From: an uncultured Candidatus Saccharibacteria bacterium
GTDB taxonomy: Bacteria; Patescibacteriota; Saccharimonadia; Saccharimonadales; Saccharimonadaceae
NCBI GenBank assembly: GCA_947305655.1
Contig: CAMZEA010000004.1
Location: 1-41,870, forward strand
DNA length: 41,870 bases
Reading direction: 5' to 3'
In this document: positions 1-41,870 of the stretch, piece after piece
How positions within the stretch are numbered: the stretch's first letter is position 1
Layout: the number at the start of each line of letters is the position of its first letter
Translations under genes and position numbers: made by a program
Notes under the pieces: model-generated
Told to the model about the DNA's origin: nothing
Database searches by the model: none
Seen by the model: the letters and a program-made list of their open reading frames with translations, nothing else

Positions 1-75
1 GCTATCGACGAAGCTGGCGCTTGCAAGATTATTGCTGGCACCGCACGCTCGATGGGCGTCGAGGTCGTCGAATAA
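1..75 (+). CDS. rplK: 50S ribosomal protein L11, C-terminal end (partial)
   Basis: The first 24 codons end in TAA at 73-75 and read as the conserved L11 C-terminus (KIIAGTARSMGVEVVE). L11 binds the GTPase-associated region of 23S rRNA. The gene start lies outside the window. In most bacteria rplK is followed directly by rplA; here a cdsA-like gene with its own promoter sits between them. Confidence 0.93.
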   Translation, partial: AIDEAGACKIIAGTARSMGVEVVE

Positions 76-86
76 GACCACAAGAG

Positions 87-115
87 AGCACTCCTTTACA
101 AGGGGGTGCTTTTTT
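87..115 (+). terminator. Intrinsic terminator after rplK, overlapping the cdsA promoter
   Basis: AGCACTCC (87-94) pairs with GGGGTGCT (103-110), with one G-U pair, and is followed by six T residues. The -35 candidate of the next gene (TTTACA, 95-100) lies in the hairpin loop. Confidence 0.85.
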
Positions 116-123
116 GGTATAAT
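95..123 (+). promoter_or_regulatory. Promoter of the cdsA-like gene, inside the rplK terminator
   Basis: TTTACA (95-100), a 17-base spacer and TATAAT (118-123), with an extended -10 TGG at 115-117. A transcript starting near 130 would lack the 5' arm of the terminator and so escape it. Confidence 0.8.
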
Positions 124-171
124 ATGCAAATCTAGTTAGCTTCACAAATTCATTCAGAAAGGGGTGGTTTT

Positions 172-1065
172 ATGAAAGGAAGGCTAATTGGCGCAGCTTT
201 CATTATCGCGACGTTGGCGATTGTTTACTTCGACCTGAGAGAAATTCTTGCATTTATCTTCCCTATTGCAGTGGTTCTCTATGTGATTAAAGTAATGATC
301 GACACTTATGTAAAGCCGTATCAAATTGCTTCTCATTCATACAAATCCCCCGGCGCTATTTGGGCATGGATACTTTTCGCCTATTCTGCCACGGTATTCT
401 GTATGAAATTCAGGAAGCTAATGCTCGCGGCTCTTATCACCGACTTACGAGAAGATTTCGCAGCTCTGTTCTTCCTAGCGTTACTTCTTTGTATGGCGGA
501 GATATTAGTTATCGTGAGCGAGAGGCCGTTTCAGATTAACTCAGAAGCATGTAAACCAAACGGAATTTGGCGTCCAGAGTTAATGTTCCTCTACTTTGCA
601 GCAATTTTCTGCATGCTACTGAGGAGACAAGAGCTTCTATTCGTCGTAATAGTCTGCTCTTTATCCGATACGGGTGCCTTCACTGCCGGAAAACTTTTCG
701 GTAGGCACAAGGCAAAATTCTCTGCAGGGATTTCGCCAGACAAGACAATAGAAGGATATATCGGCGGGATTATATTCACGCTGATAGCGATTCCGGTTGC
801 CCTAGCCCTCCGAATAGGCGTTACACCGGGGTTAATCCTCTACTTGCTTCTAGGCGGTTTGACAGCAGAAATCGGCGACCTGCTTGGTTCCGCGACCAAG
901 CGGCAGCTGTCGATTAAAGATAGTGGGGATGGCTTGCGCGATAAGATCATCTTCGACGGACTCGAGTACCCCATTCGCGGGCACGGAGGGTACCTAGATC
1001 GTATGGATTCGATATCTCTCAATATCATTCTATACACAATCATTATTGGAACGTCGCATCTTTGA
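172..1065 (+). CDS. cdsA: Phosphatidate cytidylyltransferase-like membrane protein (CdsA family)
   Basis: The 297-residue protein has about seven to eight hydrophobic segments. Its C-terminus carries the CdsA signature: KR at 243-244, KD at 249-250 and HGGYLDRMD from 271. CdsA makes CDP-diacylglycerol from phosphatidic acid and CTP in the cytoplasmic membrane. The signature is unusual: about 14 extra residues (roughly 253-267) separate the KD half from the HGG half, which are normally only a few residues apart. The start is supported by AAAGGGG seven bases upstream of ATG. The gene is monocistronic, with its own promoter and terminator. The family call is fairly firm; full activity with the insertion is not certain. 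Confidence 0.85.
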   Translation: MKGRLIGAAFIIATLAIVYFDLREILAFIFPIAVVLYVIKVMIDTYVKPYQIASHSYKSPGAIWAWILFAYSATVFCMKFRKLMLAALITDLREDFAALFFLALLLCMAEILVIVSERPFQINSEACKPNGIWRPELMFLYFAAIFCMLLRRQELLFVVIVCSLSDTGAFTAGKLFGRHKAKFSAGISPDKTIEGYIGGIIFTLIAIPVALALRIGVTPGLILYLLLGGLTAEIGDLLGSATKRQLSIKDSGDGLRDKIIFDGLEYPIRGHGGYLDRMDSISLNIILYTIIIGTSHL

Positions 1066-1078
1066 TGCGGCGTTTCTT
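1051..1078 (+). terminator. Terminator overlapping the cdsA stop codon
   Basis: ACGTCGCATC (1051-1060) pairs with GATGCGGCGT (1064-1073) around a TTT loop, followed by a T-rich tail. The TGA stop at 1063-1065 sits in the hairpin. Confidence 0.8.
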
Positions 1079-1085
1079 CATGCTC

Positions 1086-1114
1086 TTGACTAACAGGGGC
1101 GGATTTGATATACT
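1086..1114 (+). promoter_or_regulatory. Promoter of rplA
   Basis: TTGACT (1086-1091), a 17-base spacer and TATACT (1109-1114), close to the sigma-70 consensus. It starts eight bases after the previous terminator, so rplA is transcribed separately from rplK. Confidence 0.85.
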
Positions 1115-1174
1115 AGAGCAAGTTAAATTTAAGGTCGGGAGGCGATAAGCCGTTTGTACCGCGAAAGGAATTTC

Positions 1175-2104
1175 ATGGCAACTAAGAAAGATGCCGAAAA
1201 ACTTGAGACTCCAGAGGTCGAGACCCCTGTAGTCGAAGAAGCTTCAGTTGAAACTGAAGCTCCAGCAGAAGACGAAAAGTTCGCAAAAGCTGGCAAAAAA
1301 TCTAAGAAGCACGTAGAAGAAGTCAAGGCCGAGGAAGAGCGCCAAGCTCGCAAGGCCGAGAAAGCCGCTGAACCAGAAAAGAAAGCTGGTCCAAAGCCAG
1401 TTACTCGCACCCGCCTCGAACGCCGCGGCAAGAACTACCGCAAGGCTGTCGAGAAGATCGAGAAAGGCAAAGTATATAGCCTTACCGATGCTATCAAGCT
1501 CGCTATCGAGACTAGCCCAGTTAAGTTTGACGCTACCGTCGAGATGCATTTCCGCCTCGGCGTAGACCCACGCCAGGCTGATCAGAACATCCGCGCTACG
1601 GTCACCCTTCCAGCTGGTACTGGTAAGACTGTCCGCGTCGCCGTCTTTGCTCCACTCGATATCGCTAAGGCCGCTAAGGCTGCTGGCGCAGATATCGCTG
1701 AGGACGAAGAGTTCACCAAGCGCCTCGATAAGGAACAGCTCGATTTCGACGTTCTTATCTCTACCCCACAGTACATGCCAAAGCTTGGTAAGTACGCTCG
1801 CTTGCTCGGTCCAAAGGGCCTCATGCCAAATCCAAAGGCTGGCACCGTTACGACCGATATCGAGAAGGCCGTCAAGGAAGCTAAGGCTGGTAAGATCGAG
1901 TACCGCGTCGACAAGCAGGCCATCATTCACGTTGGTCTTGGCAAGGTTAGCTTCGGCGCTGACAAGATTGCCGAGAACGTCAATGCGTTCATCGAGAGCC
2001 TTAAGAGCCAGAAGCCTGCATCCATCAAGGGTCAGTACGTGAAGTCCGTCTTCATCAGCACCACGATGGGTCCAAGCATCGAAGTCGAAAACAACTACAA
2101 CTAA
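1175..2104 (+). CDS. rplA: 50S ribosomal protein L1 with long charged N-terminal extension
   Basis: L1 forms the mobile stalk at the ribosomal E site. Residues from about 83 onward match the full L1 core (start near RRGKNYRKAVEKI, and the GPKGLMPNPKAGT segment). The first 82 residues are an added tail rich in Glu, Lys, Ala and Pro, first acidic and then basic, probably disordered. L1 is usually about 230 residues; this one is 309. ATG at 1175 is chosen because GAAAGGAA lies just upstream; an in-frame TTG at 1154 would lie upstream of that ribosome binding site. The gene is flanked by a promoter and a strong bidirectional terminator. Confidence 0.95.
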   Translation: MATKKDAEKLETPEVETPVVEEASVETEAPAEDEKFAKAGKKSKKHVEEVKAEEERQARKAEKAAEPEKKAGPKPVTRTRLERRGKNYRKAVEKIEKGKVYSLTDAIKLAIETSPVKFDATVEMHFRLGVDPRQADQNIRATVTLPAGTGKTVRVAVFAPLDIAKAAKAAGADIAEDEEFTKRLDKEQLDFDVLISTPQYMPKLGKYARLLGPKGLMPNPKAGTVTTDIEKAVKEAKAGKIEYRVDKQAIIHVGLGKVSFGADKIAENVNAFIESLKSQKPASIKGQYVKSVFISTTMGPSIEVENNYN

Positions 2105-2116
2105 TCCGTAGTAATC

Positions 2117-2148
2117 AAAAAAGTTCCGGTTTGAAGCCGGAACTTTTT
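2117..2148. terminator. Bidirectional terminator between convergent genes
   Basis: AAAAAGTTCCGG and CCGGAACTTTTT form a perfect hairpin with a 7-base loop, with A and T tracts on both sides. It serves rplA (+) and the gene at 2159-3061 (-). Confidence 0.92.
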
Positions 2149-2158
2149 GTTTGGCTAA

Positions 2159-3061
2159 TTATTTAAGCACGACGTAGTTGTCTTTATTCGTGAGCCAAGC
2201 TTCGATAGCATCGATGGACTCAGACTCCCACTTCGCATCATCGCCTTCTTGGGTGTACTGCTGCTGCGGGTGATAGTAGTAGATGTATTCGCCAGCATCG
2301 GTCTTCATGACTAGCTCTGGAGCGGAGCCCTGATCAGGGTACTCGCTAACCGCAATATCGATTGTACCGAGCGCCATGAGGCCGCTTTCGTTCTGACCGA
2401 GGAAGGCAGGAGCAGACTGAGCGCCTCTGGTATTTTTCGTGGAGGCGTTAACGTAAAGTGCGCTATAATTGCCATTGAATAGCTCGCTTATATTAAAGCG
2501 ATGATACTCATAGCTGAGGCTCTCGATGTTTTCTGGAACCTTTAGAGCGAGATTGTGGCCATCAAGATAGATATAACGAGTATTAGTCGACGTGTCCGCG
2601 ACAGGGGCATCGCTAGGCTTCGATGGATCGCTTGGCTTTGGAGCGAGCGCCTTTGAACTGACTTCGCGTCCGAGGAACTTAGTCGTGCCATCAGAGAAGA
2701 ACAGGTAACAAGCAGCGCCGGCGCCGAGAATCGCTAGAACAGCGAAGAGGAAAGTTGCAAGCTTCCAGCCCGCACCACCGCTTTTCTTCTCTTTTGGTTC
2801 CTTTACGGAATCGATTGTCATGATTGGCTCTTCTTTCTTCACCGGAGCTTCTGGCTCGGACTTAAAAACAATATCTTCTTTTGGCTCCTCTACCGCTGGC
2901 TCTGCTGCAGGAATAGAATCTTCTACTTCGCTGCTCTCGAGCTCTTCGATAGCGTCCGCCAATTCTTCGTTTTCGGTCTTTGTTTCTTCGGGAGATTCGT
3001 CTTTCATCCCACCGAAACTATGAAGTTCGCGAGCGTCGCGGCCGTTTTCTTCTTCATTCAT
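2159..3061 (-). CDS. Single-pass membrane protein with acidic cytoplasmic tail, function unknown
   Basis: I do not recognise a family. The 300-residue protein has a Glu/Pro/Lys-rich N-terminal tail (1-95), one transmembrane helix (about 99-122) and an exported C-terminal region of about 175 residues. The helix begins with GWKLATFLFAVLA, nearly the same as GWKIATIVCAVLA in the neighbouring protein at 3151-3660, so the two probably share an origin. Both genes also share promoter and leader sequence. The start has AAGGAG 11 bases upstream, longer than the usual spacing. Topology suggests a surface or periplasmic role anchored in the membrane; nothing more can be said. Confidence 0.75.
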   Translation of the reverse strand: MNEEENGRDARELHSFGGMKDESPEETKTENEELADAIEELESSEVEDSIPAAEPAVEEPKEDIVFKSEPEAPVKKEEPIMTIDSVKEPKEKKSGGAGWKLATFLFAVLAILGAGAACYLFFSDGTTKFLGREVSSKALAPKPSDPSKPSDAPVADTSTNTRYIYLDGHNLALKVPENIESLSYEYHRFNISELFNGNYSALYVNASTKNTRGAQSAPAFLGQNESGLMALGTIDIAVSEYPDQGSAPELVMKTDAGEYIYYYHPQQQYTQEGDDAKWESESIDAIEAWLTNKDNYVVLK

Positions 3062-3087
3062 TGTTCAATATTCTCCTTATGCTTATT

Positions 3088-3096
3088 ATTTTAGCA
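3088..3096 (-). promoter_or_regulatory. Extended -10 promoter of the 2159-3061 gene
   Basis: On the minus strand, TGC-TAAAAT is followed by a leader containing TAAGCATAAGGAGA. The same 14 bases and the same -10 hexamer occur upstream of the gene at 3151-3660. Confidence 0.7.
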
Positions 3097-3112
3097 TATT
3101 TTAAGATTCCAA

Positions 3113-3141
3113 CAAAAATCCGGCCTCAGGGAGACCGGATT
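3113..3141 (-). terminator. Terminator of the 3151-3660 gene
   Basis: On the minus strand AATCCGG and CCGGATT pair (seven bases) and are followed by TTTTTG. The next gene's promoter begins within about 20 bases. Confidence 0.8.
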
Positions 3142-3150
3142 GAGCATTCT

Positions 3151-3660
3151 TTAGTAGGTCTGATACTTGCCGCCTTCGTCCCAGCAGGTGACCCAAACCT
3201 GATTAATGTCGTCATCGACATAATCGTAGTTCTTAATGAAATCGGCGAGATCGCCAGAAATTTCATTGCAATATGGGAAGTGCTTCAGGTTGGAATCGTT
3301 AGCAATATTATAGGACTGCCACTCGGAACCCTTAGCGGTCTTTCTGAAGTAGACGTCGTTGCCCCATGCACCATCCATATCCTTGATGCTGCTACTTACG
3401 AACGCATAGTAGTACTTATTGTCCTTTGTAGTGCCTTTTTTGTAGTATTTAACCTCATAAGTGTACTTGTCGTCGCTTTTATCGACAATCTTATCGAGCG
3501 ACGCGAAGGCGTCAGATTCGCTATCGACATCTTTTGGCCTAGAGAAGAATAATACCGCTGCGGTTGCGCAACCGGCTACAGCGAGCACGGCGCAAACGAT
3601 TGTTGCGATTTTCCACCCGAGGACATTATCTTTGGTTTGCTTTTTTGTTGTTTTAGGCAT
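3151..3660 (-). CDS. Small membrane-anchored protein, function unknown (paralogue of the next gene)
   Basis: The 169-residue protein has a short basic N-terminus, one transmembrane helix (about 16-39) and an exported domain of about 130 residues rich in Asp, Lys and Tyr. The segment GWKIATIVCAVLA matches the helix start of the 300-residue protein encoded just downstream. No enzyme motif is visible. It has its own extended -10 promoter (TGG-TAAAAT, 3684-3692) directly after the rpmG terminator, and AAGGAG upstream of ATG. The paired genes may have arisen by duplication followed by strong divergence of the exported part. Confidence 0.72.
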   Translation of the reverse strand: MPKTTKKQTKDNVLGWKIATIVCAVLAVAGCATAAVLFFSRPKDVDSESDAFASLDKIVDKSDDKYTYEVKYYKKGTTKDNKYYYAFVSSSIKDMDGAWGNDVYFRKTAKGSEWQSYNIANDSNLKHFPYCNEISGDLADFIKNYDYVDDDINQVWVTCWDEGGKYQTY

Positions 3661-3683
3661 TTTATAATCTCCTTATGCTTAGA

Positions 3684-3692
3684 ATTTTACCA
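3684..3692 (-). promoter_or_regulatory. Extended -10 promoter of the 3151-3660 gene, fused to the rpmG terminator
   Basis: On the minus strand TGG-TAAAAT follows directly after the T tract of the rpmG terminator. Its 23-base leader shares TAAGCATAAGGAGA with the downstream paralogue. Confidence 0.7.
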
Positions 3693-3693
3693 T

Positions 3694-3727
3694 AAAAAAT
3701 ACGCCCCGCAAGGGCGGTGGCGTATTT
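3694..3727 (-). terminator. Terminator of rpmG
   Basis: On the minus strand AAATACGCC pairs with GGCGTATTT, followed by more T residues. The hairpin overlaps the rpmG stop codon (3726-3728). Confidence 0.8.
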
Positions 3728-3935
3728 AGCGTTTCTTTTCCTTGACTTCGTTGCGGCCGAGGTTCTTCTTGGTCTCGGTGAAGACAACGTGCTTGCGAAG
3801 TACTGGATCGTACTTGCGAAGGCTGAGTTTGTCAGGGGTGTTCATGGTGTTCTTCTTCGTGTAATAAAGGCGAATACCAGATTCCTCAGAAACTAAACCA
3901 ACAAGCTTGCGCTTGGTATTATTTTTCTTTGCCAT
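3726..3935 (-). CDS. rpmG: 50S ribosomal protein L33
   Basis: The 69-residue product matches L33 ([20 protein letters not shown] and [16 protein letters not shown]). It has no cysteines, so it is the zinc-free form of L33. The start is ATG at 3935; the open frame continues 13 codons upstream, but MAKKN is the natural start and follows an extended -10 box by only ten bases. The N-terminus is about 10 residues longer than in E. coli. It is divergent from trxA across a 65-base gap. Confidence 0.92.
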
Positions 3936-3945
3936 ACTGTCCGCT

Positions 3946-3954
3946 ATTTTATCA
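3946..3954 (-). promoter_or_regulatory. Extended -10 promoter of rpmG
   Basis: On the minus strand TGA-TAAAAT ends ten bases before the rpmG ATG, which leaves an untranslated leader of only about three bases and no Shine-Dalgarno. Confidence 0.7.
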
Positions 3955-3985
3955 CAATAATTATTTTCTTGCAACAGATAGCTAG

Positions 3986-3994
3986 TGATACAAT
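3986..3994 (+). promoter_or_regulatory. Extended -10 promoter giving leaderless trxA mRNA
   Basis: TGA-TACAAT, then six bases, then the ATG at 4001. Transcription normally starts about seven bases after the -10, which here is the start codon. Confidence 0.75.
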
Positions 3995-4000
3995 ATAAGC

Positions 4001-4303
4001 ATGAATATCACTAGCGAAGAATTCGACAAAGAAGTCCTAAGTTGCGACAAACCTGTCGTCGTAGATTTTAACGCGACTTGGTGTCCGCCGTGCCAGGCTT
4101 TACACCCAATGCTCGAGGAACTTGCCGATGAAAGCGACGAATATAAGGTTGTTTTTGTCGATATCGACGAAGACCCCATCTTAGCGACCGAATATCATGT
4201 CTCATCAATTCCGTGCCTAGTGTTTTTTAAGAATGGCGAAGAATATGAGCGCCGCGTCGGCCTCATACCAAAGAAGCGTGTTAAGAAGATTTTGGAGGCC
4301 TAA
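4001..4303 (+). CDS. trxA: Thioredoxin
   Basis: Small thiol-disulfide reductase of the cytoplasm, 100 residues, full length for the family. The active site is WCPPC (Cys28, Cys31) instead of the usual WCGPC; a Pro at that place is more common in TlpA/ResA-like proteins and should shift the redox potential. The cis-Pro loop is SIPC (Pro71), with Cys72 in place of the usual Thr. The stop codon overlaps the trxB start by one base (TAATG), so the two form an operon and are likely redox partners. There is no ribosome binding site because the mRNA appears leaderless. Confidence 0.92.
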
Positions 4304-5187
4304 TGTACGATATTTTGATTATTGGTGGCGGCCCAGCCGGACTCACTGCCGCGATTTATGCCCGCCGTGCCGGCAAGAAATGCCTCGTGCTCGAGGCGAC
4401 CGCTTGCGGTGGACAGATTCTCAATACCGATAAGATTACGAATTACCCCGCTATGGCCTCTATTTCTGGTCCTGAACTAGCGCAAAATATGCAGCAACAA
4501 GTGCTAGATTTGGGCGCCGAGATTGAGTACGATAAGGCTACGATGATCACCGCGATTGACGGAGGCTTCTCCGTAAAGGGCGAGGATGGCGAATATGCTG
4601 CCAAATCTATTATTATCGCCGCCGGCACTTCTCCGCGCAAGCTCGGCCTTCCGCGCGAAGACGAGTTCATCGGAAAGGGTGTTTCATACTGCGTAACCTG
4701 TGATGGCGCATTTTACAAAGGTAAAACCGTATCGATTTACGGCGGAGGCTTCTCGGCCGCTTATGGAGCTCTCTATCTGGCGGATATTGCCGATAAGGTC
4801 TATCTCGTCCATCACCACGACGAACTCCGTGCAACCGGCAGCGTAATCGACGCAATCAACGCAAACTCAAAGATCGAGATGGTGCTCGGTTCAGATATTG
4901 CTGAGCTCGAAGGCTCCGAAAAACTAACCGGTATCGCGCTTGCCGATGGCCGTTCGCTAGAGGTAGACGCACTCTTTGTCTCAATTGGACGCGTGCCGCA
5001 CTGCGATTTCTGCATCGACCTAAAACTCGACGACGAGGGATATATCGTTGCGGATGAGAGTTGCGAGACCAGTATTCCGGGCATCTTTGTCGCTGGCGAT
5101 ATTCGCACAAAAAATCTCCGCCAAATCGTGACGGCTACCGCCGATGGCGCCGCAGCCGCCGAGGCCGCAATCCGGTTCTTGAATTAA
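4303..5187 (+). CDS. trxB: Thioredoxin reductase-like flavoprotein
   Basis: FAD/pyridine nucleotide-disulfide oxidoreductase of 294 residues that should reduce the neighbouring thioredoxin. Seen: N-terminal FAD motif GGGPAG (8-13), redox pair CVTC (Cys130, Cys133; usually CATC), nucleotide-binding glycines GGGFSA (147-152), and the second FAD motif FVAGD near the C-terminus. The segment that normally reads HRRDxxRA and holds the NADPH 2'-phosphate is HHHDELRA (170-177), so one expected Arg is replaced and the electron donor may be NADH or another carrier. It is translationally coupled to trxA. Confidence 0.9.
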   Translation: MYDILIIGGGPAGLTAAIYARRAGKKCLVLEATACGGQILNTDKITNYPAMASISGPELAQNMQQQVLDLGAEIEYDKATMITAIDGGFSVKGEDGEYAAKSIIIAAGTSPRKLGLPREDEFIGKGVSYCVTCDGAFYKGKTVSIYGGGFSAAYGALYLADIADKVYLVHHHDELRATGSVIDAINANSKIEMVLGSDIAELEGSEKLTGIALADGRSLEVDALFVSIGRVPHCDFCIDLKLDDEGYIVADESCETSIPGIFVAGDIRTKNLRQIVTATADGAAAAEAAIRFLN

Positions 5188-5204
5188 CCTGAAGTTTATG
5201 CTAG

Positions 5205-5210
5205 TATAAT
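5205..5210 (+). promoter_or_regulatory. -10 box of tRNA-Thr
   Basis: TATAAT ends nine bases before the mature tRNA 5' end. No convincing -35 box is seen. Confidence 0.6.
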
Positions 5211-5219
5211 CAACAGGTT

Positions 5220-5294
<75 letters not shown>

Positions 5295-5314
5295 TTTTTG
5301 TTGCCTTGCCTTTG

Positions 5315-5343
5315 TTGACTTTGTGCTAATTTTGTGCTATAAT
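5315..5343 (+). promoter_or_regulatory. Strong promoter of the 5435-5971 gene, with a direct repeat in its spacer
   Basis: TTGACT (5315-5320), a 17-base spacer and TATAAT (5338-5343), with extended -10 TGC. TTTGTGCTA occurs at about 5320-5328 and again at 5331-5339, one helical turn apart, between and into the promoter boxes; it could be an operator. Confidence 0.85.
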
Positions 5344-5361
5344 TATAAGATATACACTATT

Positions 5362-5408
5362 TGGCTGGCACCTTAAAAACTCAAGAAAAGAGGAGTTTTT
5401 GCCAGCCA
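5362..5408 (+). promoter_or_regulatory. Leader hairpin with Shine-Dalgarno look-alike
   Basis: TGGCTGGCA (5362-5370) pairs with TGCCAGCCA (5400-5408), and AAAACTC (5376-5382) pairs with GAGTTTT (5393-5399). The 3' arm contains AGGAGTTTTT, nearly the same as the true ribosome binding site AGGAGGTTTTT at 5424-5434, so the AAAAAC arm could pair with either one. Confidence 0.65.
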
Positions 5409-5434
5409 TAAAAACACACACATAGGAGGTTTTT

Positions 5435-5971
5435 ATGGACAAAAATGATTTGTTTTCAAACATTGCCGCACTTTACAGCAAAGCTGCTGGAACGGAGTTC
5501 GTCTTCGACGGCGACCACATGCCACCTACGGATGAGCAGCTCAGAATGCTGAAGGCCGCGCTGGCCTACCGCCTGACTTCAGATCAGTTTTACGTTATCG
5601 TGAAACATTTTGGTCTTGAAGGCGGCCCGAGGATTGGTATCGAGAATATCGCTCTCATCGGCCGAGATTCGTGGGAAGTCTACTGTGATGCGATGAATGC
5701 GCTCGGGAGAAATCCCCTTCCGCCATTTCCTATCACGACTATCGACGAGGATGTCGCACATAAACTCGGGTCCGACGAAAGCATTAAGCACCTCGGCCTA
5801 AGTACCCGCACTCTCAATACACTGTTCCGCTCCGACATATATACAATAGGGGATTTGCTAAGAGTCGAGAGAGGAAAACGGTTTTTCTGTAGAAATTTTG
5901 GCGATGGGAGCCGCAAAGAACTTGAGGCGGCAATGGCAAAAGCCGGCTACGCAAATTTTTCCGCACGCTGA
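5435..5971 (+). CDS. Orphan protein with sigma-region-4-like and RNA polymerase alpha-CTD-like parts
   Basis: 178 residues, soluble. Residues about 117-174 resemble the alpha C-terminal domain: a helical start (LGLSTRTLNTLFRSDIYTIG), then an NFGDGSRKELEAAM segment that fits the helix-hairpin-helix of alpha-CTD. Residues about 33-92 (LTSDQFYVIVKHFGLEGG...IALIGRDSWEVY) loosely resemble sigma region 4. Both comparisons are by eye. This suggests contact with promoter DNA or RNA polymerase, but no function is known. The gene is monocistronic with a strong promoter, a structured leader and AGGAGG five bases before ATG. Related alpha-CTD-like modules occur in the proteins at 33931 and 35313. Confidence 0.7.
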   Translation: MDKNDLFSNIAALYSKAAGTEFVFDGDHMPPTDEQLRMLKAALAYRLTSDQFYVIVKHFGLEGGPRIGIENIALIGRDSWEVYCDAMNALGRNPLPPFPITTIDEDVAHKLGSDESIKHLGLSTRTLNTLFRSDIYTIGDLLRVERGKRFFCRNFGDGSRKELEAAMAKAGYANFSAR

Positions 5972-5988
5972 TATCTCTTTTCGAGAGG

Positions 5989-6020
5989 ATAGCCCTCGGC
6001 TTCGGCCGGGGCTATTTTTT
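5989..6020 (+). terminator. Strong terminator with UUCG tetraloop
   Basis: ATAGCCCTCGGC pairs with GCCGGGGCTAT (one bulged T) around a TTCG loop, followed by T6. It overlaps the 3' end of the convergent gene at 6012-6242. Confidence 0.93.
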
Positions 6021-6242
6021 ATCTTTCGCAAACGCCTTGAAGCAGAAGAAAACAAGCGTAATGAGTACCGCGAATGCGAGCGGCTCAATGACATAATCTT
6101 GCACGGTGTAATGGAATTCGGAGTGAGTGATGACGCCAGCCCAGAAGAGATCGAGGAGCGGCCAAATAATCATCGCGGCGACCGCGCTGATTGCCCAAAA
6201 TACTAAGATTTGTAGATACTTGTTTCCAATTTTCTTTGCCAT
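6012..6242 (-). CDS. Small two-helix membrane protein, unknown
   Basis: 76 residues with a basic N-terminus, transmembrane helices at about 10-35 and 48-70, and a basic C-terminus (KAFAKDKK). No family recognised. Its ATG lies six bases after an extended -10 box, so the mRNA is likely leaderless. The stop codon overlaps the convergent terminator. Confidence 0.7.
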   Translation of the reverse strand: MAKKIGNKYLQILVFWAISAVAAMIIWPLLDLFWAGVITHSEFHYTVQDYVIEPLAFAVLITLVFFCFKAFAKDKK

Positions 6243-6248
6243 AGAGAT

Positions 6249-6257
6249 ATTTTAGCA
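6249..6257 (-). promoter_or_regulatory. Extended -10 promoter giving leaderless mRNA (6012-6242 gene)
   Basis: On the minus strand TGC-TAAAAT, six bases, then ATG at 6242. Confidence 0.72.
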
Positions 6258-6258
6258 C

Positions 6259-6288
6259 AACAGAAAGGCTCCCTCTTAGAGGGAGCCT
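6259..6288 (-). terminator. Terminator of the 6309-6929 gene
   Basis: A perfect 10-base stem (AGGCTCCCTC/GAGGGAGCCT, 3-base loop) followed on the minus strand by TTTCTGTT. The T tract is weak. Confidence 0.75.
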
Positions 6289-6308
6289 AACTAGGTGGAG
6301 GTCGTAAA

Positions 6309-6929
6309 TTAGTGAAGAAACGAGAGTAAGGCGGAACCGAACATGCTACCGATGGCCGCCATTGCGAGACCATCAATTGCATTGCATTGTGCTGAGTCTA
6401 ACGAAAATGCCATAAGCTCAAGCAGTTTGTCGTTGGGGACATAGCCCAGCTCATAGATACGCTGGACAATCAACTCCGAAAAGTCGGTTGCCACCTGTTC
6501 GACTTCGCCGCTCGCCAGATATCCGAGGAGAGCCGACATAGCTCTCTCGCCCATCGTCTTAATTTTATAGCGAGTTCTCGGAGAAGGCCTTCCCTTACGC
6601 TTTATGTTCATCAAGACGGAACGAGGTGCGCTGCCGCAAGTCTCGGTGTTGATGTAGCCCGCCATTTCCATATACCCCGCAAACGCGAAGGTATTCATAT
6701 ATGCAGCGAGCTTCTCGACCAATAATTGGCGCATATCTTCACTGAGCTTGCCACTGCCTTCGGCTACTGCCGCTGCCCTAAGAATTGACGAGAAGGTATC
6801 TTCCATCTCCTCGAGATAGAGTCTGCCGCCCTTCTTGTTCTTGATAACAAGATCGTACAAAAGCTGCCCCATAGCCTCAACGTCGTTCTCCTTGACCATC
6901 CTAAAAACATCTACGTTCGTGACTTCCAT
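6309..6929 (-). CDS. Orphan cytoplasmic protein, unknown
   Basis: 206 residues, mostly helical by composition, with no transmembrane segment and no motif I recognise. A basic stretch lies in the middle (NIKRKGRPSPRTRYKIK, about 119-135), which could bind nucleic acid. The ATG at 6929 is chosen because AGGAGGC lies seven bases upstream; an upstream in-frame start would lie inside the leader. Promoter and leader are near copies of those of the gene at 7072-7731, although the proteins are not clearly similar. Confidence 0.68.
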   Translation of the reverse strand: MEVTNVDVFRMVKENDVEAMGQLLYDLVIKNKKGGRLYLEEMEDTFSSILRAAAVAEGSGKLSEDMRQLLVEKLAAYMNTFAFAGYMEMAGYINTETCGSAPRSVLMNIKRKGRPSPRTRYKIKTMGERAMSALLGYLASGEVEQVATDFSELIVQRIYELGYVPNDKLLELMAFSLDSAQCNAIDGLAMAAIGSMFGSALLSFLH

Positions 6930-6987
6930 AGTAAGCCTCCTAGTTGTAAAAAGATTCAAGGCCCTTCAATGAGAGCCTCGTATTATT
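6930..6987 (-). promoter_or_regulatory. Structured leader, copy 1 of a conserved pair
   Basis: On the minus strand a 7-base hairpin (AGGCTCT / AGGGCCT, + coordinates 6959-6978) is followed by CCTTGAATCTTTTTACAA (+ 6944-6961) and the ribosome binding site GGAGGCTT. The hairpin 3' arm can also pair with GGAGGC, so the two structures exclude each other. Confidence 0.7.
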
Positions 6988-7016
6988 ATCTTATCACGCT
7001 TTTGGCTTTTTGTCAA
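6988..7016 (-). promoter_or_regulatory. Promoter of the 6309-6929 gene
   Basis: On the minus strand TTGACA (7016-7011), a 17-base spacer and TAAGAT (6993-6988) with extended TGA. Confidence 0.82.
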
Positions 7017-7022
7017 GGAGAC

Positions 7023-7056
7023 AACAAAATACCCCCTCTAACAAGAGGAGGTATTT
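7023..7056 (-). terminator. Terminator of the 7072-7731 gene
   Basis: AAATACCCCCTCT (7027-7039) pairs with AGAGGAGGTATTT (7044-7056); on the minus strand it is followed by TTTTGTT. Confidence 0.82.
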
Positions 7057-7071
7057 AAGGGGACATGAGAA

Positions 7072-7731
7072 TTAAGCTTCCGTGCTGGCTTCGCTCGGGT
7101 TTTCGTCGTTGCTTTCGCTACTTTTCACTATCGCAGTCTCTATGTCTTCGAGTGACATGCCAGCCACGACTGGAATAACTTTGACGCCGCTGATTTCCGG
7201 TTCTCTGACACACATGCCCATCAGGGCGAAGAAGAGTCCTCTGCGTGTTTGCCAATAGCTTGCCTGTACCATCGGTATTATTGCGTCCATGGGGAACGAT
7301 TCCTCTTTGTACTGGAACAAAACAAACAACGACGAGAGCTCTATCTCGCTGAGATTTCTAATGCTTTCAGCGGTCTTTTTTGTGCACTTGTTAGCTCTTA
7401 TTGCTTTCAAGATTTTTTCCGGGACAAAAGCCCCCTCATCAGACTCATCAATCTCCAGTATCTGGCCAATAAACGCAATCATCATCGCCAAATTAACTAC
7501 CTGGCTAGTGCGGGCAATAATCTCATTTACTACCTGCTCGTCATAACCTTCCTCGGGCTCAGCAATGCTAGCGAGCGCAAAGAATGTCTTTAGCCTTTCC
7601 GCATGTGCCGGGCAATGGCATTTCCAATGTCCGTCGGGTTTATAACCCCATCCCGCAAGTGCCTTCTCGATCTCCTTGGGATCATTCCTCTCCAAGAGCC
7701 CCCTAATGTCGTCAAACGAATTGTAAGCCAT
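7072..7731 (-). CDS. Orphan protein with CxC-H cluster, unknown
   Basis: 219 residues, soluble. A possible metal site, HWKCHCPAHAERL, lies near residues 35-47. The rest looks helical, and the C-terminal 20 residues are Ser/Glu-rich and probably disordered. No family recognised. Start ATG at 7731 with GGAGGC (7739-7744) upstream. The gene is monocistronic; its promoter begins right after the sufBD stop, and its leader duplicates that of the 6309-6929 gene. Confidence 0.68.
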   Translation of the reverse strand: MAYNSFDDIRGLLERNDPKEIEKALAGWGYKPDGHWKCHCPAHAERLKTFFALASIAEPEEGYDEQVVNEIIARTSQVVNLAMMIAFIGQILEIDESDEGAFVPEKILKAIRANKCTKKTAESIRNLSEIELSSLFVLFQYKEESFPMDAIIPMVQASYWQTRRGLFFALMGMCVREPEISGVKVIPVVAGMSLEDIETAIVKSSESNDENPSEASTEA

Positions 7732-7790
7732 ATCTCAAGCCTCCAAATTGTAAAAAGATTCAAGGCTCGACAAGCGAGCCTCGTTTCTAT
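7732..7790 (-). promoter_or_regulatory. Structured leader, copy 2 of a conserved pair
   Basis: Same layout as the leader at 6930-6987: hairpin AGGCTCG/CGAGCCT (+ 7763-7781), the identical 18-mer CCTTGAATCTTTTTACAA (+ 7748-7765), then GGAGGCTT. The stem bases differ from copy 1 on both arms yet still pair. Confidence 0.72.
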
Positions 7791-7819
7791 ACCTTAACAC
7801 TTCTATGGCATTTTGTCAA
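7791..7819 (-). promoter_or_regulatory. Promoter of the 7072-7731 gene
   Basis: On the minus strand TTGACA (7819-7814), a 17-base spacer and TAAGGT (7796-7791) with extended TGT. It abuts the stop codon of the SufBD gene. Confidence 0.82.
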
Positions 7820-7821
7820 TG

Positions 7822-8739
7822 CTACTTCAGGAAGCCGTTGATTATTTGGGATTCGGCCTGAAGCTGAGTGAGGCCGAGCGACATGAGCTTCGTGAGCTGT
7901 TCGCCGGCGATTTTGCCAATGGCGGCCTCGTGGACGAGCTGCGCGTCGACGTGTTTGGCGTCAAGTGACGGCGTTGCGATGACGGAGCCCTTGTCCTGGA
8001 GGATTGCGTCACACTCGGAGTGGCCGCGGCATTCATTGTCGCCTTCAATATGGAGCGTGAATTCCTGGCGCGATTCGTCAGTCGCGACGGAGCGCGAAAC
8101 AATATCGGCGACGGAGTTTTTGCCGAGAAGCAATGCCTCGATGTGGGACTTCGCGTGCTGCCTGCCCTGGGTGAGCATCTTTTCGTGGATTAAGATTTTC
8201 GCGCCATCCTTGAGTTCAGCCTCCGTGATGCGCTCGGTCGAATCGACGCCACGAATCTGCTCGAGCTCGAGCTCGGCGTAGCTATTCTCGGCTAAATAAA
8301 CCTTCGTCGTCGGATTAATCCACTTGCCAGTCGACGGGCCGGCGCCGTAATGTTTCTCGATATATTTCACCTTGGCGTTCTTGCCGATATGGAAAGTATG
8401 GACGCCATTATGCTCCGAGCGGCTGGCGCCACAGTTATAGATACCGCAGCCCGCGACGATTGTGACGTCAGCGTTGTCGCCGATATAGAAATCGTTAATG
8501 ACGGTCTCCGTAAAGCCAGTCTTCGTGATGATGACCGGGATATGGACGACGTCGTCCTTCGTGTTTGGCTTGACGGTGATTTTTAGACCGCCCTTTTGGC
8601 CTTCAACGTCGATATTGGCCGAGCTCTGGCGGCCGACGGCCTCGCCATTAATGCGGAAGTTGTAGGCGCCTTGCGGGATTTCGTTAATGTCTGCGACCTC
8701 GCGGAAGAGGTCTTTTTCGATTTGGTCGAGAGTTTTCAT
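7822..8739 (-). CDS. SufB/SufD-family Fe-S cluster assembly protein (compact form)
   Basis: The 305-residue protein matches the SufBD beta-helix core. The C-terminus VHEAAIGKIAGEQLTKLMSLG and the following A..Q.IINGF fit the conserved SufB/SufD ending. SufB and SufD bind SufC and form the scaffold for cluster assembly in the cytoplasm. This version is much shorter than E. coli SufB (about 495) or SufD (about 420) and resembles the compact archaeal and anaerobe forms. Only one SufBD gene is present, so it may form a homodimer. The start overlaps the sufC stop (ATGA). No cysteine desulfurase is in the window. Confidence 0.88.
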   Translation of the reverse strand: MKTLDQIEKDLFREVADINEIPQGAYNFRINGEAVGRQSSANIDVEGQKGGLKITVKPNTKDDVVHIPVIITKTGFTETVINDFYIGDNADVTIVAGCGIYNCGASRSEHNGVHTFHIGKNAKVKYIEKHYGAGPSTGKWINPTTKVYLAENSYAELELEQIRGVDSTERITEAELKDGAKILIHEKMLTQGRQHAKSHIEALLLGKNSVADIVSRSVATDESRQEFTLHIEGDNECRGHSECDAILQDKGSVIATPSLDAKHVDAQLVHEAAIGKIAGEQLTKLMSLGLTQLQAESQIINGFLK

Positions 8740-9431
8740 GCCTGCTCCTCCTCTAGTTCCTCTAGCATCTTGGCGGCTGGGCCGGATTTGGCAATCTGGC
8801 CATCTTTTAGGACGACGATGCGGTCAGCCTGCGCCATGAGGCGCTTTTGGTGTGATATCACAATAATCGCGCAGTTGCGCTTGCGGAGCTTCTGGAAGAC
8901 CTCCACAAGTCGATCGAAACTCCAGATGTCGATTCCAGCCTCTGGCTCGTCGAAGATCAGGAGTTTGGCTGGGCGCGCTAGGGCGCTCGCGATTTCGACG
9001 CGCTTCAACTCGCCGCCAGAGAGCGACTTGTCGATTTCGCGGTCCAGGTAGCTCACGTCGAGGCCAACCTCAGCGAGGAGGCTAGCAAAGTCGATGACGC
9101 CAGGATCGAGGAAAGTCTCCTGACCGGTTACGGCAATCTGCAATAGATCACGCACAGTCAAGCCTTTAAAATGTACCGGCTGCTGGAAAGAAAAGGCGAT
9201 GCCCTTCTTTGCGCGCTCCGTGATCGGCAGCTCGCTAATATCCTCTCCGTCCAGAATAATCTGGCCAGAGCTCTGCTGTTCGATACCCGCAACAATCTTT
9301 GCGAGCGTAGATTTGCCACTACCGTTTGGCCCGGTAATGACGACGAATTCGCCGGGCTTGACTCTGAGCGACAGCTCACTCAGAATCGCGCGACGATTCG
9401 CTTTAAAACATAAATTTTTAAGACATATCAT
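8736..9431 (-). CDS. sufC: SufC Fe-S assembly ATPase
   Basis: ABC-type ATPase of 231 residues: Walker A GPNGSGKST (34-42), signature LSGGELKR, Walker B LLIFDEPEAGID, and a switch His in VISHQ. The FDEPEAGID form and the GIAFSFQQP Q-loop are typical of SufC. It works with the SufBD protein encoded directly downstream. The ATG lies nine bases after a TGC-TATAAT box, so the leader is at most a few bases long. The gene is divergent from the one at 9469, with only 37 bases between the two start codons. Confidence 0.92.
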   Translation of the reverse strand: MICLKNLCFKANRRAILSELSLRVKPGEFVVITGPNGSGKSTLAKIVAGIEQQSSGQIILDGEDISELPITERAKKGIAFSFQQPVHFKGLTVRDLLQIAVTGQETFLDPGVIDFASLLAEVGLDVSYLDREIDKSLSGGELKRVEIASALARPAKLLIFDEPEAGIDIWSFDRLVEVFQKLRKRNCAIIVISHQKRLMAQADRIVVLKDGQIAKSGPAAKMLEELEEEQA

Positions 9432-9440
9432 AGCCCTCTA

Positions 9441-9461
9441 ATTATAGCATTTTGGTATAAT
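9441..9461. promoter_or_regulatory. Back-to-back extended -10 promoters of sufC and the 9469 gene
   Basis: ATTATA (9441-9446; minus-strand TGC-TATAAT) and TGG-TATAAT (9453-9461, plus) face away from each other nine bases apart. The sequences where -35 boxes would lie match no -35 consensus, and the two polymerases could not bind together. Confidence 0.78.
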
Positions 9462-9468
9462 GAAATTA

Positions 9469-9936
9469 ATGGGAGCATCTGTAAAAATGAGCATCGACGG
9501 GCGCAAAACCGCGATTTTTAACGCCTACGAGGTGCCAGAGGATTTTCAAGCAAGAATCAATGACTTAATCGCAAAAATGGAGGAACTCGGCAAGGGCTGC
9601 AAAGATAGCGCCGACTTCGAGGCGAAGTTTGCTAGCTCGCCGCTGAACGCCGAATATACGCAATTATTTACCGACCTCGCGATGGGCGGAGCCAAGTGCA
9701 AGTATGGTCCAGCACCGGGCGAGATTGAGGAAGTCGACCAAGCAGAGGTCGCAAAGGATCTCGCAAAGGATTACGCCGAGATGGAAGTCGAAGGCGCCGT
9801 TCAACACGTGCGCGGTCGTGCATACCGTGCGGCCGAGAGTAAAGTGCGCGATATACCAGTGTTCGGCGACGCGATTGACGCGAAGCGCAAGTTTGATTTC
9901 TTTAAAACAATCACAGGAGGCAATAATGAAGAATAG
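9469..9936 (+). CDS. Conserved-looking cytoplasmic protein, unknown
   Basis: 155 residues, no membrane segment, acidic and helical, ending in a GGNNEE tail. No family recognised. The start at 9469 is chosen because it lies seven bases after TATAAT; an earlier ATG at 9460 lies inside the -10 box and cannot be in the mRNA. Its 3' end contains AGGAGG and overlaps the next gene by 11 bases, so it is cotranscribed with the rhodanese-like gene. Confidence 0.7.
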   Translation: MGASVKMSIDGRKTAIFNAYEVPEDFQARINDLIAKMEELGKGCKDSADFEAKFASSPLNAEYTQLFTDLAMGGAKCKYGPAPGEIEEVDQAEVAKDLAKDYAEMEVEGAVQHVRGRAYRAAESKVRDIPVFGDAIDAKRKFDFFKTITGGNNEE

Positions 9937-10609
9937 TAGAATTATTTTCGGCAGCCTAATCGCCGCCATCGCGGTCGTAGCGGGCCTAGCGCTCGGTAGC
10001 TTGCTCTGGCAAAAGAGAGTGCCGGCGCTGCCAAAGGCCGAAGTCGCAAATAATGAACGCGGCCAAACTTTTGGCATTGATAAGAATATTAACGAAGCGA
10101 GCATTGATAAGTATCTCGATCGCGACGACGTCGTCTACCGCGATATGCGCATGCTCGAAGACCCGGCAGAATACGAGAAGATTGACGGCGACAGATTTCT
10201 ATCTGGCATCGTCGAGGGATTCGAAGTTACGCCACTTCCTTACCTCGTGAACGTCGAGGGGCTTCCTGAGGCTGTCGGCAAAACCTACGAAGGACCGACG
10301 CTATTTACCGTAGCGGATGGCAAATATACCGCAAATTACAAAGAATCGAAGCGAATTCTCGAGGACTTATTCCCGAAAGATAAAAATATCTTCCTGATGT
10401 GTGGCGGTGGTGGCTACGCCGGCATGACGAAGCAAATGCTCGTTTCGCTTGGCTGGAATGCGGACAAGCTCTATGTCGTCGGCGGTTACTGGTACTACGA
10501 AGGCGAGCACGATATTAAGATCAAGCAAGACGACGGTAGTTTCGCGTTCTGGAAATTGGCTTATCACGATATCGACTTTAATAAGCTAACCGAGGTCCTT
10601 GATGACTAA
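9926..10609 (+). CDS. Membrane-anchored rhodanese-like protein
   Basis: 227 residues: an N-terminal signal anchor (about 5-28), then an exported rhodanese fold. The catalytic loop is LMCGGGGYAGMTKQ (Cys159), followed by LGW...VVGGYWYYEG, which matches the C-x-x-G-x-x-S and GG ending of rhodaneses. Such domains carry persulfide sulfur or act in thiol redox reactions. ATG at 9926 has AGGAGG five bases upstream, within the previous gene. It overlaps the following thioredoxin-like gene by eight bases, which suggests a joint extracytoplasmic redox role. Confidence 0.82.
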   Translation: MKNSRIIFGSLIAAIAVVAGLALGSLLWQKRVPALPKAEVANNERGQTFGIDKNINEASIDKYLDRDDVVYRDMRMLEDPAEYEKIDGDRFLSGIVEGFEVTPLPYLVNVEGLPEAVGKTYEGPTLFTVADGKYTANYKESKRILEDLFPKDKNIFLMCGGGGYAGMTKQMLVSLGWNADKLYVVGGYWYYEGEHDIKIKQDDGSFAFWKLAYHDIDFNKLTEVLDD

Positions 10610-11072
10610 AATCGCCAAGCGCTGGCTGATAGGGGGCGCGATTGGACTAGCGGTTCTCTTCGCTGCGGCCTTTACGGTCGCCATCATTATCCCGCACGAT
10701 TCGCGCGTACGCCTCGAATCTTATGGCAAGAGTGAGTCGGTTTTACTCGACGACAAAGAGTACGAACAGATGATCGCAGACAAGCGCTCATTTCTCGTTA
10801 TGGTGAACCGGCCAGGGTGCATTAGGACGGACGACATGAGCACTTGGTTTCTGGAATATCCCGAGGAAATGCAGTTTAAATACTACTCCATGAGCTGGGC
10901 GCATGCGAAGGATACGAGCCTACACAATTATGTGAAATATGCGCCATCGATTGCTGTGATTCGTAGCGGAGAGGTCATTGCCTGGCTCGACGCCGACTCC
11001 GAAGAAGACGAGAAATATTTTGGCGACCCAGAGGAGCTCAAGACTTGGCTGAAAAAGTATATAATTTTCTAG
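10602..11072 (+). CDS. Membrane-anchored thioredoxin-fold protein with incomplete active site
   Basis: 156 residues: transmembrane anchor (about 9-30) and an exported domain that resembles thioredoxin. LVMVNRPGCIRTDD stands where WCxxC would be, with only Cys73 left, and YAPSIAVIRSGEVI matches the cis-Pro strand (Pro115). It cannot form the usual two-cysteine disulfide and may act as a one-cysteine or binding domain. ATG at 10602 is preferred over the TTG one codon earlier. It is coupled to the rhodanese-like gene. Confidence 0.72.
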   Translation: MTKIAKRWLIGGAIGLAVLFAAAFTVAIIIPHDSRVRLESYGKSESVLLDDKEYEQMIADKRSFLVMVNRPGCIRTDDMSTWFLEYPEEMQFKYYSMSWAHAKDTSLHNYVKYAPSIAVIRSGEVIAWLDADSEEDEKYFGDPEELKTWLKKYIIF

Positions 11073-11082
11073 CCGAGAGTAG

Positions 11083-11088
11083 TATAAT
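11083..11088 (+). promoter_or_regulatory. Likely promoter of the glycan operon and its leader
   Basis: TATAAT at 11083-11088; the -35 is unclear. The leader of about 95 bases contains a TCTTAA/TTAAGA stem (11131-11136 with 11149-11154). It ends with a perfect tandem repeat AATAGTGG-AATAGTGG (11168-11183) directly before the ATG, where a normal ribosome binding site is missing. Confidence 0.55.
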
Positions 11089-11183
11089 AGTAAAAAGCTA
11101 ATAATTATTTTACAGATTGCGCCGAGCGAGTCTTAACTGCGAATGGATTTAAGAGATCCGCCCGGAAAATAGTGGAATAGTGG

Positions 11184-11828
11184 ATGAGTAAAAAACATAA
11201 GCAAAATTTGGCTTACCGCGCCGCGAAGAGGACTTTTGATGTGCTCGTCTCGTGTATCGGTTGCATTTTTTTGCTGCCACTAACACTGATTGTGAAGATT
11301 GTCTACCTCGCGCATGGCGATAAGCACTCAATCTTCCTCGAACACTACCGCGTCGGCAAGAATGGTAAGATTTTCCGCATTCGTAAGTTCCGCACAATGG
11401 TCCCCGGCGCCGAAGCAATGCTTGACAAGCTAAAGAAAGACCCGAAGTATCGCGACGAATTCAAGAAGTACGGCAAAATTCAGGACGACCCACGCGTCAA
11501 TAAATATAGCCGCTTCTTGCGAAAGTCTAGCCTCGACGAACTGCCGCAGCTCTATAACATCATTGCGGGGCACATGTCGCTCGTCGGGCCACGTCCACTC
11601 GTTGAAGGCGAGCTGGATGAGTTTGGCGGCGACCATAAGCGCTACGAGTCGATGAGGCCAGGTCTCACCGGCTGGTGGGCGGTTAATGGCCGCAGCGATA
11701 TCGATTACAAGAAGCGCCTCGAGCTCGAATATTACTATGTCGATCATGCTAGCATCGGCCTAGATATAAAAATCATCTTCAAGACATTCGGTGCCGTTTT
11801 TGGTGGCGAAGGTAAGGGTGCGAAATAA
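11184..11828 (+). CDS. Initiating sugar-phosphate (polyprenol-phosphate) transferase
   Basis: 214-residue bacterial sugar transferase of the short PglC/WbaP-core type: one hydrophobic segment (about 18-42), then RVGKNGKIFRIRKFRTM (56-72), SSLDELPQLYNI with the catalytic Asp118-Glu119 pair, MSLVGPRPL, and RPGLTGWWAVNGR (158-170). It transfers a sugar-1-phosphate to undecaprenyl phosphate on the inner face of the membrane and so starts glycan assembly. It is first in the operon; its stop overlaps the next start (TAATG). Confidence 0.93.
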   Translation: MSKKHKQNLAYRAAKRTFDVLVSCIGCIFLLPLTLIVKIVYLAHGDKHSIFLEHYRVGKNGKIFRIRKFRTMVPGAEAMLDKLKKDPKYRDEFKKYGKIQDDPRVNKYSRFLRKSSLDELPQLYNIIAGHMSLVGPRPLVEGELDEFGGDHKRYESMRPGLTGWWAVNGRSDIDYKKRLELEYYYVDHASIGLDIKIIFKTFGAVFGGEGKGAK

Positions 11829-12622
11829 TGTCCGAGTTTGCCAAGATCATCATCGCTACGCACAAGAAGTACGATATGCCGAAGGACAAGATTTATCTGC
11901 CAGTACGCGTAGGCGCCGCGCTCGCCGATGACGATTTCGGCTACCAGCGTGACGACGAGGGCGAGAACATCTCCGCGAAGAACCCTTATTATTGCGAGCT
12001 CACCGGTCTTTACTGGGCCTGGAAGAATTGCGACGCAAAGTATATCGGACTAGTGCACTATAGGCGTTACCTAGGCATGAGGAAGACTCACGCAACAACG
12101 CCAGCTGGGCGCATGAAGAAAGTGCTGACCGAAGCACAGCTACGCCTGCTCCTCGCCGATAACGACATTATTTTGCCGAAGAAGCGTAATTATTACGTGG
12201 TCAATCTTTATGACCACTACGCGAATACTATGTACGTCGAACCGCTCGACGAGCTCCGCAAGATCATCATGAGCGATTATCCGGAATATTATGCCGAGAT
12301 GCGCAAGCTCGAGAAACGCAAGACCGCGCATATTTTTAATATGTTCGTCATGCGGAAGGATATTCTCGACGATTACTGCAAGTGGCTATTCGAGATTCTC
12401 GGTAAACTCGAGAAGAAAATTGATGCAACGAAGTATAATGCCTTCCATGCGCGCGTCTATGGGCGTTTATCCGAGTGGCTTCTAGATGTCTATATCCGGA
12501 CGAACAAGCTGAAGTTTGTCGAGGTGCCAGTGATTAATATTGAAGGCGAGAGCTTCGTGAAGAAGGGCGTGGGGTATGTTGCGTCGAAAGCTCTTGGGAG
12601 GAAGTATGAAAAAAGCTACTAA
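11828..12622 (+). CDS. DUF4422-type glycosyltransferase
   Basis: 264 residues with the DUF4422 pattern: an early IIATHK, PYYCELTGLYWAWKN, GLVHYRRYL, and a later NMFVMRKDILDDYCKWLF. Members of this family occur in capsule and O-antigen loci and are presumed to transfer a sugar in the cytoplasm. Codon use (AAG, CTC, GAC) matches the flanking chromosome, unlike the next seven kilobases. Confidence 0.85.
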   Translation: MSEFAKIIIATHKKYDMPKDKIYLPVRVGAALADDDFGYQRDDEGENISAKNPYYCELTGLYWAWKNCDAKYIGLVHYRRYLGMRKTHATTPAGRMKKVLTEAQLRLLLADNDIILPKKRNYYVVNLYDHYANTMYVEPLDELRKIIMSDYPEYYAEMRKLEKRKTAHIFNMFVMRKDILDDYCKWLFEILGKLEKKIDATKYNAFHARVYGRLSEWLLDVYIRTNKLKFVEVPVINIEGESFVKKGVGYVASKALGRKYEKSY

Positions 12623-13622
12623 AGATACCCTCGTCTCCATAATAGTACCGGTTCATAATGCCGAGAAATACCTCGACGATTGCATAAGCTCTCTTACCGA
12701 GCAAACATATGCCCACATAGAGATAATTTTAGTAGACGACGGCTCGACTGATGACAGCAAAAATATTTGCAGTAAATGGGCCATGAAAGATAAGCGCATA
12801 GTCACTTTAAGCCAGCATAATCGAGGCGTGTCCACCGCAAGGAATCATGGATTATCCAAAATCCGCGGTGACTATGTCGCGTTTGTGGATGCTGATGATT
12901 GGGTCGATAAGGATTATATCAACTCCCTCTTGACTGAAATTAAAAAGACCAAGGCAGATATCTGTATTTGCGGCTATAACAGAATCTCCGGCGCCGTCTC
13001 TGAAGAGTTCCAAAATGCAACAACCAAAATCAATGCCCGCGATTTTTTCCTCGGCATTTTGCGCATTCAGACCGGTTTCGGCGTATGCTATTGTAAAATA
13101 TATCGTTCGGATATTGCAAAAAAAATCGCGTTCAACGAAAAACTAGTCGTAGGCGAAGATGCCCTGTATAATCTCGAGATTTCCGAGTCCGTTAGCAAAA
13201 TAGCCGTAATCAAGCCGGCTCTCTACAATTACCGAGTTAATAATAATTCCGTCGTGCATTCTTACGATAGCAACTACGACAGAAAATATCTGCACTCGAT
13301 GGAAGCGGCGAAAGCCATAATCGAACGCCATTACAAAAATGATGATGAAGTGTCCGACTCTTTCTCAAGCTATATCGCCTTCCATGCCATGCTGGTTGCC
13401 GTAAATTTTTGCTGTAACCCTAAAACGCAGCACAAAATACGTAGCCTTAAATTGACAATGTCGAAACAGCTTTTTCGCTTCGGAATAAAAAACAGTCGCT
13501 ACAGATTTTTCCCAAAAACAAAACAAGTCGTACTTTTTTCTCTAAAACATAGATTATATGCCCTATGCGCCCTACTGTGCTCATATAGGCAGCGCCAAAA
13601 CAGAACCCAAGGAGGGCAATAA
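12606..13622 (+). CDS. Family 2 glycosyltransferase
   Basis: 338 residues. The GT-A fold is clear: VSIIVPVHNAEKYL, VDDGSTDDS, and FVDADDWVDKDYI. It uses a nucleotide sugar to extend the lipid-linked glycan. ATG at 12606 is chosen because GGGAGGAAG lies just upstream; it overlaps the previous gene by 17 bases. From here codon use turns A/T-rich (AAA, ATA, TTA), and an A8 run occurs at 13118-13125. Confidence 0.92.
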   Translation: MKKATKDTLVSIIVPVHNAEKYLDDCISSLTEQTYAHIEIILVDDGSTDDSKNICSKWAMKDKRIVTLSQHNRGVSTARNHGLSKIRGDYVAFVDADDWVDKDYINSLLTEIKKTKADICICGYNRISGAVSEEFQNATTKINARDFFLGILRIQTGFGVCYCKIYRSDIAKKIAFNEKLVVGEDALYNLEISESVSKIAVIKPALYNYRVNNNSVVHSYDSNYDRKYLHSMEAAKAIIERHYKNDDEVSDSFSSYIAFHAMLVAVNFCCNPKTQHKIRSLKLTMSKQLFRFGIKNSRYRFFPKTKQVVLFSLKHRLYALCALLCSYRQRQNRTQGGQ

Positions 13623-13625
13623 GAC

Positions 13626-14732
13626 ATGGCGACTAGAGTTCTCATTTTTGGGATAACTGACGTTATGGGCGGCATGGAGAGCGTAATTATGAACTATTAT
13701 CGCAATATTGATCGTAGCTCCATCCAATTTGACTTCCTATGTAATACTAAAAAGGTCGCATATGAGGACGAAATTACCAGTATGGGCGGTCGTATTTTTA
13801 GAATTACCGCGAGAAGCAAGGATTTTACTAAGTATAAAAAAGACATCAAATCATTTTTTGAGAAACACGCAAAAGATTACTCATGCATTTGGGTAAATAC
13901 GTGCAGTCTCGCCAATGTCGACTATTTGAAATACGCAAAAAAATACGGAATCAAAAAAAGAATAGTACATTGCCACATATCCCAAAACATAGACTCGTTG
14001 GTTCGTGGTCTTCTTCACAAATGGAACAAGCTGTTCATAAAAAGATACGCTACGGATTTCTGGTCATGCTCGCGGTCCGCCTCTGGTTATTTTTATAGCA
14101 AATCTATTCTTACATCCAATAATTATCATTTAATAAATAACGCCATTGACGTCAGGAACTTCTCTTTTAACAATTCCGCACGAAGCAGAATGCGAAAGGC
14201 GCTCGGGATAAGAAACGAACTAGTCATCGGTAACATTGGCAGATTTTGCGCACAGAAGAATCAGCCGTTTTTAATAGACATTTTCAACTCAATTACGATG
14301 AGCTTGCCAAACGCGCTCCTTATTTTAGTCGGCGAAGGAGGCGATAAAGAGTTGTTGTTGAATAAAGTGGATCGATTGGGCCTGAAAAACAATGTCTTGT
14401 TTTTAGAGCCAAGAACCGACATACAAGACTTATTGCAAGCGATAGATATTGTTATAGCCCCGTCTCTATGCGAAGGATTGAGCCTCTCTTTGCTCGAGGC
14501 GCAAGCCAGTGGTGTCCCAGTTTTCACCTCCTCGAGCGTTTCGCGTGAGTGCAAAATGTCCGACTATATTTATTTTTATGATTTATCCATGCCTAGCTCG
14601 ATGTGGGCTCAGAAAATCCTGGACGTAATTAGCAAGTGCGACAAAAGGGAGTCTAGAGTAAACTATATACGGCAAAAGGGGTTTGATATATCCGCGGAAT
14701 CAAGAAAAATGGAAAAATACCTGACATGTTGA
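13626..14732 (+). CDS. Family 4 glycosyltransferase
   Basis: 368 residues with a GT-B fold: N-terminal GGMESVIMNYYRNID (acceptor side), NIGRFCAQKNQ, and the donor-binding EGLSLSLLEAQASGVPVF with the E-x7-E motif. It is a retaining transferase that adds a sugar to the growing unit. The stop overlaps the next start by seven bases. Confidence 0.92.
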   Translation: MATRVLIFGITDVMGGMESVIMNYYRNIDRSSIQFDFLCNTKKVAYEDEITSMGGRIFRITARSKDFTKYKKDIKSFFEKHAKDYSCIWVNTCSLANVDYLKYAKKYGIKKRIVHCHISQNIDSLVRGLLHKWNKLFIKRYATDFWSCSRSASGYFYSKSILTSNNYHLINNAIDVRNFSFNNSARSRMRKALGIRNELVIGNIGRFCAQKNQPFLIDIFNSITMSLPNALLILVGEGGDKELLLNKVDRLGLKNNVLFLEPRTDIQDLLQAIDIVIAPSLCEGLSLSLLEAQASGVPVFTSSSVSRECKMSDYIYFYDLSMPSSMWAQKILDVISKCDKRESRVNYIRQKGFDISAESRKMEKYLTC

Positions 14733-16903
14733 GCACACAATTATCCGCTAAGCTCCGGCCCCTTTTAAAATGCTTATTTTTTGCTGGATACTCGATATTG
14801 CTAATAACCGATAGCTGCAAGAAAATCGGGTTCATCAATGATTCGCGCCACATCCTAAACGCGGTCGCTTATTCTTTTTTGGTTATTTGCGGCGCGCTTT
14901 CACTATCGCACGAGCTGAAGCATAACATTCGGAGCAGAAAACTTTTCATCATGCTATTATCTTGGATAATCGGCCTTGCGACTTTTCTCGCAAGCAACAA
15001 TTTTACTTTTGTTAGAATCGCGATTGTCATAACGTCCGTCGGTTGTCTCGATTTTAAAGAAACCGTATGCGCAGATCTGCTACTTAAGTGTGTCATTTTC
15101 TGCGCCCTAATTGCACTGCCGCTGCTTAATCTGATGCCGTTCACCACACTCCTTCGAGCTGACGGTTCAGTTCGCTATGCATTCGGCTTCGAGCATCCGA
15201 ACGCATTGAGCACCTATATATTCTCTATCGTGTCGGATATGCTAATCTTATATTTCATCGATAAAAAAGGCACGAAGGTCCGCGATATGTTATTTGCCGG
15301 TTTTGTCGCAATGATGGCATTCTCGTCGTATTTCGTAATGAATTCGCAAGCAGCAACATTAGCCCTTGTTTTAATCTCAATATACTTATTGCTGCATAAT
15401 TTCATTAACAGGATGCTCTGCAATAAGGCCATGCTTCTTTTACTGAGGAATACATTTATCTTATTATCCGTCATAACATTCTCTTTAACGCTATTATCTT
15501 TTATAAACCCCAGCGCCCGTTCATTCCTCGACAAACTATTTAGCAATAGATTCAGTAATTTCTTGACGTATATAGGCCACACTGGCTTTTCCTTTTTTGG
15601 CACCTCTAGGCCTTATTCTATCAACGGCGCCTATCTAGATAGCATGGCATTGGGCTCGCTGCTAAACTTTGGGATTGCTGCTTTCGGTTTTCTCTGCGTC
15701 ATTACGCGAAAAAGCCTCGACCGTATGTTCCGAGACAATCGCCCTGAAACCGCATTCCTATTCATTATTGCTTTGTTTTTAGGTTTTACAGATACAAACA
15801 TGATGCTACCGACGCAGAATATCCTTCTAGTTTATTTCGCTTTTCTGAACACGAGAGATCCGTCGTCTGCGCCACAAGCGAGTTATTCCTCTGCAAGGAA
15901 TATCTATTTCTGCACAACTTACTATCATGTATTAATTGCGACAGTCAAAGAGATAGTCGCCAAGAGTCAAGACCCCATGATCGCGCTCTGCTCAAACTGG
16001 GGAGATCGTTCGCTAGTAGCAGACAATAGGCTACTCGCCCGCCTAAAGAAAAGCAACGTGTTTTCCGACATAACTACCCTAGATATATTCAAAATATACG
16101 GCGTCTCCGACAATATCAACGAGGTGTCGGCAATAACCAAACTGAAGATAATGGAATCATACAAAAAACAGCCGCTCGTCGAAATTCCGGTCAACTCAAA
16201 TGTTTTTCTTTTTAGCGACGCTGCATTTATAGGTCGAATTATTAATCATTGCGGCTATAAATACCATTTAATCGAAGATGGACTAGACTGCTTCATAAGT
16301 AACGCCAAAAACATAAAGGCAAGGCGCGGCATTCATTACGCGCTTAAGCGTCTTCTTGGGATGCGAGATATGGGCGAATCCAAGAATATAATTGACGTGG
16401 AAGTCAACAATAAGTCTGGCGTAAATCTACCAAACAAGGTAATAGAAGTCCCCAGGAAGTCCCTTTTCTCCAAGTTAAGCGTCGAAGATAAGCAGATTAT
16501 CGTGAGTATTTTCTTGCCAAAAATTCCTTCTAGGGATTTGTCCCTAGCATCCATTATCATTACTCAACCCTTCTATGACGACGGTTTCCTCGATAGCGCA
16601 AAGCAACAAGTTAGGCTCTATGGCGAGATAATAAGAAACTATTGCCATTCTAGCGAAGTTATCATCAAAATGCATCCTAGAGAGACAACAGACTATTCGC
16701 CTATCGCCAAATCAAAAAGAGTTATCATCCTTAAAGATAAATACCCTATTGAATTGCTTAATTTTCTCCCTAACACCCATTTTGGCACCGCAATTACCGT
16801 GAGCTCGACATCTCTTTCGACACTGAACGCCAATAATAAAATATTACTGGGCTGGGAATACTTAGATAACTTCAAGAAGGAGATTCGCAGTGGAAAAAAA
16901 TAA
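14726..16903 (+). CDS. Wzy-like polymerase fused to GT52/sialyltransferase-like domain
   Basis: One unbroken 725-residue frame. Residues 1 to about 388 are a polytopic membrane part with about ten helices and the O-antigen polymerase feature RYAFGFEHPN, plus a large loop and GAYLDSMALGSL. Residues from about 391 start a cytosolic domain: IYFCTTYYHVLIA, LIEDGL (near 517), KMHPRE (near 648) and TVSSTSLSTL. These resemble GT52 and polysialyl transferases that use CMP-sugars. So one protein may both add the nonulosonic acid and polymerise. The domain calls are from motifs only. I do not know this fusion from other organisms. Confidence 0.82.
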   Translation: MLSTQLSAKLRPLLKCLFFAGYSILLITDSCKKIGFINDSRHILNAVAYSFLVICGALSLSHELKHNIRSRKLFIMLLSWIIGLATFLASNNFTFVRIAIVITSVGCLDFKETVCADLLLKCVIFCALIALPLLNLMPFTTLLRADGSVRYAFGFEHPNALSTYIFSIVSDMLILYFIDKKGTKVRDMLFAGFVAMMAFSSYFVMNSQAATLALVLISIYLLLHNFINRMLCNKAMLLLLRNTFILLSVITFSLTLLSFINPSARSFLDKLFSNRFSNFLTYIGHTGFSFFGTSRPYSINGAYLDSMALGSLLNFGIAAFGFLCVITRKSLDRMFRDNRPETAFLFIIALFLGFTDTNMMLPTQNILLVYFAFLNTRDPSSAPQASYSSARNIYFCTTYYHVLIATVKEIVAKSQDPMIALCSNWGDRSLVADNRLLARLKKSNVFSDITTLDIFKIYGVSDNINEVSAITKLKIMESYKKQPLVEIPVNSNVFLFSDAAFIGRIINHCGYKYHLIEDGLDCFISNAKNIKARRGIHYALKRLLGMRDMGESKNIIDVEVNNKSGVNLPNKVIEVPRKSLFSKLSVEDKQIIVSIFLPKIPSRDLSLASIIITQPFYDDGFLDSAKQQVRLYGEIIRNYCHSSEVIIKMHPRETTDYSPIAKSKRVIILKDKYPIELLNFLPNTHFGTAITVSSTSLSTLNANNKILLGWEYLDNFKKEIRSGKK

Positions 16904-18344
16904 CGAAAGAGGCGAAGCGGTAAAAGCGGGCGTCTGGTATACTCTTTCGAATTTCCTTATTAAAGGATTAGCGTTTTTAACAATGCCAATCTTTACTCGC
17001 ATCATGTCGAGCTATGACATAGGCATTTTTTCAAATATTATTTCCTGGTTTAATATTTTAGCAATTATCGCCACCTTTGAAATTTATTCTTCGGTCGCAA
17101 TCGCTCGGTTCGATTACAAAAAGGATTTAGATTCATACATCTCATCATCACTAGTACTAGGTTCAGTTATTACATTGGGTTTTTATCTCCTTGCGCTCAT
17201 ATTCCACACTTACGTAGAGCAACTGCTAATGATAAACTTCACGACCCTAAATATCATCTTCATATACCTTCTGGTATATCCAGCGATTCAGATGTATCAG
17301 ATGAAAAATCAAATACAATATAAGTACCGGCCGATTATCATTACTTCCCTCCTGAGCGCCCTCCTCTCCACTTTTCTCTCGATTCTACTCGTAGTCTTAT
17401 CAGCAGACAAACTCATGGGGCGCGTGATTGGCTATTTTGCTCCCTTAATAGCAATGTCTGCCGTCATATACGTCGTCCTATTAGCAAACGGAAGGAGTAT
17501 ATCGAGAAAATATTGGAGGTACGCCTTGGCTATTTCCTTCCCGTTAATCTGGCATCTATTGGCCGGCTACCTTCTGAGCTCGGCTGATAAAATTATGATC
17601 ACGAAGATGATCTCGCCAGAAGCTAACGCGTCCTATAGCGTAGCCTATACAATATCTTCTATAGCATCAATCCTCTGGGCGTCAATGAATAATGCTTGGT
17701 CTCCATGGGCTTATAAAAGAATGGACGAGAAAGATTACACTTCGCTCAAAAAGAGCTCTAAGCCCTACACGTTTTTCTTTGTAGCGATAGTATTCCTGCT
17801 GTTATTAATAACTCCCGAACTGCTCCTAATAATGGGAGGAGAGAAATATGTGCAGGCAAAATATGTCATGCCGCCAGTTATGATTGGCTACGTGTTTCAG
17901 TTTATATATTCCCTGTACGTTAACATCGAATTTTACCATAAGAAGCAAAGGAATATCGCAATCGGCACGATTATAGTAGCTTTCCTTAATATCGGACTAA
18001 ACTTCATATTTATCGGGTTATTTGGATATATAGCAGCTGCGTATACGACGCTTATTGGCTATCTGTGCCTGTTAGCCATTCATTTTTACTTAGTGAAAAG
18101 ACTAAAATGCACAGGCTGGTATGACACTAAGTTCTTTTTAAAGATATCACTGGCCGCCTTAGCGTATATACCCGTCTGCTCGCTGCTATACTCCAATAAT
18201 ATGATGCGGTATACCTTCATAGCCGCCTTAGCTGCCATTCTCTCTCTCATCCTCATAGTTAATCGCAAGAAGATAGGAGGGCTGACTAAAAGCGTTCCGC
18301 TGTTCAAAAAAGTGTTATCATTAATGAAGAAAGAAGACAACTAA
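16890..18344 (+). CDS. Wzx-type polysaccharide flippase
   Basis: 484 residues with about twelve to fourteen transmembrane helices. The N-terminus (AGVWYTLSNFLIKGLAFLTMPIFTRIMSSYDIG) is typical of the polysaccharide transport family. It flips the finished undecaprenyl-linked unit outward. GTG at 16890 is the start, backed by AAGGAG eight bases upstream; it overlaps the polymerase gene by 14 bases, and its stop overlaps the next ATG. Confidence 0.93.
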   Translation: MEKNNERGEAVKAGVWYTLSNFLIKGLAFLTMPIFTRIMSSYDIGIFSNIISWFNILAIIATFEIYSSVAIARFDYKKDLDSYISSSLVLGSVITLGFYLLALIFHTYVEQLLMINFTTLNIIFIYLLVYPAIQMYQMKNQIQYKYRPIIITSLLSALLSTFLSILLVVLSADKLMGRVIGYFAPLIAMSAVIYVVLLANGRSISRKYWRYALAISFPLIWHLLAGYLLSSADKIMITKMISPEANASYSVAYTISSIASILWASMNNAWSPWAYKRMDEKDYTSLKKSSKPYTFFFVAIVFLLLLITPELLLIMGGEKYVQAKYVMPPVMIGYVFQFIYSLYVNIEFYHKKQRNIAIGTIIVAFLNIGLNFIFIGLFGYIAAAYTTLIGYLCLLAIHFYLVKRLKCTGWYDTKFFLKISLAALAYIPVCSLLYSNNMMRYTFIAALAAILSLILIVNRKKIGGLTKSVPLFKKVLSLMKKEDN

Positions 18345-19957
18345 TGAGAATACTAGCTATTATCCCGGCAAGGGCCGGTTCAAAAGGCATCCCTAATAAG
18401 AATATCCGGATCATCGGAGGCCACCCTCTTGCATATTACGCCATTAATAATGCAAAAATGTCGAAACGCATCACCGATATTGTCGTGAGTACGGATTCGC
18501 CAGAAGTAATGCTTATCGCGAAGCAAATGGGGGTGCCCGTAAGAGAAAGAGATCCCGCATTATGCGGTGACAGTACAACTCTAGATTCGGTCGTTTTCGA
18601 CGCTATTCCGAAAGGCGAAACCTACGACTATGTCGTCACTATGCAACCGACCAGCCCTACCCTAAAGACGGAAACGTTGGATAAAGCAATTGATCACGCG
18701 ATCAGCGGTGACTATGATACCGTCATTTCCGCAATCAATAAACCCCACCTATCCTGGCGCGATGGCGACAATGGAAAGAAACTTCCAAACTATAAAGAGC
18801 GTCTCAATCGTCAGTACTTGCCCGCTAATTATCTCGAGACGGGAGCCTTCGTTATCTCTAAAACAAGCTGCGTCAGCAATACTAGCCGTATTGGAGATAA
18901 AGTTGACATATTCGAGGTGCAGGAAGATGAAGCCCTAGATATCGATTCGTTTTTCGATTTACAAAACGCCGAAATGGCCCTTCAGAATAAAACAGTAGCT
19001 ATATATGTGAACGGCAACGGCGCTCGGGGGACTGGCCATATCTATCGAGCACTGGAGCTCGCAGACGAGTTTCTCGTAAAGCCAGACATCTATTTTGATG
19101 TCAACCAAACAAATCGCGACTTATTCGGCAAAACGACCCACTCATTAATCCCCGTCAACGGCATAAACGAGCTATTTGAAATCTGTAAGAAAAAGAATTA
19201 CAGTATTTTCATCAATGACATTCTAAATACGAGCGTCGATTATATGTTTGCCCTTCGCAATGTTCTACCAGAAGCAAAAATTGTCAATTTCGAGGATGAC
19301 GGAGAGGGCGGTCGCTATGCTGACTTTGTTTTTAATGCGCTATATACCGAGAGCGAATATAAGAACGTCTACGCCGGCCACAAGTACTATATTTGCGCAA
19401 AACCATTCTTATTCTTCGAACCGATCAAAATTAACGAGAAGGTCAAGAATATCTTGGTTACTTTCGGCGGGGCAGATCCGATGAGATATACAGAGCGCGT
19501 TCTAGATATTATCGAGAAAGATGAGTATCTGAATTATAACTTCACTATAGTCCTCGGCAAAGCAAAGAATGAAGAAGAAATATTAAGCAAATATGGTAAT
19601 CACGCTAATATTAAAATATTAAAGAATATTACGAATATGGCCGAAATCATGAGCTCAAACGATATCGCGATCACGTCTCGCGGCCGTACAGGGTATGAAC
19701 TGGCCATCCTCGGCATACCGACCATCGCTATGGCGCAAAACAAGCGCGAAGAGCAGCATAGGTTCATTTCGGAGGAGAATGGTTTTGAATATCTAGGTTC
19801 CGATCCGAGTAGTGAAATAATCGAGGGAACTTTGAAGACATATTTAAGCTTAAGCTCAGACGCACGAAAACAGCTCCAGGCTCGCATGCTTCATAGCGAT
19901 TTAAAAGACGGCAGAGGCAGAGTGATGAGCATAATTAACAATGGCTATTTCCTCTAG
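18344..19957 (+). CDS. CMP-nonulosonate synthetase fused to PseG-like hydrolase
   Basis: 537 residues, two enzymes in one. Residues 1 to about 215 match NeuA/PseF/LegF cytidylyltransferases: IPARAGSKGIPNKN, MQPTSP and LDIDSFFDLQNAE. Residues from about 217 match PseG, the UDP-sugar hydrolase of pseudaminic acid synthesis: RGTGHIYRALELA (with the catalytic-type His in GTGH), ILVTFGGADP and GRTGYELAILGIPTIAMAQN. The N part should activate the acid with CTP; the C part should release the six-carbon sugar that the NeuB-type enzyme condenses with PEP. The dehydratase, aminotransferase and acetyltransferase steps are not in the window. Confidence 0.9.
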   Translation: MRILAIIPARAGSKGIPNKNIRIIGGHPLAYYAINNAKMSKRITDIVVSTDSPEVMLIAKQMGVPVRERDPALCGDSTTLDSVVFDAIPKGETYDYVVTMQPTSPTLKTETLDKAIDHAISGDYDTVISAINKPHLSWRDGDNGKKLPNYKERLNRQYLPANYLETGAFVISKTSCVSNTSRIGDKVDIFEVQEDEALDIDSFFDLQNAEMALQNKTVAIYVNGNGARGTGHIYRALELADEFLVKPDIYFDVNQTNRDLFGKTTHSLIPVNGINELFEICKKKNYSIFINDILNTSVDYMFALRNVLPEAKIVNFEDDGEGGRYADFVFNALYTESEYKNVYAGHKYYICAKPFLFFEPIKINEKVKNILVTFGGADPMRYTERVLDIIEKDEYLNYNFTIVLGKAKNEEEILSKYGNHANIKILKNITNMAEIMSSNDIAITSRGRTGYELAILGIPTIAMAQNKREEQHRFISEENGFEYLGSDPSSEIIEGTLKTYLSLSSDARKQLQARMLHSDLKDGRGRVMSIINNGYFL

Positions 19958-20025
19958 TCGCGCTCATTTCCTCATTTATCACCTTTATCATATGTTTATG
20001 TGTCAGTAAAACCAGACAGTGGTGT

Positions 20026-20054
20026 TTCAAACTAATTCGAATCGATAGTATAAT
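20026..20054 (+). promoter_or_regulatory. Promoter of the neuB-like gene
   Basis: TTCAAA (20026-20031), a 17-base spacer and TATAAT (20049-20054). AGGAGC precedes the ATG at 20076. The gap 19958-20075 holds no terminator that I can see, so read-through from the upstream operon is likely. Confidence 0.7.
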
Positions 20055-20075
20055 TAATAAAATAGGAGCAAAGCA

Positions 20076-21119
20076 ATGAGAACAACTAAACCATACCTAA
20101 TCGCCGAAATGGGCGTCAATTTCTACGATACCGCTAAGGAGCTAAATATTACTCCGCTTGAAGCCGCAAAGCTGTACATTGATAAGGCGTCCGATGCCGG
20201 CATTGATTGCGCGAAATTTCAATCATACAAGGCTAATACTATTGTTTCAAAGAACTCTCCGGCCTATTGGGACACGACAAAAGAGCCGACAAAAACACAA
20301 TACGAGCTGTTCACCAAATTCGATAGTTTCGGGGAAAAAGAATATCGAGAGCTTTGCGACTATACGCACAGTAAGGGAATGGACTTCACATCTACTCCTT
20401 TCGACTATGCTTCGGCCGACTATCTTTATGATATGGTAGATTTTTATAAGATCTCGTCTTCGGATCTTTCCAATATCCCTTTTATACGACATATTGGCTC
20501 AAAGGGGAAACCAGTTATCCTCTCCGTCGGCGCATCGTATTTATCCGAGGTCGACGAGGCGGTCAGGGCACTATCCGAGTCTGGCTGCCAAGACATAACG
20601 ATATTGCATTGCGTATTATCATACCCGACTGCTCCAGAAAATGCCAACCTTAGAATTATCAAAACTCTCCACGAAGTTTTCCCAAACATAAAAGTCGGCT
20701 TTAGCGACCATGTCGCCCCAGATAAATCGATGATGACTCTCGCTACCGCCTACCTTATGGGTGCCGACGTCATCGAAAAACACTTTACGCTAAATAAGCA
20801 CCTGAGGGGAAACGACCACTACCACTCTGGCGACCCAGACGATTTTAGGTTAGCTATAGCGAATTTCAAATGGATCGACGAAGTGCTTGGCGACGGCGAA
20901 AAAACCGTTCTCGACTGCGAGAAAATTCCACGAAGAGAAGCTCGAAGATCGTTAGTTCTCACTAGAGACATGAAATGCGGAGAAGCGATTACGCCTAATG
21001 ATATAATGCCAAAAAGGCCAGGCACCGGCATTTCGCCTATCTATACGGATATAGTCATAGGTCGCAAAGTAGTTAAAGACCTTCCAGAGGACACTATTCT
21101 TCAATGGGATATGGTATAA
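20076..21119 (+). CDS. neuB: NeuB-type nonulosonic acid synthase
   Basis: 347 residues. An N-terminal TIM barrel carries IAEMGVN, KFQSYKA, FYKISSSDLSN, HCVLSYPTAPENANL, GFSDHV and EKHFTL; the C-terminal part (about 283-347) is a SAF/antifreeze-like domain. NeuB-family enzymes condense PEP with ManNAc or a diamino-trideoxy hexose to give sialic, legionaminic or pseudaminic acid. Given the PseG-like domain upstream, a pseudaminic-type product (PseI role) is the best guess. It overlaps the acyltransferase gene by 16 bases. Confidence 0.9.
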   Translation: MRTTKPYLIAEMGVNFYDTAKELNITPLEAAKLYIDKASDAGIDCAKFQSYKANTIVSKNSPAYWDTTKEPTKTQYELFTKFDSFGEKEYRELCDYTHSKGMDFTSTPFDYASADYLYDMVDFYKISSSDLSNIPFIRHIGSKGKPVILSVGASYLSEVDEAVRALSESGCQDITILHCVLSYPTAPENANLRIIKTLHEVFPNIKVGFSDHVAPDKSMMTLATAYLMGADVIEKHFTLNKHLRGNDHYHSGDPDDFRLAIANFKWIDEVLGDGEKTVLDCEKIPRREARRSLVLTRDMKCGEAITPNDIMPKRPGTGISPIYTDIVIGRKVVKDLPEDTILQWDMV

Positions 21120-22183
21120 AACCCTCGTCTACCTCCAACAAGCACAACGATAAACGCTTGCTATATCTAGATACTCTGAATATTGTCGCAATCATAGCAG
21201 TCTTACTTATGCACCACAACGGCAATGTTCATTCTTTCAGCCAATCATCGAGCTGGATTACGTCGCTGGCCGTCGAGACCGTCTTTTACTTCGCCGTGCC
21301 AGTATTCATTATGATTACTGGAGCGACGCTGCTTGGCTACCGCCAGAAGTATGACACAAAAACCTACTTCAAGAAGCGTTTCGCCAAGGTGCTCATCCCG
21401 TCAATCGCATGGATGATAATAATGTTTTGCTGGCATGTCTTTATTCGTAAAGATTTGGCCATAACCGACTGGTCGCCGGCGAGCATTTTGAATATTTTCA
21501 CTGCTAGCCGCGAAAATACCGTTTATTACTATCTGTTTGTAATACTAGGCCTTTATCTTACAATCCCATTATTTGCGCCTCTCGCGGAAAAGAAATACCG
21601 CAAGTTGCTTTGGTATGGCGTAGTCGCATTCTTCGTCTTTAATGCTCTATTGCCGAATCTGTCTGCCCTTGTCGGTATAAACTACAACAGCGATTTTAGC
21701 GTCAGAATTGGTTCCTATGTCGTCTATTTGTTCCTCGGATATCTCTTGAGTACGGCGAAAATTCAAAAGAAATACCGTATTCTGCTGTACTTGGGGGGGG
21801 TCCTCGCCATCATTTGGCGTTATACGACTACGCTTAACGCTTCGTTTGCGCACGGATATCTCGTCAAAACAACCTGGGGCTACACCCAGTTCCACACGAT
21901 TATTCTTGCTTCTGCGGTTTATGTATTTGTCAAGAACCTCCCGCTCGACAAGGTCTCCGAGAAAGCAAAAGCCATCCTCGCAAAACTAGCTAGCTGCAGC
22001 TTCGGGATATATCTCTGCCATATGATGGTCATGTATTACGAAGGCGGCGTTCTTAAGAGGCTCGGCTTGCCAACTGGCTCCTGGATTTACCGCTTCCTCT
22101 GCCCATTTCTCACTTACGCTCTTTGCGTCGGGCTAGTTCTAATCCTCAAAAAGATCCCGTTCTTACGCCGCATCGTCCCATAA
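21104..22183 (+). CDS. Membrane acyltransferase (acyltransferase 3 family) with G8 tract
   Basis: 359 residues with about ten transmembrane helices. The N-terminus has LLYLDTLNIVAIIAVLLMHH, the family's catalytic-type His after the first helix. Such enzymes O-acetylate surface sugars. Eight G residues in a row lie at 21793-21800 (codons for LGGV); loss or gain of one G would truncate the protein near its middle. ATG at 21104 has no strong ribosome binding site, so translation is probably coupled to neuB. Confidence 0.87.
   Translation: MGYGIKPSSTSNKHNDKRLLYLDTLNIVAIIAVLLMHHNGNVHSFSQSSSWITSLAVETVFYFAVPVFIMITGATLLGYRQKYDTKTYFKKRFAKVLIPSIAWMIIMFCWHVFIRKDLAITDWSPASILNIFTASRENTVYYYLFVILGLYLTIPLFAPLAEKKYRKLLWYGVVAFFVFNALLPNLSALVGINYNSDFSVRIGSYVVYLFLGYLLSTAKIQKKYRILLYLGGVLAIIWRYTTTLNASFAHGYLVKTTWGYTQFHTIILASAVYVFVKNLPLDKVSEKAKAILAKLASCSFGIYLCHMMVMYYEGGVLKRLGLPTGSWIYRFLCPFLTYALCVGLVLILKKIPFLRRIVP
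21793..21800. repeat. G8 homopolymer inside the acyltransferase gene
   Basis: The longest G run I saw in the window, in a surface-modification gene. Such tracts are classic sites of slipped-strand phase variation in other bacteria. Confidence 0.7.
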
Positions 22184-22186
22184 GTG

Positions 22187-22195
22187 TGCTACAAT
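22187..22195 (+). promoter_or_regulatory. Extended -10 promoter upstream of the VanZ-like gene
   Basis: TGC-TACAAT starts four bases after the acyltransferase stop. It predicts an RNA start near 22202 and a leader of almost 150 bases. A second TATAAT lies at 22261-22266, just after two tandem repeats, and may be another promoter. Confidence 0.6.
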
Positions 22196-22209
22196 AATAA
22201 TAAGCATTA

Positions 22210-22325
22210 ACGGTCTGACCCACCGTAGATGTGGAGTGTGAACACGTGGAGTGTGATCACTATAATCAAAAAGCGGCTCTTTATCCGCCAGGCTATGGAC
22301 ATGAGGCCTGGCGGATGCCGCATCT
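22210..22325 (+). other. Structured leader element of unknown class
   Basis: Helix 1: ACGGT/ACCGT (22210-22214 with 22222-22226). Helix 2 follows directly: AGATGTGG (22227-22234) with CCGCATCT (22318-22325). Helix 3: a perfect 11-base stem, ATCCGCCAGGC (22283-22293) with GCCTGGCGGAT (22306-22316). Inside helix 2, 22231-22260 is two tandem 15-base units differing by one base, each able to form GTG-TGAW-CAC. I do not match it to a known riboswitch or RNA family. No Shine-Dalgarno precedes the VanZ-like ATG at 22349, so this element may control its translation. Confidence 0.6.
22231..22260 (+). repeat. Tandem 15-base repeat, two units
   Basis: GTGGAGTGTGAACAC followed by GTGGAGTGTGATCAC. It lies just before a TATAAT box and within the structured leader, so it could be a protein operator or an RNA element. 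Confidence 0.75.
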
Positions 22326-22348
22326 AGGCCTATGCGCCCCGCACAATC

Positions 22349-22915
22349 ATGAAGAAAACTACGAAGATCAAAATCGCGAAGATTGTCGCAATCTGTCTCG
22401 TTGCCATTCTCTGGATGGGCGGTATTTTTAAGCTTTCTAGTATGAATTCCGACAATTCTAACGGTCACAGTACTGATATTCTCGCCGTCTTTATCGAGGA
22501 TACACTAGAGGTAACAAATAAGGCCGGCATCACAAATTCCAATCCTAGTGACAAGAAGCTCGCGAAAGCGACGAAACTCATTAATGCCCCGCTACGCAAA
22601 GTCATGCACGCGAGCGTTTACTTCATCCTCGCCTTTATCGTCATGCTCGTATGCGGCATCATTTTCGACCATAATCGCTACGCGCTAAGCTGCATTATTG
22701 CTTTCTGCGTGGCCGCTATTTTCGCCTGTACTGACGAATTTCACCAAACTCTAGTGCCAGGACGCACCGGCCAAGCCCTAGACGTTCTCATCGATTCTGC
22801 GGGCGCCGCAGCAGGAATTTTGTTTTATTCTACCTATCGTTTTGCGTACTGCCTAGGCATGCGCCATCAAAAAGCATTAACCAATAAGGAGAAAGTGGAT
22901 GCCAAGCAAGAGTAG
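22349..22915 (+). CDS. VanZ-family membrane protein
   Basis: 188 residues with four predicted helices and the VanZ pattern: LWMGGIFKLSS near the first helix, KVMHASVYFILAFIVML, and DEFHQTLVPGRTGQALDVLI before the last helix. VanZ-like proteins bind or affect envelope components; the exact activity is unsettled. It is translated after a long structured leader without a visible ribosome binding site. It overlaps the LCP gene by 17 bases, which ties it to wall-glycan attachment. Confidence 0.88.
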   Translation: MKKTTKIKIAKIVAICLVAILWMGGIFKLSSMNSDNSNGHSTDILAVFIEDTLEVTNKAGITNSNPSDKKLAKATKLINAPLRKVMHASVYFILAFIVMLVCGIIFDHNRYALSCIIAFCVAAIFACTDEFHQTLVPGRTGQALDVLIDSAGAAAGILFYSTYRFAYCLGMRHQKALTNKEKVDAKQE

Positions 22916-24629
22916 CAAATCCATCGACGGCCTGACGAGGAAGCCAGCCGCCAAGAAGCCGGCAGCAAAGAAGCCAGCTAAGAAACCAGTCGCAAAGAAG
23001 CCTGTCGCTATCAAGGTAACGGACCTCGACGCGCAGCCAGTAGTCGCCGAGCCGATTGTCGAGGAGCCAGTAGCGGCCCCGGCCGAACCAGAAACGCCTG
23101 TCACTGACGATATCTCCGCCGAGATTGCTAACCTCGAGAAATCTGAACCAGAGATGACTGCCGAGCAGCCTGCTGCAAAGAAGGCCATAAAGAAGCATAG
23201 CCTCGCCTCTAAGATTATTTGCCTCGTACTTCTCCTTGCCGAGGCAGTAACTGGCGGACTCTTTATCTACGCTCTCCTTAAGCTCAACGTACTCGCCGAC
23301 TGGCAGAACTACGCGATTATCGTAGTAATGGTTCTACTCTTCCTATTCACGACGCGCAAGCTCACAAAGAAGAAAGCCAAGAACGTCACTCGCATCATCT
23401 GCTGCGTCATCGCCGGCCTACTCGCTATCGGCTACGGCGTCGGGTTCTACTATATCAGCACCGTTTCTAGCTTCCTCCAGAAGATTACGACCATCGACAA
23501 TACTGAGACCCAGGAATATTCCGTCGTCGTCTACAAAGATAGCGGCATCAAGAAGATCGAGAAACTAGCCGGCAAGAATATCGGCTTCCAGAGCGGCAAC
23601 ATCCACCTAAAGCTCGCTGAAAACAAGCTCAAAGAAGCCGTCAAATACTCAAAGAAGGAATATGACGACCTTGCCAGTATCTTCATCGATATGGATAATG
23701 GTACGCTTTCTGCCGTCTCGATGGCCTCTAGCTATCTCGAGGTGCTCAAGGAAGACGCAAAGGATTATTACGACAAGCTAAAGGTTATCTATACCTACGA
23801 GATCGAATTCGAGAAGGAAAAGAAGACAACGAAGAAAGTCGATATGGAAAACGAGCCATTCGTTATCTATATCAGTGGTACCGACTCTAGAAACGGCGTG
23901 AAGGCGACCGCGCGTAGCGACGTTAATATGCTTGCCGTCATCAACCCAAAGAAAAACAAAATCCTCCTCGTTTCTGTCCCGCGCGATTATTACGTCCAGC
24001 TCCACGGCACCACTGGCAAGAAGGACAAGCTCACGCACGCCGGCATTTATGGTATCGACATGAGCAAGAACACGATGTCCGACCTCTTCGGCGGCGTCGA
24101 GATTGCTCACACCGTCAAGGTTAGCTTCAAGACCGTCGAAAACCTCGTAAACGCGGTCGATGGTATCGACATTTACTCCGACCAATCCTTCACGGCATGG
24201 ACTGATCGTAGCTGCCGCATCCCGAAGGGCGACATTCACTTAGACGGCCGCTGCGCACTCGCATTCAGCCGCGAACGCATGTCTTACTCTACCGGCGATC
24301 GTCATCGCGTAGAAAACCAGCAGAACGTCCTCACGGCCATTCTAAAGAAGGCAACGAGTATTCAGTATATCGTAAACTATCCAAGGCTCCTCAGCGCCAT
24401 TGAGGGCACTTTCCAGACCAGCCTTAGCTACGAGGACATCACAGGGTTCGCTAAGATGCAGATGAACACGATGAAGAACTGGGAAATCGAGCAATATAGC
24501 GTAAATGGCTCCGGCAGCACCCAGCCGACTTATAGTATGGGCAGTCAGCCGCTCTATGTGATGATCCCGGATCAGAATACCGTCAACGAAGCTATTACGA
24601 AGATTCAGGACACCCTCTCCACTAAGTAG
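22899..24629 (+). CDS. LytR-CpsA-Psr (LCP) cell-wall glycan ligase
   Basis: 576 residues. N-terminal tail with Ala-Lys-Pro repeats (about 12-36) and an acidic stretch, three transmembrane helices (about 102-128, 135-153, 165-188), an accessory extracellular domain (about 205-310), then the LCP domain from about 320: ISGTDSR, RSDVNMLAVINP, SVPRDYYV, LTHAGIYG and FSRERMSYSTGDRHRVENQQ with the Arg residues that bind pyrophosphate. LCP enzymes move lipid-linked glycans onto peptidoglycan. It is the likely last step for the polymer made by this locus. GGAGAAAG precedes the ATG. Confidence 0.93.
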   Translation: MPSKSSKSIDGLTRKPAAKKPAAKKPAKKPVAKKPVAIKVTDLDAQPVVAEPIVEEPVAAPAEPETPVTDDISAEIANLEKSEPEMTAEQPAAKKAIKKHSLASKIICLVLLLAEAVTGGLFIYALLKLNVLADWQNYAIIVVMVLLFLFTTRKLTKKKAKNVTRIICCVIAGLLAIGYGVGFYYISTVSSFLQKITTIDNTETQEYSVVVYKDSGIKKIEKLAGKNIGFQSGNIHLKLAENKLKEAVKYSKKEYDDLASIFIDMDNGTLSAVSMASSYLEVLKEDAKDYYDKLKVIYTYEIEFEKEKKTTKKVDMENEPFVIYISGTDSRNGVKATARSDVNMLAVINPKKNKILLVSVPRDYYVQLHGTTGKKDKLTHAGIYGIDMSKNTMSDLFGGVEIAHTVKVSFKTVENLVNAVDGIDIYSDQSFTAWTDRSCRIPKGDIHLDGRCALAFSRERMSYSTGDRHRVENQQNVLTAILKKATSIQYIVNYPRLLSAIEGTFQTSLSYEDITGFAKMQMNTMKNWEIEQYSVNGSGSTQPTYSMGSQPLYVMIPDQNTVNEAITKIQDTLSTK

Positions 24630-24633
24630 CCTT

Positions 24634-24662
24634 TTGACAAAAGTGAAGCTTTCTGCTATTCT
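24634..24662 (+). promoter_or_regulatory. Promoter of the 24728 gene, inside the LCP terminator
   Basis: TTGACA (24634-24639), a 17-base spacer and TATTCT (24657-24662), with extended TGC. The -10 lies in the loop of the terminator hairpin. Confidence 0.8.
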
Positions 24663-24688
24663 AGTCGGATAGCTAGCTTCACTTTTTT
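24639..24688 (+). terminator. Terminator of the LCP gene, enclosing the next promoter
   Basis: AAAAGTGAAGCT (24639-24650) pairs with AGCTTCACTTTT (24675-24686), followed by TT. The loop is 24 bases. RNA starting at the internal promoter lacks the 5' arm. Confidence 0.8.
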
Positions 24689-24727
24689 GGTCGCTAAGCT
24701 AAATAGTACATTGGAGGTTTACACCAC

Positions 24728-25315
24728 ATGGACAAATTCGGCAATTTGAAGATCTCGGAGTTGATCACTGAGCTCGTCGGAGCAGCACGCAAGAAGTCGC
24801 AGAGTAATGCCCTGAAGGCGAAGGTCGAAGAAGATGGCCTTGTCGCCATCGGAATCCAGACCATCTCGGCAGAATCAAAGGAATGGTCCAAGCTCGACTC
24901 TGGCGGCACGTTTATCCTTCATTATCGTCCTCTTTTCAAAAAAGGGAAGATCGAAGGAAAAATTGGCAGACGCTTCAAGGCCCGCACAGAGAGGATCGAG
25001 CAGGACATGCAGGCTTCATCCAAGGATAGAACGCGCCATGTTCATCTGGACGATTGGTCAGTCGACAGCGATCTCGGTTCTACTTGTAGCTTCGAGATCA
25101 AGGATTTTAAGACGAACGAGCTTCATATGAGGATCGGCATCTTCGTATCTGGAGACACAGACTTCGCTAGAGAGTGTTGCTATGCCGCCCACAAACAGCT
25201 CGAGCTGATGATCCTGAAGCACTGCCAGGACGTCAAGACCGACGGAACAACACGGCGCATTATCTATACGCCGGCAGCGATTCCGGACCCGACCATAAGA
25301 GCGATTGCATCCTAA
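24728..25315 (+). CDS. Orphan cytoplasmic protein, unknown
   Basis: 195 residues, no membrane segment, alternating beta-like and helical stretches; no motif recognised. It is basic in the middle (KKGKIEGKIGRRFKARTERI). TTGGAGGT lies ten bases before ATG. A leader stem (TAGCT-AGC with GCT-AAGCTA, about 24669-24703) can form after transcription start. It is monocistronic, with a strong promoter and terminator, like the other orphans at 5435, 6309, 7072, 33931, 35313 and 38235. Confidence 0.68.
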   Translation: MDKFGNLKISELITELVGAARKKSQSNALKAKVEEDGLVAIGIQTISAESKEWSKLDSGGTFILHYRPLFKKGKIEGKIGRRFKARTERIEQDMQASSKDRTRHVHLDDWSVDSDLGSTCSFEIKDFKTNELHMRIGIFVSGDTDFARECCYAAHKQLELMILKHCQDVKTDGTTRRIIYTPAAIPDPTIRAIAS

Positions 25316-25331
25316 AGGTAAACCAACAAAC

Positions 25332-25370
25332 AAAAAATGCCGGGCCTCCTGGAGGAGAGACCCGGTTTTT
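25332..25370. terminator. Bidirectional terminator between convergent genes
   Basis: CCGGG (25340-25344) pairs with CCCGG (25361-25365), flanked by A6 on the left and T5 on the right. Confidence 0.75.
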
Positions 25371-25378
25371 AAATGCGC

Positions 25379-25996
25379 TTAATAATCTACGCCTGGCATC
25401 ATTATGTCTATGGTTGCCGTGACGAGCTTCGGCTGGATGTTCTGAAGCTTCACGAGCGCAACGATTCCCATAATATTCTCTACCTCAAACGCATCCGCAT
25501 AAGAAAGACTGGCAGTAATATTATAATCTTCATCGCGAGTTACCCCCCTGACTCTGAGGTTGCTGAGGCCCGCATGCTCGAATGGGATTGCAACAATTGA
25601 GCTGGACTTGAAGAATTCCGCAGGAACGCTATAGGCGCCACTATGGCCAGATGCGTCGAGAAGCGCGTTGAGCTTATCCTGGCTATTGATAATATAGTAG
25701 TTTTGGCCCTTTTGAACGCCTAGCTTGTCTAGAAGAGTTCTAGTATTTCCCGGATATACTTCTCCTGTAGAATAGTGAAGATATTCAACTTCGTAGTCGA
25801 CGGCCTTTACTTCGACAATCTTTTCCTTCTGGCGCTGTTCGGCATTTTCATTGTCAAACTTACGTTGAGCGTTCATGCCGAAAGTGATGAGCGACAAAAC
25901 GAATGCTGCGCAAAGCAAAACGCTCACGACAGCGGTAATAATGATCTTCGCGTTGAAGCTTTTTTCTTCGGTTTCGTTGTGGTTTTCGTTATCCAT
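25379..25996 (-). CDS. Single-pass membrane protein, unknown
   Basis: 205 residues: acidic N-terminal tail, one helix (about 17-41), a charged stalk and an exported domain of about 140 residues. No family recognised. It is last in the parA-parB-frr gene string, with GGGAAGG before its ATG and a 25-base gap to frr. Its domain plan resembles that of the small membrane proteins at 2159-3660. Confidence 0.7.
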   Translation of the reverse strand: MDNENHNETEEKSFNAKIIITAVVSVLLCAAFVLSLITFGMNAQRKFDNENAEQRQKEKIVEVKAVDYEVEYLHYSTGEVYPGNTRTLLDKLGVQKGQNYYIINSQDKLNALLDASGHSGAYSVPAEFFKSSSIVAIPFEHAGLSNLRVRGVTRDEDYNITASLSYADAFEVENIMGIVALVKLQNIQPKLVTATIDIMMPGVDY

Positions 25997-26021
25997 TTGC
26001 CTTCCCTTTTTGCTTACTTGG

Positions 26022-26564
26022 CTAGATCTTCATGATCTCCGCTTCTTTTTCGGCGAAGAGCTTATCAATCTCGGTATTGAACTCATGAATCATATCGTCG
26101 ACAGCCTTCTCGGCGCGCTTCTTGGCATCTTCGGCAAGCTCCATGCCCTTAATGTCTTTGCGAGCATCTTCACGGGCCTGGCGGAGCTGAACTTTGGACT
26201 CCTCGACCTTGGCACTAGCAGTCTTTACGATTTCCTTGCGGCGCTCCTCAGTGAGCGGAGGAATCGGGACGCGAATCACACGGCCGTCATCGGCTGGATT
26301 GAGACCAAGAGCCTGATCGGCACGAATTGCACTAGAAATCTTCTCGATGTTACTCATATCGTACGGGGTAATTAGGAGCATAGTTGCGCCCTGGACGGTA
26401 ATATTTGCAATCTGGTTGAGCGGCATGTACTGGCCATAAACCTCTGCTTTTACGTTAGCGAGCATATCTGGGTGCGCACGACCGGTGCGAACCTTCTTCA
26501 TTTCTTCTTTGAAACGGTCCACCACTGCTGTCATTTTGGCTTTTACGCCGTTAGTATCGAACAT
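26022..26564 (-). CDS. frr: Ribosome recycling factor
   Basis: 180 residues, full length for RRF. It contains VRTGRAHPDMLANV, the beta-rich hinge domain (ITPYDMSNIEKISSAI), PIPPLTEERRKEIVK and the long C-terminal helices. With EF-G it splits the post-termination ribosome. The start overlaps the end of parB by 22 bases. Confidence 0.95.
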   Translation of the reverse strand: MFDTNGVKAKMTAVVDRFKEEMKKVRTGRAHPDMLANVKAEVYGQYMPLNQIANITVQGATMLLITPYDMSNIEKISSAIRADQALGLNPADDGRVIRVPIPPLTEERRKEIVKTASAKVEESKVQLRQAREDARKDIKGMELAEDAKKRAEKAVDDMIHEFNTEIDKLFAEKEAEIMKI

Positions 26565-27424
26565 AGTTTGTCAAACTCCTCTTTATCTTTAAATTTTAGC
26601 ACGATATCACCTGAGCCGCGAGCACTAGTGCTGATGCGGACTTTCACGCCTAATTTCTTGCTGATAGTTTTCGCTTCCGCGTCGGCATTAATGCGCGCCT
26701 TGTAGGCACCCTTGCCGGCTTTTTCGCTCTTGCGACCCTTGAGGTCGACGACGTATTGCTCGACCCTGCGGGCAGTCCAACCTTCGTTTACAATTTTCGG
26801 TAAAACTGCCTTCACCTGAGACGGCTCGAGCGTCACGAGTGGGCGCATCTGACCCTCAGAAAGCTTGTGCTCGACCATAGCGTGCTTCGCTTCGTCTGGG
26901 AGGCCAAGGAGACGCATCGTGTTTACGATAGCAGGCTCACTCTTGCCGACACGCTTCGCAATCTCAGTATTGCTGAGATTGAATTGATCGCGGAACTTCT
27001 GGTAAACCGTAGCAATTTCGATCGCATTGAGGTCTTCGCGCTGGACGTTCTCAATCAAAGAGAGCTCGAGGCGATTCTGCGCACTAAGAGTGCGGACGAT
27101 GGCTGGGATCTTGTTGAGGCCAGCAATCTTGCTAGCGCGCCAACGGCGTTCGCCAGCGACAATCTTGTACTTGCCGGATTCTTTTACGACCACGATTGGC
27201 TGAACGACGCCATGCTCCTTGATGGAGGTAGCGAGAGCGTTTAACTGCTCTTCATTAAAGTTGCGGCGTGGCTGATCGGAATCTGGAATAATTTCATCTA
27301 GTGCGATTTCTTTGAGGTCACTGACGCGCTCGTCCTCTTCGGCAGTTGGGTCAAAAAAATCGTCAATCCCTTCGGTCGGGATGAGTTTATCGACGCCACT
27401 ACCAAGACCGCGCTTCATGCTCAT
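26543..27424 (-). CDS. parB: Chromosome partitioning protein ParB
   Basis: 293 residues: N-terminal RGLGSGVDKLIP (ParA-contact type), the CTP/DNA-binding core with EHGVVQPIVV and GERRWRASKIAGLNKIPAIV, then a helix-turn-helix (NTEIAKRVGKSEPAIVNTMRLL) and a C-terminal dimer region. ParB loads at parS sites and spreads along DNA. I saw no canonical parS in the window. It is coupled to parA by an ATGA overlap. Confidence 0.95.
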   Translation of the reverse strand: MSMKRGLGSGVDKLIPTEGIDDFFDPTAEEDERVSDLKEIALDEIIPDSDQPRRNFNEEQLNALATSIKEHGVVQPIVVVKESGKYKIVAGERRWRASKIAGLNKIPAIVRTLSAQNRLELSLIENVQREDLNAIEIATVYQKFRDQFNLSNTEIAKRVGKSEPAIVNTMRLLGLPDEAKHAMVEHKLSEGQMRPLVTLEPSQVKAVLPKIVNEGWTARRVEQYVVDLKGRKSEKAGKGAYKARINADAEAKTISKKLGVKVRISTSARGSGDIVLKFKDKEEFDKLCSILTA

Positions 27425-28200
27425 TTCGTACGCTCCAAAACCTCGTCCGCAAGAGACTTATAGGCTTTCGCGCCCTTGCTAAAACGGTCGTACATGCCAA
27501 TTGGCACGCCATGACTTGGCGCCTCGGCGAGGCGGACGTTGCGTGGGATCTGAGTGTCAAATACCTTGTCTTTGAAGTAGCCCTTAATCTTCGCGAGAAC
27601 ATCAGAGCTCAAGGTCGTCCTCTTGTCATACATCGTAGCGAGGACACCGAGAAGCTTGAGCTTCGGGTTGATGCCCTTCTTGATGTCGTTCACGGTGTGA
27701 AGCAAGTCTGCGACGCCCTGGAGCGCGAAGAACTCGGTCTGAACTGGGAGCAATAGATAATTGGCTGCAGCCATACCGTTCACCGTTAGGAGCGAAAGGC
27801 TCGGCTGGCTATCGATGATGATATAGTCGTAATCTTTAGCGACGCTAGCAACAGCGCGCTTCAAAACGAAGAACTTGTCTGGGCTTTCAAGGCCGCCCAT
27901 ATTTACCTCGGCATCAGCGAGCTCAACAGTAGTCGGAGCAATGAAGAGCCTCTTGCACTTCTTTTTGTCCGGCTGGACAATAACGTCCTTTAGCTCAACT
28001 TCACCAAGCATCACGCCCACGATGGTCTTCATCGAATCCTTCTGATCAATGCCTAGACCAGAAGTCGCGTTGCCCTGTGGATCAAAATCAATGAGGAGAG
28101 TCTTTTTGCCGGCCTTCGCCAAATAAAAAGCAAGATTTACAGAGGTCGTCGTTTTACCAACACCTCCTTTTTGATTCGTAATCGTGATGACCTTTGCCAT
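27421..28200 (-). CDS. parA: Chromosome partitioning ATPase ParA
   Basis: 259 residues. Deviant Walker A KGGVGKTTT (11-19), LIDFDPQGNATSGLG, and IIIDSQPSLSLLTVNG. ParA binds DNA with ATP and drives ParB-parS complexes apart. The ATG lies six bases after TGG-TAAAAT, whose -10 box overlaps the stop codon of the upstream gene, so the mRNA should be leaderless. Confidence 0.95.
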   Translation of the reverse strand: MAKVITITNQKGGVGKTTTSVNLAFYLAKAGKKTLLIDFDPQGNATSGLGIDQKDSMKTIVGVMLGEVELKDVIVQPDKKKCKRLFIAPTTVELADAEVNMGGLESPDKFFVLKRAVASVAKDYDYIIIDSQPSLSLLTVNGMAAANYLLLPVQTEFFALQGVADLLHTVNDIKKGINPKLKLLGVLATMYDKRTTLSSDVLAKIKGYFKDKVFDTQIPRNVRLAEAPSHGVPIGMYDRFSKGAKAYKSLADEVLERTK

Positions 28201-28206
28201 AGTTCT

Positions 28207-28215
28207 ATTTTACCA
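28207..28215 (-). promoter_or_regulatory. Extended -10 promoter giving leaderless parA mRNA
   Basis: On the minus strand TGG-TAAAAT, six bases, ATG. The box includes the TAA stop of the gene at 28210-29157. Confidence 0.75.
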
Positions 28216-29157
28216 CAAGTAGGAGTCGATTATCTCAGGAATCGGAATCTCGAGCAGCACTAGGCAGTTTTCGTCGAGACGCTGGCCAAGATGATTGATG
28301 AGGTCGATATCTTCCCTGAAGAATTTCACCTTCGGATTTACTTCGCGCGTAGCCTCGCCGCTGAGAATGAGGACCTCGGAAACCATATCATAGTTGAGGT
28401 TCGCAAGCTTTCTGACGTCATCGGTAACGACGATGCGATCTGGCGCCTGGATGCTGTAGAGCGCCTGCATGCCGTATTTCAAAGAGGTAGCGGAAGTCGA
28501 AGCGGAATCATCGAGGATGATTGCGTTATGCATACCCTTTGCTGGCGACATGCGACCGTGGACCGGACGAATGTTTTCGATGCCATCCTTAATACGGTCG
28601 TCGTCAATCTGGAACAGGCGCGCAATCGCAAATGCCATGACAACTGGGCGGAGATTATGCTCGCCAATGAGCTTAACCGTAGCCGGGAAATGATTGCGGT
28701 CGAGGTCGACAATGTCGCCCTTCTGACCGTCGAGGCCAGAATCATGGAGCTCGAAGTAATAATCTGCCGGCAATTCGTCGCCGTAAGTAGTGAGATTTGG
28801 ATTCTGAAGATGTTTCGCAAACTTCTGCGGGACATCACAATAATTCACGAGGACGTGACGAGCGCGGTTTGCGAGTGCGAAGAAGCCCTTGGCCTCCTCT
28901 TCCGTTTCGCAGCTAGTGACAACTACAATATCTGGATTGATATTCGGGAACTGCGACATCGAATTGTAGTCGAGGAGCACAACGTCTGGGTCGGCATCGC
29001 GGTTCACGCCCATCGTAACAGTGAGGGCCTGGCCGAGAATCATGCCGATACAGCGAATCGCAGACTTGCGACCAAAGGAGCCGGCAATCACGATTGTCTT
29101 GATTTGCGGATTGCGACGGAAATAGCGCTCAATGCGACTTTTTGAGTCGAAAATCAT
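28210..29157 (-). CDS. Mur-ligase-like protein with degenerate P-loop
   Basis: 315 residues. The C-terminal half has the Mur ligase pattern: GEHNLRPVVMAFAIA, RPVHGRMSPAKG and IILDDSASTSATSL, the last standing where MurE/MurF have IDDSYNANP. The N-terminal ATP loop, normally TGTNGKT or TGSAGKT, reads AGSFGRKSA (25-33), and no UDP-binding domain precedes it. It may be a pseudoenzyme or use a changed substrate. ATG follows the stop of the HdeD-like gene without a gap, so the two are cotranscribed. Confidence 0.78.
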   Translation of the reverse strand: MIFDSKSRIERYFRRNPQIKTIVIAGSFGRKSAIRCIGMILGQALTVTMGVNRDADPDVVLLDYNSMSQFPNINPDIVVVTSCETEEEAKGFFALANRARHVLVNYCDVPQKFAKHLQNPNLTTYGDELPADYYFELHDSGLDGQKGDIVDLDRNHFPATVKLIGEHNLRPVVMAFAIARLFQIDDDRIKDGIENIRPVHGRMSPAKGMHNAIILDDSASTSATSLKYGMQALYSIQAPDRIVVTDDVRKLANLNYDMVSEVLILSGEATREVNPKVKFFREDIDLINHLGQRLDENCLVLLEIPIPEIIDSYLW

Positions 29158-29772
29158 CTATTTCTTCGCCTTTCTGGCAGCCTTCCTAGCGGCTTTCGCC
29201 GTGAGGATTTCGTCCCTTGAGTGGACGCCAAAGAAGAGGTCAGTGATACCGTTAACCATAAGGTAAGTACCAAAGAGCTGGATATGCGCACCTTGGCCAA
29301 GCTCGGTGCCGCCAAACATCACGAAGGAAACGATTGCGCCAAGCATACCATTGACGATCCACATGAAGCGGTCGGTCATGTTGCTAAAGCTCATGAAGCC
29401 CATGACAATCGTGACAACCGATGCGAAGAGAACGTAGCCAGCAAGCATGATAATGCGAACGCCGACGAGCTCTTTGGTTGGCATGCCAGGATTGAAGGTC
29501 CAGAGCAAGCCGATTGCAATCGAAAGCTCAATGATGCCGAGCGCTAGCGGGAAGCCCCAGTTGTGTGAGCGAGATTGGCGATAAATGACGTTGGCTACTT
29601 CGATAAAAGCGAGGCCAAACATCGTCCAACCGGCAATTTGAGTTAATAGCGAAATAGAATTGTCGCCTGTCGGGGCGAACATAAGGCAGAGACCTGCCAC
29701 AATAGAAATCGCACCCTTCAGAGCAAATGTCAACCAGTGACTTTCAATGAATTTTTTTGTAGTTTTACTCAC
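29158..29772 (-). CDS. HdeD-like (DUF308) membrane protein
   Basis: 204 residues with six transmembrane helices in three repeated pairs, as in HdeD/DUF308 proteins, and a basic Ala/Lys tail. The function in non-enteric bacteria is unknown. The start is GTG at 29772, chosen because AAGGAG lies nine bases upstream. A possible promoter upstream is TTGCAA-17-TATTCT. Confidence 0.82.
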   Translation of the reverse strand: MSKTTKKFIESHWLTFALKGAISIVAGLCLMFAPTGDNSISLLTQIAGWTMFGLAFIEVANVIYRQSRSHNWGFPLALGIIELSIAIGLLWTFNPGMPTKELVGVRIIMLAGYVLFASVVTIVMGFMSFSNMTDRFMWIVNGMLGAIVSFVMFGGTELGQGAHIQLFGTYLMVNGITDLFFGVHSRDEILTAKAARKAARKAKK

Positions 29773-29841
29773 TTGAAAAAGCTCCTTAAATTTCTACTTT
29801 AAGAATATATTAAACGTAAGCTTTTTGCAAGGGTTCCACCA

Positions 29842-30861
29842 CTATACGTGACGGATTTTGGCGCGGAGTTTTTCGACCGCAAAATTGAGGCGATATTTGG
29901 CCTTATTTATGACGAGATCGTGAGCGTGAAGATACTTCAATTCCTCGACGCCGAAGCTGCGCTTGAACTGGCTGACGCCATAGAAGCGATGTTTAGTTTC
30001 GTTGAGTCCAGTAATGCCCCAGAAATTGTAGCGCTTGATGCCGCGTTCGCGCGCGTCGCGCATAGCCTGCATGTGGAGGAGCGGCGCGCCAGAATACTGT
30101 GTGCCGAGTTGAGTCGAAACGCCGTAGTGATAGCTAGCTTCGTTGCCGTAGAAAATCATGAAGTTCTGAGCGAGAATTTCGTCGCCAAGTTTTGCCGTGT
30201 AGAGTTTGACCTGACCATATTTGGCGAAGGCCTCGAACTGCTTCATGAGGAAGCTCTCGGAGAACTCGACGAATTTGTGACGCTTCGCGGTCTCGAGCTC
30301 GATTTGATAGAACTCGTGAATGTCTTTCGGGTCTTCACTAACGCTGACCGTGATGTTGTTTTTCTCGGCTTTTCGAATCTTGCGGCGAAGGCCCTGAGCG
30401 GCGCCGGCGAGGATTTCTTCTTCTGGTTTTGAGATGTCAAGGACACCGGCGAATTCGACCGAGAGATACATTGGGGCCGGTCTAAGACCGAGATCCTTGA
30501 AGAGTTTGCGGTTCTTTTCCGTCTCAGTAATTTGCGGACGAACGCGAACGAAAACGCAGTGGTTTTCTTTTGCCTGCTCTTTAATATCATTAAAGATCGC
30601 TTCGCGGAGGCTCTTTTTGCTCCAGTCCATGATTGGTCCGCCGGCGATTGCCATGTAAGTGCCGCGCTTCGCGGTTTCAATTTGGCCAACATAGGCAGCG
30701 ATAATCTGATCTTTGTCGTCTAATGCGATGCGACGGATAACTTTCTTGCCGCGCGCCTCATGAAAATCGCCCCACGCCCAAGAGTGGAGGAAGTTTGCGT
30801 CCTCGTGACTAGTGACGAATGCGTCCCATTGTTTCTGATTTTCTGCGTTGATAATTTTCAT
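29842..30861 (-). CDS. FemX/FemAB-type peptidyltransferase, copy 2
   Basis: 339 residues with two GNAT-like halves. Motifs: NFLHSWAWGDFHE, VRVRPQI, LRRKIRKAEKN, and the C-terminal SYHYGVST...YNFWGITG. FemX-type enzymes add amino acids from aminoacyl-tRNA to the lipid II stem peptide to build the cross-bridge. Similar over its whole length to the protein encoded just upstream (30858-31874); the genes overlap by four bases. Two copies suggest a bridge of at least two residues. Confidence 0.92.
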   Translation of the reverse strand: MKIINAENQKQWDAFVTSHEDANFLHSWAWGDFHEARGKKVIRRIALDDKDQIIAAYVGQIETAKRGTYMAIAGGPIMDWSKKSLREAIFNDIKEQAKENHCVFVRVRPQITETEKNRKLFKDLGLRPAPMYLSVEFAGVLDISKPEEEILAGAAQGLRRKIRKAEKNNITVSVSEDPKDIHEFYQIELETAKRHKFVEFSESFLMKQFEAFAKYGQVKLYTAKLGDEILAQNFMIFYGNEASYHYGVSTQLGTQYSGAPLLHMQAMRDARERGIKRYNFWGITGLNETKHRFYGVSQFKRSFGVEELKYLHAHDLVINKAKYRLNFAVEKLRAKIRHV

Positions 30862-31874
30862 AGATGGCGTTTCTTCTTTCGTGCTTTTTCGATGGTTGCG
30901 ACTAGCTTATAGCGCATTGGCTTGACGACGATGTCGTGGGCTGGGAGATAGGCGATTTGCTCACCGCCGAAGCCCGTCTTGAAGGTCGTAACACCGGCGA
31001 AACGGTGATGTGGCGAGTTTGGCGGAGCGATGCCGAAGAGATTATAGCGCTTGATTCCGAGTTTTTTCGCGTCCTGCATGACTTGCCAAGTAAGCGCGTA
31101 GGCGCCTGGGAGCTTGCGGCCTTCTGGTGTCGATGCGGCTTCATGGTAGATCGCTTCTGGCGCCGTCATAAGAATGAGCCCCTTCGCGAGAATCTGGTCA
31201 CCGAGCTTCGCGGTGTAGATGCGCGCTTTGTCGCCGTATACTTCGTGCTGAGCAAGGATGAGGCTGCGCGGCGACGGAACGAAGCCCTGGCGCTCGGCGG
31301 TCTTAAGCTGAAGATCATAAAAATCATTGAAGGCCTTTTCGTCGGTCGTATAGTCGACAGTGATACCGAGTTTTGAGGCACGACGGACTTCGTAGCGAGT
31401 CTGGCGGCGCATGCCAGCCATGAGCTCGTCTTCGGATTTCGTCAGGTCGAGCATGACAGTATTGTCGGCATGAAGATGGAACGGCGCAACTTTTAGTCCG
31501 AGTTTTTCGAATAGCTTCTTGTGCTTTTCGCTGTCGTTAATATTCGGGCGAATTCGGACGAATACGCATTTTTCTTCGCTCGCAATGCGTTTTAATTCGT
31601 CAATAAAATATTTAATTGGCTTGGATTGTCCGTCCCAATCGAGGACTGGGCCAGCCGGAATTTCGATATAGCGGCCGCGCTTGGCGTTCTTTATGACGGC
31701 CATCGCAGAGCCGATGAGTTCGCTACCGTCATAGAGACCAAGATAGCGGACCTTGAAGCCATCGGCTTCGTGAACTTTGCCCCAATCTGCGCCCTGGAGA
31801 AAGTTGAGCTCTGGGTGTTTTTTCGCGATGAACTTATCGAGTTCTGCCGGGGCGACGTCTTTGACGGACAACAT
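30858..31874 (-). CDS. FemX/FemAB-type peptidyltransferase, copy 1
   Basis: 338 residues, same family: NFLQGADWGKVHEADG, VRIRPNI, MRRQTRYEVRRASKLG, YHEAAST and YNLFGIAPPN. It would act in the cytoplasm on lipid II before the second copy. It overlaps the hydrolase gene upstream by one base, in a tightly packed wall operon starting at 33822. Confidence 0.92.
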   Translation of the reverse strand: MLSVKDVAPAELDKFIAKKHPELNFLQGADWGKVHEADGFKVRYLGLYDGSELIGSAMAVIKNAKRGRYIEIPAGPVLDWDGQSKPIKYFIDELKRIASEEKCVFVRIRPNINDSEKHKKLFEKLGLKVAPFHLHADNTVMLDLTKSEDELMAGMRRQTRYEVRRASKLGITVDYTTDEKAFNDFYDLQLKTAERQGFVPSPRSLILAQHEVYGDKARIYTAKLGDQILAKGLILMTAPEAIYHEAASTPEGRKLPGAYALTWQVMQDAKKLGIKRYNLFGIAPPNSPHHRFAGVTTFKTGFGGEQIAYLPAHDIVVKPMRYKLVATIEKARKKKRHL

Positions 31875-32554
31875 TATTTGCCTCCTAGTTTTTTGAACTT
31901 ATCGGCGACTTCGTCGGCAAGCTCCTTCGTCGAAACGAGGTAGCGTGAATGACGCCAGCCTTGCTTAACAGTGAGCTCGGAACCTTTAATAAGCTCGTGA
32001 ATTTTCTTGCCTTGGCGAAGTGGCGTGATGTTATCGTCGGCACCCCAAATAATCTGGGTTGGCGTCGTAACTTTAGCAATGTCGAGCTGTTTATCGGACT
32101 CAATCATGTTCGCGAGGGTCTGCTTCATATTTTCTGGCGCGTTTTCATAGTCGCTAGCGCCGAGAACTTTGTGGACGACGCGGCGAGCGAACTTCGACTT
32201 TTTGAGCGGCGAAAAAACTTTGGATAGGCCACGCGAAACGTCGCGCTTCGCGGACTTTTCATAGTAGCCGGCGGAATCGAGTAAAATAATACCCTTCAAA
32301 TAGTCCGGCTCTTTGCTGAGAAGATTCAAGAGAATACGGCCGCCGTTGCTGTGGCCGAGCGCAATACTGCCTTTTGGCAATTGCTCTTTTGCCCACTCTA
32401 CGTAATCTTCGATTGTATAGACTTTTTTCGACGGCTTACCGAGGCCTGGCACGCGAAGTAATTCGGACTCGATGCCCTGTTGCTTTAAGTCTTTAATAAC
32501 CTCGAGCCATGGCTCTGGTTTGTAAGTCCAGCCATGTAAAATGTAGAGTTTCAT
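31874..32554 (-). CDS. Alpha/beta hydrolase
   Basis: 226 residues. Oxyanion HGW (7-9), nucleophile GHSNGG (Ser69), acid residue in IWGADDNITP, and catalytic His in QGWRHSRYL. The substrate is not evident. It lies between the MurF-like ligase and the FemX genes with one-base overlaps, so a role in wall precursor editing or turnover is possible but inferred only from position. Confidence 0.88.
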   Translation of the reverse strand: MKLYILHGWTYKPEPWLEVIKDLKQQGIESELLRVPGLGKPSKKVYTIEDYVEWAKEQLPKGSIALGHSNGGRILLNLLSKEPDYLKGIILLDSAGYYEKSAKRDVSRGLSKVFSPLKKSKFARRVVHKVLGASDYENAPENMKQTLANMIESDKQLDIAKVTTPTQIIWGADDNITPLRQGKKIHELIKGSELTVKQGWRHSRYLVSTKELADEVADKFKKLGGK

Positions 32555-33822
32555 TATTCGAGCCCCCAGCTCGCGCGGCGCTTTCTGTGCGCTTCGTCCT
32601 GGCGTGCAAGTTTAGAGATGTCGTCTGGGTTTGCGAGCAACTTCTCGACAATCCATTCGAGATACTGACTGCCCTTAAAAATAACAGTCTCCTTGCCAGT
32701 AAGATTCGCTTCGAGGAATTTGAGTGCTTGCTGTGGCTTATCGAAAGATTCGAAGTCGCATTTGCCGTTAAGAAGTGGCGCAGTATATTTCTTTGTGCGG
32801 CGACCAATCATAATGATTTTTTCAACCTTAGTATCGAGGAGGAGTTGGGCGAGTTTTTTGTGCTCTTCGCCTTCGAGATTGCCCTGGTCGATAATGTCAC
32901 CGATAACAAGCCACTTGTGTGGCGCATGAAGAACTTTCACCATGTCGAGCACAGTCGTCATACTAATAATATGAGCGTTGTAGCTAGAGTCAATAATCTT
33001 GACACCCTTCTTGCCTTCGAGGTAATTACTACGACCCGGCGGCATATGGTAGCCCTTAAGATCGGTCGTAACCTTCTGGCCGAGATAATCCATGAGCTTA
33101 TCGAGCATGAGTAGCTGAACCGTCACGTCGCGCGGCATCGGATCATGAAACTCGTACTTGCGGTTGCCAATCTCGAAAGTCGCGCGGTCTGGATAGGCCT
33201 CATATTTTTTGAGCTTGTTCGTATCGACTGCGACAACTTCAGCCTTGATGTCTTTGCAATGTTCACGCATGTCGTCGTTCGCGCCGTCAATCAGTACGAG
33301 CTTCTTGGTATTAGCCGGAATGGTCGCAAACTCATGCGCGATTGCTTCGTCAATATTCACGAAGCGGCCGGATTTAACCTCGTTTTCATAGAAAACGGCA
33401 TGCGAACGACCGAGGCTCACCCAGAGCGAAACCTCAGGCTTCAGCCATTTGGCGACAAATTCGGCTTCGTGCGGGCGTTCGCCGTCGCATTCAACCATGT
33501 AGAATTTCTCATGGCGGCGGTAGAAAAACGCGCGGAACGGCGTCTGGAAAATCAGCGAAAACCAATGGAGCTTGCTACCCGTAATGCCGCGCTGGCCGAG
33601 GATATCGAAGGCGATACCGAAGGCGGAGTTCGCGTCGTGCGAATAATGAGCTTTACTTCCCAGCTGGCTCTCGATGAGATTAAGCATTGTGGTTTTGCCA
33701 GCGGAACCAGTCACAATGATGATGCGCGGATGCCAGCGCTTCAGAGAGATATTCGCAAAAAATTTGAAGTAGCCTGCGGCCACAAAATAGAATTTTTTCT
33801 TTAATTTAGAGACAATTGTCAT
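32554..33822 (-). CDS. murF: MurF-like Mur ligase
   Basis: 422 residues. ATP loop VTGSAGKTT (37-45), HDANSAFGIAFDILG where MurF has its NxNxxxG region, PPGRSNYLEGKKGVKIIDSSYNA in the middle domain, and VIGDIIDQGN in the C-terminal domain. MurF adds D-Ala-D-Ala to UDP-MurNAc-tripeptide. An N-terminal UDP-binding domain is short or missing, so the exact substrate is not certain. First gene of the wall operon; its ATG lies seven bases after TGG-TATAAT, so it is leaderless. Confidence 0.82.
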   Translation of the reverse strand: MTIVSKLKKKFYFVAAGYFKFFANISLKRWHPRIIIVTGSAGKTTMLNLIESQLGSKAHYSHDANSAFGIAFDILGQRGITGSKLHWFSLIFQTPFRAFFYRRHEKFYMVECDGERPHEAEFVAKWLKPEVSLWVSLGRSHAVFYENEVKSGRFVNIDEAIAHEFATIPANTKKLVLIDGANDDMREHCKDIKAEVVAVDTNKLKKYEAYPDRATFEIGNRKYEFHDPMPRDVTVQLLMLDKLMDYLGQKVTTDLKGYHMPPGRSNYLEGKKGVKIIDSSYNAHIISMTTVLDMVKVLHAPHKWLVIGDIIDQGNLEGEEHKKLAQLLLDTKVEKIIMIGRRTKKYTAPLLNGKCDFESFDKPQQALKFLEANLTGKETVIFKGSQYLEWIVEKLLANPDDISKLARQDEAHRKRRASWGLE

Positions 33823-33829
33823 TTGTTCT

Positions 33830-33838
33830 ATTATACCA
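33830..33838 (-). promoter_or_regulatory. Extended -10 promoter giving leaderless mRNA for the wall operon
   Basis: On the minus strand TGG-TATAAT, seven bases, ATG at 33822. Confidence 0.75.
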
Positions 33839-33850
33839 TACCGTTATAGC

Positions 33851-33878
33851 TTGCTTCGAGTCCTCCATCTGATAGAAT
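33851..33878 (+). promoter_or_regulatory. Promoter of the 33931 gene
   Basis: TTGCTT (33851-33856), a 16-base spacer and TAGAAT (33873-33878) with extended TGA. Confidence 0.75.
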
Positions 33879-33881
33879 AGA

Positions 33882-33925
33882 GGCAGTTTAGCTCATTAAC
33901 CACCTGGGTCCAAAATAAGGAGGTG
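33882..33925 (+). promoter_or_regulatory. Leader that can mask the ribosome binding site
   Basis: GGCAGTTT (33882-33889) lies three bases after the -10 box. CACCT (33901-33905) can pair with AGGTG (33921-33925), which is part of the ribosome binding site AGGAGGTG. The same two elements recur before the gene at 35313. Confidence 0.6.
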
Positions 33926-33930
33926 ATCTT

Positions 33931-34605
33931 ATGGGTTATCCATTTGAATTACCGAGATTCGTGTCAGAAGGAATCGAAGATTACCCCGAATTAGACAATC
34001 GCGCAGTTGACGATTTGCGTACAATTTACTCTGACCTCGAACGAGAGATGAAGATATGCGGATGCATAATTGCCGCCTATGAAGGGCGCTCGGCAACCGA
34101 CGGATTACTTGACGCCCGCATTCTCAACACGAAGAAGATAACGTCAAATGTGGCTTGGCGTCTTGCGAATTATCTGTCAAAAGCATCGGGTGGGCGCATA
34201 GCGCCCGAAGACGCGACAATCCGCGACGTAATCGAGAACGGGTACGACATCGATAAGATGCCGTTGCTCGGTTTCAAGAACCAGCAGCGCCTGCTTTTCT
34301 CAGAGAAAACGAGTGAGAGTATCATCGAGGCGCTTAATGACGAATTCGAAATCGATTACCGGAAAGAGCGCGAGGCCATCCTCAAAAAGCACGAAGGGCT
34401 CGACACGTTCATTGCGAGTACCGCTATGACCGATCGCGGCAAACGCAACCTTTTCAGTGCTATGGGCAATTACAGCGCCACTCTTCGCGACCTGACTGAA
34501 TGGAGAGTAGACGTCCGTGAGCTTCGTGGGCTGAACGCAAAGAATCGAACGATTCTTCTCAGCGCACTCAAAGAGAGCGGTGTTAATTATGGAGACACGA
34601 GATAA
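33931..34605 (+). CDS. Protein with two alpha-CTD-like modules, unknown
   Basis: 224 residues, soluble. Residues about 157-222 (TDRGKRNLFSAMGNYSATLRDL, then VRELRGLNAKNRTILLSAL) fit the RNA polymerase alpha C-terminal fold. Residues about 66-145 form a second module similar to modules of the protein at 35313, with the shared ending IDYRKERE. The family name is by analogy; DNA or polymerase contact is a guess. AGGAGGTG lies five bases before ATG. Monocistronic. Confidence 0.7.
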   Translation: MGYPFELPRFVSEGIEDYPELDNRAVDDLRTIYSDLEREMKICGCIIAAYEGRSATDGLLDARILNTKKITSNVAWRLANYLSKASGGRIAPEDATIRDVIENGYDIDKMPLLGFKNQQRLLFSEKTSESIIEALNDEFEIDYRKEREAILKKHEGLDTFIASTAMTDRGKRNLFSAMGNYSATLRDLTEWRVDVRELRGLNAKNRTILLSALKESGVNYGDTR

Positions 34606-34621
34606 CGGTAAACCAGGCGAG

Positions 34622-34649
34622 AAGGCTGCTAGTTATTAGCGGCCTTTTT
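34622..34649 (+). terminator. Terminator of the 33931 gene
   Basis: AAGGCTGCT (34622-34630) pairs with AGCGGCCTT (34638-34646) around AGTTATT, followed by T residues to 34649. Confidence 0.87.
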
Positions 34650-34657
34650 GATTTTAA

Positions 34658-34666
34658 TGATAAAAT
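34658..34666 (+). promoter_or_regulatory. Extended -10 promoter giving leaderless mRNA (34674 gene)
   Basis: TGA-TAAAAT, seven bases, ATG at 34674. No -35 box: that position lies in the preceding terminator stem. Confidence 0.75.
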
Positions 34667-34673
34667 AATTAGC

Positions 34674-35225
34674 ATGAGCACTTCGTATATCATTTCGCAA
34701 GTTTTTACGATTGCTATGTATGCGTTTCTGGCGGTTAGTTACGTCGTGAAGAAGCGCCGCAGTATTTTGATAATTAGTACAATTTCGATTATTTTGAATG
34801 CGCTAGCCTACGTTTTTCTTCAGGCCTGGACCGGGCTCGCCGTTTGCGGAATTGTTTTCGCGCGCAACATCTATTCATTTTGGGATTATTACAAATATGG
34901 CGAGCAGGAAAAGCACTCGACTCGCGATATTGTCGTACTAGTCGCTACCATCCTGGGCCTCATTGCCGTAGCAATTCCGACCTATGACGGCATCTTGAGC
35001 CTAATGTCCGTCTTTGGCGCAGCGCTCTATAACTACTCTATTTGGCAGAAAAGCCCGATGGCCTACAAGGCGCTCGGCATCCCGACCTGCATACTGTGGA
35101 TCGCATATAATGCCTTCGTCCATTCATTCTTCGGCGTTGTGCTCGAAGGCGTGCTACTCATCGCTTCTACCTATGGCCTAGTTAAGGCGCTAAAAGCCCC
35201 AAAGAAGCACAAACGCAAGAAGTAA
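34674..35225 (+). CDS. YgjV-like inner membrane protein
   Basis: 183 residues with about six to seven transmembrane helices and a basic C-terminus (PKKHKRKK). The length and the WIAYNAFVHSFFGVVLEG segment fit the YgjV (Imp-YgjV) family, whose function is unknown. A vitamin transporter of the PnuC type was considered but its motifs are not visible. The next promoter starts directly after the stop. Confidence 0.68.
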   Translation: MSTSYIISQVFTIAMYAFLAVSYVVKKRRSILIISTISIILNALAYVFLQAWTGLAVCGIVFARNIYSFWDYYKYGEQEKHSTRDIVVLVATILGLIAVAIPTYDGILSLMSVFGAALYNYSIWQKSPMAYKALGIPTCILWIAYNAFVHSFFGVVLEGVLLIASTYGLVKALKAPKKHKRKK

Positions 35226-35254
35226 TTGATTTTTGGGCATATTTATTGTATAAT
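35226..35254 (+). promoter_or_regulatory. Promoter of the 35313 gene
   Basis: TTGATT (35226-35231), a 17-base spacer and TATAAT (35249-35254), directly after the TAA at 35223-35225. Confidence 0.82.
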
Positions 35255-35257
35255 ATC

Positions 35258-35307
35258 GGCAGTTTTTGATCTTTTCAATATTTATACCTGGTTTATATTA
35301 GGAGGTG
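35258..35307 (+). promoter_or_regulatory. Leader that can mask the ribosome binding site, second copy
   Basis: GGCAGTTT (35258-35265), again three bases after the -10 box. TACCT (35285-35289) can pair with AGGTG (35303-35307) of the ribosome binding site GGAGGTGG. Confidence 0.58.
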
Positions 35308-35312
35308 GTAAT

Positions 35313-36146
35313 ATGACCCGAAAAAAGGATGCTAGAGTTGTTAGAGCTATGCCGAGAGAAGCAGTTCTTGCGATGCCGATTATTGACCTTGATTTACCTC
35401 GGACCGTAAAGGAACGTCTTTCCGTTCATCTGTCCGAGGAAAGCGAGCTCGAGTTTTTTCCCGAGGAAGTTACGCTCAACTATTTAATTCAGAGCAAATA
35501 TGATCTCGAAAAAATTCCCGCGATGAATGTCGTAGGAAGACAGAGAATGTTCTGTCCTTCAGTTTGCGAGAAAATCAAGACTACTCTTAGGGAACGATAT
35601 AATATCGACTACGCAGAGGAGCGCCTACAGGCTCGCCGTGAGCAAATTCTCAAAAGACCAATCGTGAGAGCGAAGCTCCCGCCGACTATAGCCAAGCGCC
35701 TTACAGAGTTTCTCTCCGAGGCGTCTTATGGCAAGATTAAGCCCGAGGAGGCGACTATTACGGATTTGCTCCATAGCGCCTACGACGTTTGCGAGATGAC
35801 CGCTTATTACGAGGATTTTAAGCGAAAAATGTTTACGCCACTGGTAGCCCAGAGGATTGTCACAAAACTCGAAGAGGAATATGGCATTGACTATGCAAAG
35901 GAGCGTGAAATCTTCCTCGCTCAGCACACCGGTCTCGATTCGTTTATAGTTCGGACCGGGCTCCCTAATAGCTGCCACATAATCCTTCTGAGTAGAATGC
36001 AAAACTTCAATGCGACTTTCCGCGACTTGCTCGACGTTCCGTTCGACTTCCGGTTAATGAAGCGTTTTAGTGGCACCACGAACAGCTTTATCTTGGGATT
36101 ATTCGAGGAGGAAGGCATAGACTACGAATCAGCTCGACGAAAGTAA
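35313..36146 (+). CDS. Protein with three tandem alpha-CTD-like modules, unknown
   Basis: 277 residues from ATG at 35313, chosen over an upstream TTG because GGAGGTGG lies just before it and the promoter ends at 35254. Modules at about 23-100, 117-194 and 208-271 align by eye: a 'LP..(I/V)..RL..FLSE.S' helix start, '(F/I)(K)PEE.T...LL.S.YD', and endings 'Y(N/G)IDYA(E/K)ER'. The last module is the closest to RNA polymerase alpha-CTD. Related to the protein at 33931. Possibly a DNA-binding scaffold; function unknown. Confidence 0.7.
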   Translation: MTRKKDARVVRAMPREAVLAMPIIDLDLPRTVKERLSVHLSEESELEFFPEEVTLNYLIQSKYDLEKIPAMNVVGRQRMFCPSVCEKIKTTLRERYNIDYAEERLQARREQILKRPIVRAKLPPTIAKRLTEFLSEASYGKIKPEEATITDLLHSAYDVCEMTAYYEDFKRKMFTPLVAQRIVTKLEEEYGIDYAKEREIFLAQHTGLDSFIVRTGLPNSCHIILLSRMQNFNATFRDLLDVPFDFRLMKRFSGTTNSFILGLFEEEGIDYESARRK

Positions 36147-36153
36147 CCAGGTA

Positions 36154-36188
36154 ATAGGCCGCTCTTTAATAGGGCGGTCTATTTCTTT
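36154..36188 (+). terminator. Terminator of the 35313 gene, fused to the next promoter
   Basis: ATAGGCCGCTCT (36154-36165) pairs over 12 positions with AGGGCGGTCTAT (36171-36182), with G-U pairs. The T-rich tail runs into TTGACA of the next promoter. Confidence 0.87.
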
Positions 36189-36214
36189 GACAATTTCTAA
36201 AATGATATTAAAAT
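36187..36214 (+). promoter_or_regulatory. Promoter giving leaderless SPOUT methylase mRNA
   Basis: TTGACA (36187-36192), a 16-base spacer, TAAAAT (36209-36214), six bases, ATG at 36221. Confidence 0.8.
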
Positions 36215-36220
36215 ATAGAT

Positions 36221-36769
36221 ATGGACGCAGCGACTGACACGCGAAACCTCATCGATAAATTCAAAGGTCTCCCGAACGAGGAGATTATTTCTGAGCTCGA
36301 TAAAAGTCGCATCCCGGTCGAAATTGCGATTGAGAATTTGGCGCACGATTTTAATATCGGGACAATTGTTCGTAATGCGAACGCTTTTAACGTCAGCCGC
36401 GTGCATATTATCGGAAAGCGCAAATATAACCGTCGCGGCGCGATGGTAACGGATAAATACTTACATATCGACCACTTTGCAACCGTCGACGAATTTATCG
36501 CCGACGCACATGAGCGCGGCATGATCGTCGTAGCCGTCGATAATAATCGCCCGGAATCTCGCCCGCTCGCCAAGGTTAAATTGAAAATGAATTCCATTTT
36601 CGTTTTTGGGTCCGAGTCGGATGGAATCTCTCAGGAATTATTAGACGCTGCCGATCAGGCATTTTATATCGAGCAGCTCGGTTCGACGCGCTCGATTAAT
36701 GTCGGCTGCGCATCCGCAATTGCGATGTATGAGGCCGTGCGCCAGTTAGGATTATTGCCAAATGCGTAA
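36221..36769 (+). CDS. SPOUT (TrmH/SpoU) RNA 2'-O-methyltransferase
   Basis: 182 residues. Motif 1 NIGTIVRNANAF with the catalytic-type Arg, motif 2 FVFGSESDGIS, and motif 3 STRSINVGCASAIAMYEAVRQ, forming the trefoil-knot SAM site. It methylates the ribose of tRNA or rRNA; the target cannot be told from sequence. First of four overlapping genes for nucleic-acid modification. Confidence 0.92.
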   Translation: MDAATDTRNLIDKFKGLPNEEIISELDKSRIPVEIAIENLAHDFNIGTIVRNANAFNVSRVHIIGKRKYNRRGAMVTDKYLHIDHFATVDEFIADAHERGMIVVAVDNNRPESRPLAKVKLKMNSIFVFGSESDGISQELLDAADQAFYIEQLGSTRSINVGCASAIAMYEAVRQLGLLPNA

Positions 36770-37313
36770 ACACGAGCTCAGCCAGCATTTCTTGCGCGGG
36801 CCGAGACTGGCCGGTTTTCTAATTGGGCACAGCAATATCAAGAAGCGCGACACGGTCATTGACATTGGTGCGGGGTCGGGCGTCATTACCGCTGCGCTAG
36901 CACGCCGTTGCAAACATGTAATCGCCGTAGAGCCAGACCACGAGACCGCCGCAAAGCTCCGCCAAAATGTCGGTAAGCTCGAAAATGTCACGGTCGTCGA
37001 GCAGGATTTCCTCGACATGGATTTGCCGGATGGCGAATACAAGATTTTTGCGAATCCGCCTTTTCATCTCAGCTCCGCGATTCTCCACAAGCTTGACGAG
37101 GCGCCAAATCCGCCTTCCGCGATTTATCTGATTTTACAAAAGCAATTCGCGCTGAAGCTACTAAATAATGATCGCCATTATACTTCGCAGCTCGGCATGC
37201 AATTATTCGTACATTATGCGCCACGCATTCGCTTGCCGCTCCGACCTGAGTATTTTACGCCGCCACCGGCCGTGCCGACGGTTCTGTTTGAGTTAAAGCG
37301 GAGAGAAGAATGA
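36762..37313 (+). CDS. Erm/KsgA-like rRNA adenine N6-methyltransferase, short
   Basis: 183 residues. QHFLRG (substrate-binding start), VIDIGAGSGVITAALA (SAM motif I), AVEPDHE, and catalytic motif IV ANPPFHLSSAIL. KsgA has NLPYNIS and typical Erm proteins NIPYNIS or NPPF-like forms, so this is closer to Erm. Usual length is 245-280; the C-terminal helical domain is nearly gone. It could give macrolide resistance or methylate 16S rRNA. It overlaps both neighbours. Confidence 0.85.
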   Translation: MRKHELSQHFLRGPRLAGFLIGHSNIKKRDTVIDIGAGSGVITAALARRCKHVIAVEPDHETAAKLRQNVGKLENVTVVEQDFLDMDLPDGEYKIFANPPFHLSSAILHKLDEAPNPPSAIYLILQKQFALKLLNNDRHYTSQLGMQLFVHYAPRIRLPLRPEYFTPPPAVPTVLFELKRREE

Positions 37314-38005
37314 AAGATCAGCTAATCGCCGAGATGGATAGGCGCGTCGACCCCGAGCGCATCGCCGCGACGGCGCATTTTTTCGGCATCTGCCCTGGTG
37401 GTTATGGCGAAGGCGATATTCTGCTCGGCTTGCCAGTGCCTGTCGCGCGCAAAATTGCGCTTCATTATAAAACGATGCCGGCGAACGAAATTGTCGAGTT
37501 GCTCCATTCAAAGGTTCACGAACATAGATTCGCTGCGCTCGAAATTTTAGTCGCGCAATATAAGAAAAATCCCGATCAAAGCCGCCAAATTCTGCTCAAC
37601 AACCTCGGGGGCGTCAACAACTGGGATCTCGTTGATGTGATTACTTGGCGAATTCTTGGCATGTGGGCGCTCGAGCATCACGACGAAAAGATTTTCCATA
37701 AGCTTGCTAAAAGCAAAAATCTCTGGGAGCGCCGCATCGCGGTCGTAAGTTATATGGCTTTTTATCGCCACGGCGTGATGGGCGACGGGCCGGAGATTAT
37801 CGAGGAGCTGCTCGGCGACAAAGAGCCGCTCATCCACAAAGCCTGCGGCTGGATGCTTCGCGAGATTTATTGGCGCGTCGATAAACATTTTGTCGAGTCA
37901 TTCATTATCGACCACTACAAACAAATGTCACGCACGACTTTGCGCTACGCGATTGAGCGCATGCCAGAAAAGCAGCGCAAGCAATTCTTGAAAGGAGAGT
38001 TCTGA
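37310..38005 (+). CDS. AlkD-like DNA alkylation repair protein
   Basis: 231 residues of HEAT-like helices. NNWDLVDV holds the Trp and catalytic-type Asp of AlkD glycosylases, followed by LWERRIAVVS and HKACGWMLREI. AlkD removes positively charged alkyl bases such as N7-methylguanine without flipping them. The length fits the family. It is coupled to both neighbours (ATGA and TGATG overlaps). Confidence 0.9.
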   Translation: MKDQLIAEMDRRVDPERIAATAHFFGICPGGYGEGDILLGLPVPVARKIALHYKTMPANEIVELLHSKVHEHRFAALEILVAQYKKNPDQSRQILLNNLGGVNNWDLVDVITWRILGMWALEHHDEKIFHKLAKSKNLWERRIAVVSYMAFYRHGVMGDGPEIIEELLGDKEPLIHKACGWMLREIYWRVDKHFVESFIIDHYKQMSRTTLRYAIERMPEKQRKQFLKGEF

Positions 38006-38220
38006 TGTCGCGCGCTCAAAAACCTCAGCCGTATGAACCCGAAAAATGCTGGGTAAATGATAAACAGAAGATTTGCTACCCAGATGAAGAAACCGCCGAA
38101 GATTCGGCGCGCTTAGTTGAGTATGCGCATGGGTTGCCGGTTAATTCGCTCGGCGCCTACAAGTGCGAATACGGCAACCACTGGCATTTGGCCAATAAAA
38201 ACACTCGTTACAATAAGTAG
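38005..38220 (+). CDS. Small protein with C-terminal WHL motif, unknown
   Basis: 71 residues. The end, LGAYKCEYGNHWHLAN, resembles small proteins whose C-terminus reads Y-x-C-x-x-C-x-x-W-H-L; here only one Cys of the pair remains. A second pair, Cys15 and Cys24, lies near the start. AAGGAG precedes ATG, and the stop overlaps the terminator stem. Confidence 0.75.
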   Translation: MSRAQKPQPYEPEKCWVNDKQKICYPDEETAEDSARLVEYAHGLPVNSLGAYKCEYGNHWHLANKNTRYNK

Positions 38221-38231
38221 CGAGCGTTTTT
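38201..38231. terminator. Bidirectional terminator between convergent genes
   Basis: CTCGTTAC pairs with GTAGCGAG (one G-U) around AATAA, with T5 to the right and A-rich sequence to the left. Confidence 0.75.
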
Positions 38232-38234
38232 AAT

Positions 38235-38627
38235 TTAAATTAACCGATACATCTTCTTCATGGAGAGCAGGAACACGTATCCTGATTCTGTGAAGAAAAG
38301 GACGCTCCCGTTCGAAAACGTAATCTGGATAACTTTATCCCTTTGCTCATCTACTACGGGCGGTGTTACCCTGACGTCAAAATAACCCTCGTCGTCGAGG
38401 TAACCCGAGTCATTATCGGGGCCTTCACTCTTCTTGCCGGAAACGACTCCCGACCACTCAATATAAATAGGGTCGGAATCTTTGACAACGGAGATTGTCT
38501 GGATGCCAGACAAACCGCTGAACAGTTTCCTAACTGACGCAGAGATTTCGGGCGAAAGTGATTCTTTCTCGGTCAGTCTCCTTATTCTCCATTTGAAAAC
38601 TGGTTTGTTATTAATGGGTGCTGCCAT
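38235..38627 (-). CDS. Orphan protein, unknown
   Basis: 130 residues, soluble, basic N-terminus and a beta-rich C-terminal half (VIQITFSNGSVLFFTESGYVFLL). No family recognised. AAGGAGGGG precedes ATG. Monocistronic with a near-consensus promoter, the same style as the other orphan genes of the window. Confidence 0.68.
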   Translation of the reverse strand: MAAPINNKPVFKWRIRRLTEKESLSPEISASVRKLFSGLSGIQTISVVKDSDPIYIEWSGVVSGKKSEGPDNDSGYLDDEGYFDVRVTPPVVDEQRDKVIQITFSNGSVLFFTESGYVFLLSMKKMYRLI

Positions 38628-38662
38628 ATTCGTACCCCTCCTTCAAAATATAGTATGATTCT

Positions 38663-38691
38663 ATTATAGCACACTTGAGCCAAAAAGTCAA
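38663..38691 (-). promoter_or_regulatory. Promoter of the 38235-38627 gene
   Basis: On the minus strand TTGACT (38691-38686), a 17-base spacer and TATAAT (38668-38663) with extended TGC. Confidence 0.85.
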
Positions 38692-38700
38692 GGATAAGCA

Positions 38701-38732
38701 AAAAGCCACCCCTGTTACGAGATGGCTTTTTT
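38701..38732 (-). terminator. Terminator of tig
   Basis: AAAAGCCA (38701-38708) pairs with TGGCTTTT (38723-38730). On the minus strand it ends in T5. Confidence 0.8.
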
Positions 38733-38734
38733 AA

Positions 38735-40057
38735 CTACTTTTTCTTTGCAGTTTTTGGGGCAGCTTTTGGCTTTGGTGCGTGAGCGCGGTTGATTTCGAC
38801 AAGCTTATCCATCGTCATATTGATGCGAATGCGGTTGCGAATCGAAATGCGAGCACCCTCGCCCTCGAGCTCCTTCTTGGCCTGCTCGTCTTTGCCGTAC
38901 ATCTGGCGGAGCTGATCGAGCTGCTGGTCGACATCCTCGTCTTTGACCTTAATGCCGAATTCGTCACCGAGCTTAGCGATAACGAGGTGGCCGATAATGC
39001 GCTTTTCTGCAATTTCGTCGATTTCTTTTTTCCAAGCCTCTTCGGTGAGCTTAGCCTGCTTGAGGTAGTCTTCGAGCTTCATCTGATGAGCGGCAATATT
39101 GCGAAGTGCATCCTCGCGAATATGATGGGCCTGTTCTTCGACGAGAGTCTTTGGCGCGGTAGTCTTGCTACCAGCAATCATCTCATCGAGAAGCGCATCC
39201 TTATAAGCATCAAGTGCGCGCTGTTCGCTCTGAAGCGTGATGTTCTGGCGAATGTCTGCCTTGAGGTCGTCGAGTTTCTTGAACGCGCCGGTCTTCTTGG
39301 CCAGTTCGTCATCGATGGCCGGAACGGTCATTTCGTTAACTTGCTTGAGCAAAACCTCGAATACGACGGCTGCGCCAGCGAGGTTCTCAGCGTGATAATC
39401 CTTAGGGAATTTGAGCTTAAGATCAAATTTGTCGCCTGGTTCATGGCCAACAACGCCGTCTTCGAAGCCTGGAATAAACTGGCCGGAGCCGAGCTTTAGC
39501 TTGAAATCCTTTGCAGTGCCGCCATCAAATGCGACGTCGTCTTTCTTGCCAACGAAGTCGATGATAACCTCGTCGCCAAGCTTGGCAGCGCGCTTTACGG
39601 CCTTGCTCTCCGCCATGCTCTCAGCGATGCGCTTAAGAACGTCCTCGACATCCTTGTCGGTGACTTTCGGTTCATCAAATGGAGCCTTGAGCTTCGTATA
39701 ATCGCAAAGCTTGACCTCTGGCATAATATCAGAAGTGATTACAACCTCGGCGGATTCGCCAGGGACGAATTTCTTAATGTCTACGTTTGGCGCAGAAAGC
39801 GGCTGGACCTCTGCTTCCTTGTAGATTTTTGGAATGGATTCGCGGACCATGATATCGAGGGTCTGCATTGCGAGATCATTCGGGTTGACATGCTGTTCGA
39901 CAATATTCGCTGGAGCCTTACCATTGCGGAAGCCAGGAATCTTGAGATCACGCGCGAGACGCGTAAGTGCCTTGAGGCGTGCCGGCTCAAAATCGTTGCT
40001 AACAAAAGTAACGGTGAACTCGACAGAAGTTTTTTGCTTATTTACCGTAAATTTCAT
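38735..40057 (-). CDS. tig: Trigger factor
   Basis: 440 residues, full length. The ribosome-binding signature region has IPGFRNGKAPANIV (classically GFRxGKxP); the PPIase domain has GDEVIIDFVGKKDD and GSGQFIPGFEDGVVGHEPGD; then the helical chaperone arms and a Lys/Pro/Ala tail. It binds nascent chains at the exit tunnel and speeds proline isomerisation. The ATG is seven bases after TGG-TATAAT, so the mRNA is leaderless even though this is probably a highly expressed gene. Confidence 0.95.
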   Translation of the reverse strand: MKFTVNKQKTSVEFTVTFVSNDFEPARLKALTRLARDLKIPGFRNGKAPANIVEQHVNPNDLAMQTLDIMVRESIPKIYKEAEVQPLSAPNVDIKKFVPGESAEVVITSDIMPEVKLCDYTKLKAPFDEPKVTDKDVEDVLKRIAESMAESKAVKRAAKLGDEVIIDFVGKKDDVAFDGGTAKDFKLKLGSGQFIPGFEDGVVGHEPGDKFDLKLKFPKDYHAENLAGAAVVFEVLLKQVNEMTVPAIDDELAKKTGAFKKLDDLKADIRQNITLQSEQRALDAYKDALLDEMIAGSKTTAPKTLVEEQAHHIREDALRNIAAHQMKLEDYLKQAKLTEEAWKKEIDEIAEKRIIGHLVIAKLGDEFGIKVKDEDVDQQLDQLRQMYGKDEQAKKELEGEGARISIRNRIRINMTMDKLVEINRAHAPKPKAAPKTAKKK

Positions 40058-40064
40058 AGGGTAA

Positions 40065-40073
40065 ATTATACCA
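40065..40073 (-). promoter_or_regulatory. Extended -10 promoter giving leaderless tig mRNA
   Basis: On the minus strand TGG-TATAAT, seven bases, ATG at 40057. Confidence 0.78.
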
Positions 40074-40102
40074 CGACTAGAGGAAAGGCGAAAACATGAG
40101 CG

Positions 40103-41701
40103 CTATTGGTTCGAGATGACGCCGTCATTGTAGTCTGCGCGGAAATGCTGGAAGGTTGCTTTAACGTTGGCGTCCTGCTTGATGCCAGGATTAAGAACAC
40201 CCTGAGCATCGAAGATTTCTTTAATTCTCGAGTAGAGTTCAGACTCTTCTTTTTTCTCGTATTTCTTCGCAAATACAGCGGTGAGGCGACCTTCTGGCGC
40301 GGCGCCACATGGGTGGCCTTCGCACTCTTCGATGAGCTTCAAGTAGAGACTGAGGAAACGGATAATCGTCTTGCGGCCGTCAGTGGTGTTGAGCGTGAAG
40401 CTTGGGCGAACCGAGAAAGTATTGAAGTCGACCGAGCCAAAGATAGCCGTGCGCATCTTCATCGCTTCCCCGATTTTGTCGAGACCATGAAGGAAATCTA
40501 CCTGCTTGGCTGGCGGGATAAATACGCCGTCAATCAATGGCAAATGGAAAATATAGGTCGCGTTATCGTTAAGATATGCATTGAGCGTTGTTTCGAGCGC
40601 GAGGAAATCGCGGAAATTCTCGTCGTCCTCTTCGATAATGCGAACCGTATCCGGCAGTACGCGACGAAGCTTTTTGAACTTCTTGCGGCGGAGGCGAATC
40701 GAGTCGTCCTTTGCATTCGCGACGACCAAAATGCCATCATCAGAAGCCTTGCGGAAGAAGCGGCTCGTCTTGCCGATATTATCGACTGCATTGAATAGTT
40801 CCGTATCATAGAATTTGATATCCGTAAATTCGAGCTCTCGTAGCGCCCGGCAGACGTCGACGAATGCAGTTGCCGTACGGCACGGAATCGCAACGTAATT
40901 TGGTTCATCGAAGACTGGCTCAACTTTCAAAATTACCTCGGTAACGATGCCGAGCGTGCCTTCCGAACCACAGAAGAGCGGCAAGAGACTGAAACTATGC
41001 TTGTCCTTCACTTTCTGGATACCAGAGTAACCACTGCGATTATCAAGATGGTCGGCGATTTGGTTGATGGTTTCTGCCTTTTCCTCGACGAGCGCGTCAA
41101 TCTTGCGGTAGATTTCGCCTTCGAGGCTATCATCTGCACACTTCTTCGTGGCACGACGCGGCGTGATGTTGCTAATCTCGGCGAGGTCGCCGTTTGCAAG
41201 CACAACTTCGGCGCGGTCAATAAAGCTGCAAATCGTACTTGGTTCGGTATTATCGCTGGCAGAAGCTGCCTTAGCGATGAGACCGCCAATAGTTTCGCTC
41301 GGGTCACCAAATACCGGGAGATCTAGGCCGCACAAATTGAGAGCCTTCTTCAGTTCGCCGAGCGTAACACCGCACTGGACGCGAACGAGTCGCTGACGAA
41401 TATCTACCTCCTGAATAGCGTTCATGCGTTCAGTCGAAATAATTAAGCCAGAGCCAAGAGCCGAGCCGTTTTTACCAGAGCCGGCACCGCGCACCGTTAC
41501 TGGGAACGGAACTTTCTTTTGCGAAAGCTGATAAGCGAAACGAACGAGTCGACGAATATCAGTAGTGTTCTCCGGAATAGCTACCACGCGCGGATGAATA
41601 CGAAGCAGTGAGCGGTCGGTCGAATAATGCTCCAAAATACTGGGCGCAGAATAAACAACGCCATCAATAATCTTGTTCAAATAGATCGCAATGCGATTCA
41701 T
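40103..41701 (-). CDS. FAD-linked oxidase (GlcD/D-lactate dehydrogenase family)
   Basis: 532 residues. PCMH-type FAD domain: PENTTDIRRLVRFA, VTVRGAGSGKNGSALGSGLIIS, and FCGSEGTLGIVTEV; the C-terminal part ends in VLNPGIKQD. Members oxidise 2-hydroxy acids such as D-lactate or glycolate. No iron-sulfur domain is fused. The substrate and electron acceptor cannot be named. AGGGTGG precedes the ATG, and TGC-TAAAAT lies at 41728-41736 on the minus strand. Confidence 0.87.
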   Translation of the reverse strand: MNRIAIYLNKIIDGVVYSAPSILEHYSTDRSLLRIHPRVVAIPENTTDIRRLVRFAYQLSQKKVPFPVTVRGAGSGKNGSALGSGLIISTERMNAIQEVDIRQRLVRVQCGVTLGELKKALNLCGLDLPVFGDPSETIGGLIAKAASASDNTEPSTICSFIDRAEVVLANGDLAEISNITPRRATKKCADDSLEGEIYRKIDALVEEKAETINQIADHLDNRSGYSGIQKVKDKHSFSLLPLFCGSEGTLGIVTEVILKVEPVFDEPNYVAIPCRTATAFVDVCRALRELEFTDIKFYDTELFNAVDNIGKTSRFFRKASDDGILVVANAKDDSIRLRRKKFKKLRRVLPDTVRIIEEDDENFRDFLALETTLNAYLNDNATYIFHLPLIDGVFIPPAKQVDFLHGLDKIGEAMKMRTAIFGSVDFNTFSVRPSFTLNTTDGRKTIIRFLSLYLKLIEECEGHPCGAAPEGRLTAVFAKKYEKKEESELYSRIKEIFDAQGVLNPGIKQDANVKATFQHFRADYNDGVISNQ

Positions 41702-41727
41702 AAACCACCCTGTAACATCTGTATTTT

Positions 41728-41736
41728 ATTTTAGCA
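41728..41736 (-). promoter_or_regulatory. Extended -10 promoter of the FAD-linked oxidase
   Basis: On the minus strand TGC-TAAAAT, 26 bases before the ATG, leaving a short leader with an AGGGTGG ribosome binding site. Confidence 0.65.
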
Positions 41737-41763
41737 TAACTAATATGATTTTTGAGAGAGATT

Positions 41764-41772
41764 TGCTATAAT
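41764..41772 (+). promoter_or_regulatory. Extended -10 promoter of tRNA-Leu
   Basis: TGC-TATAAT ends nine bases before the mature tRNA start. Confidence 0.65.
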
Positions 41773-41781
41773 AAAATTGCT

Positions 41782-41866
41782 GCGCGAGTGGTGAAATTGG
41801 TATACACGTATGCCTTAGGAGCATATGCCTTTCGGCGTGCTGGTTCAAGTCCAGTCTCGCGCACCA
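41782..41866 (+). tRNA. tRNA-Leu (anticodon UAG)
   Basis: Acceptor GCGCGAG/CTCGCGC, anticodon stem with loop CTTAGGA (anticodon TAG at 41816-41818), long class II variable arm, T-loop GTTCAAGTC, and encoded CCA at 41864-41866. Confidence 0.95.
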
Positions 41867-41870
41867 AGAT

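Follow-up and report, generated by a model that had tools for sequence, protein, structure and literature searches.

A probable capsule-type locus for a nonulosonic acid-bearing surface glycan, with a horizontally exchanged middle, in a saccharibacterium

Eleven genes on the + strand of a saccharibacterial genome, between positions 11184 and 24629 of the window (the whole 41,870-nucleotide stretch of DNA analysed here), probably form a Wzx/Wzy-type, LCP-anchored surface glycan locus with synthesis of a CMP-nonulosonic acid (CMP-NulO); the same reading, which draws on the gene families, includes a capsule-type organisation with conserved ends and an exchangeable middle. Our data directly support the gene identities and motifs, the swap of the cassette and its horizontal origin, the mobility of a NeuA-PseG and NeuB gene pair within it, and the failure to detect precursor enzymes in several carriers of this pair. 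A literature search with incomplete coverage turned up neither a description of nonulosonic acids from Saccharibacteria nor one of a NeuA-PseG fusion.

Organisation of the locus

The source genome is reduced (0.8 Mb; 89.7% complete) and the bacterium is probably parasitic or host-dependent. Reading frames in the locus mostly overlap or come close to it, except for one 119-bp and one 166-bp gap. All eleven are intact and full length with their catalytic residues kept, and the Pfam and NCBIfam matches of their products lie far beyond chance. These matches agree with an initial annotation, made from the letters of the DNA, on the initiating transferase, flippase, NeuB-type synthase, acyltransferase, VanZ-like protein and LCP ligase, all on the + strand, as well as on the presence of three further glycosyltransferases.

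The conserved left end consists of the initiating polyprenyl-phosphate hexose-1-phosphate transferase (PHPT) with a WbaP-like catalytic domain (11184–11828; PF02397, 2.3e-56) and a DUF4422 glycosyltransferase-like protein (11828–12622; PF14393, 1.9e-86). The cassette comprises a GT2 glycosyltransferase (12576–13622; PF00535, 2.6e-40; GC 42.4%), a GT4 glycosyltransferase (13626–14732; PF00534, 2.5e-21) that matches a gene in a pair-bearing Mogibacterium locus (L025) at 47%, a membrane protein fused to a sialyltransferase (14726–16903), a Wzx-type flippase (16890–18344; PF01943, 6.9e-25) matching the Wzx proteins of three other loci (L034, L021 and L038) at 62–64%, a NeuA-PseG fusion (18344–19957) and a NeuB-family synthase (20076–21119). 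The integral-membrane acyltransferase 3 which follows (21104–22183; PF01757, 5.1e-34) is likely to O-acylate the glycan. The conserved right end is formed by a VanZ-like membrane protein (22349–22915; PF04892, 6e-17) and an LCP (LytR-CpsA-Psr) ligase (22899–24629; PF03816, 1e-33). The TIGR00350 domain of the ligase scores over its cut-off, which marks the locus as one for an LCP-anchored glycopolymer. The enzyme, matched in 36 of the 45 genomes of the genus, should link the finished polymer to peptidoglycan.

Exchange and origin of the middle cassette

Breakpoints in blastn alignments, GC content and the gene content of the corresponding locus in a sister species (genome G307, locus L102; 91% nucleotide identity on both sides of the cassette) delimit an exchanged cassette at positions 12624–21985. 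DNA homology to the sister ends at 12623 and returns at 21986, within the acyltransferase gene. Products of the left-end genes are 98% (initiating transferase) and 97% (DUF4422 protein) identical to those of the sister, and both right-end products, VanZ-like protein and LCP ligase, are 97% identical. Between the same junctions the sister carries unrelated genes, and NeuB was not found in its genome. The cassette has a GC content of 42.5%, compared with 49–50% elsewhere, and its GC3 is shifted too. The present middle was thus acquired horizontally, most likely from gut Firmicutes. Its NeuB is 78–84% identical to homologues from rumen and gut Firmicutes and nests among them in the tree, with Butyrivibrio (support 99/82).

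Within the class NeuB is nearly absent (2 of 393 genomes), whereas in the wider phylum it is not unusual (80 of 380 genomes). We discounted the second match in the class (genome G024) as a probable contaminant; it is located at the end of a very GC-rich-looking, partly masked sequence. It adjoins a DegT gene. An independent metagenome-assembled genome (MAG) of a second saccharibacterium contains the same order of sialyltransferase, Wzx, NeuA-PseG and NeuB with an LCP gene downstream, and the module sits between saccharibacterial ribosomal genes. There the Wzy-like and sialyltransferase parts are separate genes, and the NeuB proteins of the two saccharibacteria do not group together (AU p 0.019).

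A Wzy-like protein fused to a sialyltransferase

The initial annotation had placed a polymerase at 14726–16903. Its 725-aa product does have a polytopic, Wzy-like membrane N-terminal half (residues ~1–385; 14726–15880), but Pfam and NCBIfam gave no polymerase or other family match for this half, and the C-terminal half (residues ~386–725; 15881–16903) is a GT52-type, CMP-NulO-using sialyltransferase. This assignment comes from PF07922 (1.1e-19; 71 bits against a cut-off of 26.1) and from the motifs IEDG and KMHP, which together with SSTS align with three independent homologues; the polysialyltransferase profile PF07388 also matches (8.5e-7). Bacterial sialyltransferases depend on their EDG and HP motifs (PMC2169525). 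This CMP-sugar-using domain had been missed earlier, and it strengthens the case for a NulO glycan.

The Wzy-like half is weakly similar to proteins of two other loci, L091 (E 4e-5) and L092 (E 2e-4), the latter itself a weak match to PF04932 (Wzy_C), and has a shared motif, FGFxHPN. An AF2 model of this half, built from 3 sequences, reached a pLDDT of only 54, too poor for a fold search, and phmmer found no match to the full protein in the PDB. Such a fusion would join polymerisation and sialylation in one protein.

The NeuA-PseG fusion and the NeuB-family synthase

The CMP-sugar synthetase and PseG-like hydrolase, listed separately in the initial annotation, are both present, but as domains of a single 537-aa open reading frame (18344–19957; residues 1–215 and 216–537). 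The fusion matches CTP_transf_3 (PF02348, 3e-23) and PseG (TIGR03590, 8e-27), with PseG and PseF as its top NCBIfam matches, and its AF2 model has a pLDDT of 92. In a structure search the NeuA half resembles CMP-Neu5Ac and CMP-Kdn synthetases (Z 26–28; 1eyr, Z 27.7); its CTP_transf_3 domain and CMP-Neu5Ac synthetase fold identify it as a CMP-NulO synthetase of the NeuA/PseF type. The hydrolase half resembles MurG (Z 24–25) and PseG (Z 22.8), and the closest solved structure in Foldseek is PseG 3HBM. By its modelled GT-B fold the domain belongs with the PseG/MurG-like UDP-sugar enzymes. This link came from the structure search, whereas phmmer with the fusion against the PDB returned no PseG. 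As a PseG hydrolase proper the domain falls short, with 94.5 bits against the TIGR03590 cut-off of 153.6 and without the N-terminal R-x-D, which is Y-x-N in its clade. The motif GxGHxxR is kept here and in all 42 aligned fusions, including those of carriers with ordinary genomes of 1.2–4 Mb; a more distant set of fusions (group B) retains the R-x-D of PseG.

The synthase (20076–21119), which would condense its substrate with PEP, belongs to the NeuB family, as indicated by PF03102 (1.3e-72), the SAF/antifreeze-like domain PF08666 (2.1e-9) and the conserved catalytic residues E11, K47, Q49, K125, Y183, H212, E234, H236, D247 and R314. It scores 214 bits against a cut-off of 340 for PseI and 284 bits against 400 for the NeuB/NnaB equivalog TIGR03569. 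At the position that discriminates C2 configuration in NulO synthases (PMC7371886) it has a serine (Ser129), whereas Neu and Leg synthases have glycine and all three Pse references have phenylalanine. In a tree anchored with plasmid NeuB references, synthases with the KISSSD signature form a clade (support 100/100) separate from the Neu, Leg and Pse references; long-branch warnings make its placement relative to these uncertain, and its separateness is all that we claim. The NeuB and PseG-like proteins both lie below the NCBIfam equivalog cut-offs of every named NulO enzyme, but the profile searches placed neither of them in an unrelated family. Taken by gene family, the locus supports the earlier proposal of a wall-anchored glycan with a sialic-like sugar (NulO) in a reduced CPR-type genome.

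A mobile gene pair without detected precursor enzymes

NeuA-PseG and NeuB occur together in 71 of the 80 NeuB loci, with no other neighbour conserved, and are found in gut Firmicutes, Bacteroidota, Pseudomonadota and Saccharibacteria. The two genes are a mobile pair. Seven pair-bearing genomes, including those of the source and the second saccharibacterium, contain no credible aminotransferase of the DegT/PseC/LegC type, NeuC, GlcNAc 2-epimerase (AGE) or NanE. For the source genome, the profiles PF02350, PF07221 and PF04131 are absent, leaving no NeuC, AGE or NanE for ManNAc and an incomplete Neu5Ac pathway. Searches of PseB and PseC type likewise yielded no such gene there and no complete Pse/Leg pathway. 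The only PF02719 match is GalE-like, and the only DegT homologue, on contig C33 beside a FemX-like gene, is a distant one (61 bits against the PseC cut-off of 423.5). DegT is nil or trace in the second saccharibacterium and in several Firmicutes carriers, although PseC exceeds its cut-off in 11 of 50 carriers, where it possibly serves flagellin. These absences are provisional, as the assembly of the source genome reaches 89.7% completeness and the carriers are mostly MAGs that may be incomplete too.

The initial annotation had allowed two options, early steps encoded elsewhere or a sugar taken from the host. This choice now appears too narrow, because most precursor enzymes also went undetected in the second saccharibacterium and in several free-living carriers, which leaves a third reading, namely that the pair needs none of them. 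We tentatively favour it, at somewhat below even chances: the NeuA-PseG fusion and KISSSD-type NeuB may together form a self-sufficient, horizontally mobile pathway of two genes that leads directly to CMP-NulO from some common UDP-sugar, in the simplest case UDP-GlcNAc. It would operate without NeuC, epimerase, dehydratase or aminotransferase, and its product would be Neu5Ac made through a new step or an undescribed NulO.

In the pathway that we propose, the PseG-like domain would free a hexosamine from a UDP-sugar, NeuB would condense this hexosamine with PEP, and activation of the product would fall to the NeuA domain. Our preferred guess is hydrolysis of UDP-GlcNAc with C2 inversion to ManNAc, leading to a Neu5Ac-type sugar. 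This NulO identity is speculative, and so is UDP-GlcNAc as the substrate, which we hold possible though short of probable. Only the absence of dehydratase and aminotransferase sets it apart from UDP-galactose or 6-deoxy-sugar substrates. To our knowledge, canonical PseG acts without C2 inversion. SpsG of B. subtilis, which PMC13317340 took as the PseG homologue, has been assigned to a step of hydrolysis and C2-epimerisation (PMC7439481), a precedent for C2 inversion by a PseG-like domain. The cassette would build a lipid-linked oligosaccharide, to which the GT52 half of the fusion would add NulO from the CMP-sugar; Wzx would then flip it, the Wzy half polymerise it, and O-acylation and LCP-mediated linkage to peptidoglycan would follow. 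We infer this order of reactions, as well as acceptor and linkage.

Alternative explanations

The pair may instead be part of a canonical Pse/Leg pathway whose PseB, PseC and PseH or LegB, LegC and LegH are diverged or belong to that tenth of the genome which the assembly lacks, with the PseG-like domain acting on a 4-acetamido-6-deoxy sugar. The top NCBIfam matches of the fusion, the incomplete genome, the carriers with a PseC and the R-x-D of group B fusions would all fit. We nevertheless regard this pathway as unlikely, given the GalE-like and low-scoring candidates, the scarcity of DegT among other carriers and the serine in place of the phenylalanine of Pse synthases. About equally unlikely is uptake of ManNAc or another hexosamine from a host bacterium or gut fluid, with the PseG-like domain a passenger or repair hydrolase. 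A reduced, probably host-dependent genome without a detected ManNAc-forming enzyme is what this would predict, but a passenger should decay, and GxGHxxR persists in every aligned fusion, even in carriers with genomes of ordinary size.

Two further explanations concern the cassette itself, and we give very little weight to either. Misjoining of Firmicutes genes into a CPR contig, as an assembly chimera or contamination, would account for a Firmicutes-like middle of lower GC. However, the operon ends are 97–98% identical within the genus, the sister has identical junctions with a different filling, few-base gene overlaps run through the whole operon, cassette proteins are 60–84% and not ~100% identical to those of Firmicutes, and an independent MAG carries the same module in saccharibacterial surroundings. 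A recently acquired, non-functional cassette in the course of being lost would agree with its absence from the sister species, but hardly with eleven undamaged frames that retain catalytic residues.

Implications and comparison with known systems

Capsule-type variation explains the exchange of the cassette against the sister species no worse than the host attachment or mimicry suggested in the initial annotation. The exchange shows a switch of capsule type in a CPR-type lineage whose members presumably live on the surface of other bacteria, and the genes involved are closest to those of gut Firmicutes. Questions of how hosts are recognised, phages evaded and genes exchanged thereby become directly testable. 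If the self-sufficient route that we favour is real, two genes suffice to gain a sialic-like surface sugar, which would explain its presence in so small a genome, and forecasts from gene content as to which members of the gut microbiota bear such sugars would need revision.

Streptococcal cps loci are Wzx/Wzy-dependent Gram-positive capsule loci with LCP anchoring and serotype-specific middles. Our locus shares with Gram-positive capsule loci the initiating transferase, glycosyltransferases, Wzx, a putative polymerase and LCP protein, together with conserved ends and an exchangeable middle, but differs in its reduced CPR-type genome, in the fusion of the Wzy-like part to a sialyltransferase and in having no tyrosine-kinase regulator within the locus. 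Like the CMP-pseudaminic acid pathway (PseB, C, H, G, I, F), it has an adjacent PseG-like hydrolase, NeuB-family synthase and CMP-transferase; unlike it, PseB and PseC were not found, the synthase lacks the PseI phenylalanine, the hydrolase lacks R-x-D, and scores stay below the cut-offs. Neu5Ac capsule pathways (NeuC, NeuB, NeuA, GT52/GT38) correspond in NeuB, NeuA and the GT52-type sialyltransferase, whereas here NeuC was not found and NeuB, without the KIGSGE motif, forms its own clade. In the legionaminic acid pathway of B. subtilis sps (SpsM, C, D, G, E, F; PMC7439481), SpsG, SpsE and SpsF correspond in turn to our PseG, NeuB and NeuA parts, and SpsE (1VLI) is the solved structure closest to NeuB by sequence. 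However, no counterparts of SpsM or SpsC were found, NeuA and PseG are fused, and NeuB falls in another clade. With the GT52/GT38 sialyltransferases (PMC2169525) the locus shares the D/E-D/E-G and HP motifs and a family score over the cut-off, but here the sialyltransferase is fused after a Wzy-like membrane domain.

Organization of the surface-glycan locus

The surface-glycan locus comprises eleven genes on the + strand (11184–24629), and our analysis bears out both the extent and the gene list of the initial annotation. Neighbouring genes overlap or are a few bases apart, save that NeuB is preceded by a 119-bp gap and VanZ by one of 166 bp. Profile matches identify, in order, a WbaP-like initiating transferase, a DUF4422 glycosyltransferase-like protein, a GT2, a GT4 and, after a 725-aa protein with a membrane domain and a GT52-type sialyltransferase, a Wzx flippase, a 537-aa NeuA-PseG fusion, NeuB, acyltransferase 3, VanZ and an LCP ligase. 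The source genome consists of 794,827 bases in 38 contigs (89.7% complete), and the window is all of contig 4. Elsewhere in the window, a run of four genes (29842–33822), two of them FemX-like, one for an alpha/beta hydrolase and one Mur-ligase-like, is probably a peptidoglycan cross-bridge locus. Several proteins encoded at scattered sites (5435–5971, 33931–34605 and 35226–36146) contain repeats resembling the RNA-polymerase alpha CTD (LGLSTRTLNTL, IGDLL and the like) and look like a lineage-specific family.

The 725-aa protein, first read as a polymerase, is a fusion in which only the membrane part is Wzy-like and the remainder is a sialyltransferase domain. Residues 1–385 form a membrane domain weakly similar to Wzy-like neighbours in other glycan loci, and the motif FGFxHPN is common to both. 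The last 340 residues are a GT52-type sialyltransferase (1e-19), in which both the D/E-D/E-G (IEDG) and the HP (KMHP) motif are present; mutagenesis has shown that bacterial sialyltransferases need both (PMC2169525). With this domain the locus has its own transferase using a CMP-nonulosonic acid (CMP-NulO), a function that had been overlooked. In a second saccharibacterium, isolate RGIG5768 from sheep ileum, the Wzy-like protein and the sialyltransferase are encoded by two distinct, overlapping genes rather than one.

Cassette switching within the genus

A sister genome of the same genus (G307, 99% complete) is without NeuB. Its locus has the same ends as ours (initiating transferase 98%, DUF4422 protein 97%, VanZ 97%, LCP 97%), yet its middle differs, with genes for a LicD-like protein, a different GT2, a GT4 fusion of 849 aa, a distant flippase on the reverse strand and an acyltransferase at 52% identity, where names of genes without matches rest on our reading of the sequence. 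A block of three genes in this cassette (G307:C11:107500–127400, positions 7787–16902), including flippase-like and polysaccharide-pyruvyltransferase-like ones, is on the reverse strand. DNA homology between the two genomes is 91% on either side of the cassette, ends at 12623 directly after the DUF4422 stop codon and restarts at 21986 within the acyltransferase gene. The replaced 9.4 kb has a GC content of 42.5%, against about 0.49–0.50 outside; third-position GC is 0.47–0.49 for most cassette genes and mostly 0.57–0.68 outside. In G218 and G443, also of this genus, the end genes are the same and the middles are different again. Capsule loci switch type in this manner. Two others (G451 and G241) carry before LCP only a LicD-like gene, a glycerol-3-phosphate-type cytidylyltransferase and an acyltransferase, which suggests a teichoic-acid-like decoration instead.

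Origin and distribution of NeuB

NeuB of the window is 78–84% identical to rumen and gut homologues of Lachnospiraceae, Eubacterium, Oribacterium and others, with further homologues in Prevotella and Succinivibrio. It is nested among these in the tree, beside Butyrivibrio LC3010 (support 99/82), while NeuB of RGIG5768 groups with a rabbit Bacilli MAG (99/93). A topology forcing both saccharibacterial NeuBs together is rejected (AU p = 0.019), and two acquisitions are therefore likely. In RGIG5768 (contig JAFWIK010000026.1, 1270–17499), a complete NulO capsule-type locus with initiating transferase, sialyltransferase, Wzx, NeuA-PseG, NeuB, LCP, and tyrosine-kinase-like and PHP-phosphatase-like genes appears to lie within the spc operon of ribosomal proteins, flanked by genes reading as rpsH and rplF. 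The LCP and BY-kinase pair of genus relatives of our genome is about 50% identical to that of the contig named Saccharibacteria, and on this basis our genome is probably a saccharibacterium.

Only 2 of the 393 genomes sampled in the class, ours included, have a NeuB match. The other (G024:C10), where NeuB adjoins a DegT aminotransferase gene at one end of a stretch reading as very GC-rich and partly masked, was set aside as likely contamination of that assembly. Across the wider phylum, 80 of the 380 genomes sampled have NeuB matches, some of them weak, so NeuB in a CPR bacterium is not new by itself. Several of these matches sit in open frames of 620–670 aa (fusions); in this class, NeuB-family matches are almost never seen.

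A mobile pair and its precursor

Early steps had been placed elsewhere in the genome (PseB, PseC, PseH), or the sugar was thought to be scavenged from the host. The former finds no support from our search of the 89.7% complete genome for PseB and PseC, which gave no credible candidate: the sole DegT aminotransferase is distant, adjoins a FemX-like gene and reaches 61 bits where the PseC cut-off is 423.5, and the sole PseB-family match is GalE-like. Family searches of this genome also did not find NeuC, GlcNAc 2-epimerase (AGE) or NanE. NeuA-PseG and NeuB form a mobile pair: they occur together in 71 of the 80 NeuB loci compared, and none of the neighbouring genes is conserved. Seven carriers of the pair (our genome, RGIG5768, two rabbit Bacilli, a Eubacterium, a Clostridia and an Oscillospiraceae MAG) have no or only trace DegT matches (a distant homologue in our genome), and none has NeuC, AGE or NanE over cut-offs. 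In an eighth carrier, Duodenibacillus, the one such match is NeuC-like and sub-threshold. Since all are drafts, mostly of unknown completeness, these absences are to be taken as provisional, although the pattern repeats across unrelated lineages. The isolates Oribacterium C9 and KHPX15 lack NeuC and AGE, and their DegT genes fall below the PseC cut-off.

CMP-synthetase and PseG-like hydrolase, previously taken as two genes, are one protein. A high-confidence model of the PseG-like domain has a GT-B fold near MurG (Z 24–25), a UDP-GlcNAc enzyme, and PseG (Z 22.8). The domain retains GxGHxxR and is under every equivalog cut-off. R-x-D, present in C. jejuni PseG, bona fide Pse-locus PseG and a more distant fusion group, is replaced by Y-x-N throughout its clade. 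All 79 NeuBs fall into a single clade (100/100) on a long stem, separate from meningococcal NeuB and from Leg and Pse references assigned by neighbours (LegB-LegC-NeuC and PseB-PseC-PseG, respectively), in a tree that gave long-branch warnings. According to PMC7371886, one position of the synthase distinguishes Neu/Leg enzymes (Gly) from Pse enzymes (Phe); by sequence alignment it is Ser, within a KISSSD motif, in 77 of the 79.

Most likely, the PseG-like domain would hydrolyse a common UDP-hexosamine; NeuB would condense the product with PEP and the NeuA domain would then form the CMP-sugar. The GT52 domain would transfer this to a lipid-linked repeat, to be flipped by Wzx, polymerised by Wzy and joined to peptidoglycan by LCP. 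As a hypothesis, we favour UDP-GlcNAc as the substrate, since the presence of a MurG-like gene points to such a pool and B. subtilis SpsG offers a precedent. The MurG match (G000:C1:16229–17386) spans one in-frame TAG, which may reflect an assembly error, a pseudogene or a split gene. SpsG was among the proteins used to identify PseG by homology (PMC13317340); it is genetically required for legionaminic acid in B. subtilis and is drawn converting a UDP-gluco sugar to a manno sugar, that is, by hydrolysis with C2 inversion (PMC7439481).

Comparison with known systems

The NulO glycan cassette is real, clearly delimited and horizontally exchanged, and its general kind is already known. The Pse locus of plasmid pSMR1-1 uses a fusion solution other than NeuA-PseG, in which PseG and a GNAT acetyltransferase domain (PseH-like) form one protein adjoining PseI (L097, 2900–4444). 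Unusual here are the polymerase-sialyltransferase fusion, the exchange of cassettes in this lineage, and a mobile module of two genes for CMP-NulO, found repeatedly where no known precursor pathway accompanies it.
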